From NCBI RefSeq assembly GCF_029784155.1, contig NC_073692.1, positions 70,134,012 through 70,198,011 of the forward strand: a DNA stretch of 64,000 nucleotides. Reading direction: 5' to 3'. The position numbers and the translations under genes were made by a program. The first letter of the stretch is position 1. Each line of letters begins with the position of its first letter. This DNA is from Uranotaenia lowii (taxonomy: Eukaryota > Arthropoda > Insecta > Diptera > Culicidae). Below are positions 1 to 64,000 of the stretch, piece by piece. The notes beneath the pieces are model-generated. The model saw only the letters and a list, made by a program, of their open reading frames with translations, was not told the DNA's origin and did not search any database.

Positions 1-2
1 AC

Positions 3-518
3 TCTGTCCATATCGAAAGAGTCGAACGAATTCAGAGAAAATTCCTTCGTTACGCGTTGCGTCAACTGCCATGGCGAGACCCTGTAAGGCTACCACCCTA
101 CCCACAAAGGTGTGCTCTTTTGTCTATACCGTCCCTAGGCCAAAGAAGAACATATTTGCAGCGAATGTTTGTATACGATATCCTGACAAACGCTGTAGAC
201 TGTCCACAATTGCTCCAAAGCTTGAGTTTGTACGCCCCAGCCCGTCGTTTGCGTAATCAAACCACCCTTTGGCTACTCAGAAGCAGAACAGTTTTTGGAC
301 AATATGGACAATACCACCCGCTGAATCGATGTTGTCAAGTCTTCAACGATGTTTCACACTTGTTTGACTTCAATGTATCCAAATCAATGTTTAAATGTGC
401 AATACGTAACGTTCCCTAGTTTTAACATAGTTTTAATTTAAACATAAGTTAATTTTAATATTCGGTCTGTATGGCAGCAGTCAAAGACTTAAATAAATAA
501 AATAAAATAAAAATAAAA
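3..518 (+). mobile_element. Non-LTR retrotransposon (Jockey/Loa/I-like) 3' end: ORF2 C-terminus, 3'UTR and A-rich tail
   Basis: An open frame enters from the left window edge and stops at 417-419. The protein contains the post-RT C-terminal block typical of insect Jockey/Loa/I-group ORF2: ERVERIQRKFLRYAL, then LPWRDP, LPPYPQRC, LGQRRTYLQRMFVYDIL, then LRNQT and an FDF..SKSMFK ending. This region follows the reverse transcriptase and precedes the natural stop, so the 3' end is intact and the 5' part lies outside the window. After the stop comes a ~65-nt 3'UTR, then an A-rich tail (AAATAAATAAAATAAAATAA, 489-508) that runs directly into a 9-bp satellite. A related fragment lies at 37075-37442. 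The clade within Jockey/Loa/I is inferred from memory of the family and not from a search. Confidence 0.8.
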
Positions 519-870
519 AAGACAAAAATGACAAAAATGACAAAAATGACAAAAATGACAAAAATGACAAAAATGACAAAAATGACAAAAATGACAAAAA
601 TGACAAAAATGACAAAAATGACAAAAATGACAAAAATGACAAAAATGACAAAAATGACAAAAATGACAAAAATGACAAAAATGACAAAAATGACAAAATA
701 ACAAAAAATACAAAAATTACAAAAATTACAGAAATTACAGAAATTACAAAAAATACAAAAATGACAAAAATTAAAAAAATGACAAAAATTACTAAAATTA
801 CAAAATTTACAATAATGACAAAAATTAAATAAATTACAAAAATTACAAAAATGACAAAAATGAAAAAAAA
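519..870 (-). repeat. 9-bp satellite array, (TTTTTGTCA)n on the minus strand, with degenerate flank
   Basis: The plus strand shows about 20 near-perfect AAAAATGAC units (519-697). These are followed by ~170 bp of decayed units dominated by AAAAATTAC (698-870). The array lies between the A-rich tail of a non-LTR element on the left and the end of an S-family repeat on the right. Because 9 bp equals three codons and five of the six frames lack a stop, long repetitive ORFs here are artefacts. Confidence 0.9.
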
Positions 871-1600
871 TCATAAATGGCATCTTCTTCAATAGGCTCA
901 GCCGTCTTAAGACCATGAAAGCTGGAATTTGGCATGGGTGCTTATTAGGACCAGGTCTTATATTCGGTCAATTCCAAATATTAAATTCGGGGTCAGCGGT
1001 CGGCAAAAGGGGTCTTCCATATTTTCCATACACTGTTTTTACGATAATCACGTTATATTACATTGTATTGAGATGAAAATTGGCACACTAGAGCTCTAAG
1101 ATACGAACAATGGATTCAAATCATCAAATTTTGAGACAGGGGTCTGCTAAAGGGGTCGTCCATATTACCTTATTAGTTTTTTTGCGTTATTGACGTTGTT
1201 ATACATTGAATTAAGATGAAAATTGACACACGAGAGTTTTCAGGTATAAAATTTGGTGTAAGGGGTCGTCCATATAATATGTTCACTGGTTTTTACGATA
1301 TTAAAGTTATTATACACCGGATTGATATGAAAATTGGCGCACGGGAATTTTAAAGGACGAGCAAATGATTCCAGTTACCCAATTTCGGAGCAGGGGTCGG
1401 CTAAAGAGGTCCTTCATATAACCTGTTTACTGTTTTTTGCGATAATGACGTTATTTAAAATTGGATTAAAATGAAAATTTGCACACAGAAGATTTCAGGG
1501 ACGGATAACCGATTTCAGGGATCAAATTTGGTGTAAGGAGTCGTTCATATCAACCGTTCACTATTTTTGCGATGCTTACGAAATTGTAGATTTGATTTGC
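871..1600 (-). repeat. S-family dispersed repeat, minus orientation, with ~110-145 bp internal tandem units
   Basis: Read on the minus strand this matches the S-family copy at 25397-28168. It has the same block with GACGGCTGAG and the same internal units containing ATATGGACGACCCC and CCAATCCGATGTATAATAACG. On the plus strand the anchor GGGGTCGTCCATAT or a variant recurs at about 1009, 1152, 1262, 1405 and 1536. The expected outer end (a GACA or CAAA simple repeat and a TATATATAG tail) is absent, and the 9-bp satellite occupies that place. No coding capacity is visible and the transposon class is unresolved. Confidence 0.7.
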
Positions 1601-2325
1601 ACAAGGGTTTTTTTTTTTGGTAAAACGAATCGATTCTTATTGTGGAATATGAGTTAAAAGTTAATGCATAGGATCGATGAGCAAAATTTGTGCACAGTAT
1701 TCATTGGGAATTTCGGATAATCATGCAACGAAAACGTGTCATTTTCATTAATCAGCAGCTGTTTTTGCGACATTTTTGTGGAAATTATACGGGTAAACGT
1801 ACGAATTGAAGAACGGGTTTGTGAAAGAAATAGATACATTGCTAATAGGGGTGGTTTTCTAACTTTTTAATAGAATACTCTTACTGAGAGGTATTTTTTA
1901 TTCAGTGAAAGGAATATTTTACTTTGTTTGAAGATCATCATCTTATTTTATCACATTTTTTAAATGGTTTGCAAAACGAAATTCGAACAGGATCGGCTAG
2001 TAAATGGTAAAAATGACAAAAACGACAAAAATTACCGAACAAAAGTGCAAAAAATTTCCAAAGCACAGTAAATTTAACAAAAATATCAATTTGAGTGTTC
2101 CATACGGAAAGATGTTTATTTTAAACCAGTACGTGAAATACAAGATTGCATGATAATTTTAAACGAAGAACACTTAATGCTAATTTAACCTTCAGCAAAT
2201 TTGTCTAAACATATTCAGTAATTTCAATAACGAGAAAGAAAAAGTGTATTAAAATAAATTTTAACACACCCTGTAAAGTATAGTCTTTTTCACACTGTAC
2301 TGCGGATATGCATGAGCAAATGGAT
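1601..2325. other. AT-rich 3' flank of the first IR gene
   Basis: There is no supported ORF. For the minus-strand IR gene ending at 2326, a reverse AATAAA (TTTATT on plus) occurs near 2114-2119, about 210 nt past the stop, and is a possible poly-A signal. Scattered TGACAAAAA-like words occur near 2010-2035. Confidence 0.4.
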
Positions 2326-4173
2326 TCACTTTTTGCGATTTTTATTCAGGATCTTGAAAATTTTCGTGTAATTTATAGTTTTTCTAAAATTGCTTAACAA
2401 TGTTCGGATATTTAGCACCATGATCCTTTTCAAGGACGACATCTTCTTCCGTAGCCAGGCTTGGCAGATTTCGATCATAAACACTACCAAACAGATGGCA
2501 TAACATGAAAATACAAAACTTGCCAAGGACTTAAGCTCATCGAAGCTGATGAACTGCGTTGTTTGATCGTTTTCCAGCTGGACCGATAACTGCGCGTACT
2601 CCCAACGCAAGGTAAAATCTTGGTAGTAATCCGCCCATTTTCGGTAGAGACCTGCTTCGAAAATTATCCTTTGAAGCTGCTCAAACTTGGTCTTTAGAGG
2701 GACCCGAAAGCCAAATGGATATATTCCATATCCGAGGTTGATTTTCTCCGGCAAAATATCCAGTTTAAGGTGATTTTTGATGGTTGACCATAGTTTTGCT
2801 ACACGATGGATATCATCTTCCAGAACTAGATATACGAAACCGGAATTAAGTTTCAGAAAAAAATTATCGGTGGGCTTTAGTGTTCCTTTGTTTACTTTGT
2901 ATGCATTCGCCGTGTTTTCATATATGAAGACATTTGTTTGGATTGACGTATTCTTCTTTTGTAAATCCATGATAGACTTAATGTCAGAATAAAACGGCCA
3001 ATTTGTGATAAGTGCGATGAGTCGGCTTTCGTAGATTGAGCGAACAACGAATATGAAAATAGTAAGGCCGATGATAACAAATCTTTCTTTGCGAGTAATT
3101 CTTGTGAAGCAATGTGTTTGAATGTTGAATATAGGAAGCAGAAGCAGGTCAATTTTGATTGCTTTTGGGAACCGATAAACAAACATAATCAGCGTGAACA
3201 GCAGTGTTCCAAAGACAAAAATTAGCGTTCCTTGAAGCGGTTTCACGAGTACATCTACTAGAGGAAAAGCTTTGTCGCTTGGAACCAGAAAAGCAAATAC
3301 GCTTGGTGTTAACGATGTAACGTAAATGTCTGGTTCGTATTCTACTTGCAATATCCTGTTGAAGATTAATTTGGGATTATGTTTGATGTTAAAGCGCGTG
3401 AGGCAACCATCTGCCTTTCTAATGTCGCAATGGATTTGGCGAAAATTTAAACTTCCATTGCAATGGTCTAGCGCCGTTTTCAGTAAATGATAGTCGATAC
3501 CACCAGCAACATTCCCGGAAAAATACACATATGGATAATTTTGTGCTGCAGCTGCCGAGAATTGCATGCCGTTCAAATTTTTAAACTGATCCGGGAACCA
3601 CCATTTCCGCGATTCGTTGGTAGAATGCGTAATAAATTTTTTAGACACTTTGTAATAAGTACACAGCTTAGCTTTCGACAAAGTTTCTGGGATTTGCACA
3701 TCTACGATCACGTAAAGAGTATTTACCAGGCCTATATAATCCATCAGACGAGCCACTTGAATGAGATATTCATCCGAGTTAGAATGAATCACTGCAATGA
3801 CATGAGTAGTAATCGGAAGTTTTTCGGCAACCTTGTAGATGTTTAGATTTGCTTGTCTCTCTTTCTCATCCAAAATAATAATCAGCACAGTTGAACCCCC
3901 AAAACGTTTCCTCGGTGAAGATGTTAAAAAATCATCGGTTATCTTCACTGCGGGGATCAGGCGAAAAACGCCGTCTTCATGCAGCTTCACAATTTCTTCA
4001 TAGTACGCTCTCGAAACTACCGGTAAATATATCCAACAGGTTCGAATGACGTGGGGCTGCTCTAGGGACAAATGATGCAATATCGTTGAAACTGTTTCGC
4101 TAAGACTTTCGAACGATCTAAAACCTCTTGATAGAGAGAACACGATTAGAGCAAGTAGCTTAAACGAATTCAT
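2326..4173 (-). CDS. Divergent ionotropic receptor (IR), intronless, paralog A
   Basis: A single 615-codon exon encodes a ligand-gated cation-channel-type chemoreceptor of the insect IR family. From the N-terminus it has: a probable signal peptide (~1-20, MNSFKLLALIVFSLSRG); an extracellular region to ~285 containing GIDYHLLK and LDHCNG; an S1-type block ending VTSLTPSV..FLVPSDKA (~285-302); TM1 (~316-334); a pore segment (~340-352); TM2 with the IR hallmark YESRLIALIT (~366-390); an S2 lobe (~395-545) with GYGIYPFG and FEAGLYRKWADYY; a last TM (~548-572); and a basic cytosolic tail. The start Met aligns with that of paralog B and both proteins are 615 aa with almost no gaps between them. Ligand and tissue cannot be read from sequence, and divergent IRs often act in taste. 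No frameshift or internal stop is seen. The flanks are repeats, so this is probably a tandem pair in a TE-rich cluster. Confidence 0.9.
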   Translation of the reverse strand: MNSFKLLALIVFSLSRGFRSFESLSETVSTILHHLSLEQPHVIRTCWIYLPVVSRAYYEEIVKLHEDGVFRLIPAVKITDDFLTSSPRKRFGGSTVLIIILDEKERQANLNIYKVAEKLPITTHVIAVIHSNSDEYLIQVARLMDYIGLVNTLYVIVDVQIPETLSKAKLCTYYKVSKKFITHSTNESRKWWFPDQFKNLNGMQFSAAAAQNYPYVYFSGNVAGGIDYHLLKTALDHCNGSLNFRQIHCDIRKADGCLTRFNIKHNPKLIFNRILQVEYEPDIYVTSLTPSVFAFLVPSDKAFPLVDVLVKPLQGTLIFVFGTLLFTLIMFVYRFPKAIKIDLLLLPIFNIQTHCFTRITRKERFVIIGLTIFIFVVRSIYESRLIALITNWPFYSDIKSIMDLQKKNTSIQTNVFIYENTANAYKVNKGTLKPTDNFFLKLNSGFVYLVLEDDIHRVAKLWSTIKNHLKLDILPEKINLGYGIYPFGFRVPLKTKFEQLQRIIFEAGLYRKWADYYQDFTLRWEYAQLSVQLENDQTTQFISFDELKSLASFVFSCYAICLVVFMIEICQAWLRKKMSSLKRIMVLNIRTLLSNFRKTINYTKIFKILNKNRKK

Positions 4174-4578
4174 TTTTGCAAATGAATAAAAAACTAAGCG
4201 CTTCTTTCAATTAGATGAAACCAATTCGAATGGTGGATTGCGTATAAGTTGACTAGGATCGCGTAATAGCTTTGTTTATGTTTCCCTAAAACATATGTCG
4301 TTTTTCCTTTGGTGTTTCCAGGTTTTTTCTAATGATAAACTACTCGATGCACACGCTAGGGAAGGAACAACAACAAATTTGCTACATTGATTATTTGTAA
4401 CTTTTTTTACCAGATTAGATTAAAATTAATATCTTTAAATAAAACAATCATTCTTTTAGGATTGAACGAAGTTTTTTTGAGAATGTTTAGGTAAGTGCGA
4501 CAACAGTTTTTAGAAAAAAGGACATTTTTAAGAAGACGATTGTTATGTTTCGATTGTAGTCATTCTACCATTAGAATA
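4174..4578. other. 5' flank of IR paralog A (putative promoter region)
   Basis: About 400 bp of AT-rich sequence lie upstream of the minus-strand IR start. I see no convincing TATA/initiator pair and no ORF. The start context on the minus strand is AAAAATGA. This is the only non-repeat upstream sequence before the F-family repeat. Confidence 0.35.
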
Positions 4579-5430
4579 AGTCGATTTGGGGTCATTTTTA
4601 AATTTCTTACATCCCTAAGGTCTGAAAAGCTTCGTTTTGCTTAACAGCTCGATTATTAAGGGGGGGGGAGGGGTAGGGTCTAACACTTTCAAAAAATCGA
4701 TTTTTTTATTTTTTTATTTTTTTATTGTAAAACATTTCAAGAATAATGTGTCAAATTTTCAAGTCCATTGAAACAAAACTGTAGAAATTATAGGCCTTTA
4801 TCTCCTCCTATCTAATACTGCAAGAAAGCAAGAGCAGAAACTTCAAACGCGTTTTTCTCGAAAGCACATTTTTAAAGTCCGTAGACATCGTCATTTGAAA
4901 ACTACTTATCCGATTCTTTTCAAATTTGGAACATATTTTCTACATATAAAAAACCAGACCCCAACGTTTTTCTTTTTCGATTTTTTTACTTTGGGGAGAT
5001 TTTACAGGTGAAAAATGGCGGATTTTTAAGTGAAAAATCGTAGTTTTTACTTCAAATAGCCACAAAAATTTCATAAAAATATTTTTAAGTTAAATAAAGA
5101 CGTTGGGGTCCAGAAAAACATCTATTAAAAATATTTTGCTCTGATTTTTTGACTTCAGATGATTCTGTGCTGAGATACAGTGTCCACCGCAAATCCTGTT
5201 TTCAAAAAGGCATCCTCGAAAGTGCTCCGTCACAGGCTCATTTTTCAATATTTTTCTACGAAAAAATTACTAAATGTTCTTTTAACAATGCTTTGTATAA
5301 TGCAAAAAATTTGAATACATTTGTTTGAACGATAGCTCTAGAAAAAAATCGTGAAAATTGTGTTTTTTTTATACCCGTTAGACCCTACCACCCCCCTTAA
5401 GTAACGTTAACATGAAAAATTTTTGATCTT
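4579..5430 (+). mobile_element. F-family MITE fragment, interrupted by a TTAA element
   Basis: 4579-4655 matches the start of the F family seen at 37462 and 52561: AAGTCGATTTGGGGTCATTT, then AAGCTTCGTTTTG. The match resumes after the inserted TTAA element with GTAACGTTAACATGAA..TTTTTGATC (5401-5430). The 3' half of F is missing and a GACA microsatellite follows. Confidence 0.6.
4656..5400. mobile_element. TTAA-flanked MITE (piggyBac-like target), copy 1
   Basis: The 737-bp insert 4660-5396 is bounded by TTAA on both sides (4656-4659 and 5397-5400). The ends are inverted: a G-run followed by TAGGGTCTAAC on the left, and GTTAGACCCTACC followed by a C-run on the right. A second copy of nearly the same length, visibly similar throughout, is at 36218-36959. 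There is no ORF. A TTAA target duplication is typical of piggyBac, but the G/C-run ends would be atypical, so the superfamily call is tentative. Confidence 0.8.
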
Positions 5431-5462
5431 TGACAGACAGACAGACAGACAGACGAACGGGT
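5431..5462 (+). repeat. (GACA)n microsatellite leading into the satellite
   Basis: GACAGACAGACAGACAGAC followed by GAACGGGTCATTATTGTCA. The same GACA tract occurs at the 3' end of the S copy at 25345-25375. Here it passes directly into TTTTTGTCA units. Confidence 0.85.
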
Positions 5463-7820
5463 CATTATTGTCATTTTTGTCATTTTTGTCATTTTTGTCA
5501 TTTTTGTCATTTTTGTCATTTTTGTCATTTTGGTCATTTTTGTCATTTTTGTCATTTTTGTCATTTTTGTCATTTTGGTCATTTTTGTCATTTTTGTCAT
5601 TTTTGTCATTTTTGTCATTTTAGTCATTTTTGTCATTTTTGTCATTTTTGTCATTTTTGTCATTTTTGTCATTTTTGTTTTTTTTTGGTCATTTTTGTCG
5701 TTTTTGTCATTTTTGTTATTTTTGTCATTTTTGTCATTTTTGTCATTTTTGTCATTTTTGTCATTTTTGTCATTTTTGTCATTTTTGTCATTTTTGTCAT
5801 TTTTGTCATTTTTGTCATTTTTGTCATTTTTGTCATTTTTGTCATTTTTGTCATTTTTGTCATTTTTGTCATTTTTGTCATTTTTGTCATTTTTGTCATT
5901 TTTGTCATTTTTGTCATTTTTGTCATTTTTGTCATTTTTGTCATTTTTGTCATTTTTGTCATTTTTGTCATTTTTGTCATTTTTGTCATTTTTGTCATTT
6001 TTGTCATTTTTGTCATTTTTGTCATTTTTGTCATTTTTGTCATTTTTGTCATTTTTGTCATTTTTGTCATTTTTGTCATTTTTGTCATTTTTGTCATTTT
6101 TGTCATTTTTGTCATTTTTGTCATTTTTGTCATTTTTGTCATTTTTGTCATTTTTGTCATTTTTGTCATTTTTGTCATTTTTGTCATTTTTTGTCTTTTT
6201 TGTCATTTTTGTCATTTTTGTCATTTTTGTCATTTTTGTCATTTTTGTCATTTTTGTCATTTTTGTCATTTTTGTCATTTTTGTCATTTTTGTCATTTTT
6301 GTCATTTTTGTCATTTTTGTCATTTTTGTCATTTTTGTCATTTTTGTCATTTTTGTCATTTTTGTCATTTTTGTCATTTTTGTCATTTTTGTCATTTTTG
6401 TCATTTTTGTCATTTTTGTCATTTTTGTCATTTTTGTCATTTTTGTCATTTTTGTCATTTTTGTCATTTTTGTCATTTTTGTCATTTTTGTCATTTTTGT
6501 CATTTTTGTCATTTTTGTCATTTTTGTCATTTTTGTCATTTTTGTCATTTTTGTCATTTTTGTCATTTTTGTCATTTTTGTCATTTTTGTCATTTTTGTC
6601 ATTTTTGTCAATCTTGTCGTTTTTGTCATTTTTGTCATTTTTGTCATTTTTGTCATTTTTGTCATTTTTGTCATTTTTGTCATTTTTGTCATTTTTGTCA
6701 TTTTTGTCATTTTTGTCATTTTTGTCATTTTTGTCATTTTTGTCATTTTTGTCATTTTTGTCATTTTTGTCATTTTTGTCATTTTTGTCATTTTTGTCAT
6801 TTTTGTCATTTTTGTCATTTTTGTCATTTTTGTCATTTTTGTCATTTTTGTCATTTTTGTCATTTTTGTCATTTTTGTCATTTTTGTCATTTTTGTCATT
6901 TTTGTCATTTTTGTCATTTTTGTCATTTTTGACATTTTTGTCATTTTTGTCATTTTTGTCATTTTTGTCATTTTTGTCATTTTTGTCATTTTTGTCATTT
7001 TTGTCATTTTTGTCATTTTTGTCATTTTTGTCATTTTTGTCATTTTTGTCATTTTTGTCATTTTTGTCATTTTTGTCATTTTTGTCATTTTTGTCATTTT
7101 TGTCATTTTTGTCATTTTTGTCATTTTTGTCATTTTTGTCATTTTTGTCATTTTTGTCATTTTTGTCATTTTTGTCATTTTTGTCATTTTTGTCATTTTT
7201 GTCATTTTTGTCATTTTTGTCATTTTTGTCATTTTTGTCATTTTTGTCATTTTTGTCATTTTTGTCATTTTTGTCATTTTTGTCATTTTTGTCATTTTTG
7301 TCATTTTTGTCATTTTTGTCATTTTTGTCATTTTTGTCATTTTTGTCATTTTTGTCATTTTTGTCATTTTTGTCATTTTTGTCATTTTTGTCATTTTTGT
7401 CATTTTTGTCATTTTTTTTCATTTTTGTCATTTTTGTCATTTTTGTCATTTTTGTCATTTTTGTCATTTTTGTCATTTTTGTCATTTTTGTCATTTTTGT
7501 CATTTTTGTCATTTTTGTCATTTTTGTTATTTTTGTCATTTTTGTCATTTTTGTCATTTTTGTCATTTTTGTCATTTTTGTCATTTTTGTCATTTTTGTC
7601 ATTTTTGTCATTTTTGTCATTTTTGTCATTTTTGTCATTTTTGTCATTTTTGTCATTTTTGTCATTTTTGTCATTTTTGTCATTTTTGTCATTTTTGTCA
7701 TTTTTGTCATTTTTGTCATTTTTGTCATTTTTGTCATTTTTGTCATTTTTGTCATTTTTGTCATTTTTGTCATTTTTGTCATTTTTGTCATTTTTGTCAT
7801 TTTTTTGTCATTTTATTCAA
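5463..7820 (+). repeat. Large 9-bp satellite array (TTTTTGTCA)n, ~260 units
   Basis: About 2.36 kb of tandem TTTTTGTCA. The left edge carries variant units (GGTCA, AGTCA, a T-rich expansion near 5677-5692). Two phase slips sit near 6190 and 7414, with scattered single changes such as AATCTTGTCG at 6610. Long interior stretches are perfect. Three forward frames (FLS, FVI, FCH) and two reverse frames (TKM, NDK) lack stops, so apparent 500-770 aa ORFs are composition artefacts. The array lies between the two IR genes. The true length in the genome may differ from the assembly. Confidence 0.97.
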
Positions 7821-8112
7821 TAATTGTTTGTAATTTTTTTATTTTTTTGGTTTTTGATATTTAAGTCATTTTTGTTTTTTTTTGTGATTCTTCTCAAATT
7901 TGTTATTTTGGTCATGTTTGTGATATTTGTAATGTATTTTTTTAAAAACAAAATTTAAAAACAATCACAAAAAATTACAAAAACTGCAAAAATTATAAAA
8001 ATGACAAAAATTACAAAAATTACAAAAATTACAAAAATTACAAAAATTACAAAAATTACAAAAATTACAAAAATTACAAAAATTACAAAAATTACAAAAA
8101 TTACAAAAATTT
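7821..8112. repeat. Degenerate satellite flank and opposite-orientation (AAAAATTAC)n array
   Basis: 7821-7984 is T-rich decayed satellite. 7985-8112 is a run of about 13 AAAAATTAC units on the plus strand. This is the reverse orientation relative to the large array and a C-to-A variant of its unit (TTTTTGTAA against TTTTTGTCA). The same variant occurs at 698-870. Confidence 0.8.
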
Positions 8113-8822
8113 TAAAAAATAACAAAATTGACCAAAAATGACAGACATCAGAGCTATCCCTGAAAATGGGAGTTATGGTTTTTAAAATATAATTAGTTTT
8201 GTTTTTATACAAAATTTTAAAAACAAAACATAATAGTGACTTTCTCCGAGATTTTTCATACGTGTTTCTATACAAAATTTCAAATCAAACCAAGTTGAAT
8301 TATAAAAAAAAAAAACGAAAAATAAAAAACACATTCTTAGTTACCAAAATTGAAAAGTTAGACATTTGCTTCAGCGTTTGCTGAGATGTAGCTACTTGAA
8401 CTTCGGATTTTTTCTACATTTACTTTTTTTTGTTTTTTCATGGGTTAATATTTGAAAACGTTATGATTTGAAGAAAAAGGATTTTTTTTTAAGTATTTGA
8501 AACACCACAAAGTTTTGTTTAGTTTTATTGCTCATCTTCAAGTATTTTCAGTGCTTTCTCATAGATTTTCAAGATTGAAAGCTATTCTTAATGCTAGAAA
8601 ATCTCAACTGTATCTTTTGATTGTCAAGCATTTACATTTTATTGATTATAAAATTAAACATATATGCCCGTTCATGAGCAGAAAACAAATCATTGTGCAA
8701 CACACAAGACACCTGTTCTTTTATCGGAATACCGACGGAGGCTTTTTCCGCTGTAATATATTTAACTGGTGTGAGGCTGAATTACAAATTTACTAACGAA
8801 ATCTACCGGACTCAATCTTCCC
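8113..8822. other. AT-rich 3' flank of IR paralog B
   Basis: No supported gene. A reverse poly-A signal (TTTATT on plus, near 8637) lies about 180 nt beyond the minus-strand stop codon of the next gene. Confidence 0.35.
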
Positions 8823-10670
8823 CTACTGACGGTTTCCACATTCAGTTTTAAGGTACCTGGTGCCATTTACAATAAATTTAAAACCGATCCGGATAGTTCT
8901 GAAAAATCGAATTATAAGCAATGCCCACAGCAGTATTTTTTTCCATGCGTATGCGTGACAAACCTCAACCAAAAATACCATGAAGCAGAAAACATAACAC
9001 ATGAATGCAAAATTGCTCAACGATTTCAGATCTCTGGGGCTTATGAACTGGGTCATGGGATCATAGTCCAAGTATGTTGACAATTCTCCATACTCATAAC
9101 GCAAGGTCCTATGTTGGTAGAAATCTGACCAATATTGATAGATCCCGGCTTCGAAAATGACTCGTTGAAGCTGTTGGTACTTGTACGCCAAAGGTGCTCG
9201 ATATCCGAAAGGGTAAACAGCGAATCCAAGGTTGATAATTTCCGGCAACACGTTCAGCTTCTGACGGTGTTTAGACACTGACCACAGTTTAATGACCCTT
9301 CGGGTGTCATCCTCCGGAAAAAGGTACACAGAGCCGGCGTCAAATCCCTGAATTTGACCTGATAGAGCTTTCAGTGTGCCTTTGTTGATGCTAAATACTT
9401 CGGGGGAGTCTTCGAATATATGAAGATTTGTAAGAATAGATGTGTTCCGTTTCTGCAAATCTCGGACCGATTGAAGGTCTGAATAGTAGGGCCAATTGTT
9501 GATCACAGCGATGAGTCGACTTTCGTAGACCGAGCGGATGAAAAACATGAGAATGGCGAGTCCCATAATTATGACTTGTTCCGCACGAGACATTTTCCGG
9601 ATGTTATTTGTTTGGATGCTGAACAGGGGAAGCAATATAAGATCATTTCTGAAAACCTCCGGAAAACAAAACATCAAAATGATCAGCAGCAGCAGCAGTG
9701 CTCCAAAGGACCATATAAGAGTCCTTCTGAAAGGCTCTACCAGTACTTTGACGAACGTAGCGGCCTTATCACTTGGAACGAGAAAAGCGTAAACGCTTGG
9801 TGTTAAAGACGTTACAAAGTTATCCGATGTCCAATCTTTTTCTAATATCCTGTTGAAAATGATCATCCACTCATGGCTTTGATAGAAAAGTGTAAGGCAG
9901 TTGTCAGCCTTATTGAGGTCACAGGGAATTTGAAAAAAGCGCATAGTTCCATTGCAATGATCCAGAACAATTTTTAGTAGATGGTAGTCGATTCCTTCAA
10001 TACGGCCTTCCATAACATAGAAATGCGGATAGATTGGTATAGCAGCCACCTCTAGATAATGTCCGTTCAAGTTTTTCAACTGATCCGGAAACCACTGCCT
10101 CCACGACTCATTGGAAAAATGTAAATTGAATCTATCGAACGCAATTGAATATGTCATCAGCACAATTTTAGGTGAGATGTTTTCTTCCTTTCGTACATCC
10201 ACAGTCACGTAGAGCGTATTTAACAAGCGTGAGTCATACATTAAACGCACAACCTCAGAAAGGTACCGCACTGTCTCCCAGAAAACGACCGCAATGACGT
10301 GAACGTTTAACGGTAGTTGCATAACTATCATCCACATATTGTCGCGCGACGGATATCGCAGTTCATCAAGCACTAAAATAAAAAGGGATGGTTTACTGTT
10401 TATTTTCGCCGATGTACCAGTTAAAAATTCATCGGTTATCATAATGGTAGGAATTAGCCTGAACTGGTCTGATTTTTGTAAATCTTGAACCTCATCGCTG
10501 TAGCTAATCGGGTGGGTTGGTAAATATATACAGCAGCTTCGCACTATTTGGGGCCTTTCTCGGATTAAGTGATCCAAAATTGTTGAAATCGTTTCGTTGA
10601 GACTCTCCGACGACTTGACATCTCTTGGAAGGGAAAGTATAACAAGAGCAAGTAACCGGAGTGAATGCAT
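8823..10670 (-). CDS. Divergent ionotropic receptor (IR), intronless, paralog B
   Basis: A second single-exon IR, collinear with paralog A. I place the start at the Met at 10668-10670 (MHSLRLLALVILSLP), giving 615 aa as in paralog A and a signal peptide at the N-terminus. An upstream in-frame Met at 10850 would add 60 residues with no counterpart in paralog A. Landmarks: GIDYHLLK (~227-234), LDHCNG (~236-241), VTSLTPSVYAFLVPSDKA (~286-303), TM1 ~317-334, pore ~342-353, TM2 with YESRLIAVI (~382-390), S2 lobe ~395-548 with GFAVYPFG and FEAGIYQYW, last TM ~551-574, short tail. The strongest conservation with A is at the S1 end, TM2 and the VYPFG/IYPFG block. The function is inferred to be chemosensory, ligand unknown. 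No disabling mutation is seen, so both copies appear to be under constraint. Confidence 0.9.
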   Translation of the reverse strand: MHSLRLLALVILSLPRDVKSSESLNETISTILDHLIRERPQIVRSCCIYLPTHPISYSDEVQDLQKSDQFRLIPTIMITDEFLTGTSAKINSKPSLFILVLDELRYPSRDNMWMIVMQLPLNVHVIAVVFWETVRYLSEVVRLMYDSRLLNTLYVTVDVRKEENISPKIVLMTYSIAFDRFNLHFSNESWRQWFPDQLKNLNGHYLEVAAIPIYPHFYVMEGRIEGIDYHLLKIVLDHCNGTMRFFQIPCDLNKADNCLTLFYQSHEWMIIFNRILEKDWTSDNFVTSLTPSVYAFLVPSDKAATFVKVLVEPFRRTLIWSFGALLLLLIILMFCFPEVFRNDLILLPLFSIQTNNIRKMSRAEQVIIMGLAILMFFIRSVYESRLIAVINNWPYYSDLQSVRDLQKRNTSILTNLHIFEDSPEVFSINKGTLKALSGQIQGFDAGSVYLFPEDDTRRVIKLWSVSKHRQKLNVLPEIINLGFAVYPFGYRAPLAYKYQQLQRVIFEAGIYQYWSDFYQHRTLRYEYGELSTYLDYDPMTQFISPRDLKSLSNFAFMCYVFCFMVFLVEVCHAYAWKKILLWALLIIRFFRTIRIGFKFIVNGTRYLKTECGNRQ

Positions 10671-10966
10671 TTCAACTACTGACTTCAGTGCGGTTGGTGA
10701 CGATAGGCTATTTATTAGTTGCTTCGAAATGTTTGTATCATAATCTACTGGGAATAAACTAGCGTGGAATATGAAACATGTTGACAAAACTGACATTTTA
10801 ACAGCTCCCTGAAGTGTTTGGGCAACTTTCATTGTTCGCTTGTCGAACAATTTTTAGCAGCTCAATCCTAGCTACATCGATTTTGTATTCTTAATTTTTA
10901 CATTTTTAAGCCTTGAGCATCGATAAAATAAAATAAAATAAATCTCTTTTATAGAAGAACTAGCTG
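10671..10966. other. 5' flank of IR paralog B with (TAAAA)n tract
   Basis: AT-rich upstream region of the minus-strand IR gene. A short ATAAAATAAAATAAAATAAA tract at about 10923-10942, of the type left by a non-LTR tail, precedes the S-family start. Confidence 0.4.
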
Positions 10967-11796
10967 ACCCGGTGTGCTTTGCTACACCCTTCAAAAATAA
11001 ATGATATTTTCAGAAATAATTCAAATTTTTATTGTTTTGTAAGCAGTATTTTAAACCAAATTATTACATAATTCAAAAGCAACCGTTATACAATGAGAGC
11101 GGCAGCTGGAGTGACTTAAATTCTATTTTTCCCTCTCTACACTGCACAGTGGTGCAGAACATCAATCTAGCTGTACGAAATTAATAGCGCCCAGGGATGA
11201 AGAGATAGACATTCGGTGTCTTCAGCAACATTGTTCAATTTTACATGGAGCATATTCTAGTATCAAAATTTTTGCCAAGGGGTCCACCAATAGCGAGATA
11301 AAAATGCTAACTTTTTTGTTTTTCAAATTAGGGCTTTGATGTCTTCGACAAAGTTGTTTATTTAATCAAAATACATAAGTTTGTTGAATATGTCAAAGTC
11401 CCATCACATCACCCTCAGAAGTCACAGTCAAAGTAAAAAAAAATCTCATGAAAAAACAGTTTTTTGAACCTGACACGTTGTAGATTGGATGAAATGGTTC
11501 GCTGTCTTTGAAACAAAGTTGTAACAAGCCACGATCTACAATTGTCTCATACATTATGACGGGTTTAAAAGTTGCTGAAGCTCTATAGAAAGCATTTAGT
11601 GTATTTTATTGGCAATTTTGGAAGGCTCGTCCATCAAAAAGTGCACATTTTCGCAATACCCCCTTTTTTGTGATTATTTTTGATGATAAGCGGAACCATT
11701 TCCATTTGAAATTAGCGGGGAAATCGGTGGAACTAGTAGAGATTTGAATGATTGAAAATACACTTTTTGTATAAAAATTACCTATTTTACTTATAG

Positions 11797-12160
11797 AAAA
11801 ACCGTTGAAAACATTTAATTTATTAATAAACTGTTGCAGTTTTCCTTTATATAGTTTGTTTTATTAAAAGACGTTAAAATTCGATTTTTCAAATCATTTA
11901 AACTCGAAAAAAATCATGGAACTAAACTGTTAAATTGGGTAGAAGCAGTTATATTGTACTGGCAAAACCGGTTCTATTATTCATTTATATGATATCCAAT
12001 ACTTATTTAGTGCTCTACCAAATTTAACAGATTAGTTCCATTAATGTATTTGGAGTTTAAATTATTTAAAAAAAAGAATTTTAATGTCTTTTAATAAAAC
12101 AAACTATATGAAGGAAAAATGCAACAGTTTATTAATAAATTAAATGTTTTCAACGGTTTT
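11797..12160. mobile_element. 364-bp foldback inside the long-TIR element
   Basis: The left arm starts AAACCGTTGAAAACATTTAA and the right arm ends with its complement ..TTAAATGTTTTCAACGGTTT. Arms of ~140 bp are separated by ~70 bp and contain the matching block AAACTGTTGCA / TGCAACAGTTT. No ORF is present. Confidence 0.75.
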
Positions 12161-12555
12161 GCCTTTCTAACAGAAAGGTTTGGTTATCGGTCGATTTGAG
12201 AGATCATTAATTATGGGTCTTAGACATACCTTTATAGGTACCTATCGACTCAGCTCGACGAGTTCTGTTGATGTCCGTGGATTTGTATGTGCCATTTTAA
12301 AAATGTCTAGAACGTTTTTGCGAAACTGGGCTGCACAATTAAAATGATTTTAGTCTCAAAAGAATGCATTTTTTTTTCTACACAACCCTTTCAAAAACGG
12401 GAAAAAAACAAAATAGTTGAAACCGTTTTCTTTACCAAATACATATCATACTTATTATGGCATAAAAAAAAGTTGCTAGTGGCGCCTCGAAGCAGCAGCA
12501 CCAGCAATCATTTATAAATTGAAGATAATCAAAATAAAAAAATAATATTTTTATT

Positions 12556-12627
12556 AACTCGAGAATTGAACCAAAACCCTTCAGATCCCAAGTTGCAAGC
12601 GCTATCCAATAAACCATCGGCACGCTT
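12556..12627 (-). ncRNA. tRNA-derived SINE-like segment in R copy 1
   Basis: On the minus strand, GATGGTTTATTGGATAGCGC resembles a pol III A box in a D-arm, and GGTTCAATTCTCGAG resembles a B box/T-arm about 30 nt later, with GGGATCTGAAGG between. The acceptor ends do not pair well, so this is a SINE head or tRNA pseudogene and not a functional tRNA. Equivalent copies: 13328-13399 and 16680-16751. Confidence 0.55.
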
Positions 12628-12800
12628 GATTGAAAGCGGCTCAAACTCAAATAGGTAAAAGGCATTACTAAGACGCACCGTGGTCTGGGCAGTTTCTCAG
12701 TCTGCTGGGGCAAATACGGCAACAGTGTTTATATCTTACACTTCTTGCTTTTCAATGCAGCAAATGGCGGATGGGCGTTTCCTTCAGAGTCCGCCATGCC

Positions 12801-12842
12801 TATAGACATTATAATTTCATTTATGAAATTATAGTGTCTAAA
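12801..12842. mobile_element. 42-bp hairpin flanked by 8-bp direct repeats
   Basis: The stem TAGACATTATAATTTCAT / ATGAAATTATAGTGTCTA (12803-12840) is flanked by GCCATGCC on both sides (12793-12800 and 12843-12850). An 8-bp target duplication around a minute palindrome suggests a very short hAT-like derivative or excision product. The same structure is carried in R copies 2 (13573-13614) and 3 (16925-16966). Confidence 0.5.
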
Positions 12843-12931
12843 GCCATGCCGGGTGTCAACAAAATGCAGAGCCGTACAGGAAACTGCGTTGGGGGGGAAT
12901 TTATATGAAGATCTTATGACCCTCGTTTTTT

Positions 12932-13703
12932 TGCCTTTCTAACAGAAAGGTTTGGTTATCGGTCGATTTGAGAGATCATTAATTATGGGTCTTAGACATA
13001 CCTTTATAGGTACCTATCGACTCAGCTCGACGAGTTCTGTTGATGTCCGTGGATTTGTATGTGCCATTTTAAAAATGTCTAGAACGTTTTTGCGAAACTG
13101 GGCTGCACAATTAAAATGATTTTAGTCTCAAAAGAATGCATTTTTTTTTCTACACAACCCTTTCAAAAACGGGAAAAAAACAAAATAGTTGAAACCGTTT
13201 TCTTTACCAAATACATATCATACTTATTATGGCATAAAAAAAAGTTGCTAGTGGCGCCTCGAAGCAGCAGCACCAGCAATCATTTATAAATTGAAGATAA
13301 TCAAAATAAAAAAATAATATTTTTATTAACTCGAGAATTGAACCAAAACCCTTCAGATCCCAAGTTGCAAGCGCTATCCAATAAACCATCGGCACGCTTG
13401 ATTGAAAGCGGCTCAAACTCAAATAGGTAAAAGGCATTACTAAGACGCACCGTGGTCTGGGCAGTTTCTCAGTCTGCTGGGGCAAATACGGCAACAGTGT
13501 TTATATCTTACACTTCTTGCTTTTCAATGCAGCAAATGGCGGATGGGCGTTTCCTTCAGAGTCCGCCATGCCTATAGACATTATAATTTCATTTATGAAA
13601 TTATAGTGTCTAAAGCCATGCCGGGTGTCAACAAAATGCAGAGCCGTACAGGAAACTGCGTTGGGGGGGAATTTATATGAAGATCTTATGACCCTCGTTT
13701 TTT
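12932..13703. repeat. R repeat copy 2 (772 bp)
   Basis: Matches R copy 1 at a 772-bp offset and lies directly in tandem with it. It opens the first unit of the 3.4-kb duplication. Confidence 0.88.
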
Positions 13704-13857
13704 TTACTCGTGTTGAAGAATGAACTTATGTTTTTTTTTTCATTTCTACATACTCATACATAATTTAGATTCAATTTCAGATGCAGAATTCAGATTCAGT
13801 TTTCAAATTCAGGATACAGGTTTAGGAATCAGAATTCAGGATTCAAAATTCAGAATT

Positions 13858-14563
13858 CAAAATTCAGATTCAGAACTCATATTCAGATTCAGAATTTAGA
13901 TTCAGAATTCAGATTCAGAATTCAGATTAAGAATTCAGATTCAGAATTCAGATTCAGAATTCAGATTCAGAATTCAGATTCAGAATTCAGATTCAGAATT
14001 CAGATTCAGAATTCAGATTCAGAATTCAGATTCAGAATTCAGATTCAGAATTCAGATTCAGAATTCAGATTCAGAATTCAGATTCAGAATTCAGATTCAG
14101 AATTCAGATTCAGAATTCAGATTCAGAATTCAGATTCAGAATTCAGATTCAGAATTCAGATTCAGAATTCAGATTCAGAATTCAGATTCAGAATTCAGAT
14201 TCAGAATTCAGATTCAGAATTCAGATTCAGAATTCAGATTCAGAATTCAGATTCAGAATTCAGATTCAGAATTCAGATTCAGAATTCAGATTCAGAATTC
14301 AGATTCAGAATTCAGATTCAGAATTCAGATTCAGAATTCAGATTCAGAATTCAGATTCAGAATTCAGATTCAGAATTCAGATTCAGATTCAGAATTCAGA
14401 TTCAGAATTCAGATTCAGAATTCAGATTCAGAATTCAGATTCAGAATTCAGATTCAGAATTCAGATTCAGAATTCAGAATCAGAATTCAGATTCAGAATT
14501 CAGATTCAGAATTCAGATTCAGAATTCAGAATCAGAATTCAGATTCAGAATTCAGATTCAGAA
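13858..14563 (+). repeat. 13-bp satellite (GATTCAGAATTCA)n, array 1
   Basis: About 54 units of GATTCAGAATTCA with degraded units at the left edge. A few units have AATCAG in place of GATTCAG near the right edge. The unit contains an EcoRI site. 13 is not a multiple of 3, so all frames read the same periodic SDSEFRFRIQIQN and the long ORF is not evidence of a gene. Confidence 0.95.
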
Positions 14564-15060
14564 TTTTTGTAAATTTATTTTCGGCATATCGGTGAAAAAT
14601 TTAGATTCATGGAGAAAGAATATCAGAATTAAAAATTGATGAAGCTGGATGTTGCGAGGTAAAGTATGGTGTACGTTAATAAATTTTTGCGAGGTAAAGT
14701 ATGGTGTACGTTAATAAATTTTCCTTGCAAAAATGTTCTTTCGCTCTTTTCATCATCCGTAAAATTTCTCCTCACTTTATCAATTTTCAATTCTGGAATT
14801 GTTTCTCCAAGAATACCAATTTGCACAGTTTTTGATAAATTTGCGATGACTTAAAGATCATTACGCATGAAAACACGATTTTGTTTTGTGAAAACTTTTT
14901 TTCACAATTTTTCTGAAATTAAGTTTGCTGCATACTTTTAGGGGTAAAACCATACTATTAAAAGTTGTAAAATCCGAAATCATAAAAAAAAAATTGGATG
15001 AAAGAAATTTCAATGTTGAAAACCGTGTGATGCAAAACAATCAAAATGAGATTTACAAGA
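14564..15060. other. Spacer between 13-bp arrays, unit A
   Basis: ~500 bp of AT-rich unique sequence, duplicated at 17996-18462 in unit B. It includes a 34-bp local direct repeat around GAGGTAAAGTATGGTGTACG, present twice here and once in B. No gene is seen. Confidence 0.6.
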
Positions 15061-15790
15061 TTAAGAATTCAGATTCAGAATTCAGATTCAGAATTCAGAT
15101 TCAGAATTCAGATTCAGAATTCAGATTCAGAATTCAGATTCAGAATTCAGATTCAGAATTCAGATTCAGAATTCAGATTCAGAATTCAGATTCAGAATTC
15201 AGATTCAGAATTCAGATTCAGAATTCAGATTCAGAATTCAGATTCAGAATTCAGATTCAGAATTCAGATCCAGAATTCAGATTCAGAATTCATATTCAGA
15301 ATTCAGATTCAGAATTCAGATTCAGAATTCCGATTCAGAATTCAGATTCAGAATTCAGATTCAGAATTCAGATTCAGAATTCAGATTCAGAATTCAGATT
15401 CAGAATTCAGATTCAGAATTCAGATTCAGAATTCAGATTCAGAATTCAGATTCAGAATTCAGATTCAGAATTCAGATTCAGAATTTAGATTCAGAATTCA
15501 GATTCAGAATTCAGATTCAGAATTCAGATTCAGAATTCAGATTCAGAATTCAGATTCAGAATTCAGATTCAGAATTCAGATTCAGAATTAAGATTCAGAA
15601 TTCAGATTCAGAATTCAGAATTCAGATTCAGAATTCAGATTCAGAATTCAGATTCAGAACTCAGATTCAGAATTCAGATTCAGAATTCAGATTCAGAATT
15701 CAGATTCAGAATTCAGATTCAGAATTCAGATTCAGAATACAGATTTAGAATTCAAATTCAGAGTTCAGATTCAGAATTCAGATTGAGAAT
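15061..15790 (+). repeat. 13-bp satellite (GATTCAGAATTCA)n, array 2
   Basis: About 56 units in the same orientation as array 1, with marker variants (GATCCAG, CATATTCAG, CCGATTCAG near 15267-15330) that recur in array 4. This shows that the array pair was duplicated as a block. Confidence 0.95.
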
Positions 15791-16281
15791 TCAGATTTAG
15801 AATTCTGATTAAGAATTTGGATTAAAGATCAACCTGGAATTTGAAATTGGAACTTATATTCAAATATTAGACTAAGTGTTGTAACTCAAAATTCAAACTT
15901 TAGAATCAGAATAAGATTTCAGATTTAGTTTACAGAATGAGATTAATCATTTAATAGTCATATTACTTTCCCCTCCTTTTGTGGGAATTTTTCCTCTATG
16001 CATGGTTGAGCTCTAAAAAAGGTATCATGCTAGGGCACGCGTCACGGCTATCCATCAATATTGTAGTTGGTTTTACTTATTCAGTAAAAAAAAAGCATAA
16101 AAAAACAGTAAGATTCGAACCGTGACCAGCAACGTGAAAGTTCTGGTTGCTACCACGGCACCATTTCAGCGTGTTATAAATCTTGGAAATTCTACTGTTT
16201 AAATACCATTCTTTCCATACATAAAATGAGCTCCTTACATACCAGTTCGCTTTTCCCCAAAAAAACGTATCAGGCATCATT
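15791..16281. other. Spacer with tRNA-like segment, unit A
   Basis: Array remnants give way to ~470 bp of AT-rich sequence. On the minus strand at ~16108-16172, GGTGCCGTGGTAGCAACC (A-box-like) and GGTCACGGTTCGAATCT (B-box-like) form a tRNA-like SINE head. The equivalent in unit B is ~19555-19619. Confidence 0.6.
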
Positions 16282-17053
16282 TTTGCCTTTCTAACAGAAA
16301 GGTTTGGTTATCGGTCGATTTGAGAGATCATTAATTATGGGTCTTAGACATACCTTTATAGGTACCTATCGACTCAGCTCGACGAGTTCTGTTGATGTCC
16401 GTGGATTTGTATGTGCCATTTTAAAAATGTCTAGAACGTTTTTGCGAAACTGGGCTGCACAATTAAAATGATTTTAGTCTCAAAAGAATGCATTTTTTTT
16501 TCTACACAACCCTTTCAAAAACGGGAAAAAAACAAAATAGTTGAAACCGTTTTCTTTACCAAATACATATCATACTTATTATGGCATAAAAAAAAGTTGC
16601 TAGTGGCGCCTCGAAGCAGCAGCACCAGCAATCATTTATAAATTGAAGATAATCAAAATAAAAAAATAATATTTTTATTAACTCGAGAATTGAACCAAAA
16701 CCCTTCAGATCCCAAGTTGCAAGCGCTATCCAATAAACCATCGGCACGCTTGATTGAAAGCGGCTCAAACTCAAATAGGTAAAAGGCATTACTAAGACGC
16801 ACCGTGGTCTGGGCAGTTTCTCAGTCTGCTGGGGCAAATACGGCAACAGTGTTTATATCTTACACTTCTTGCTTTTCAATGCAGCAAATGGCGGATGGGC
16901 GTTTCCTTCAGAGTCCGCCATGCCTATAGACATTATAATTTCATTTATGAAATTATAGTGTCTAAAGCCATGCCGGGTGTCAACAAAATGCAGAGCCGTA
17001 CAGGAAACTGCGTTGGGGGGGAATTTATATGAAGATCTTATGACCCTCGTTTT
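16282..17053. repeat. R repeat copy 3 (772 bp)
   Basis: Matches R copies 1 and 2 (offset 4124 bp from copy 1) and opens unit B. It directly abuts the end of unit A, which marks the duplication joint. Confidence 0.88.
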
Positions 17054-17214
17054 TTTTACTCGTGTTGAAGAATGAATTTATGTTTTTTTTTTCATTTCTA
17101 CATACTCATACATAATTTAGATTCAATTTCAGATGCAGAATTCAGATTCAGTTTTCAAATTCAGGATACAGGTTTAGGAATCAGAATTCAGGATTCAAAA
17201 TTCAGAATTCAAAA

Positions 17215-17995
17215 TTCAGATTCAGAACTCATATTCAGATTCAGAATTTAGATTCAGAATTCAGATTCAGAATTCAGATTAAGAATTCAGATTCAGAATT
17301 CAGATTCAGAATTCAGATTCAGAATTCAGATTCAGAATTCAGATTCAGAATTCAGATTCAGAATTCAGATTCAGAATTCAGATTCAGAATTCAGATTCAG
17401 AATTCAGATTCAGAATTCAGATTCAGAATTCAGATTCAGAATTCAGATTCAGAATTCAGATTCAGAATTCAGATTCAGAATTCAGATTCAGAATTCAGAT
17501 TCAGAATTCAGATTCAGAATTCAGATTCAGAATTCAGATTCAGAATTCAGATTCAGAATTCAGATTCAGAATTCAGATTCAGAATTCAGATTCAGAATTC
17601 AGATTCAGAATTCAGATTCAGAATTCAGATTCAGAATTCAGATTCAGAATTCAGATTCAGAATTCAGATTCAGAATTCAGATTCAGAATTCAGATTCAGA
17701 ATTCAGATTCAGAATTCAGATTCAGATTCAGAATTCAGATTCAGAATTCAGATTCAGAATTCAGATTCAGAATTCAGATTCAGAATTCAGATTCAGAATT
17801 CAGATTCAGAATTCAGATTCAGAATTCAGATTCAGAATTCAGATTCAGAATTCAGATTCAGAATTCAGATTCAGAATTCAGATTCAGAATTCAGAATCAG
17901 AATTCAGATTCAGAATTCAGATTCAGAATTCAGATTCAGAATTCAGATTCAGAATTCAGAATCAGAATTCAGATTCAGAATTCAGATTCAGAATT
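17215..17995 (+). repeat. 13-bp satellite array 3 (unit B counterpart of array 1)
   Basis: About 60 GATTCAGAATTCA units with the same marker variants as array 1, slightly expanded. Confidence 0.95.
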
Positions 17996-18462
17996 TTTGT
18001 AAATTTATTTTCGGCATATCGGTGAAAAATTTAGATTCATGGAGAAAGAATATCAGAATTAAAAATTGATGAAGCTGGATGTTGCGAGGTAAAGTATGGT
18101 GTACGTTAATAAATTTTCCTTGCAAAAATGTTCTTTCGCTCTTTTCATCATCCGTAAAATTTCTCCTCACTTTATCAATTTTCAATTGTGGAATTGTTTC
18201 TCCAAGAATACCAATTTGCACAGTTTTTGATAAATTTGCGATGACTTAAAGATCATTACGCATGAAAACACGATTTTGTTTTGTGAAAACTTTTTTTCAC
18301 AATTTTTCTGAAATTAAGTTTGCTGCATACTTTTAGGGGTAAAACCATACTATTAAAAGTTGTAAAATCCGAAATCATAAAAAAAAATTTGGATGAAAGA
18401 AATTTCAATGTTGAAAACCGTGTGATGCAAAACAATCAAAATGAGATTTACAAGATTAAGAA
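17996..18462. other. Spacer between 13-bp arrays, unit B
   Basis: Counterpart of 14564-15060, lacking the 34-bp local duplication. No gene is seen. Confidence 0.6.
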
Positions 18463-19235
18463 TTCAGATTCAGAATTCAGATTCAGAATTCAGATTCAGA
18501 ATTCAGATTCAGAATTCAGATTCAGAATTCAGATTCAGAATTCAGATTCAGAATTCAGATTCAGAATTCAGATTCAGAATTCAGATTCAGAATTCAGATT
18601 CAGAATTCAGATTCAGAATTCAGATTCAGAATTCAGATTCAGAATTCAGATTCAGAATTCAGATTCAGAATTCAGATCCAGAATTCAGATTCAGAATTCA
18701 TATTCAGAATTCAGATTCAGAATTCAGATTCAGAATTCCGATTCAGAATTCAGATTCAGAATTCAGATTCAGAATTCAGATTCAGAATTCAGATTCAGAA
18801 TTCAGATTCAGAATTCAGATTCAGAATTCAGATTCAGAATTCAGATTCAGAATTCAGATTCAGAATTCAGATTCAGAATTCAGATTCAGAATTCAGATTC
18901 AGAATTCAGATTCAGAATTTAGATTCAGAATTCAGATTCAGAATTCAGATTCAGAATTCAGATTCAGAATTCAGATTCAGAATTCTGATTCAGAATTCAG
19001 ATTCAGAATTAAGATTCAGAATTCAGATTCAGAATTCAGAATTCAGATTCAGAATTCAGATTCAGAATTCAGATTCAGAACTCAGATTCAGAATTCAGAT
19101 TCAGAATTCAGATTCAGAATTCAGATTCAGAATTCAGATTCAGAATTCAGATTCAGAATTCAGATTCAGAATTCAGATTCAGAATACAGATTTAGAATTC
19201 AAATTCAGAGTTCAGATTCAGAATTCAGATTGAGA
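18463..19235 (+). repeat. 13-bp satellite array 4 (unit B counterpart of array 2)
   Basis: About 59 units, with the shared GATCCAG and CATATTCAG markers of array 2 plus a private CTGATTCAG variant near 18985. Confidence 0.95.
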
Positions 19236-19731
19236 ATTCAGATTTAGAATTCTGATTAAGAATTTGGATTAAAGATCAACCTGGAATTTGAAATTGGAAC
19301 TTATATTCAAATATTAGACTAAGTGTTGTAACTCAAAATTCAAACTTTAGAATCAGAATAAGATTTCAGATTTAGTTTACAGAATGAGATTAATCATTTA
19401 ATAGTCATATTACTTTCCCCTCCTTTTGTGGGAATTTTTCCTCTATGCATGGTTGAGCTCTAAAAAAGGTATCATGCTAGGGCACGCGTCACGGCTATCC
19501 ATCAATATTGTAGTTGGTTTTACTTATTCAGTAAAAAAAAAGCATAAAAAAACAGTAAGATTCGAACCGTGACCAGCAACGTGAAAGTTCTGGTTGCTAC
19601 CACGGCACCATTTCAGCGTGTTATAAATCTTGGAAATTCTACTGTTTAAATACCATTCTTTCCATACATAAAATGAGCTCCTTACATACCAGTTCACTTT
19701 TCCCCAAAAAAACGTATCAGGCATCATTTTT
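19236..19731. other. Spacer with tRNA-like segment, unit B
   Basis: Counterpart of 15791-16281, differing by a G/A change near 19695. Contains the tRNA-like segment at ~19555-19619 on the minus strand. Confidence 0.6.
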
Positions 19732-21002
19732 TTATATTGAGATTGGAATTTTTCGTGTTTGAATATCTGAAATCATACTTATATGATTCAGAGGGAAGGA
19801 ATCTATCATGTATATTCTATATTATTTTATATATTTCCAAATATAATTTAAACTCTGTTAGAAAGGCTCCAATCCACTGTTAAGTGTATTAAATCGGGTT
19901 TTTATATAGGCAAAATAGGTTTTTTATACAAAAAGTGTATTTTCAATCTTTTAAATCTCTACCAGTTCCACCGATTTCCCCGTTAATTTCAAATGGAAAT
20001 GGTACCGCTTATCATCAAAAATAATCACAAAAAAGGGGGTATTGCGAAAATGTGCACTTTTTGATGGAGGAGCCTTCATAAATTGCCAATAAAATACACT
20101 AAATGATTTCTATAGAGCTTCAGCAACTTTTAAACCCATCATAATGTATGAGACAATTGTAGATCGTGGCTTGTTACAACTTTGTTTCAAAGACAGCGAA
20201 CCATTTCATCCAATTTACAACGTGTCAGGTTCAAAAAACTGTTTTTTCATGAGATTTTTTTTTACTTTGACTGTAACTTCTGAGGGTGATGTGATGGGAC
20301 TTTGACATATTCAACAAACTTATGTATTTTGATTAAATAAACAACTTTGTCGAAGACATCAAAGCCCTAATTTGAAAAACAAAAAAGTTAGCATTTTTAT
20401 CTCGCTATTGGTGGACCCCTTGGCAAAAATTTTGATATTAGAATATGCTCCATGTAAAATTGAACAATGTTGCTGAAGACACCGAATGTCTATCTCTTCA
20501 TCCCTGGGCGCTATTAATTTCGTACAGCTAGATTGATGTTCTGCACCACTGTGCACTGTAAATCGTGAAGGTCTATAACAATCGTAGAAAAATGTCCCGT
20601 AACCAAATACCTTTCCATGCCATATATGTTTCCATTTGTTGGCTTCGTTAGCATTAATTGAGAACTTATGCTAACAAAATTGTATTGGGGTCACCTCCCT
20701 CCTCCTATGTACCTACTCACTGAAAGGAGGATGGTGTGTCAGATAATCATAGAATCATATCAAAATGCTTTTCCATGTTAAGTTTTGTCCATTTTTCGGA
20801 TTTTATAAAAAAAAAGTTAAATATAAGCTTTCCTCTTCCCTTCCTGTATTCCCAATTCTATTCTCTTATTGCCAGAAAGGAATTGTTTCACATAAGGCTA
20901 TGATTATTTAGTATCCGGGCACTTTATTTCAGTGATATCTACGTTAATAGAGCTCGGATATGCAAAACTTTAGTATCGTTGTGTTGGTTATGAAAAGGAC
21001 TA

Positions 21003-23088
21003 GGGTAAATGATCTTGAGCGGAACTAATTGGCTCAATTCGACGCAACTCGGAACAGTTGACCAAGCGGTATGGATAGGGTTTATATCCGAACGAATTTT
21101 TTAATAGTTCACCGGATAGATCTTGGTTTCTGCTTTCTAATGATAATTTGTAGAATATTTTAGAGTAAACCCTGATCACTCTAGAGCTGTTTTACTGAAG
21201 AAAGAATTCTGATCTTGAGCGGAACTAAAATATGATCTTGAGCGGAACCATTTTGTACTGTCAACATCTTTAATAGCAATCATTCCAAATCTTTGTAACT
21301 GTGAAAACTTCAATTAAATTTCATCTTTAAAGATTTTAAAGTTCGAAAATTGATGTTTTTACGTAAATAACAAAAACTTAGCCTTCCAAAGTTGTTCTCA
21401 AAATATCCGTTCAAATTTTTTTCTTACTTAAAAAAAGATTCACTTTGATTCACTGTATTTTGTTTTGAAAGAATAGATTCTCTAGACTCAAATTTTAGTT
21501 ATTTTATCTCAAAAATTAGGTTCGTTAGTGTATTTGAGTGATTATTTGAATGTGCGTGTTTAGAGTAATATTGCCCCGAACAAATTTTGAAGGTTACGAC
21601 ATAGTCAGTAATACAAAAGAAGATGCCTTAAATTACAGATTTTGCAAATAAAACTGTACATTGCTCTAAATCAAAGTGTTTTGAGAAAAAAAATCTGATT
21701 TTCTGTACTTTTATGTCAAAACTCAGTGATGGATTTCGGTGATGCTAATTCCTTTAATTTCATTGAAATTTTTTGATAAATTGCTTCTTTTTTTATATTT
21801 TAGTTGGGAAAACAGTTAACATTGAAATTTTTATCAAACTTTTCTAATTAAAAGTAAGAAATGTTAATAATTTTGGAAATCGATTAAAAATTCAAAACTT
21901 CTCTAAAATCTGTGAATATTTCAAATTTCTGTTTTCAGTGGCACAGATTCTATGATAAAAATTTGCTCAAAATTCTGTGAAATTTCAGATTTTTCTTTGA
22001 TTTCAGCATTCTTGCTCGAAACAACTTATTCATAGAACAAAGTTTACAATAAATTCCAGTTTCTTATGAATCACGATAAAATTAATTCATTTTTAAAAAA
22101 TATGGAAAGCATTTAGCTCAATAGATAAAACACTTATTTCCCAAACCGATTTCCATGAGTTCCAGCTCAAGTCTAAACATCAAACAGTAGGGAATCGGAT
22201 AGGTTTTCAATACCAGGCCACCAATTGAATCGTTAAGTATTATAAAATAGCTTACCAGATGTGCTTTGCATCACATCTGAACGAATTTGTGTTGAAAATC
22301 ATTTGAATTTTTGTTTATAGGTATATCGTTTTCAATTGGAATTTCAACATCAAGAACAACCTCTTTAAACGAATACTGCTTCTTGGAGATCGAATAGTAA
22401 TGGCTATGAAGATTGATTCTTATTTTGGAATAATGATTTTACTTTATTAGCTTCATTAGTTCTCGAAATATGCCAAAAAATATATATATGAAAGCCTTCC
22501 TCCACCTGACCGTCGTCCTTCTGAAAGAAAGAATCGAAAAACATTGCTTGTACTTGTACTAGTACTTGCAGGGTGTTGCTTACATTCAGGGGTAAAACCT
22601 GCGTGTGAGGCATAAGGCATAAGGCAGCGAACCTAGCGGTTTATTTCGGAAGCTAGTAGTTCCGCTCAAGATCAAAGATGGTTCCGCTCAAGATCATATT
22701 TTACTTTTAAATACTAAGCGATTAATTGATATTTTGATGGAAAACTCGTTACAAAAACCCGAATAATGCTTTTTTAAGAATTTTTCTACCATTTTAGTCA
22801 GTGAGAATCAGTTTATAGCGGCCAGGGGTTACATAAATTGACGTTCAAAGTCAGCATAGATTGATGAAAATTGCAGCAGAAATGCGTATGTTTTTAAATC
22901 TTCTAATAACATTAATTCAGTTAATAAATTTTAGCAAAAATGTCAAGGCTTATATGAAAAGATCTTGAAAAAGTGTTTTTTCAACATTTTGATAAAATTC
23001 ATAAACAATCATTGCCTAGATCTTAGGAAAAGTAAATGGTTCCGCTCAAGATCAGATTTCGACTAGTTCCGCTCAAGATCATTTACCC
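21003..23088. mobile_element. E1: TA-flanked element with seven GATCTTGAGCGGAAC motifs
   Basis: Perfect 25-bp inverted ends begin GGGTAAATGATCTTGAGCGG and are flanked by TA (21001-21002 and 23089-23090). The 15-bp core GATCTTGAGCGGAAC occurs forward at 21011, 21211 and 21234, and reversed at 22659, 22681, 23039 and 23066. Forward copies are confined to the left half and reversed copies to the right half. This is the arrangement of transposase-binding sites in IR/DR Tc1-type elements. There is no transposase ORF, so it is non-autonomous. Embedded within are a degenerate tRNA-like SINE head (~22104-22175) and an S-like start (~22244-22300). Confidence 0.8.
22104..22175 (+). ncRNA. Degenerate tRNA-derived SINE head
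   Basis: TTAGCTCAATAGATAAAACA resembles a D-arm with an A box, and GAGTTCCAGCTCAAG resembles a B box ~30 nt later. It lies in E1. No intact tRNA fold is apparent. Confidence 0.35.
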
Positions 23089-23925
23089 TATCTTGCCTAT
23101 TTTTGTTAGATTTTTAAGTTAACGTGTGTTTGAGATATTTACGAGGCAAAAAGACATGGTAAAAATAATTTTGCACAAATTTGCTCCTTTTACGCATTTT
23201 GCGCCTCGAAAATTCTTCATTGTTGGCTTGAAAGCTCATGAACTGTTATTTTTTCCTGATTTTTTTTTCGGACCAAATGGTTAAGAAGTATAAGGAACCA
23301 CTCTAGGGTGCTCACGAAGTTCAAACTAAGCATCTTAGTGGAACCCTTGATCTTAAATATGTAAAAAGTCTATGGTTATAGGGGATAACTGAATGCAGAC
23401 TCCTTAAATAATGCAAAAAATCCATTTCCGGCAGGCAAAAAGTGTTGCCTGACTTGTAGACACCAAGTAAATAACTAATAATGATCAGTTCCAAAGATTG
23501 TAATCTGTGCATCCGGTTTTTACATTATATGACAGATGTGATCTGATGGACCAAAAAATTTATGTTAAAACCAGATTTAAGAGATTAAATTCTTCGAGAT
23601 GTCTACTCATGAAAAGGTTCCAACACGATTCCAATTGCTTTTCCAGGTAAGTTTGTGTAAAATAGCATGATTTTGCAAAGGTTTTGCTTCTGTGGTAAAA
23701 AAAAATCAATACATGACTGAAAAAAGTGTGCATAGATAAAAAAGAGACTTAATGAAAAAGTTAGAGTATTTCTTGAAATCATTGATAAATATTTTATTTT
23801 ATATTTTTACATTAAATGTCATATTAACACCTTCATTTCCTCCATAGAAAGTTTTTCGATCAAATGAATAGTTTATAAAATACACACGTTTGTAACTGCC
23901 CGGATACTAAATGATCATAGCCTTA

Positions 23926-25330
23926 GAAAAGTTTCTCGTATTGAAATACCATCCCATGCCAACTTAATGTTCATAAAATTATTTTTCGTACTCAAATACT
24001 TTTTGATGCCAAATTTGGTTTCATTTGCTCGATTAATTCTCATGTTATGCAAAAAATTTGTATGGAAGCCCTCCTTTCCCCTTTCAAATCTTTCCGCTGA
24101 AAAAAAAGGTGGGGCTTCAATTTATAAAAGAAACATTTCTCGTATCAAAATACCCTCACATGTTAAATATGATTCCATTTGCTCCATCAGCTCTCCAGTT
24201 TTACTGAAAATTGTAAGGGAGACCTCTCCTCCCCCTTTTCATCCACCTCTTTGAAGGAATGAGGGATACCAAATATTGATAGAAGCATATCTCGTACCCA
24301 AATATCGTTCCATGCCAAATTTGATTCCATTTGCTGTTGAAGTTCTCAATGTTGTCGTGTCCTCCACCGAGCATTTCTCTACCGTGTTCCTATATTTTCG
24401 TCGGAGCTAGAAGAAGGGACACGTTAATCCCGCAAGCATACTCGTTTCACTGCCTCAGGCAATCAAACACGCCAGCCACCGAGATCTTCAATCGGTCGAC
24501 ACTCAGCCAAACACACACTCTCTCTCGCTCTTCTCTCGAGTTTTCGTTTTACTTCCCATATTCACCCATACTGACATCGACTCATACACTACAAATGTAT
24601 GCAGTAAAAATTGTATGAAACTCCCCTACCTTTTTCCTTTCTCCCCGCTGGAAGAAGGAAGGGGTCTCAAACAATCATTAGATTATATCACAGTCCCAAA
24701 TACCCGCTCATGCCAAATTTGGTTCCACTTGCTTAATAAGTTTTTGATTTATGTAAAAATTAATAAAAGAGGCCCCCTCCCCCTTTATATCTCCTGGAAA
24801 GAGGGAGGGGTCTCAAATAATCAGAAAAATACTTTTCGTATCCAAATACGCTCCCATGCCAAATTTGGTTCCATTTGCTTTATTAGTTTTTGAGTTATGT
24901 AAAAAATTATGAAAGAGGCCCCTCCCCCTTTCTACTGGAAAGAGGGAGGGGTCTCAAATAATCACTGACATATTTTTCGTATCCAAATACCCTCCCATGT
25001 CAAATTTGGTTCCAATATATTGATTAGTTTTCGAGTTATATGAAAAATTGTAAAGTAGCCTCCCTCTCCCCTTCCTATCACCCCACTGAGAGGAGGGAGG
25101 GGTACCTAATATTCATAGAAATATTCCTCTTTCCCAAATACCACCCCATGCAAAATTGGATACCATTGGCTTGATTAGTTTTCGAGCTATGCAAAAAATT
25201 GTCTTTTGTTTGGGAGACCCCTCCCCCCCTTCATGAGAGAGGGAGGGGTCTCAAACCATAATAGGAACCTTCCCCTGCCTCCAATACCCCCACCTGCCAA
25301 GTTTCACGCAAATCGGTTCAGTAGTTTCCG
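23926..25330 (+). repeat. ~147-bp tandem units of S copy 1
   Basis: Anchors similar to CATGCCAAATTTGGTTCC recur at about 24005, 24160, 24311, 24709, 24855, 24997, 25146 and 25293. Spacing is 142-155 bp once the 24353-24593 insertion is removed. Each unit carries CCCCTCCCCC..GAGGGAGGGG, a potential hairpin. Confidence 0.8.
24353..24593. mobile_element. Solo LTR-like insertion (241 bp, TG...CA, 5-bp TSD)
   Basis: Begins TGTCGTGTCCTCC and ends CATACACTACA, with AATGT on both sides (24348-24352 and 24594-24598). It interrupts a ~147-bp S tandem unit exactly. GC content and CT-rich tracts differ from the host repeat. Terminal TGT..ACA and a 5-bp duplication fit an LTR retrotransposon solo LTR. 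The family is unknown. Confidence 0.6.
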
Positions 25331-25344
25331 AGTCTATAGGGAGC

Positions 25345-25375
<31 letters not shown>

Positions 25376-26450
25376 AATTCATTTTTATATATATAGACTA
25401 GCTGATCCCATACGAACTCCGTTTCGCTTTCAGCTTGGAATATGTCATGAACAGTTTGTATGAAAGTCAATTGCCCAGCATTTTCCAGATTCATTGTTAA
25501 GTAATAATTGCAGAATATTGGACGATCACTTCGTCTGTCGTCTGCTAATAAATATGAAATCAGGAATCAAAAATCACGTGTATAAATTTCGACTAAATCA
25601 TTGCATAACAACGCAATTATTGCCAAAAAGCTAAACCCCTTTCGGGGGCTCTTATATAAACTTTGATATCTGAAATCGATTGCCCTTCCCTCAAAACTCC
25701 TGTGTGCAAATTTTCAAAGCAATCCATTGTATAATAACGTCAATTTTGCTAAAAATAGTGAAAAACAATTCATATGGCCACCCCTTTCGTCGACCCCTGA
25801 CAAAGTATTTGACACCTGAGATCGATTGTCCGTCCCTGATATCTACCGTGTGGAAATTTTCATCCCAATCCGATGTATAATAATGTCGATATTGCAAAAA
25901 TATTGAAAGATTTATATGGACGACCCCCTTTGCCGTCCCCTTAAACTGAATTGAATACCTGAAATCCATTGCTCATCTCTCAAAATTTTCTTCTGAATCC
26001 GATGTATAATAACGACAATATTGTATTATCAGTGAATAGTTAACATGGACGACCCCTTTGGCCGACCCCTGATTTTAGTTTGGATAAGTGAAATCAGTTA
26101 TTTGTCCCTAATAACTTCTATGTGCAAATTTTCATCCCAATCCGATGTATAAAAACGACAATATCACTAAGATACTGAAAATTTAATATGGACGACCCCT
26201 TTTCCCGGCCCCTTACACTAAATTTGATACCTCAAATCGATTGCACGTCACTCAAAACTATCGTGTACCAATTTTCATCTGAATACGATGTACAGGGTGA
26301 CAAAAAAGTCCGGTCACACAGCAAAATCTCAATATTTCAAAGAAAAAGAAGAAAATCTGAATTTGGCTTTCATTGCTTCATTCAGTAACTCATAAAGATA
26401 CTTCACAGACGATTTTTCGGAATTACACCACCTTTCTCTGATCGAACCAG

Positions 26451-26744
26451 CTACAGACGTCTCGGAAAGTCGTCGCAAGCGGCGCGCAACTCCATCGGCA
26501 TCTCGTCCCAGATTTTCGTGATAACTCGCTTGAATTGCTCCAAGTTTGTTATTTTATACTCGTTCAGCTTCGACATCATGTAGCCCCACACGAAATAATC
26601 CAGAGGATTCAGATCCAGAGACGACGGAGGCCATTCATCCTTCGAAATGAAAACGAACAGCTTCTCGTCCGAAAAAATAATCTCGTCATCTGCGCGCCAA
26701 ACCGAGCAGCGATAACAGCTGCCCTTAACTCTGCCATGGCTCAC
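26451..26744 (-). pseudogene. Truncated Tc1/mariner-type transposase fragment
   Basis: 97 codons joining two catalytic-domain blocks. IIFSDEKLFVF carries the second acidic residue region (SDEK). It runs directly into WPPSSLDLNPLDYFVWG, which holds the third, aspartate-type, catalytic position (NPLD). The DNA-binding domain and the sequence between the second and third acidic residues are deleted. The NPLD motif indicates a D-type third residue (mariner/maT-like) and not the Tc1 glutamate. It cannot be an active transposase. Confidence 0.8.
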
Positions 26745-26876
26745 AACTCAATGTAAACAAACTGCACAGAAACGAAACTCTGCCACTTTGGGCAGCAGAG
26801 TTAGCCCTTTCATTTGACATATAGATGGCACCAGAGAGATGCAACGTGTAGGCTACAGGCGACCCCAAAAAAGTGT

Positions 26877-27767
26877 TTTTTTTTTTTATTAGTTGATCAC
26901 CCAGGTGGTAAATCCTTTTTACGGATTGCATTCCAAGGCACGGCGAGCCACCGCGTCCCCCCAGTTTGCTACTCTGGGTCCATGGGTGCAATTGGACGAC
27001 TCATGATACTATGTACCCCTACGCCATAAAATCCACCTGGGGCCTCTGGTCATAATTCCCATCCGGACCGGCAACGAAGGCTTTACCCATGATGGGAGAC
27101 CATACTCGCGCAATGCGCTCCACGGCAAATACTCGTTTTATTCGTACTACACCAGCAATCTCAACCACTCTTTGTCACGATTCACGACTTACGGGTTGGC
27201 AGTCCGTTAGCCGCTACTCGTGACTCGAGTCCCACATGCGGCCTCTCGTCGCAATTCGTGACGTCATGACCCGCCTCTCCTCACGACTCGAGGCCCTCTC
27301 ACATTCCCCCTCTTGACACAAATTGAGGCGTCTATACCCACCTCTCCTCGTGTCTCGAGAGCCCTCGTTCATTCCGTCTCTTGACCCAATTCGAGACGAG
27401 AACAACTCGCCTCTCCTCGGGTCTGGAGATAATCACAAATCCCACTTTTTCTCCGTCTCGACACTTCGAGACCCATCCTGAGGCCCATCCAATGGGCACC
27501 ACATATTACGGCACAAGGCCCCTCTGCCCGTCGTGAGTCGGTCATATCCACGAATCAGGGCTAGGACCACCCGACGCGCGAATTCGACCAACACCCGCTC
27601 GAACATTTGGTCGTCCCGCATATCGGGGTCGCGACTACCCGATACACGTTACGACCCCTCCCTCTTGCAACTGAGCACTGGTACCAAGGTGCCCAGTCGC
27701 ACCACGTTTTTGTCCCACTCGGCACGCAGCCCGTCGGTAGCTGACTGTACCAAGTGTGACGTGTAGT
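26877..27767 (-). mobile_element. GC-rich poly-A retroposon with 15-bp target duplication
   Basis: A T-run at 26876-26887 marks a poly-A tail on the minus strand. The flanks ACCCCAAAAAAGTGT at 26862-26876 and 27768-27782 are identical. The ~890-bp body is strikingly GC-rich and carries three ~68-bp tandem units (CCTCTCCTCG-type at 27274, 27341, 27410 on plus). No recognisable RT domain. It is most likely a 5'-truncated non-LTR copy or a retroposed transcript. Confidence 0.8.
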
Positions 27768-28168
27768 ACCCCAAAAAAGTGTGACCGGACTTTTTTGTCA
27801 CCCTGTATAATAACGTCAATATCGCAAAAACAGCGAACAGTTAATATGGACGACCCCTTTGGCTGTTCCCTTACACAAAATTTGACACCTGAAATCGATT
27901 GCTCGTCTTTCAACACAGTCATGTGAAAATTTTTAACACAATCCGACGAAAAATAACGTCAATATCGTGAAAACAATATTTGTCTTGTATGGACGACCCC
28001 CTTCAGAAGGGATCATCCAAAAATCTGAAAACATTTTTCATCCTTCCTGGTCCTAATGAGTATCCATGCCAAATTTCAGCTCTCTAGCTCTTGAGACGGC
28101 TGAGTCTATAGAGGACAAACAAACAAACAAACAAACATACAGAAATTGCTTTTTTATATATATAGATA

Positions 28169-29056
28169 TAGATTCTTAATTTTTTTCAATAAGGAAAAAA
28201 AATTGTTTAAAAATAATTTTTGATCGATTAAACAATTAAAAAAAAAAACATGAAAAACATGAAAAATCTGATAAAAAGAATGAAAAAAAAAAAACACAAA
28301 AAACTGTCAAATAGGCATTGACTTTGAACACAAGAATGGCAGCCAAAATTTGCACTGATTTTTACAAAATTTCAGCTTAATAGAACATGATTCAGAGGTA
28401 CACCAAAGGGCTCGAAGTTACGATTCGGCAACATCGAAATTTTAATGTTGATGCCAAATGACAAAGAAATCTTTTAAACGTCGAGATCTGATGTGATTCC
28501 GAAAAAAAAACTGTTTCATATTTAAGAATTGGCCAGTGAAATAAATCACGAATCACTTCAAACCTCATGTTAACCATTTGAATGTTTCAAAGCATCAAGG
28601 ACTTAATTTTTAACTAGATTGGTCATTTTTTTCTACGCTAGTATCACCCTAAAAAGCAGGAAAAAATTTATGAGAAATAAGATCAAGTTTGAACAAAAAA
28701 TGACGAACATCTGTAGTTTCCAACGTATAATGGCTCTTTCCCCACATGCAGTGCAGGAGTGCGATTTGAAGAAGATGTGAAAGATAAAAAAAAATTCTAT
28801 TTTGAAATCGCCTAAACTTTTGATCATCGTATCTTAGAGGTTCCCGGTGTTCGGCAATGTTGTTCTTTGATTCTGACCAGTCTAATAGCTCGCCTACTCT
28901 AATTCTCAAAAAGTTTTGTTCTTGACCTACCTTTAAGAACGCTCTAAAAGATTCAGTTGTGACCATTTGGAATCGTTTTGAGACATTTAAGGATATTTTG
29001 CAGAAGATACTCTTATACTATACGCGCGATTTTCTAGGTTTAAATGCCTTATTGGA
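28169..29056. other. AT-rich noncoding region
   Basis: A-rich tracts near 28200-28310 and no ORF with recognisable domains. Confidence 0.5.
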
Positions 29057-29069
29057 AAGAGTATCACTT

Positions 29070-29137
29070 TTTTTTTTATTTAATCATTTATTTTTCTTTC
29101 GAAGGCTCGTTTGCTGTAAGGCCTAAGGAGCCGAGTG
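29070..29137 (-). mobile_element. 68-bp 5'-truncated retroposon tail
   Basis: A T-run at the left is a poly-A tail on minus. Identical 13-bp flanks AAGAGTATCACTT lie at 29057-29069 and 29138-29150. The body (..CTTACAGCAAACGAGCCTTC.. on minus) would be only the last ~60 nt of a non-LTR transcript. Confidence 0.75.
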
Positions 29138-29150
29138 AAGAGTATCACTT

Positions 29151-29689
29151 GACAGACCTAATTTCTTCACGGAAAGGCAGGTCATGTTGAAGGATGTTCA
29201 AATGAATTATTTAAAATATCCTTGAATTGAGAAACTCAATGTTTTAAGAGCTTCAGACCTCCAATAAACTCATAACATGACCCAAATAAAAAAAAAGTGT
29301 GAAAAATACATTTCAGTGAACAAGAACTCAGATTAACGATTTAGAAAAATCTCGACCAAGGTTCTTCTCATGTTATAAATTTTAAGAAAAAAATTTTAAG
29401 GATCGGATTGAGAGCAATGAATTGAGAGGACAGCTTAAAATTGAAAAGCGAGCTAAAAGGACAGTTGAAGTACTCTATCAAATTGTAAACCAAGCGGGTT
29501 GTAAAAACAGGTTGAAAAAGGAATAATTGAAAACTAAGCGGGACAGCAAAGAACGACTTATAGTGCGATGGCAGCTTAAGTTTGTTTTAAATTTCAAGTA
29601 AATTGAATCAACTTATTTTATATCAACAAAATAGGTTTAGATGGTAAATTGGAATAAAATTGAAATTTAACGAAAGTCGAGTAAACAGC
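29151..29689. other. AT-rich noncoding region
   Basis: No supported gene or recognised repeat. Confidence 0.4.
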
Positions 29690-30510
29690 TTGAAATTGGG
29701 CGGAGCTCTGGCGTGTTGGGAGGGTTCTTGTCCTTGGGAACCACCTGCACGTTGTTGGCGGCGTATCACTCCATGACCTTTTTACCGTAATGGCAAGATG
29801 CCAAATCCGGCCAAAACAGTACGGAACAACCATGTTTCTTCAGGAAAGGCAGCGGACGTTTATTCAAACACTCTTTCACGTAAATTTCTTGGTTGACAGT
29901 CCCAGAAGCTATAGAAATGCTGCTTTTCAAGCCACAGGTACAGATGGCTTGCCAAACCAGATATTTCTTCGCGAACTTTGACAGTTTCATGTGTGTTTTT
30001 CCCTTCCTATGCCGTATAAAACTCCTGTCATGGAAGCTGCTTGTAGTCGGCTTTGACGTAGGTTTCGTCGTCCATTACCACGCAGTCAAACTTCGTCAGC
30101 ATCGTCGTGTACAGCCTCCGGGATCGCGCATTGGCCGTCGTATTTTGTTTATCATCGCGATTTGGAGTCACTACCTTCTTGTAAGTCGATAGTCCGGCTC
30201 GTTTTTTGGCTCGATGCACGGTTGTAGACGATACACCCAGCTTATTTGCGGCATCTCGGAGAGAGAGGTTAGGATTTCGCTTGAAACTACCGGCAACTCT
30301 CTTTGTCGTCTCAGCGGCTTCCGGTTTTCGATTTCCCCCCGATCCAGACTTCCTGGCTGTCGACAAACGTTCCCCAAACACTTAAATTACATTTGTAACG
30401 GTTGATTTGGCAACTTTTAGCGATTTTGCCAGCTTTGCGTGCGAGTAGCTCGAATTTTCGCGATGCGCGAGCAAAATTTTGATACGTTGCTCTTCTTTCT
30501 TGGACGGCAT
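29690..30510 (-). pseudogene. Decayed ITmDD37E-like (Tc1/mariner superfamily) transposase
   Basis: The protein can be followed in order on the minus strand. N-terminal HTH: KKEEQRIKILLAHRE, then AKSLKVAKSTVTNVI. Second HTH: NPNLSLRDAANKLGVSSTTV. First catalytic Asp: VVMDDETYVKADYKQLP. Then KKYLVWQAICTCGLKSSI and the second Asp in LFWPDLASCHY. The end is PPNTPELRPI. Damage: a stop after ..STVTNVI (near 30382), stops after KQLP (near 30027 and 30003), a frame shift before KLSKFAKKYL, a stop in place of Trp after KKVME (near 29765), and RPIS where the catalytic Glu (RPIE) is expected. It is therefore inactive. The element's terminal repeats were not identified. Confidence 0.85.
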
Positions 30511-30576
30511 TTTGACAACTGAAGAGTGAATTCCAAAATCAAAATAGGAGCAACATTCTATAACACACACCTTCAA

Positions 30577-31260
30577 AATGAGGGGTGTTCAGGTTTTTTC
30601 AAGTTGATATTGACCAAATTTTGAGCGTATCACCCTTTAGGTTTAAAAACACTACGATCCAACTTGTCCTTATAGTGTAATAGAATTAGCTTTTACATAG
30701 TTCGCAATTTTTTTAGAACAATTGCCGCTTAAACTGCGTGAATTCTCATCGCAAAGGAACTCGGTGATCAAACAGAGATCAAATTTCATCAAAATATTCG
30801 TTCATCGGAGATTGAAAGTGAGTCGGAAATGATATGAAAGTATCGAGCACGCATTGTAGCAAAGTTCTTCGTATGAATCAAGGCATTGAAAGTTACATAT
30901 TGGCTGACAAAGAGAATCAACTGCCTAATTTCCTTTAGTGAACTTTATGTACTCATTAATGAACTTGAAAGTTGCAAAAGTGATTAAAATGTACGTTGTA
31001 TGTGACTTTTTTTGCCCGATTCCCATGAGTGAACTATATGTGCTCATTAACGAACTTGAAAGTTGCAAAAGTGATCTATACGTACGTTATACGGGATTTA
31101 AGTCACATAAAGGGCACAAAAATGCTCAATACGGGATTTGGTAAGTCACATGAAAGGCACAAAAATGCTCAAAAGATGGATTTGGTAAGTCACAAAAAGT
31201 GCATTGATGTGATTTCAAAATTAAATCACCACTTCGAGTTTTAGTTTCATTAAGAACAAC
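30577..31260 (+). repeat. Noncoding region with short tandem duplications
   Basis: A ~90-bp unit is duplicated (GAACTTGAAAGTTGCAAAAG at ~30961 and ~31050). Then a ~44-bp unit follows (AAGTCACATAAAGGGCACAA at ~31100 and a variant at ~31144, partial at ~31188). No ORF was recognised. Confidence 0.6.
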
Positions 31261-31265
31261 ATCTA

Positions 31266-31340
31266 GGCATGGTTTTGTGGTAGCGTGTTCGATTCTCACC
31301 ACGATGGTCGGGGTTCGATTCCCAAGCCGGGAAAGTTTTT
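31266..31340 (+). ncRNA. tRNA-derived SINE head
   Basis: GGCATGGTTTTGTGGTAGCG is A-box-like and GGTCGGGGTTCGATTCCC is B-box/T-arm-like, 30 nt apart. GCCGGGAAAG and a T9 run follow. The T-arm pairs well but no acceptor stem is formed, so this is a SINE 5' module and not a tRNA gene. The T-run could end pol III transcription. Confidence 0.65.
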
Positions 31341-31834
31341 TTTTCAATAATTAATTAAGTAATTGAGTGACCATTTTGATGGGATACATGTAGGAAATGT
31401 AGGAAAGAATCAATTGAGCTATTTGTCGAGTTTGGAATCCGGTACAGAACACAGTAAATAATCAAGAGAAGGTGATATGAACCGAAGCCAAGGGTTCAGT
31501 TGAGATAGAGAGAGATTTTTTGCTCATTTTGCGATTTTATGGAAGCTGAATTAAGAGGCCGCTGGAAGCTGAAAAGAAGATCATTAAGACTTGTTTTGGA
31601 ACTTGAAAGTATCAATAAGAACTTAAATTTTGAGCTGCATAGAACGTACTTCATATCAATGATGGGGCTGAGTAAGCGTTTTTGTACCTGTTTTATGGGA
31701 CTTTTGGTTGCTTGGGCAGTCCATTGATATAGGATGCATGGCATCAGCCAAGTAGAGGAGTTTTTTGAAACAAAAATAAACTTGTTGTCGATTTTCATAT
31801 TTTTTCTTGAAAACCTCAATTTTGTCAATTTTGT
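31341..31834. other. Noncoding region upstream of the satellite
   Basis: A 62-codon ATG ORF (31539-31727) has a poor start context and no recognisable similarity. I do not call it a gene. Confidence 0.4.
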
Positions 31835-32411
31835 CATTTTTTACATTTTTGACAGGTTTGTTGTTTCTTTCATTGGTTGTCAGTGTCACTCTGGCCATTT
31901 ATGTCAATTTTGTCATAAATTTATGGAAATTTTATAAATTTTGTCGGCTTTGCCAATTTTCACAGTTCTATTCTTTGTCATTTTTGCCATTTTTGTCATT
32001 TTTACCATTTTTGTTATTTTTGTCATTTATGTCATTTTTGTCATTTTTGTCATTTTTGTCATTTTTGTCGTTTTTGTCATTTTTGTCATTTTTGTCATTT
32101 TTGTCATTTTTGTCATTTTTGTCATTTTTGTCATTTTTGTCATTTTTGTCATTTTTGTCATTTTTGTCATTTTTGTCATTTTTGTCATTTTTGTCATTTT
32201 TGTCATTTTTGTCATTTTTGTCATTTTTGTCATTTTTGTCATTTTTGTCATTTTTGTCATTTTTGTCATTTTTGTCATTTTTGTCATTTGTGTCATTTTT
32301 GTCATTTTTGTCATTTTTGTCATTTTTGTCATTTTTGTCATTTTTGTCATTTTTGTCATTTTTGTCATTTTTGTCATTTTTGTCATTTTTGTCATTTTTG
32401 TCATTTTTGTT
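31835..32411 (+). repeat. 9-bp satellite (TTTTTGTCA)n with a decayed left edge
   Basis: 31835-31975 is decayed (TCAATTTTGTCATTTTTTACA and similar). From ~31977 to 32411 there are ~48 units, variable over the first six (GCC, ACC, GTT) and near-perfect after. It ends at TTGTTATTGCTC, about 55 bp before the first heat-shock element. Confidence 0.95.
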
Positions 32412-32466
32412 ATTGCTCAAGCGAATTGTCATTAACTTGAAGAATCTTGTGGAAAACCTCCAAAAA

Positions 32467-32484
32467 GAACATTCTCGAAATTTC
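32467..32484. promoter_or_regulatory. Heat-shock element 1
   Basis: GAACATTCTCGAAATTTC: four alternating GAA/TTC pentamer cores at exact 5-bp spacing, a perfect match to nGAAnnTTCn repeats bound by the HSF trimer. About -194 to -177 relative to the predicted start. Confidence 0.85.
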
Positions 32485-32511
32485 TATCGTTATAATAAGC
32501 CACGTGCTATC

Positions 32512-32529
32512 GAATGTTCTAGAATTTCC
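32512..32529. promoter_or_regulatory. Heat-shock element 2
   Basis: GAATGTTCTAGAATTTCC: three perfect cores plus one imperfect (TCC). About -149 to -132. Confidence 0.82.
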
Positions 32530-32557
32530 ACTCCATATGTTTCAATTTGTTCTCTAG

Positions 32558-32575
32558 GAAGGTTCCAGAACCTTC
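32558..32575. promoter_or_regulatory. Heat-shock element 3
   Basis: GAAGGTTCCAGAACCTTC: four perfect alternating cores, itself nearly palindromic. About -103 to -86. Confidence 0.85.
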
Positions 32576-32602
32576 CTTATTATATACTAGCTAGCTTACC
32601 GG

Positions 32603-32620
32603 GAATATTCGAGAACATTC
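32603..32620. promoter_or_regulatory. Heat-shock element 4 (proximal)
   Basis: GAATATTCGAGAACATTC: four perfect cores at -58 to -41, the position of the proximal HSE in Drosophila hsp70 promoters. It lies nine bases upstream of the TATA box. Confidence 0.88.
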
Positions 32621-32628
32621 GATAAGCT

Positions 32629-32664
32629 TATAAAAAGAGCCCCGCGTTGCGATGCGAGTCAGTT
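32629..32664 (+). promoter_or_regulatory. Core promoter: TATA box and initiator
   Basis: TATAAAAAG at 32629-32637 and TCAGTT at 32659-32664, a full match to the arthropod initiator TCAKTY. With +1 at A32661 the TATA box starts at -32, the canonical spacing. The GC-rich link CCCCGCGTTGCGATGCGAG is typical of hsp core promoters. Orientation points to the right, into the second array. Confidence 0.85.
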
Positions 32665-32726
32665 GAATCTAAGAATCCGCGGATTAAGTATCGTTATACC
32701 TTCCAAGTTGTAAAGTGTGAAGAGAA

Positions 32727-32759
32727 ATGGTGAAATATAGAGAAAAAATCTTAAGTTGA
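32727..32759 (+). CDS. 10-codon leader ORF in the putative heat-shock transcript
   Basis: The first ATG after the predicted start site has G at -3 and G at +4, a good initiation context, and encodes MVKYREKILS. Drosophila hsr-omega also carries a very short translated ORF near its 5' end. Short ORFs are common by chance, so significance is uncertain. Confidence 0.3.
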   Translation: MVKYREKILS

Positions 32760-32819
32760 AGTGTTGTGTAATCTTTAAATCTTCCGATTCCAAAATACAG
32801 TCCACTTGCCCAAACAGTT

Positions 32820-33117
32820 ATTTTTGTCATTTTTGTCATTTTTGTCATTTTTGTCATTTTTGTCATTTTTGTCATTTTTGTCATTTTTGTCATTTTTGTC
32901 ATTTTTGTCATTTTTGTCATTTTTGTCATTTTTGTCATTTTTGTCATTTTTGTCATTTTTGTCATTTTTGTCATTTTTGTCATTTTTGTCATTTTTGTCA
33001 TTTTTGTCATTTTTGTCATTTTTGTCATTTTTGTCATTTTTGTCATTTTTGTCATTTTTGTCATTTTTGTCATTTTTGTCATTTTTGTCATTTTTGTCAT
33101 TTTTGTCATTTTTGTCA
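32820..33117 (+). repeat. 9-bp satellite (TTTTTGTCA)n downstream of the heat-shock promoter
   Basis: About 33 units with no variant visible, the most homogeneous array in the window. It starts 159 nt after the predicted transcription start and ends at TTTTTGTCAAGGTATTG. Confidence 0.97.
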
Positions 33118-33286
33118 AGGTATTGTGCATCGCCCGTGTCCCCGTGTACTTTTTCCCTTCTTAGAGCAATCTGTGCTAGCACGTTGGGCGAAGGATGGGA
33201 CTTAGTTACAATCGCTATCAATGTATAAATTCGATGTGAGAATGTCCTTATGATTGACTCATTTAACTTCGGGCCGGACGGGGAAG

Positions 33287-33292
33287 AATAAA
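33287..33292 (+). terminator. Candidate poly-A signal of the satellite transcript
   Basis: AATAAA, with TCGGGTTTGTACC about 35 nt downstream as a possible GU-rich element. It is the first canonical signal on plus after the array. Confidence 0.4.
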
Positions 33293-33310
33293 CCAACCGG
33301 TTTAAAATCC

Positions 33311-34966
33311 CAAAAAAAAATAATTTCGGGTTTGTACCACATGATGCAATCCAATTCAGTTTATTAAGGAACGGGTATGAGCCCCAAATTGTTGAATCCA
33401 GTTTGGCTAAAAGTTGAACTGGAATACAACCCAAAAGAAAGATTTTTTTAGTACTAATCAACATTACAATTTGAGAACTTTGTTGGTTTTCTCAACCTAA
33501 TTGTCATGACTGTAATTTTGTCAAAGACTGCCCCCCTCGTTTACTCATGGGAAATTGTGCACCAAGAAAGCGAGTTTTACACTAATATTTCTTTGGCTCT
33601 GAGTGCCTCATCGGAAAACTGATTCGAAACAAAAATTCTTAATAAATAATTTAAATCAGACTTCAGTCCATCAACTTTGACACCGACTGACATTCTTGGT
33701 CTGTTTTTCCGACCGTCATGTAATTGCCCTCTGGTGCACCGTTCACCGCAAGACGTCCATCGGGTGGCTTCCAAGCTGTGACCCAAATTTGTTCCACCTG
33801 GTTCTCGGAAACTGTTCTTGCTTGACACAATGCATGTAGACATGATTCTAGCCATATATAGGTACATACATACATTGCTGGTGTAAGTACCAACTTGTTC
33901 CGGAGGATGTACCGGTATGTTTGTTTTCCGGGAGCTGCTCTAGAAGGAAACTTGCAGCCATTGCATTGCTTTGCGATTGGCCCTTTCTCTCTCGTTTCTA
34001 GACAAATTGCAGAACCAGGGAGCAGCGTGAAAATCCTCCCACATCCGGTGATTATTAATGCATTAACACTTGGTCGCTTCGTGTACTACACGACCGCAGT
34101 ATTGCTGTACCAATCAATCTTGTATGGGAGGTATGTTTCAAAGTCAAATTTGTAAAGTTCAGCTGGTATGTTTCTTACGAAATGCTTTATGTGAATAAGT
34201 TTGTTAATAATACATGAAAAAATCAATATCATGATATTCTACTTTCAAGAACAGTGTTTGTTTCAAATGATGGTATTATATTCGTAAATCTGTTGTCAAT
34301 GATTAATTTGGCATAAGACATCAAACATAAAGTGACATGCAATACAGATATTTCTAGTGGCCTACGACATTGGTGTTTTTTAAACAAGTTCCACACAGCT
34401 CAATTTTCCTTCATGACAAAATTCCTATTTGTCTATGGTACAGACAAAAACGACATAAATTGAGTCCATTCCTCGTCCCCTGGTGAACATATGAACTTTC
34501 TGGACCTCCCATCCGGTTTGGCAAAGAAATAACGCGGAAAACCAACCAGATGGTAAAGGTCGGCCTCAAAAAATCTGGCCCCTCACTTACTCAGACATTC
34601 ATTGGTCCAAATGAACGGGTGTAGGATCTGCCTGCCTGTAGAATCTAGGAGCACGAATAGAATATAAATTACCTTCGGCGTCGGTTTTGTCCTGTCCGAC
34701 ATAATATTAGTAGAAATATGGAGGCGCTCCCTTTAGTACGTGATGCTGTACCAACCGAATGAACGGCCAATTGAAATACAATTCATCTTTCGTGCTCCTT
34801 TGGCAAAATGTTGGGCTCGTTCAATATTTTTAACTTAATAAATATTGGAAATGTATTCTGGTCGGAATAAGGGTCATCCTACGTCTACTGATTTATCGAT
34901 ATTGTTTACGCCAAGTGTCATTAGCTAGGTAAGGCTTAAGGAGAAGTTAAAAACCCACTGCCCAAC
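33311..34966. other. Non-repetitive noncoding region
   Basis: Base composition is more balanced around 33660-34120. A minus-strand open stretch at ~33663-33830 (..WVTAWKPPDGRLAVNGAPEG..) has some coding look, but I cannot tie it to a gene. No complete gene model is supported. Confidence 0.4.
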
Positions 34967-35072
34967 AATAGACTTAGTAAATTTTTGAAATTTTCAGGAC
35001 CTTAGGTTCTAAAAAGTGTCGTTTTGGTTCAAAGTTTGTCCATAATTTTATTATAAAAATTTTAAAATAACA
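34967..35072 (+). mobile_element. F-family MITE fragment
   Basis: AATAGACTTAGTAAATTTTT..CTAAAAAGTGTCGTTTTGGTTC aligns with the F start (AATAGACTGAGT..AAGCTTCGTTTTGGTCC). Only the first ~105 bp are present. Confidence 0.6.
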
Positions 35073-35264
35073 TATATCCACAGAACTGTATCGAAAAAAC
35101 ATTAGCAACTCTTAGAACTAGTTTACTCAAAAATGGGTGAACTTTTTTCTGTGTGCATGCAAGTAAAAGATTGTTTACATGCTTAAAAAGTGTTGTGTTT
35201 TTTTTTATCTTCGCTATGAAATTATAATTGAAACTAGTCCGATCGGTATCAACACGTTATCTGG

Positions 35265-35665
35265 CTAAACAGTTCAATACCAGCATTGGGATGATTCAGA
35301 GAACCAAGGCCAGGAGCTCCTAGAAGACGTTCGAGAAGTGGAAGGTACCAAAGAAATCAGAGCAACAATCTCGAGCAAAAACAAGAGCACGGAAACTTAA
35401 CAAACAGATTCTGGACAACAGCAACAGGTGCATCTAAATGGACTTCAATAGGATTCACGAGCGCTTCCCGGGTCACAATTCTACCCAAATTCGACGGACG
35501 AGGAGGTGGATTGCTTTCAGACAATAACATACTATTTGGAGAGAAAACATCAATCCACCAAATTTTCCAGATCTATGAACGATTGAACGATACTTGGCGA
35601 TTGTGAAGAGGATCTTTAGGAAGGAGGGGGCAGCTTCTCAAAGCATGGAAGAATTACAAATTGGT
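35265..35665 (+). pseudogene. Decayed ITmDD37E-like transposase, internally deleted
   Basis: In frame order: RYLAKQFNTSIGMIQR (HTH), KWKVPKKSEQQSRAKTRARKL, then RCI-stop-MD at the first catalytic Asp region and HERFPGH. A deletion and frame change lead to WRENINPPNFPDL-stop-TIERYLAIVKRIFRKEG, which retains the final catalytic Glu (IE). Several stops are present. It is a different copy and orientation from the one at 29690-30510. Confidence 0.75.
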
Positions 35666-36024
35666 TTGCGTCGTACTTGAACTCCCGCTCAGCATATAAG
35701 CTATTCTACGTAGATGGTCTGAAGCTTTTTCGGTCAATTACGTTACGTCACCGTTGGGCTATATTTTTCTACAGAATGATCTGAACGCTGTTACGAGATG
35801 GTGCATGAAAAAAGGTATGCTGGTGAATGTTGAAAAATATAAAATAGTGAGTTTCTCAGGATCACGCCACTTACTTCGTTATGATTACTCATGGAGTTAC
35901 ATTTGATTATTGGTTGAGATTCCACACGCACATTACTACTATAAGAGCAAAGGCTTAGCAATGCTTTGCTTCCTTCGTCGAAATACCGTTCATTTCAACG
36001 ATGTATACACCCACAAAACGCTTT

Positions 36025-37069
36025 TGTAGTAATGATGGGTAGAAATGAATATTTACAAAATATGGAAGGCTATAAGTGGTTGATACTAATACAGTTAAAG
36101 TGAGTAAAATCATACAGTAATTGTATGATGAGCATGTTCCACTGAGCGAATGTGATAAATAAGTTGAACATGCAGAATGTTCATGCTGTCAGTTTTGAGC
36201 TAAACATGAAAGAGAACTTAAGGGGGGGGGTAGGGTCTAACACTTTAAAAAAATCGATTTTTTTATTTTTTTATTTTCTTATTGTAAAACATTTCAAGAA
36301 TGTTGTGTCAAATTTTCAAGTCAATTGAAGCAAAACTGTAGAAATTATAGGCCTTTATCTCCTCCTATCTAATACTGCAAGAAAGCAAGAGCAGAAACTT
36401 CAAACGCGTTTTTCTCGAAAGCACATTTTTAAAGTCCGTGGACATCGTCATTTGAAAACTACTTATCCGATTCTTTTCAAATTTGGAACATATTTTCTAC
36501 ATATAAAATACCAGACCCCAACGTTTTTCTTTTTTGTTTTTTTTACTTTGGGAAGATTTTACAGGTGAAAAATGGCGGATTTTTTCGTGAAAAATCGTAA
36601 TTTTTACTTCGAACAGCCACAAAAATTTCATAAAATTTTTTTTAAGTTAAATAACAACGTTGGGGTCCAGAAAAACATCTATTAAAAATATTTTGCTCTG
36701 ATTTTTTGACTTCAGATGATTCTGTGCTGAGATACAGTGTCCACCGCAAATCCTGTTTTCTAAAAGGCATCCTCGAAAGTGCTCCGTCACCGGCTCATTT
36801 TTCAATATTTTTCAACGAAAAAATTACTAAATGTTCTTTTAACAATGCTTTATATAATGCAAAAAATTCGAATACATTTGTTTGAACGATAGCTCTAGAA
36901 AAAATTCGTGAAAATGGTGTTTTTATATACCCGTTAGACCCTACCCCCCCCCCCCTTAAAAGACAATAGCGAAAGAGAGAAGAGTAAGTTGTCTTTTTAG
37001 TTTTTTGTGTGCGAAAATCTGGAAGAAATTTTGAAGAAAATATCCGAGAAATCAGTGATGAGCACGACA
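36025..37069. mobile_element. Solo LTR (TG...CA) with 5-bp TSD, carrying a TTAA MITE
   Basis: Starts TGTAGTAATGATGGG and ends GATGAGCACGACA. The target duplication GCTTT is at 36020-36024 and 37070-37074. After removing the 738-bp TTAA insert the LTR is ~307 bp. It lies inside the non-LTR ORF2. A copia-like origin is a guess from length and end motif. Confidence 0.75.
36218..36959. mobile_element. TTAA-flanked MITE, copy 2
   Basis: The 734-bp insert 36222-36955 lies between TTAA at 36218-36221 and 36956-36959. The G-run/TAGGGTCTAAC and GTTAGACCCTAC/C-run ends are as in copy 1, and the interior is nearly the same sequence. No ORF. Confidence 0.85.
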
Positions 37070-37461
37070 GCTTTATTGCTTGATTGTCAGAAGCATCCTT
37101 GAGTTCGCAGCTCCTGTTTGGACCCCGTACCAATCGACACTAAGTCAATCCATTGAAGATGTTCAACGAGCCTTTATCCGCTTCGCTTATCAGAGACATA
37201 GATGGAATTCTGAAATCGCTACTCCATACGAATATCGCTGCAACCTTATACATTTAGATACGCTTGCCCAGAGAAGAAATTTTTTACAGTGTTTGTTCAC
37301 ATACGACATATTGAGCGGAATCATCGACAATAGCGAACTCTTACAAAATGTAAATTTGTCCGCCCCTACAAGGTCACTCCGACAACAGCAGTTCCTCTGG
37401 ATTCCCAGTCATCGGACTACTTATGGTTTCTACAACCCTTAGGACACGTGCAATCACTACT

Positions 37462-37842
37462 TCAATAGACTGAGTTAATTTGGGGTCATTTTTGAATTTC
37501 TCAAACCCTGGGGTATTAAAAGCTTCGTTTTGGTCCAAAACTCATCCATGATTTTTTGCAGAATTTTTAAGTAATGTTTACATGAGTAAATTTGAACTTT
37601 TAGGTTTGTATGGGAAAATTGAATATTTTGTACTGATAAATCAACATCATTTTTGTTTCTTCTGTGGAACCGAGCCTGCCGATTGTTTTTGTGCCAATTT
37701 ATAAATTTCCTAAAGGAAATTTTCCTCTGATGAACTTTGTCAAATATCATAACTTCGTATCTTTTTAGACAAAAAAAGTTATTAGCTGTTTAACAGGTGT
37801 ATGACTTTTTGCATTGATAAACAATAAATTCAATTGACACCT
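37462..37842 (+). mobile_element. F-family MITE arm
   Basis: AATAGACTGAGTTAATTTGG through to GATAAACAATAAATTCAATT. This is one arm of the F foldback seen complete at 52561-53378. The second arm is absent here. Confidence 0.7.
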
Positions 37843-38065
37843 TGGAGCCAAAGAAGTATAAGTGACAAAATGGAAAAAATCGAGAAAACCATCTAGAACG
37901 AATCCTTCTGTCAAACATCATATGCTATTTTAATCTTAGTTTTATTTCACTATTTTCATATGTTTTGATCTCGTTGAAAAACAACCAGCTAACTGAAACC
38001 TAAATTTTTTTTTTGAGCCAAAGGGATATAAGTTTAGCACTTATACCCCTTTGCCACCAAGGAAG
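37843..38065. mobile_element. Small MITE with CCTTGG..TATAAGTG inverted ends, copy 1
   Basis: Left CCTTGGAGCCAAAGAAGTAT and right ATACCCCTTTGCCACCAAGG are inverted with few mismatches. A partial second right end follows at ~38070-38086. The related copy is at 43888-44117. Confidence 0.6.
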
Positions 38066-39202
38066 TTGTTTATACCCCTTTGCCACCAATCCAAATGTCA
38101 TTTCCAATAAGAAGTGTACTTTCATCGGGACGAAAAATAAAAAAAAGTAGAATTTAATTTGCTCTTGAAAAGTAAATCATGTTTGAAAATTTACCATCAA
38201 CAGTTAATGATTGCATTGAATTTAGTCATATTTCTAGTGAACAAAAGAATATAAAATTTTGCATGTTTTCTATACTAGCCCCAATAAACGAATTCCAAAT
38301 TCCTGATTTCTCTTCATAACTATATAAAGTATGTCCAATTATTGGGAAAAGACGCAAGAAACATGCAATGATTGGAAATTCATAGAGAAATATCGTTCAC
38401 GAAGTATTCTTATAATTCCTGATAAAAATTGGTGGTGAGTAGAGAATTACTCCAATTGGCATGACAAGGTTGAATTTTAGACATGATGAAATCTCTCGAT
38501 TAACTGTACCAGGGTAAATTTCCCATCATAACAGTAAAAAATGAATATATTTATAAATTATTCGACTTTCACCTAATTAAATCTCTGTTTTCTGAATCAT
38601 ATCTACTAGACACAGGCGCGGTCCTATGGGGGGGGGGGTGATCGGGGTGATCACCCCCCCCCCCCCCCCCCAAGCGGCAAAAAACCGTTACAAAATACCC
38701 GTAAATGCTCCAATTTCTATAAAAATTTTGAGAACTTCCCCTAGTACATGCGCTTTTGAATTTTCAAAAAAACTCCGTGGGGGTGTTTAATCAACGAAAA
38801 AGTTTGTTTATCACTTAATGGCTCAAGATTGAAGAAAAGTCGGTCTACCAAACTCAAGCAGCTGTAACTTGCAATTCCCTGGACCGAATTATACCAATCA
38901 ACTTCTGTTGAATTTCTTAGTGTTGACTTTCAATTTCCTAACCATTGATCTACTTAACATTTGAGCTAGGTAATGATATGTAGGGTCATTTTTTTTTTAC
39001 TTGTCACTAATATCCCTCATATGTCTAAATTTACATAAGGAAATTGTGATAAAATTTGTATTTGTTTCAAAATCTTCATTATGTTTTGAATTTTGATGGA
39101 ATGACAAATTAGAAAAACAAAATATATAAATGTACGGAATCATAACTTTGGCAATTTCCTTCAATTTTCAGAAATTACTATCATGTTTAATGCATTTAGG
39201 GC
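38066..39202. other. AT-rich noncoding with a G11/C18 hairpin
   Basis: 38628-38671 is G11, TGATCGGGGTGATCA, C18. This can fold as a long hairpin or, on the G-rich strand, as a quadruplex. It follows CACAGGCGCGGTCCTAT, the likely start of a dispersed repeat. No gene. Confidence 0.6.
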
Positions 39203-39204
39203 TA

Positions 39205-41786
39205 GGTGGGGTAATTATGAACAAAATTTCTTCATTTGGCACACTCACAGCCACCATATGTTTATTTTTTATCATAAATTCTGAAAACCTGCCAATATTG
39301 AATGTTTCCGTGCTCTTCATCATTCTGTAGAGCAACTTTTTTTTCTTGGTCGCAACCCACGTCCTTGAGACGTCTGTTCATAATTACCCCGTCTGTTCAT
39401 ATTTACCCCCCTGTCTAGGGGGTTATTATGAACACGGATTACGGATTTGGTATAAAACTTTTGAAAAGTAACAGTATTTATACGTTACATTTACCCATAG
39501 TAAGCAGTGTATGGTGATTTTTTACTTAACAAATTATGTTCATAATTACCCCAAAACCTGTTCATAATTACCCCGAACGCTGTTCATATTTACCCCGAGA
39601 CTTGTCCAATATGATCTATATGGTGTCATAAAATCTCAATTCAACACCAAATAATGAAAATAATTAGCAGTAATAAGAAAATGGGTTGTTTTATAAAAAC
39701 TCAATTCAATTCATGTATAAAACTTATAAAATAAACCAATGTAATCAAAATTTAGATGTAAAACAACGCAAAAAATAGCTATTTAGTGTTCTTTTGTATT
39801 GAATTTTTCTATCTTTTTTTTCGACAGTTAAATTTGTTGTTGCGTCTTTTACGTTTTGGTTGGTTTCTTTTTCTTTCGTATCTTTATGTCGTTGCAGATC
39901 ATTTTTTTATAGGACCTCTCCATACGTGTGAAATTTTAGGCGAGTTAGGCTACTCGATAGTTTTTACACCCGTTTTAAATGTCCTGCGCAGCAAATATCA
40001 AGTTTTCACCTAAATGTCGTAGGTTAGGCTTTTCACGTACGTGCGAGATCTCATGAAATTGAAGCCTATACATTAAAATCTACTTGGATCAGTGAACAGT
40101 CATATTTTGCAAGGCTTGTCAATTCTATATGATCGACTGTTTTGAAAAATAATTACGCTAATTATTTTTTTTATCATCTGTACGAAATTTCACATTAGTA
40201 GCTCTATTTTCTCAAAACAAAATTATTACTGCAGAAGTTTTCATCACCAAACTGAAAGAGAAAATCTTTAACCAAAAGATTTTCATTTTGTACTAAATTT
40301 AAAAAAATTTATTCGAACAAATAAAGATTGAAAAAAGTAATTAAGTATAAAAATAAGACTGCAAGAAAATAGATTTTGGATCTTTGTTATCCCAATGTAA
40401 CTCATAAACAATTATTCTTTGCTGTAATTCCAATGCTTTCAATAGTAGCACGTTGTCCAAACATACAAGAAAAAATATCTTTTTGATCTTTGTTTTGTGA
40501 ACTTATTCAACTTTTAAATTTATCATGGTTTTTCATATATTTTACTGTTGACCATAGAGATTTAAGGTTTATAATAATGTTAAATTTCACGCTCTAATGA
40601 ATAAAAACTCGAGCTGAAAACTTTTTGCTAAAAAATGGTGAATTTTATTTTTAGTAAAATTAAAAATTTCTTCAAGTCTAGTTTATAACCTTGTTATTTA
40701 TCAATACAAAAAACTGGTTTTGGAAGGACGTAAAACCTTTATTCGGTGTTAGAAAACTATTCCTGGGATACAGGATTTCGGTTTCGGTTTTACCGGTAAA
40801 ACTATCCGTACGCACCACTCACTAAACCTGAGGAAACATTTGACTGCATTTTTTTTCTATCAACAAAAAGCAAGTTCTTATCACTATTTTTTAAAACAAA
40901 ATTAAGACTCGTTGAAATGCGGATTTAGCTTTTTTTCAAAATTTCTGTTTTATAAACTTTTTCACTCTAGAAGATTTATAAAGTTTTGATAAAATTGTGT
41001 TCAAAACTTTTTTTCAAAGTCTGAAAAGAACTGGCATAGCTTTATTTCTAAATCCGAATCTCATTTTTGAAAGAAAAAAAAATCAATTTCTCAAAAACTC
41101 AAAACTTAACACATTGCGGACTTCATTTAATTATGAAATTCATCAAATTTGGTCCAGTAAGTTCCTGGAATATAGAATGCCAAGTGTTGATGTTTCCTGG
41201 CTAAGATTTTTTCACGTTCCTGTGTTAATATTATACAGAAGGGGGGGGCGTATTTTTGTGAAAAATATCTTACAAGGGGAGGAGGGGGAAGGGGTCTGGA
41301 AATGCTTGGGTAATAAATGAATGCCCCTATAAGATGATGAATTAAACATTTGACCATCAAAAAGTCAAAGGAATGTCAGGAAATGTGTGTTCATAATTAC
41401 CCCATAGGACGAAAACTATGGGGTAAATATGAACACTCATCTGTGAATCAGTGCGAATAACATTTTTCAAAATTTCTTCAAAATCCAGACAAAGCATCAT
41501 AAACTGGATGTAAAACAGTTGATAACAACATTCTAGCTGGATTTCCTATGATCAGGTATTCAAAACATTGAACACGATTCAAAACGGTTTCCGTTCCACG
41601 GGGTAATGGTTATTTAAAACATCTGAAATGATATCATGAGGATTTGAAAACAGATCGGAAACAGCTTAAAGCTATCAATCGGATGTTAAACTACCACTTT
41701 TGGAACTTTATGTGTTCATTCATCCCCCACACCAGAGCGTGTGGCACTTGTTCGGAATTACCCCGTGTTCACAATTCACTTGACCC
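39205..41786. mobile_element. E3: TA-flanked element with repeated GGGGTAATTATGAACA motifs
   Basis: Left end after TA (39203-39204): GGTGGGGTAATTATGAACA. Degenerate right end TGTTCACAATTCACTTGACC before TA (41787-41788). The end motif recurs inside. Forward: 39208, 39418 and 41420. Reversed: 39375, 39394, 39537, 39559, 39581, 41388, 41749 and degenerate copies at 41713 and 41766. The three copies at 39537/39559/39581 are exactly 22 bp apart. No transposase is visible and the right boundary is less certain than the left. Confidence 0.6.
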
Positions 41787-43855
41787 TACAGATCTTGGTC
41801 ATTCTAAGAAGGGAAAAAATACCTTTGGACTTTGTGGAAGTGTTAAATTGCCTTATTAGTAAGAAATTTAAATTGTAGCCACGTTCTCCATTGGAGTGAT
41901 CAGTTTTTCAGTAGGCGCTTAAGAAACGTGTGACTTCAATTGACAGTCTTTGGTACCTTCTAAACTTCTGTTTGACATCAATATTTCACAAAATAAATTC
42001 AATCGTAATATAAATCATGTTGATGCCGCATGAAATCCGAATCAATCTCTCCCTCGATTTTACATCATACAAATATGAATTATGAAACCTCAAACTAACC
42101 TATATTAAGAAATTAAAAAACAAATAGATCCAATTTAATTTAATTTGGTTTGAAATCTATCACATCGGCCGTAAAAAGATTCAAGTGCATACTACCTAAC
42201 AGAAATTGCATATGAAAATTTTAAGTTTTCATAGTTCGAATTCCGTTTTAAAAACTTTTTAAAGATTCCTAAATTCAAGTTATGTAATGCATTAATAAAA
42301 CACAAGAGATTCCAGAGCAACAATAAATCAAAAGAAGAAATTGTGGGCAGCCTATTTGTAATATTTGCGTTCCTTATGAGTTTTTTTTTTCAAATCGATG
42401 TTTGAACATTAGGAACGAAATCTGTATCGTTTTTTCGTGAATTTGCCACTTAGTGGCATTCTTCCCTAAAATCTGCATCGTTGAATGATTAAAAGATAAT
42501 TTTTAGATTTCAAATAATTATCTCTTGTTCATGTAGGTCAGTTGCTTCATCAGTTTTCATTGATCGATTAAACTCTAAACTAATTAGTTTTCTGACAAAA
42601 TATCGAGTTAAGGACGCAAAAATTTTCAAATTCAGTTTACCTATGTTTTATATTTTCCCTTGTGGATTAAAACTTTATCGTTATCAGTCGATTATTTTTT
42701 CGGCAACAAGGCAATCCATCAAGCTAACAATCGACAGAGCTTTTTGTGACTGACTTATACTGCTGGATTTCAAGATCTACACCATATAAATCGCCGAAAC
42801 TGCTTTCAGCTCATTCACATAATGATTTTGAAATTTTAAATTAAAATCCAGTTTAGGGTTTGATACATCTACATCTGAAAGTCTGGCTATTTCAATCGCA
42901 ATTTATAAATACTCTTCACTGAATTAACCCTCCATGACTTCATTCCATGTTTTTCATTATAAATCAATATCATTTCAAGAGTTTGGAATAATGAATAGGT
43001 ACCTACATGAAAAAAAAAACGGTTTTTCACTTTCTTTATAATTTATTTTTTTCTATTTCATTTGTTTCAGTACAATTAAAATTGAAAATTTTGTATTATA
43101 TCCTGAAATTCAAGAGCAAATCAATTGAAATTAAGTTCCAAAAGCTTTATACTTCAGTATCTGATTTTGATCATCTTATTATCAACTAAATTTATAGTTG
43201 GAGTGTTGATTTTTTATATTGAGAATTTGAAAAATCAAAACCAGAATTTTGAACAAGGATTGTGTTTCCAAATTGAAAAAAATATTACGAAATTTCCAAA
43301 CCACTATTCAGTAAATTACTTCAGTGATAAATTTAATCAGCGTTAATCAGTTTGAAATTCATAGCAAATATTAACTAAAACTCATCTCAAAACTAAACTT
43401 TTGTTTGGTCTAGCACTAATATTCAGAACAACATCGTGTGTATAATTTTCATTTGTAAAATTACATATATAACAAGAAATTCGTAACAGATCTTTGAAAG
43501 TGACAATTTAAAACTACCAGATAACAAATTATGACAATTTTCTTTTTATCAACTTTTTTGCAGGGAATATTATAGATTTGCTAGTTGTTCTATAATTACT
43601 GAAAAAGTTTGTTATAAGATTTCATAATTCTTCACTTGTTTCATATTTTTCGAAATACATCTGATTTTGTTCAGTGAAATTGAAGTGGGGGAAGAGAAGG
43701 ATCAGTGTGCAGCTTATATTGTACTCATTTGAAAGTAGCAACCCTAAACTCCCCCACCCTCCCCCTCTTTTCGCTTTTTCAAATCGATCGTTTTTTCACC
43801 AGATATTACGATCCTTCATATTGACTGATTTTTGAAAATTTGGAAAATCACCCCT
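41787..43855. other. AT-rich noncoding region
   Basis: No supported ORF. CATTAGGAACG at ~42408 and GTTCCTTATGAG at ~42370 belong to a motif set that recurs at 46334-47490. Confidence 0.45.
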
Positions 43856-43882
43856 CCCCCCCCCCCCCCCCCCCCCCCCCCA
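43856..43882. repeat. C27 homopolymer
   Basis: Twenty-seven C at the left boundary of the next MITE. Length is likely unreliable in the assembly. Confidence 0.85.
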
Positions 43883-43887
43883 AAGCC

Positions 43888-44117
43888 AAAGGGGTATAAG
43901 TGCAAAAATCAAAAATCATGTGCCGTCTCAATTAATGTCAAATAGACGTTATGTTTCTCAAAAATAATATCAAATGATTTGTTTTCATTTTAAAAGATCA
44001 AACTCATTGAAAAATTTCATACAAAATGTATATGGAATTCATCGGAACATAACGAACTTTAAGTGCTTTTTTCTCGAAATCAGCTTTTATGCACTTATAC
44101 CCCTTTGGTTCCAAGGG
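43888..44117. mobile_element. Small MITE with CAAAGGGGTATAAGTGC ends, copy 2
   Basis: Left CCAAAGGGGTATAAGTGC and right GCACTTATACCCCTTTGG are perfect complements. The right continues TTCCAAGGG as in copy 1. ~230 bp, no ORF. Confidence 0.7.
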
Positions 44118-45285
44118 CCTCATATTTAATCATACTGATCTTTAATAATCTGAAATGCTAAAATTAAAATAATAAACTTATTTCATTTTTTATTCACAGA
44201 AAAATGTTGCCAAATTTTCGGAGCGAGAAAGTAAAGAGCAAAAACTGAGAGGCTTACTTGAGTAGGAGAGCGTCACTCGTTTTTAATGCGACGTGGCCTC
44301 CCAGGAAATGCACATGTCACCCGAACATTGGTCGTATAGCGACGAACGTGTTACAAAAATATAGAAAAAAGGTGCGGAAAGGGCGATCTCGACAGCAGCC
44401 TCTGCTTTTATGTTTACTCTAATCAAAGCCGAAGAGAAAGATAACGTTTGATCGCTGTAAACCTTCGTTTGATTAATAACATACTATTATCCAGGGTGGG
44501 TTGGGTATCTACCGTTTTGTTTACTATCCTTGGTCACGAAAACGATATTGCTGCCTAGCGATTGTCAAACACAGGTAAAATGACGACATGGATCCATGTT
44601 TATGACGGTGGTGGTTCGATTTGATTATATCGCACGGTGTAATTATCAATAAATTTCGCGTGACCAGTTAGAGCAAAGCGTTATTTCATGCATATTATTT
44701 CAATACATTTACACTGTCTGTTTAAACTTCTAATAGATTCTAGGAATTATCCATTCAGTATCCTTTATGACCTGATACCCAGTGTTAAACCTTTCCTGTA
44801 ACACTCCTTTTTAGTTTAAGATGATTTTTTGATGTTTATTCATCTGCCAAGCCTAATCATTTCGACTTTTTCTGCCTCTGGAAATCCTAACAATGCCATA
44901 TTTCCATATATATTTTGGTTTTAGATCAATTTTTAATTTTCCCAATAGGTTTATGAAAAAAAAATAACCAAAATATTCAAAACCATGGCCTACTATTTAT
45001 AATAAGTACTTGTTATAAATTAAAGTCATCAATATACATACCATCGTCTCTGGACTGACTTCCTGTTTGAGTTAATCATCCGGTGTATAGAGTCCAAGTA
45101 AAAGATCTCTCCTGCTGGTGATCCGGAGCAAACGAGATTCTCAATAAACAAGTAACTGTCCCTATTCACCACACACATTAATGTTTTAAAATTGATAGTG
45201 AAACCCCCTTTCAATTTTAATTTTTTCTTTTATTTTCTTTGATTGATGGTTCAGTGCAACATAATGCATTCAAGGCCGTGCGAAC
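44118..45285. other. Noncoding region, partly low-AT
   Basis: 44200-44660 has more balanced composition without a usable ORF. It could be unique regulatory or exon-free sequence. The remainder is AT-rich. Confidence 0.35.
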
Positions 45286-45330
45286 GGGGGGAGGGGGAGG
45301 GGGGGGGCGGGGGGCATTAGGGGTTAAGCC
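45286..45330 (+). repeat. G-run cluster, quadruplex-capable
   Basis: Five G-runs (6, 5, 9, 6 and 4 G) separated by single bases or CATTA, followed by a C-rich CCCTCCCCCC that could pair back. Preceded by CAAGGCCGTGCGAAC, a likely dispersed-repeat boundary. Confidence 0.7.
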
Positions 45331-45353
45331 CTCCCCCCATGGAGATTTTTTCC

Positions 45354-45709
45354 AAGTAAAATTTTCTGTTTACGGGTTTTGATCACCGCCAGTTGTTGTT
45401 ATCTTTTTAAGTTGATATTTTTCGGTGATTGTCGAATCAAATAATAACAATTCTTTAACGTTTCGGCCTACTGGATGATTTCAGCCATCTTCAGAAAAAA
45501 AATTGTGTCGCCGCGTGCTTCCGTTACGGCTGTCTTACTTAATTTGAAATTAAGTAAGACAGCCGTAACGGAAGCACGCGGTGACACAATTTTTTTTTTC
45601 TGAAGATGGCTGAAATCATCCAGGAGGCCGAAACGTTAAAGAATTGTTATTATTTGATTCGACAATCACCGAAAAATATCAACTTAAAAAGATAACAAGT
45701 AAAATTTTC
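45354..45709. mobile_element. Palindromic Penelope-like fragment with hammerhead-like cores
   Basis: Two ~148-bp arms (45396-45543 and 45551-45698) are nearly perfect reverse complements around AATTTGAAATT. Direct repeats AAGTAAAATTTTC (45354-45366 and 45697-45709) flank the structure. Each arm, read toward its outer end, contains CTGAAGA, then TGGC..GGCC, then GAAACG. That is the CUGANGA / stem II / GAAA order of a hammerhead ribozyme core. Penelope-like elements are known to carry hammerhead motifs in their terminal repeats. The class assignment is inference and stem III/cleavage-site geometry is not clear. Confidence 0.5.
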
Positions 45710-47674
45710 ACCGGAGTATCGGAAAATTACTTGATCTTAAAAGGTGTTAAGAAATAAGTTGAAACAAGCAACTCAGAAATTTGGCTCGCTTCCGGCGGAA
45801 TTTTCTCTTAAATCAGCCTAGACTTGAGACATGACATTTTACGGCACCAAATGACATTCAACTTATTTCTTATAGTAAATTTCGATTTGCAATACAATTA
45901 TCCTTTTGTATTAAAACTCTAAACTTACACACACACACATACAAAAACTATAAATAGTCATAAGAACGGGTTTTTATTAAGAAGTGTTACTAAACAAGAA
46001 CAGAGTTCGAAACGAACCATTTGAATTTAAAAATTAATTCATCCAATAAATACTTATTTAAAACATCGACAAGCTGGACAGCATTTAACAGGCATTTACC
46101 TCTCAAATATCCTCTACTTTTTTACTAAAATATGATTTCGCTATATTTTGTCTTGGGTTTTTAGATTTGGTAAGAGTAAGCAAAATCTTCAATTGTAAGA
46201 TATAAAAAATTTAAGTAACCAAGTTCCAAATTCTTCATGGTATTCGGTTGAAGTTTCCAATAATCATTTTAAGCTTTAATTTACGAAAACTAAAGCGTTT
46301 TTTTAAGTGTGTCGATGTTTCTTATTTGACACTAGTTGTTCCTAATTGTAAACACATGTGTTCCTAATGATGGAAATAGAAAGAAAAAGTGTATCATTTG
46401 TACCTAATATTTGTTACTAATTGTGTATATCTTTCTTATTAGTTTAATGAGAAAATTCTTAAAACATACCATATTATCATAACTTTTATAATATTTTTTG
46501 GAACACGACCAGTAGTAACGTCAAGTCTTGAAGTAACTTCAAGAGCTGCGAAAAATCATCTGCATTGCATGTTTGTTACATGTTCAATGAATTAATAGAA
46601 AAAAATAATACGATTATAATTAGATCATTTGCTTCGATAAAATAATTACCTTTGAGTGCTTTACATCGCGTGTAGGTTTCTCAGATTGCTCTTCGATTTG
46701 AGGACGCATTGAGAAGCTTTGGACTATCATCGCCCATTAAATACATGCGACAAATTTAGATTTCCCTGGTTTGTAGCAGACTCCAAAAATTTTTCCTGTT
46801 ACTCTCCAATTATTGGAAGATCGATAATATCAATAGGCTCTGCTGTGAGCAGTTTTCATCTGAAATATGTGTTTAAAAACTCCAAATACACATGAGCAGA
46901 CATCTATTCTCTATACAATGGAGTAATTTTTAAGTTGAAATCTCTTGCAATTTTTGAGCAAACGATTTTATTGTAAAAGTTTAAGAGCAATGGTTCAATG
47001 ATTCAAATTAGTTCTTTTGAATTTTTGAGCAACGATTTTCTTTGAACTTTTGTACAATGCTCATGCCCATTAAGTCATGAATATGGATAAGTTTTTCTTT
47101 TGGGATAGACACATGGTTTTTATTCAAAGCTTCCTTGAATTCAATTATTATAGCCTTGGTTTCTCTAAGCTGTGAAGCTTCATGTCTATTTCCAAAACTT
47201 CGTCAGCGTGCCTCTTAACAGTGATACATAGATATAGCTTTGAAATACTCTATAGTTAAAAAAATTATCATGTTTTAACTTATCACCATTTATTTAAGAG
47301 TTAGTTGAAAATAAATTAAGATAAAATAAGTTTTAACAAATTTACGTAAATCATTAAGATATTTTATTTATTTTACGTCAATCATATTCATTCAAAAAAA
47401 AACTCTATAACTTCAATATCTATAGTTTGGAACACTTTGATTATGTCCAACATTAGGAACACACTGAAAAAAGTGTTCCTAATTATCCACATAGAATTTT
47501 TTTAGTGTTTACTTGAAAAAAAAAACATTATTTTAATAGTCTAATTACAAAAGTCATTGTGATTAACAATCCAACAAAAATTTTAATAAACAATCGATTG
47601 AAAAGTTCAGCTTATATCTTCCATTTCTAAAACTATATTTTTTAAGAAACATGCTAAGAATCCCGTCCAATTTG
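45710..47674. other. AT-rich noncoding region with repeated GTTCCTAAT words
   Basis: GTTCCTAATT or its complement ATTAGGAACA occurs at ~46335, ~46359, ~47449 and ~47474, with a variant GTACCTAAT at ~46405. This pattern resembles the repeated-end-motif elements elsewhere, but terminal boundaries are not resolved and the N gap follows. Confidence 0.4.
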
Positions 47675-48174
47675 NNNNNNNNNNNNNNNNNNNNNNNNNN
47701 NNNNNNNNNNNNNNNNNNNNNNNNNNNNNNNNNNNNNNNNNNNNNNNNNNNNNNNNNNNNNNNNNNNNNNNNNNNNNNNNNNNNNNNNNNNNNNNNNNNN
47801 NNNNNNNNNNNNNNNNNNNNNNNNNNNNNNNNNNNNNNNNNNNNNNNNNNNNNNNNNNNNNNNNNNNNNNNNNNNNNNNNNNNNNNNNNNNNNNNNNNNN
47901 NNNNNNNNNNNNNNNNNNNNNNNNNNNNNNNNNNNNNNNNNNNNNNNNNNNNNNNNNNNNNNNNNNNNNNNNNNNNNNNNNNNNNNNNNNNNNNNNNNNN
48001 NNNNNNNNNNNNNNNNNNNNNNNNNNNNNNNNNNNNNNNNNNNNNNNNNNNNNNNNNNNNNNNNNNNNNNNNNNNNNNNNNNNNNNNNNNNNNNNNNNNN
48101 NNNNNNNNNNNNNNNNNNNNNNNNNNNNNNNNNNNNNNNNNNNNNNNNNNNNNNNNNNNNNNNNNNNNNNNNNN
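47675..48174. other. Assembly gap (500 N)
   Basis: Exactly 500 N, a placeholder of unknown real length. Apparent ORFs across it are meaningless. Confidence 1.
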
Positions 48175-48953
48175 TATATTTTGAAATCATTGTTTTAAAT
48201 TAACTGAATTAACGACAATAATCTAAAAAGGTCAAAACTCAAGATGATTAAATTTCTGAATTTCATTAAAATAACGGAACTTTTATGCTAATTTTCGATG
48301 AGGCACAAATATTAATGAATATGTTTATTGCATGAAGAAAATAACGATAATACTTATCTTCAATATTTTCCAGAACACCTAAAAGGTTCACTCCGAACGT
48401 TTCTCCCCCGCTTAGTGTGAACGGCCGATCAAGAAGTTTTAGATTTTATATCGAGCAACACCATCTGGATTACGCTCTGGTTGTCCGATAATTTCTTGAC
48501 AGTAATTCGATTTAAAATGTTTTTGTTGTCACATTTCATAACTTTCAGGCACAAATTAAACTTGTGAATTTTTGGTTAAAATTTTTGAAAATTTTTCAGC
48601 CCAAAAAAACACAACAATCATCCTCTTTCCGAACTTTCAGGCAATAACCTATAAACCATTTGTGATCTTTTGCTATTTTTACGTCATTTTGGTTAATTTA
48701 TGTATTCGTACAATTGTACATAAGGCACAACGCTTCCAAAAACAAATTGCGCAACATATGGAAGCGCAGCTTCTTTCCTACAGAAACCTAGGAGCTACTT
48801 TTTTGTCATTTCTTCCTCAAAATTTACCTCTTTGAGACGCTCAATGAGTGTCTCCTTCAAAATAGCACAGAATTTTTCAATGGGTAGTAGTTACGATGCG
48901 TTAGAAGAATTTATGTTCTTGGATACAAAGGTGACTTTTTAGCTTTATATTGC
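48175..48953. other. AT-rich noncoding region
   Basis: No recognisable gene. A short more balanced stretch at ~48390-48500 has no ORF of note. Confidence 0.4.
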
Positions 48954-48961
48954 CTTTAGGG

Positions 48962-51821
48962 CAGGGATGAGCAACAAGCGGCCCGCGAAGCTTATCTCGA
49001 ATTAAAATTAATTCAAAATATTTTCTACGATGGAGTGTTGATTATCATAAAATAACAGTCCTACTGAACCCAAAAAAATTTATATCAAGAAATTGCTCAA
49101 ATATGCACATCTAGATTATTGACTTTTAAGCTTTTTTTGAGTTCCTTTAAAGGCATAGATGCAATATTGTTTATTGGAAAAATGTATTAGGGGGAAGTCG
49201 TCTACTACCGGACACTTAAGGTTTTTAAGCAATAACTTCAAAAATAGATTTTTGTAAATATTGGTTCCTCTACTGATTTGAAGAGTGTAAATATTATGAT
49301 CACTTAACGATATTAGAAAAAAAAATTTACAACATATTCATGTGGTAAGAGAAATCATTTCATGTTAGTTTTCACTAATTTCCAAAAGTGTTGTCTGTGG
49401 CCGGACACTACGAATTACTTCACCAAAGTTCACAAAAACGTAGCAAATGGCACAAAAACGTAGCAAAATTACTGAAATCACTTGCACAGGTCTTGTGAGT
49501 ATGTGTTTTCCAATTCTGAACGTTCTATGAAGCCAGTCATAAAAGTTTTTTGACAAACCAGGATGAAACATTTGTTTTGAAAAAAACTAGAGAAAAATTG
49601 TCTATGACCGGACAGCAGAATCACAAGTTTCTCAGAGGACCAAAATAGTTTCGTTATTGAATCCTTATCTTCTGCTAACCATTTGAGGGTGCTATAGAGA
49701 TGAAAAAATGAAAGTTTCAAGTTGAAATCATCTTTAATTTTAAAATTTTCTTGTCCGGTCATATTCAACAACTTGTCCGGTCATAGACAAATCGCATTTT
49801 TTTAAATTTTCCTAATATTTCGTTTGAACTTCCGTTTTATTATCTTCTATTGTAGCCGAAAGATAACCAATCAACAATGTCGTTCATGTGCAGTTCAAAT
49901 TTTACAAGCCGAAAAAACTTACCACAATACAAATGCAAAGTTTAGGCGATCCTCTCCATACTACTAGGCAAAAGCTTTAGATACCTATCATTGGTTTACC
50001 TTTTCAGATTGGATTACCATATTTCTAACATCATATCAGGCTACAATTTACTTTATTTTCATGGCGTTAAATCATTACTAGGATATTGTGTTTTCGGAAA
50101 ATCAATGTTGTCCGGCATAGGCGATGTCCGGCCATAGACGACTTCCCCCTATAGGAGTTAGTTGGGACATTATTTTTCGTTTCAAGCAAAGATCGAATTG
50201 TATCATAAAGTGAAGTTTTAAGGAAGAAATAAGGAAAGTTTTATAATACAGACTGGGTGAACGATTGCAATAGATTGCTTATCGATATGGCTCAGCAAGA
50301 TTCTGATTTTTCGAAAATAGTGTAATTTGTGATTCAACCCAAAAAGTTTGTTACGATTACACAGGGGAACCGCATTTTTGGTGCCTATGTTTCAACAACT
50401 GATTTTGTAAGATTTTGACGTCTGAATTCAAAAAATTTCAAGCATTTTTCTTATCACTTCTAGTTTCGGGGATATGGCGTATGGAAATTTTGAAATTGAT
50501 AAGTTCCTATAAGACCCATCTTTCATAACTGATAAATTAATAAACCTACATAAAATCCAAAAGCTGATATTGAATCAAATTGCTATCCTTCATTCAATCA
50601 AGGACTTAGCTATTGCCTAGATATTCCTGTATCAGAGATTCAACGACATCAGAGATACAAAAAAAAAATAACGCTACAATTTTTAAAAATTCCGAAAAAT
50701 AATATTACAATTTCTCCTGACATCATTAAAGAAAATCATTGAATATTGGATATTAAAGATTTTAGTTCATTCAATAATTTTATTGAGACTGCGAAATGAT
50801 TTGACTAACGGTTTTAAAAATATCAAAGATCCAATTTAATTTAATTTTACTTTGAAAATTGGTCAAAATTTCCAATGTTTGCAGGTTTGGAAAAAAATGA
50901 CAAACAGAAAACTCCCAAAATATTATTTTAAATTCATAATTACTCGTGATCTTGGGAAAGTTGGTCATTGATTCAATGAGTATTTGTATTTTTCAGTTTT
51001 GTCAACATACAACAACTATTTTTTTTTACTTATTTTTAAAAGTTATCTCGAAAACTGGGCCTGATAAAAAAACTAATTGAATATTTAAATTCAGTGCCCC
51101 CGAATAAATCAAAATCAGTTCTGAAATTCCATGCACCTCGGAAAAATGAAAATTTTGTTGTCTTGATGTTATTTTCAGAAATTTCACAGGCAAATCAGGC
51201 TCGATTAAATTGAGTCATTTTATGATTCAGCCTTAGAAAACCTATCCCAGAGCTATCTCTATGAAATCAATAAAATTTATGAAACCTGGTGAAATTTTTT
51301 AGACTCAAGAATATAAACTGTAACATTGACAAATTTGGTTAAAAATCCGTGAAATTATGAATTTTTCATGATTATTTTTACCGTGCTGATCACCTCAATG
51401 CAAGATTTAATATGCAACTTCAAATAAAAAAAAACACTGTTTATAGAAAACAAAGTTGAGGTTTCACGACAAAGTTTAAATAGATTGTGAAAAAACTTTT
51501 CGAGAACGGGCACTGAAAAAGATCACTAAGGTAAAACTCCATGAAGCTTTTCAATGCAAGTGGTACCATTGCATCGATTCGAACAAAAGAACAGGGTTCA
51601 AATATTTTCACGAACCATAGCAAGACTTTCAATTTTTTTCTGTTTTTATTGAATAAAAGGGAAGCAAATGATGAATATTCGCTTAACATTTCAAATCAAG
51701 TACAACATTTAAATTATCGAAAAATGGTCACGATTTAGTGATAACTACCTGTTTTTTTTGTTAATGCGGAAGAATTTCAAATTAAAAGTGGCCCGTTGTT
51801 TCAAAAGGTTGCTCACCCCTG
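48962..51821. mobile_element. hAT-type element, non-autonomous, with nested insertion
   Basis: Ends CAGGGATGAGCAAC and GTTGCTCACCCCTG are inverted with one mismatch. An exact 8-bp target duplication CTTTAGGG lies at 48954-48961 and 51822-51829. The subterminal GCGGCCCGCG / GTGGCCCGTT is typical of hAT families. No transposase ORF remains. It contains the TA element at 49190-50149 and a T-family start (~50354, ACACAGGGGAACCGCATTTT). Confidence 0.85.
49190..50149. mobile_element. E2: TA-flanked element with seven GTCTATGACCGGACA motifs
   Basis: Inverted ends begin GGGGGAAGTCGTCTA, with TA at 49188-49189 and 50150-50151. The 15-bp core GTCTATGACCGGACA or a close variant is forward at 49200, 49393 and 49600, and reversed at 49752, 49774, 50109 and 50125: three forward in the left half, four reversed in the right half. 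The inner reversed pair is spaced 22 bp. 960 bp long, with no ORF for a transposase. Confidence 0.8.
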
Positions 51822-51829
51822 CTTTAGGG

Positions 51830-52552
51830 CATCCTTTGAATAGTGAAACGAAATAAAAATAAATCGAAATGGTGCAGAAGACCACTTTACAGCTTGTTTT
51901 GAACTTTCAACTGACCAAAGAATGCAAATCCAGCAGCAGAGTGCTAATTAGGTGAGATTAGTAATATTTACAGTAACTCGAGTTTTCCTTTAAAACAAAC
52001 ATCACTGTCGGTCCATTTCGAATTTAGCAACATTCTGATGAAGCCTTAAAAAATTAACTACAAAAGTAGCTATTAAGTCGATTTTAAAATTTGTGATGAA
52101 AATCGGTCCAATAGTTTTGCTGATGGAGCCAAAACTGCAAACCGGTTTTCTGCGAATTGTGTTTTCGAAGTTTTCTAAAATCACTTTCAAATACTAGTTA
52201 TATATAATTAAATGCAGTAAAAATTATATTTATGCCTAATTTTATCAATAATCTGATGAAATATTATCAAAAATGAAAAAAAGTTGGAAAACAGTTTTAG
52301 TCTCAACTTTACAGTAAAACTACAAGTTATTTTCCAACATCGCTTTTTTAGGAAGTAATGTTAATTTTGTGAATATTTGCACACATTAAATTTGCCTCAT
52401 TGCTCCTTGATTGGTTCTTGTTATAAGCAATTTAAAAAAATAAAATATACTTTGTAAATTACACACTTTCAGCTATCATTATGCAAATTTTCAAACAAAA
52501 TTACCCAACGAGTAATTTTTAACAGCGTTTGCAAAGTGATGAAATTTGATGT
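51830..52552. other. AT-rich noncoding region
   Basis: Nothing recognisable between the hAT element and the F foldback. Confidence 0.45.
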
Positions 52553-53386
52553 GGGACACTAGACTGAGTCGATTTGGGGTCATTTTTGAATTTCTCAAAC
52601 CCTGAGGTCTAAAAAGCTTCGTCTTGGTCCAATCTCATCCATGATTTTTTGTGGAATTTTAAAGTAATGTTAAACATGAGTAAATTTCAAGTTTTAGGTA
52701 TGTATGGCAAAATTGAATATTTTGTACTGGAAAATGAACATCGTTTTTGTTTCTTCTGTGGAACTGAGCCAGCTGTCAGTTTTTGTGCCAATTTATAAAT
52801 TTCCCAAAGGAAATTTTCCACTGAACAACTTTGTCGAAGACCGTAACTTCGTATCTTATTAGGCAAAAAAGTTTTTAGGTGTTTAACAGAGGTATGTCTT
52901 TTCGCACTGATAAACAATAAATTCAATTTACATCACTGCTAGAGTCTTGCAAAGTATTGCAAGAAAAGAAGTCATGCAATACTTCGCTAGGCGCCCTGCA
53001 GGGATGTCAATTGAATTTATTGTTTATCAATGCGAAAAGACTTACCTAATAAACACCTAATAACTTTTTTGCCTAATAAGATACTAAGTTTCAGTCATCG
53101 ATAAAATTGTTCAGCGGAAAATTTTCTTTAGTAAATTTATAAATTGGCAAAAAAAATTGACATCTGGCTCGGTTCCACAGAAGAAACAAAAACTATGTTG
53201 ATTTTTCAGTACAAAATATTCAATTTTGCTATACAAACCTAAAACTTCAAATTTACTCATGTAAACGTTACTTAGAAATTCTACAAAAAATCATGGATGA
53301 GTTTTGGACCAAGACGAAGCTTTTGAGACCCCAGGGTTTGAGAAATTCAAAAATGACCCCAAATCGACTCAGTCTATTGGGACACT
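52553..53386. mobile_element. F-family foldback MITE, complete, with 8-bp TSD
   Basis: Arms of ~380 bp: the left starts AGACTGAGTCGATTTGGGGT (52561) and the right is its complement to 53375. The flanks GGGACACT at 52553-52560 and 53379-53386 are identical, consistent with a hAT-type target duplication. The centre (~52945-53005) is unique. Fragments of the same family are at 4579, 34967 and 37462. Confidence 0.8.
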
Positions 53387-55163
53387 CTTTACAAAAAGTA
53401 ACACTTGAAATTAACCCTTTTTGAGATGTCTAAGATTGCCGTTCCGCGACCTCCAAGTCCGATAAACGTTCAAAAATGCAAAAGCTCAATCCAAAGCAGT
53501 AAGTTATAATGACTGCCTTAGTGATGCAAAAATAAAGGAAGTGAAATTTTGTGCAGTCAAAAAAATTATCTAGAGATAAATTACAGCCGTCTATTAAAAC
53601 TTTAGTGAGGCATTTGTTTGAGCTCATATACGATTACGCTTTTTTGAGAACTGGGCACTTTGCATTTGAAATTTACACACTTTTTCTTGAAGATTTTTTG
53701 TTCCAGTTTGTACGTCTGTTCTCTGTGGTATAACTTCTAACAGTTCAAGTACGATATCTGCTATGTTTTTTTTCTAACGGAAACTATTTTCGAGGATATC
53801 CTCTTGTGAAATTCAATCGGTTGAGATTGGCTGTCTGTCACCCTAATGGTTGACGGTTGATCAGACATGAATAAAAACGCTCGAAGCCGGTGATGATGGT
53901 CTGTTGTCAGACGGTTTTGAAACGGAAGAAATTTATAATCCTCATCGCGTTGCTTCCTGGTTTGGCTTGGCTGTTCGATGTTTGATGTCTCCTCTGCTCC
54001 GGTGCTTTTATTCACCTTGTCGATGTTGTGTTTTTGCTGCTTTTTCTCTCAAAACTCTGTCGCAGGTCGGTAGTTTGGTGTTGTTTTGTTTGGGGCTGTA
54101 ACGACAAATGAAAAAAGCGGAAGTTTTGCTTGCTGCCCCCAAGGATGGATGGCCAATTCGAACGGATGGATGGATGAAATTGTCCGGATGTAAAATCATC
54201 GTCGAACGTTGAGGACGGAAGTGCTGGAGCATCGACTTGGAGGGGTGAATATGACCTTTCAAAATGGTGCTGTTGTCTGTGAACTATCGTAGTGGCAAAA
54301 CCGTATTGGCAGAAAATGTACAGGAAATGTTTTTTGGTGTGTTGGAATCTCTAGTTTCGCTGATGGGAAAGCTGCCGGTGCTAAATTTCCTATAGTGACT
54401 GGTGACCTTTTTCGCTGCTTTTGTGTATCAGAAGCATTAAGGGTTCTTTTAAAACTATTGACATTATTTTCTATGTTTAGTTTGTTCAGGGGAATGTGAA
54501 TGAGTTTTTGGAAAAGAGTTATAATTTATTTCTTTGGGATTTTAGGTCATCTATTAAATAATTCTATCATTTTGATTCATGATTTTAGTCACTGAATCGA
54601 TCTTTCAATCTAAAGGTGTAAATTGTTTACAGTGCTGTTGCCTTGTGAGAAGAATGGAATTCTATCAACTTTTATAAGAAATGCCTTTACCTCGTCGCTT
54701 AGCAGTGCAATCGTTTCGTTGATTTCTTCGAAAACTGGTTTGGTCTAACGAGTGCAGGTCAAAGACGAAAGAAAATAGTCTCTTAGTAAAAAAAAGCCAC
54801 TATTTATGCGTGTAGTTATAGGTTTTTCAACTCTAGAGCTGTTGAAATGGCAATTCAAACAATATTATGGGGGATTTTTTTTCTCAAAGTAGGAAATTAT
54901 TTTTCATAGTCAATAAATTTATACTTCAATTTTTTGAAAATATTCAATGGATGTACAATTGTACATTAAAAAAGCTGAAAGTCATTTATCTATATGAAAT
55001 TTAAACTTGCATTTGTAATTTTCATTGTTCCCAAAGTTGTTCTTTAAATTCTTTAGATTTAGTTTAACTGGAAAAACTCTTTTTGTACAGCTTAAACTTA
55101 ATTTTGAACCGAAGTAAGCGAAAATGTTTAAAACTGCTCGAACTGCCATCGATGGTTATGATC
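53387..55163. other. Noncoding region, partly low-AT
   Basis: 53800-54300 has more balanced composition, with GGATGGATGG words near 54142-54172 and short overlapping ORFs on both strands, none recognisable. It could be unique gene-flanking DNA. The rest is AT-rich. Confidence 0.4.
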
Positions 55164-55458
55164 GGTTAATCTAAGGTTGACAGATTACCCGGTTACATCT
55201 GGGTTTGTCCGGATATTTGAAACAAAATTTGGGAAACGTCCGGCCCGTAGTTTATCCGGATTTAATTGAAAAATGCCCGGATTTTGCCCGAATTTATTCA
55301 CTTTATTTGGCAAATCAAACCAAAATACAACAAATTGTGTTGTTAAAATTTTGTGTTTATGCCTCTTTAACGAAATTATTCGAGCGAGTTTTATGAAGAT
55401 TAACATGAAAGCTTTTTCAGAAACGTGCTGAAATAATTCTGGCAACCTTAGGTAAATC
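55164..55458. mobile_element. Short hAT-like MITE (279 bp)
   Basis: Ends TAAGGTTGACAGA (55172) and CTGGCAACCTTA (to 55450) are inverted with one mismatch. Flanks GGTTAATC and GGTAAATC are 8 bp with one mismatch. Interior words of the type GTCCGGATAT and TTATCCGGAT are common in mosquito short repeats. Confidence 0.6.
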
Positions 55459-57176
55459 GTGTACAAGGATTCTGTGTAGGTTATTGTAGATCCTAAAATG
55501 CTGCCTAATGTAAATTTTTTTCTAACAGTTATGAATCATTTGAACGTTTCTCATACCTTCTTAATTCATTCAAAATTTTTCATGATATCAAGGTTCCTTT
55601 AGTTGGTATGAGATGGAAGAACCAATCAAGAAAGTATTCAAGAAATGATCAATAAACAAATAAAGACTTTAGATTTGTCTGATGACTTCGACTAGTACAC
55701 ATTGCCCAAGTAACATTAAAAGTTTTATAGCAAGCTTTTAGACAAAGTTTAGGTTTTATAAGAAGCTCTAAGAGTCTTACAAAACAATCGGTGTTACTTG
55801 GGTGGTTTATTTAAATCTCAAATCATATTGGTTTATGGCGATCGTGTATCTCACTATCACGTTCTTCTGAATGGTATTTTTTCAAATTTATTCGAACTTT
55901 TTCTTCGGGAAACCAAAATTATACAACCATTGAAAAACAGAGACTTTTAGTTAATTTTGTAAACAAAACTTCGTCTGTTTAGACTGGCAAACTCAGCCAA
56001 GTTTTTGTATTGAAGATCGAAATGGTTTGAGGATGTAAACCATTTTGGCTTTGTGCACACTAAGAAAATAAAAAAAGATCACATAAAGTTACAAAGTTAA
56101 TTGTTTCGAAATTTTGTTGAAAACATGAAAAATTTATGAAGTGGAATATTAAATGACGATCAGTACATGAATTAAATTTTACCATCTACTGGAACTCTCT
56201 GGAGCCACTATAGCGATCTAGTGCCTTCACCAGTTTTCCAGATTTTGTACCTACTCTATTTTTTGATGAATTACACTGGGGAACAGCATTTTTGGTACTG
56301 GATTCGAATAATTTGTTCATTTTTTTCCCTCAGCTCTTGTAAAAAAAGCTATTAAAAAAAAACAAAATAAATATTCTACTTGAGATCCATCAATAGAACA
56401 AAATGTTTTCGTCAAATTTGTTTCTAAAATATCTGTAATGGATTTAAAAACTGTAGGTCAACCATCCCACTTCAATTTTTGAAAAACGTCTACAAAAGTG
56501 TTTTACTGAGCATCATCATTTGAAAAAACTTTTAATTCGAGTAAGTTTTTTAAAGATGCATTTCCTCGTTTCAAAATGCCAATCCGGGTCAAAATTCAAT
56601 GGCACTCAAATGTTCCATATTCCATATTCCAATTACACAACATTTCAATACAAGGTGAAAATCCGTTATTAAAAGTATTCTACAACCACCTCCGTTCCAA
56701 TTGGAGCAGGTTTTAGGTTTTTAGGTTAGGTTTAGGTTTTTTGATTCCGTTTAGTAAAAAGTCTATTCCAAACATACAAACAGATGCGCGAGCCTGTTTG
56801 ATATAGATTAAATTCGATTTTTTTTGGGGACAACAGACGAAACTAGAGCTTATAAAAAGTTAGAAAAATAGTTGCCGTTGACAGTTTTGCATAGAGCTAA
56901 AGCTTTTGTGCAAAATCCATCATTTTCGGAAAAAAAATTCGCCTCATGGTAGCTCATAGTATTTTACACGATGGAGCGCGTATCATCGATACGAATGTAT
57001 ATTTTTTTATTATGGTCAGTCTAAACTTAGGTTGACAGAGTTTTTCCAGAACTTTATCCAAAAACCTGACAATATTCAGGCATTTGATTTCAAATTTGGC
57101 ATCTGAAAATCCGACCAATTCTCGGGAAAGTTTGTCCAAAACAAGCAATAATTTAATTAAAAATCAAGAAGAAATA
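55459..57176. other. AT-rich noncoding region with a T-family start
   Basis: The T-family terminal ACACTGGGGAACAGCATTTT occurs at ~56274. A second AGGTTGACAGAG start like the 55172 element is at ~57031. No gene. Confidence 0.5.
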
Positions 57177-59451
57177 CCGTGAACTGGGGGAACTTTGATC
57201 ACCGGGTTAACATTTATCAATATGAAATTTTTACAGATAATCATCACTAACTAAATCTGAAGTTGAAATATCTGAATACTGATTTCTACGTTTGAAAGCT
57301 TATAAATTGAGTTTCAAATACTCTAAATTTGGTTTGTAGTTGGAGATTTTTTTTTTATATTACTTGAAATGTAGATTTAACGTTTTAAAATATCTGTTTT
57401 TTCGAAGACTTACAAAAAAACAGCTCTATTTTTTCTATGAGAAAGCCTGTATAGAACGAATGACTAAAAACCCCATCAAATGGTTAAGTTTTAATAATAA
57501 AAGAACATAGAAACAGTGAGAGAACCTAGGGACTTAAATGATGGTAAAACTTCATTTGTTTTTGAGGTAAAAAAATATTGAGAAATGTTCATTATTTTTG
57601 CCCCTAAATGTGTGCATCAACATTGTCCATGTTTTGAGTGAATTATCAGGGTTGCTATCGAATCGGAAAAACCGGGAAAAACTTTGGAATTTCATCACGT
57701 CACCGGGAAACCGGGAAAAAACAGGGAATTTTGGCACCACACCGGGAAAATTGACATTTTTGAGATTTTTTCAATAAGTTTGAAAAATGTTTTTAGAATT
57801 ATTTTAAAATTTAAGAGTATTTTTGAGTCTCGATATAATTCATCTCATAAACGCTTATTTTCGTTCATTTGTAAACTAAGCGTTTATGTTATCACTTTTT
57901 TAACTGATTGCGGAGAAATATGAGTTATCTCATTTTTTCGCTCTCCGCAAGTGTGCTACACTTACAAGCATAACTCAAATGATATTAATTTGATAATGAA
58001 ACTATTATCGACAAAACTAAACACAAAACTGAACTTTTTTTCTCTCTTAAAGAAGTTTCTAACTTGACCAGGTTCTCTTTTATAGAGGGTCAGCAACATA
58101 CAAATGAATTAAAGTGACCTAGAAATTCAAATATTCAATATGTATTTGATAAAAATCCACCTGACACCAGTTCGAAGTTTTCCGAGTATCTAAGTTTCAA
58201 TGTGGTACAAAAGTGTTATTTTCTCTAATTTCCTTGGTCTAGTCAGGAAAACGACTCTAGCTCTCACTTGAAGAGTTATTGTGTTTTGCAAATCTTGAGA
58301 CTTATTGTTTTCTCTCACTATAGAGGTTTCTCGCAAAAATTATTCCGTGTTCGATATACATATTTCATAAAATTATTTTATGCAAAAAGCAAATAATTTG
58401 GCAGCGTGAGACGTTTTTAAGCAAAGTGACAACTCTTTTTCATCAGAAAAAAATTGATTTTTCAATGTTATTGTTGTTGTGTATTTCGTTAGAATTGGCC
58501 TGAGGAAAGAAGCATTATATCGCAAGTGTTAAGTCTTAATTCATTCTACATTAAGCTGTTGCTTAAAGTTTCCGAAATCTAAGGTCTTAACCCTGATAAA
58601 AATAATATCTTACACTCAAACAATTAAACCTCAGCCCTGTTTTATACACGGTTTCTATATTTTCACGTATTTTTAGTTCAAATGACTATTTGTTTAAAAA
58701 AAAACATTTTTTCAAAACATATCTTTGGATTTGAAGAAAAAAATATAACTAGATTTAAAAAAAAACTGATCTGAACTTAAAATCTGATGATTTTAAGTTT
58801 TGCAAGACAAATCCCCATTCAAGTTGATTTTAAAGTATGTTTCGATGTATTGTTAAAATATTTCTAAATAAATTATACTTTTTTTTCTGGAACTCTATAG
58901 AAACTCTAGAAAATTTATATTGGCTGAAGTTTTAAGATCAATTAAACCGGACTTTTTTTTTGCAAAATTGTTGAAATTGTGGAGCAAAACAACGAAGAGA
59001 TGCCCAATTCGTTAGATTTGTTTTAAAAAAATCATGAAAACCTGTAAATTTGAAACGAAAAGATTACGTGTTACAAGACACCGAAGAGTTTGCCATGATT
59101 TCTAATCGGTTAACATGTTTTGGGATACAATTATTGAAAATTTGATATATTGATTTTATTTTATTCACCATGATTTTAAATCAAAAACGAGTATAATAAA
59201 TACCGGAAAACTCATCATTTATAACCGGGAAAAAACCTGGGAAAACCCGGGAAAAGCTTTGGAATTTCCAAACAAAAAATCGCTAGCAACCCTGAGAATT
59301 TGATTTTGAAAGAAAACGTTGAAAAATTCAATTGAATCCAAACAAAAAATTACTGTTACTGATGTTTTAGGCTTTCTGAGCTAATTGGAATCCATACAAT
59401 AGTTCTTAAGATGTTGACATATTTTAAAACCATAGTGATCAAAGTTACCCC
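57177..59451. mobile_element. Possible TA-type element with GGGGGAACTTTGATCACC end motif (E4, boundaries partial)
   Basis: Left: TA then CCGTGAACTGGGGGAACTTT (57177). An inverted motif GTGATCAAAGTTACCCC lies at 59435-59451. No clean right terminus was found. It surrounds the hAT-like element below. The design resembles E1-E3. Confidence 0.35.
57647..59294. mobile_element. CAGGGTTGCTA-ended element with subterminal ACCGGGAAA repeats
   Basis: Ends CAGGGTTGCTATCGA and TCGCTAGCAACCCTG are inverted with one mismatch. Near both ends are several (A)CCGGGAAA copies (57670-57750 and 59225-59255), plus CTTTGGAATTTC in both subterminal regions (inverted context not preserved). CAGGG ends suggest hAT. 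Flanks TGAATTAT and AGAATTTG do not match well as an 8-bp duplication. No transposase ORF. Confidence 0.6.
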
Positions 59452-60333
59452 AAAAATGAAATCTGGTTTTGTAACAAACATTTAGTTATAGCCACTAATG
59501 TCGTTTGAATATTCTGCTATCAAAAATTATGCTTTATACTCCTTACCTCAGTAAGTATTTTAAACTGTTTAAGTGTTACAAAAAAAAACCAATCCCTTTT
59601 CAAAATATTGGAAAAAAACTAAAAAAAGGATCAGTTATCAGTGAAACACATCAGCATTTTTTTTTTCGTAAAAATTTTGCTGTCAATATTATAATACCTC
59701 AATTTGGGTTTTTTTTGTTCGAATTTTTGTTCGATTTTTTGCAAATGAAGTAAATAAATCCTGGCATAATCCAGGCTATTTTAATCGCACAACTGAGCCG
59801 GGCTTGACTTTTCCCAAATTTTGTAGCAAATATCTGTGCAAGTCTGGATTAATCCGTGCAATCTGGCTAGCTTATTCTAAACCATTGCCTAGGTAACACT
59901 GTTTTTAAGATCTGAATCGAATGTAAAGGAGGGAAGTTTCAGGAAAAACTATTCGCCATTCAGATAAATTTGGTCAAATAACATCAATTTGAATGATATT
60001 TTAGAAAAGAATAACACCTTTCTGGCTTTTTAAGATATTTGTTGTCAAAGAATGAAGACATTTTTGTCAATCGATGTAAAAGGAAAACTCAGAGTACTTT
60101 CTTTCTTTCTTGCTTTAGTTTTGCAATTTCAATAAAATATAGATCTATAAGTATCCAATTTTTAGAACTTCGAGTATCAGATGTGTGTGTATTTATTCGT
60201 TTCTATTTATATTTTTCGGACATTCTATCTGTGGATAGTTTTGGAAATAAAGTAAAGTTCTTACAAAAAAGCATAGCTTTTAATGATAAGTTCAACAAAA
60301 GAGAAACTTTTTTTCTTTTCAGGATTGGTACGG
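59452..60333. other. AT-rich noncoding region
   Basis: Nothing supported. A 131-codon stop-free stretch at 60039-60434 is AT-driven and runs into the foldback arm. Confidence 0.4.
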
Positions 60334-62006
60334 TGCACACAGGAGAAATCGTTACAAAAATTGTTTACGCCAAAACAAACGTTTTAGATCTAAAGTGTCT
60401 TCAGGACATTTTACCTTCATTACAAGTACTTTAAAATGAGCTTTTAATAAAAGTGATTGAATCGCCTAGTTTTTGGATTGTAAAAAGTGTAGTAATTTTC
60501 TTGAAGACATCAATATCGTAGAAGCTAACTTAGAAAAGTTCAAAAATTTTTTTTTTTAATTTTAAGTTTTTCATCGATATTTTGCCAGACAGAGCTTATA
60601 AATGCAAGGTATGTTTGAAAGAGTTTTAAGGCACTTAAAATGGAACAATTTTGCAGAACATTAATTGTAACAATATTTAGACTGAAACGAGATACATTCA
60701 ATAAACTAAAAAAAATAGCTGTTTTCAAACAACTGTATCTTCCTAGCTCGGAAAAATTCGGTTAATATTTTGATTGCATTATAGTCAGGCTGATTTTACG
60801 TTTATAAAAATTTATAGATTTGAACGTTAAAACGTTTTCTTTGAAGATTTATGATTGATTTAAGTTAGTGATTTTCAATGGTTTTAGGGCAAATTTCAAG
60901 TTTACTTTAAAATGATCTTTTTCGTTCATAACAAATGGATTTAAACTGCTCTATTTATAAAAATAAATTCAACATTTGAGTTGGGCAAATTAAGAGTACA
61001 AATTTATTTACATATTTTTTTCAGATAAAAGAAAATGTGAAATTATTGTAATGAGAATAAACGAATAAGAATATTTAGTAACAAACGGAAAGATAAAAAA
61101 TAAAAACAATGCTCGATATTTGAAATTCTATCTTTGGCCGTTCAGATGTCCTTTTCTGTTGAGATTAAACAAAGTAATACGCGTGCGAGAGAAGGATGTG
61201 GATAAAGTTTGACCCAAACAAAACGATTGCTTATTGCCAGTTAGTTTAAATCAGTCATAAAGCTTCAAAAAACAAAACAGTTTAACGTTGAAATCGTTGT
61301 TTTTTTAATTATAAAAGTAAAATCTGCCTGATTATAATGCAACCAAAACATTAACCGAACTCACCCGTACTAGGAAGATACAGTTGTTTGAAAACAGTTT
61401 TTCATAGTTTTTTGAATATCATCCGTATTCTCGTTTTCGATCGAATGACATTCGTTCGATAGTTTTGCAATTTTGTATTCTTGTTTTCCTTCAAATAAGA
61501 CAAGAATAGTTTTTCCGAATTCGACCGAAAGTATCCATTTGAACAAACGACAAATACGCCGTAAACAAGAATAAGGATGCATATCTCGTTTCAGTCTTGA
61601 TATTTTTTTAAGTATTTTAAGTGACTTAAAACTCTTGGTATGTTAACTTGCATGTATAAGCTCTGTCTAAAAAAATAACGTTGAAAAACTGAAAATTTTG
61701 AAAAAAAAAATTAATTTCGAACCTTTCTTACTTTTTATGGTTAGTTTCTACGATGATGACATCTTCAACAAAATTACTACACTTTTTACAACCCAAAAAC
61801 TTGCTGAAAACATTACAGCTTTTAAATGGGAATTTTATTAAAATATTTTTTCTATCTCACTACAAGGTGATTTAATCACTCTTATCAAAAGCTCATTTTG
61901 AAGTTCTTGTAATGTTAATAAAATGTCCTGAAGACACTAGGTCTAAAACGCTTTGTTTTGTCGTAAATAATTTTGATCACCATTTTGCATCGTTTTCCCC
62001 TGTGTC
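60334..62006. mobile_element. T-family foldback (~480-bp arms)
   Basis: The left arm from ~60334 (..ACACAGGAGAAATCGTTAC.., TGTCTTCAGGACATTTTA, CAACTGTATCTTCCTAG) pairs with the right arm ending ~62006 (..TAAAATGTCCTGAAGACAC.., CCCCTGTGTCC). The right arm carries an extra ~220 bp at ~61395-61600. The centre ~60815-61305 is unpaired AT-rich DNA. The terminal word is shared with 50354 and 56274. Confidence 0.7.
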
Positions 62007-63180
62007 CGCTGTATGAATTTATTTATAAAAACCGGTAAGTGGTGGCTCCAGAGAGTGCATACATCTTCTAATATATAAAGATGAGTTGGACTATATATGT
62101 TTGTATGCACCTTATACAAATCCACACCGCTTAACCGATCAGCCTGAAATTTGGCACAGTTATGTGTTTGGACCATGGTAAGGTTTTAGTAATAGTTTTG
62201 AGCCCCTCCCACCTGAGAAAAGGGACCTTCCCATACAACTTTCGTTTTTATTCACACAAACCAAAAGTCATGGCACCCATTTTGCCAACCGATTTTCGTT
62301 TCCCTTGGCGGGTTTGTTTTCACCATCACCAAGGGATGGGCATTAGAAACGCAAATGACCATCCAGAGTTCACGTGTACTGGATAGCTAATCAAAGCCTG
62401 CTGATGATAAAAAAATTCATTGCGAAATTTTTGGCGGGCTTTTTTCTTTCTACTGTTCGTAGCACGGGTCACAAGCACGTGGTTCTTGGATGAAATAATG
62501 AGCCTACATTATGGATGAAAAAATACCACTTGCATGTTACGAATATATTGATGAAAACAGTGGTTTTCAAAGTGGTGCTTACTGCTCCTGGAGGGTATTG
62601 AGAGTCTACAAAAATACGCAGTATGTAATGTCAATGCAATGATTCATCTTCATAATTAATTGACTTCTTCTGCTGAATAGCTATTTGGACGGAATGCTGA
62701 AAACTAATGACCGTTTTTTTTTTATAAATTTCAGCTTCTAAAAACCAACCATTTTCATATTATTGGAAACCCTCATAGAGAAAGAAAAAGTTTTCGAATT
62801 CAGAGTTATAAGCTGAAGACTGCGAATTCATAGCTTTGATAGCCGTAAAGGAATGTATATGGGGGGTAAAAAAATTGTACATGCATTATCTGAAAAAAAA
62901 AACTAATCCAACGCATGAAACTTTCTGTAATAAAATCTGAGGTTTATGATTTATACCATTCAATTTCTTTAGTAAAAATTCATTAAAAAAAACCTAAATC
63001 GAATGATACCTAAGAGATGTTAAATTGTCAACTCTTCAAGTCTTTTCAATAATGAATGGGATAATTGTGTCCAAGAATAGACAAATTAAAATAGATATCA
63101 GATTTTGCATACCATCATAAAATGAAATCTTATGTTTTGAATTTGTCTTGGTACACCTTCACACCTGAACATGATCACAT
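62007..63180. repeat. Dispersed-repeat end and AT-rich noncoding
   Basis: 62075-62165 (ATATATAAAGATGAGTTGGA, then CCACACCGCTTAACCGATCA and GCCTGAAATTTGGCACAG) is of a type common at ends of insect dispersed repeats. CCCCTCCCACCTGAGAAAAG follows, as in S units. Otherwise nothing. Confidence 0.5.
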
Positions 63181-63359
63181 TTTCAAAGGTAATGGGAAGT
63201 TTTAGAGAAACATGAAGTGCGCACAAGCGGAAATTGCGAGTTCAAGTTCTTTACGGTGAGCCATTGAATGTTTTTTGAGAAATTTATTATATTTACGGCT
63301 TATGTTCTCACTTTCTTTGATATCTCATGTTTCTCTAATATTTCCCATCACCTTTGAAA
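63181..63359. mobile_element. 179-bp foldback MITE
   Basis: Left TTTCAAAGGTAATGGGAAGT..GAGAAACATGA and right TCATGTTTCTC..TTCCCATCACCTTTGAAA form 35-bp inverted arms with three mismatches. No ORF. Confidence 0.75.
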
Positions 63360-63780
63360 GTTATAAAATGAACGATTTGGGTTCCTAGATGATTTGTGTT
63401 TGATAACTTCAAAAAACTTTTAGTGGATCTTCCAACATTCAGGAAAAAGTATCAAAAAACAGTGTGAAATTAAACTGCGAAAAAAAGAACACATACGATT
63501 GGAGACATTCAAAGTGAGTCTTCAACAAGGTTCAGAAGTCTATTTAGAAATTTCTAAGTAAATCAAACGTGAATATACTATTGTACGGGGAGATCATCTA
63601 TCTTGAAATGTAGTATAAACTCCAGTAGAGATTTTCATTAGATGGGAAAGGGGAAAGATAAAAAAAAAAAAAAAACAGTCTTGATATTTGAAGATTAAAA
63701 ATAAGGCCAAATCTATTAAATCTCCATAAAAAAGGGTGGGTTATCATGTTTTTCGTGATAGGATGAATAAGCATACATAG
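63360..63780. other. AT-rich noncoding region
   Basis: A-run near 63659-63675. Nothing else seen. Confidence 0.4.
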
Positions 63781-63785
63781 GCCAG

Positions 63786-63940
63786 CAGATCGTGGCCTAG
63801 ATGATAGCATCCTTGTCTTCTAAGCCAACGTTCATGAGATCGAATCCCGGTCGTGACATAACCTGGCACACATAGTATGATGAAGGTTGGCGGTTTTAGC
63901 ATTAGTGAAATGCTAGCCGTGTATACCTTGGAATTGTACG
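63786..63940 (+). ncRNA. tRNA-derived SINE
   Basis: GATCGTGGCCTAGATGATAG is A-box-like and ATGAGATCGAATCCCGGTCG is B-box-like, ~35 nt apart. A non-tRNA body follows (TGGCGGTTTTAGCATTAGTG). The T-arm is convincing while an acceptor stem is not, as expected for a SINE. Confidence 0.6.
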
Positions 63941-64000
63941 CCCCTATGATGCAGCACATGCATGTGGATGGATCTTTTCAAGGGAACTTAGATTGCACTT

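Follow-up and report, generated by a model that had tools for sequence, protein, structure and literature searches.

Heat-shock elements (HSEs) in LTRs or in other ends of mobile elements are already known from ONSEN, DIRS-1, Helitrons, Copia and mariner. ONSEN (COPIA78), a heat-activated LTR retrotransposon of Arabidopsis, has an nTTCnnGAAn element in its LTR and is under the control of heat-shock factor (HSF); its LTR has been likened in length to others of 376 and 406 bp (PMC3907296). A review describes Copia and mariner of Drosophila as elements that respond to temperature and contain sequence homologous to Hsp promoters (PMC7334843), DIRS-1 of Dictyostelium has a heat-shock promoter within its terminal repeats (PMC2685390), and Helitrons carry and spread HSEs in Caenorhabditis (PMC6927752). 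Heat-induced repeat and noncoding RNAs have been described as well. Human SatIII is transcribed upon heat shock under HSF1, with putative HSEs over the repeats themselves mentioned as an unpublished observation of the authors, and Drosophila hsr-omega is a heat-induced, repeat-containing RNA of a single-copy gene that is associated with omega speckles (PMC9032817). TCAST1 is a major pericentromeric satellite of Tribolium with small RNAs or effects that are altered by heat stress (PMC4537270, PMC9032817), and Dt-Ps-hsp70 of the dipteran Diamesa tonsa is a heat-induced noncoding RNA from an hsp70 pseudogene (PMC7117718).

Here, we analyzed a locus of Uranotaenia lowii in which a heat-shock promoter faces an array of the 9-bp satellite TTTTTGTCA; "the window" denotes the whole 64-kb stretch of DNA under study. 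A sequence-only reading had proposed the locus as an independently evolved stress lncRNA resembling hsr-omega or SatIII. The strong heat-shock promoter facing a satellite, with no Hsp frame found behind it, withstood our analysis, but the independently evolved gene did not, in view of the TG...CA ends, GTTAT repeats, TCAKTY-type initiator and GT-rich stretch of the promoter block, a satellite of ordinary homogeneity, an AATAAA at chance frequency, and no excess of RNA structure or Rfam match. Our preferred reading, which we consider evenly balanced between right and wrong, is that the block is the solo LTR of a heat-responsive LTR retrotransposon, and that HSF-driven read-through from it would yield a U-rich satellite RNA of ~0.65 kb under heat. 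The features are listed in Table 1.

Table 1. Features of the promoter block and the surrounding satellite (window coordinates).
Feature	Position	Strand	Evidence or remark
Upstream half of TTTTTGTCA array	31974-32412	+	Same orientation as downstream half; left edge decayed
Left GTTAT flanking direct repeat, candidate target-site duplication	32409-32413	.	
Inserted block, TG...CA, best read as a solo LTR	32414-32816	+	End structure
Four-HSE cluster, candidate U3 enhancer	32467-32620	+	4+3+4+4 cores
HSE 1	32467-32484	+	4 perfect cores; script search
HSE 2	32512-32524	+	3 perfect cores; script search
HSE 3	32558-32575	+	4 perfect cores; script search
HSE 4	32603-32620	+	4 perfect cores; script search
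TATA box TATAAAAAG	32629-32637	+	First T at -32 from A+1
Initiator TCAGTT	32659-32664	+	Predicted start A (A+1) at 32661
Unique leader, candidate R-U5	32661-32816	+	Less structured than shuffles
AATATA (32734), then GT-rich GTTGAAGTGTTGTGT (32755-32769); possible LTR polyadenylation region	32734-32769	+	
Right GTTAT flanking direct repeat	32817-32821	.	
Downstream half of array	32821-33117	+	33 perfect TTTTTGTCA units; first T common to flanking repeat
3' flank of array (tail)	33118-33310	+	GC 45%; AATAAA at 33287; read-through RNA may end here

Several features are read directly in the DNA: the promoter motifs and their order, satellite to either side, ends of the form TG...CA, and a GTTAT repeat at each flank. 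All four HSEs begin with GAA, and their start-to-start spacing of 45, 46 and 45 bp recalls the regularity of LTR enhancer repeats. They hold 15 perfect cores in total, only HSE 2 being without a fourth. Arrays of at least four cores were in strong excess over what 100 first-order Markov simulations of the window gave (3 observed vs. a mean of 0.07 per simulated window), and arrays of at least three cores numbered 5 vs. a mean of 2.13, the fifth being a three-core array outside the promoter at 59933. The largest cluster of arrays of at least three cores within 170 bp comprised four, whereas the simulated windows gave none (12 times), one (87 times) or two (once). The four HSEs of the sequence-only reading, three with four cores and one with three, were thus recovered by script at a density far above chance, and its TATA box at -32 and TCAGTT at +1 were found as claimed. 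TCAGTT fits TCAKTY, which has been described as an LTR initiator motif (PMC3601003), and the core promoter, the TATA box and this TCAKTY-type initiator, sits within the 403-bp block. Origin of the enhancer by a 45-bp tandem duplication is not shown, since the 25-bp spacers between HSEs are not clearly similar to one another (146 of 2000 shuffles did as well).

The earlier description of the satellite was sound for the downstream half, where all 33 invariant units were found again, and had missed that this array continues, with unchanged orientation, on the upstream side of the promoter. Tandem Repeats Finder reported the upstream half as 49 copies with 96% matches (31974-32414), and 41 of the 47 in-register units starting between 31990 and 32404 are perfect. 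With satellite on both sides, the promoter and leader are a 403-bp interruption of one array, rather than a promoter that merely precedes an array. The TTTTTGTCA unit is without a GAA/TTC core, and the four clustered HSEs are confined to the inserted block. In the predicted RNA, the downstream half would contribute 33 UUUUUGU sites. A stretch of 33 perfect units is ordinary for the window, since the array at 5.5-7.9 kb has perfect runs of 52, 46, 34, 53 and 30 units, which lie at 5.7-7.8 kb. That long TTTTTGTCA array (~273 units) is followed within 20 bp by an array of a related satellite in the opposite orientation, ACAAAAATT, the two spanning 5461-8143. Elsewhere, two AATTCAGATTCAG arrays ~3.35 kb apart (13763-15814 and 17115-19261) have near-identical unique interruptions, such as the HTFRGKTILLKVVKSEIIKK frame present in both, which suggests a recent segmental duplication. 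A literature search for TTTTTGTCA-type satellites by repeat letters gave no report among the matches listed, at the level of titles and abstract beginnings.

The case for an LTR is a structural one. Excision of 32414-32816 together with one GTTAT restores the 9-bp register as one continuous array, ...TTTTTGTCA TTTTTGTTA TTTTTGTCA..., in which TTTTTGTTA is a variant unit with six + strand occurrences in the window, two of them in the promoter-flanking array. This carries almost no weight, because the array is periodic and a register-restoring repeat of 4-6 bp arose by chance in 72% of simulated blunt insertions and in 74% of simulations with independent array ends (40,000 each). The unit itself contains both TG and CA, and a 4-6 bp repeat combined with TG...CA ends occurred in 6.3% (blunt) and 3.1% (independent ends) of simulations. 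The terminal sequences are more informative. TGCTCAA and CCAAACA match the LTR end consensus TGTTRNR...YNYAACA (PMC3601003) at 5/7 and 6/7 positions, 11/14 overall, the 5' TGCTC deviating from TGTTR. Adding at least 11/14 matches to the simulated requirement reduced the frequency to 1.25% (blunt) and 0.47% (independent ends) of 60,000 simulations each; these used 60-bp inserts, and so concern the ends only, and the consensus test was settled on only once the TG...CA ends had been noticed, for which reason the statistics are suggestive rather than proof. In Culex, tabulated LTRs other than those of Osvaldo measure 119-444 bp with duplications of 4-6 bp, ranges that include the 403-bp block and its 5-bp flanking repeat, and solo LTRs, together with rearranged elements, make up many insertions (PMC3286476).

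Inside the candidate R-U5, the GT-rich stretch begins 21 bp after AATATA, an arrangement that fits a weak polyadenylation region. AATAAA is absent from this part of the block; the signal is well conserved in Metaviridae LTRs and less clear in Zam (PMC3601003). Within the 64-kb window we found no second copy of the block, internal region, primer-binding site or full element, the best other match being 68% over 63 nt of leader (49688-49750, E 0.009). Five of six block patterns were without a match among viral contigs, and one pattern was without a match among prokaryotic contigs, absences that say little in a collection of viruses and prokaryotes. The pattern of an LTR end plus TGG matched two viral contigs (L001 and L002); the surroundings of the L001 match (1101 bases) are unrelated, and it was taken as chance. 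A short element with terminal inverted repeats was rejected, none being visible by eye at the block ends, and the 25 of 90 pairs listed by an inverted-repeat search were largely satellite pairings plus the HSE palindrome. Inverted ends ACAGGGTGACAAAAAAGTCCGGTCACAC / GTGTGACCGGACTTTTTTGTCACCCTGTA enclose ~1.5 kb of GC-richer sequence at ~26292-27807, probably a DNA transposon that lies within another repeat, and decayed transposase remains on the - strand at ~30.2-30.5 kb, presumably Tc1/mariner-like, gave weak HTH matches below Pfam cut-offs.

A promoter of this kind could also have come from an Hsp gene, its 5' end (~-247 to +156) having been copied into the array by repair or recombination. 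Heat shock would then switch on the satellite from such a block without any mobile element being involved, and we regard this origin as unlikely, though deserving of serious consideration. The four strong HSEs and the spacing of TATA box and initiator suit an Hsp promoter. Hsp leaders are A-rich and little folded, and the leader here is 37% A, with a folding z of +1.78 (at least as good folding in 197 of 200 shuffles) that lies above 146 of 150 background segments (4 of 150 as high). This lack of structure counts against the LTR, in that it also suits an Hsp mRNA. On the other hand, an upstream ATG with a short frame is uncharacteristic of Hsp leaders, and the ATG at 32727 (+67) opens a frame of 10 codons before a stop, unlike any Hsp start; it is thus ill-suited to an Hsp leader and counts for the LTR. 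Moreover, LTR-consensus TG...CA ends beside a direct repeat would then be a coincidence of 0.5-1.3%. Remnants of Hsp coding sequence likewise failed to appear. Pfam identified no Hsp domain in the three + frames over 33118-~47673 and 48175-~63001, a coverage that stops before the window's last kilobase, and this agrees with the earlier claim that no Hsp reading frame follows the promoter; nor was one identified in two of the three - frames over 17500-32466. The same scans of the + frames gave no support to an Hsp exon reached through an intron in the 5' UTR. The sole downstream match on the + strand was DUF7688 (E 0.11), and the - strand of 17500-32466 gave HTH matches of a decayed transposon (best E 0.00018), all under curated cut-offs. 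Badly decayed Hsp pieces could escape such a scan, since it missed the + frame at 37062-37442, which we take to be retroelement-like. The interval between the two scanned ranges (47675-48174) consists of 500 N, probably an assembly gap. At the other end of the window, two long open frames on the - strand (2326-4206 and 8823-10853; 626 and 676 aa) look to us like ionotropic receptors; the 626-aa frame alone has a weak Pfam Lig_chan match, under cutoff, and for the ORF at 8826-10850 no relative was found in a protein search among the 7998 candidates scored.

Promoter, leader, satellite and tail could conceivably be parts of a single gene under selection that functions analogously to hsr-omega or SatIII, its 33 UUUUUGU sites titrating U-tract RNA-binding proteins under stress, but we consider such a gene distinctly unlikely. 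The intact promoter does face a repeat providing 33 U5GU sites, and the tail, at 45% GC, is richer than its surroundings (93rd percentile of 3157 windows). Nevertheless, the same array lies upstream of the promoter, so that the satellite is not specific to the transcript, and its homogeneity is ordinary for the window. Neither leader nor tail (folding z of the latter, +0.25) showed excess RNA structure or an Rfam match up to E 1. The AATAAA noted by the sequence-only reading is present after the array, but one is to be expected there by chance: 93 occur on the window's + strand, ~1 per 690 bp, and this one lies 626 bp from the predicted start. Splicing of the satellite as an intron was not supported either. 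With a scoring table entered by hand, the best leader donor reached 4.1, under the 4.7 that marks the top 5% of GT sites in the window; the donor CAAG|GTATTG after the array scored 3.1, and the highest score of the predicted transcript, 6.3, belongs to a site in the tail (33236). The tail has no strong second copy within the window and was rejected as a dispersed repeat, its best match being 20 bp long (41803-41822, E 0.038). A still less probable case is that the block, whatever its origin, is heterochromatic and gives no RNA in the animal. Satellite flanks favour silencing, and the block has such flanks in a repeat-rich stretch with transposon remains; against a silent relic, the block has its TATA box and initiator together with fifteen perfect HSE cores.

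Returning to the solo LTR, from the features described we infer LTR identity, HSF binding, transcription, read-through and a 3' end as one sequence of events. An LTR with a four-fold HSE enhancer in its U3 would have inserted within a pre-existing TTTTTGTCA array. Under heat stress, HSF would occupy the four HSEs, and transcription by Pol II would begin at ~32661, directed by the TATA/initiator pair; the transcript would leave the LTR, pass through the 33 TTTTTGTCA units, continue into the sequence 3' of the array, and may end near the AATAAA at 33287. An intact copy of the element would use this promoter to produce its genomic RNA in heat stress, as ONSEN does. Heat-induced transcription of the satellite at this locus is a fair prediction. 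Since the block ends resemble a solo LTR more than a stress RNA gene, any such RNA may be a by-product of a mobile element, an accident rather than an evolved hsr-omega-like gene. Alternatively, a heat-inducible solo LTR that captured a satellite may have created a new stress satellite RNA, an analogue of SatIII or hsr-omega at its birth, with the 33 U5GU repeats acting as a sponge for U-tract proteins, a scenario to which we assign only a small likelihood. The sponge role is speculation; the TIA-1 and ELAV families of U-tract-binding proteins are those we would presume to bind UUUUUGU sites.

If the block is indeed an LTR, an element of this genome has brought its own promoter under heat-shock control by means of a strong, regularly spaced HSE enhancer, and its solo copies would act as portable heat-shock promoters. 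A solo LTR inside a satellite would then offer a concrete route to satellite RNAs induced by stress, the origin of which is otherwise obscure, and, should the locus represent such an RNA at birth, a general route by which RNAs of the SatIII and hsr-omega type arise. A captured Hsp promoter would be a rarer mechanism. Among the matches listed in searches of the literature, there was no mosquito LTR with HSEs (CC-licensed PMC text) and no LTR-like heat promoter inside one satellite array, which is no proof of absence.

On the condition that the block is an LTR, its HSEs would constitute an ONSEN-type heat-responsive promoter, in that HSEs in the (putative) LTR would put a retrotransposon promoter under heat-shock factor. 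ONSEN, as described in the source cited above, is a copia element of plants that has full-length copies and lacks CG in its LTR, and for which binding of HSFA2 has been demonstrated, whereas the present case is a putative solo LTR that contains CpG. Copia and mariner resemble the block in being described as elements with Hsp-promoter-like sequence, and four regularly spaced strong HSEs are not part of the review's description of them. DIRS-1, in the account cited, is a tyrosine-recombinase element with inverted terminal repeats, not an LTR with TG...CA ends and a target duplication, and the Helitrons of Caenorhabditis are described as DNA transposons, whose ends differ from those of the block. 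Compared with the account of SatIII, the HSEs lie outside the repeat unit, only in the insert, and the cited descriptions of SatIII and hsr-omega mention no promoter block of the insertion type that would separate two halves of one array. Dt-Ps-hsp70 is reported as hsp70-derived, whereas no hsp coding remnant was found in the frames scanned here. The predicted RNA would resemble that of TCAST1 as a heat-responsive insect satellite RNA, with the difference that the available description of TCAST1 implicates no LTR promoter.
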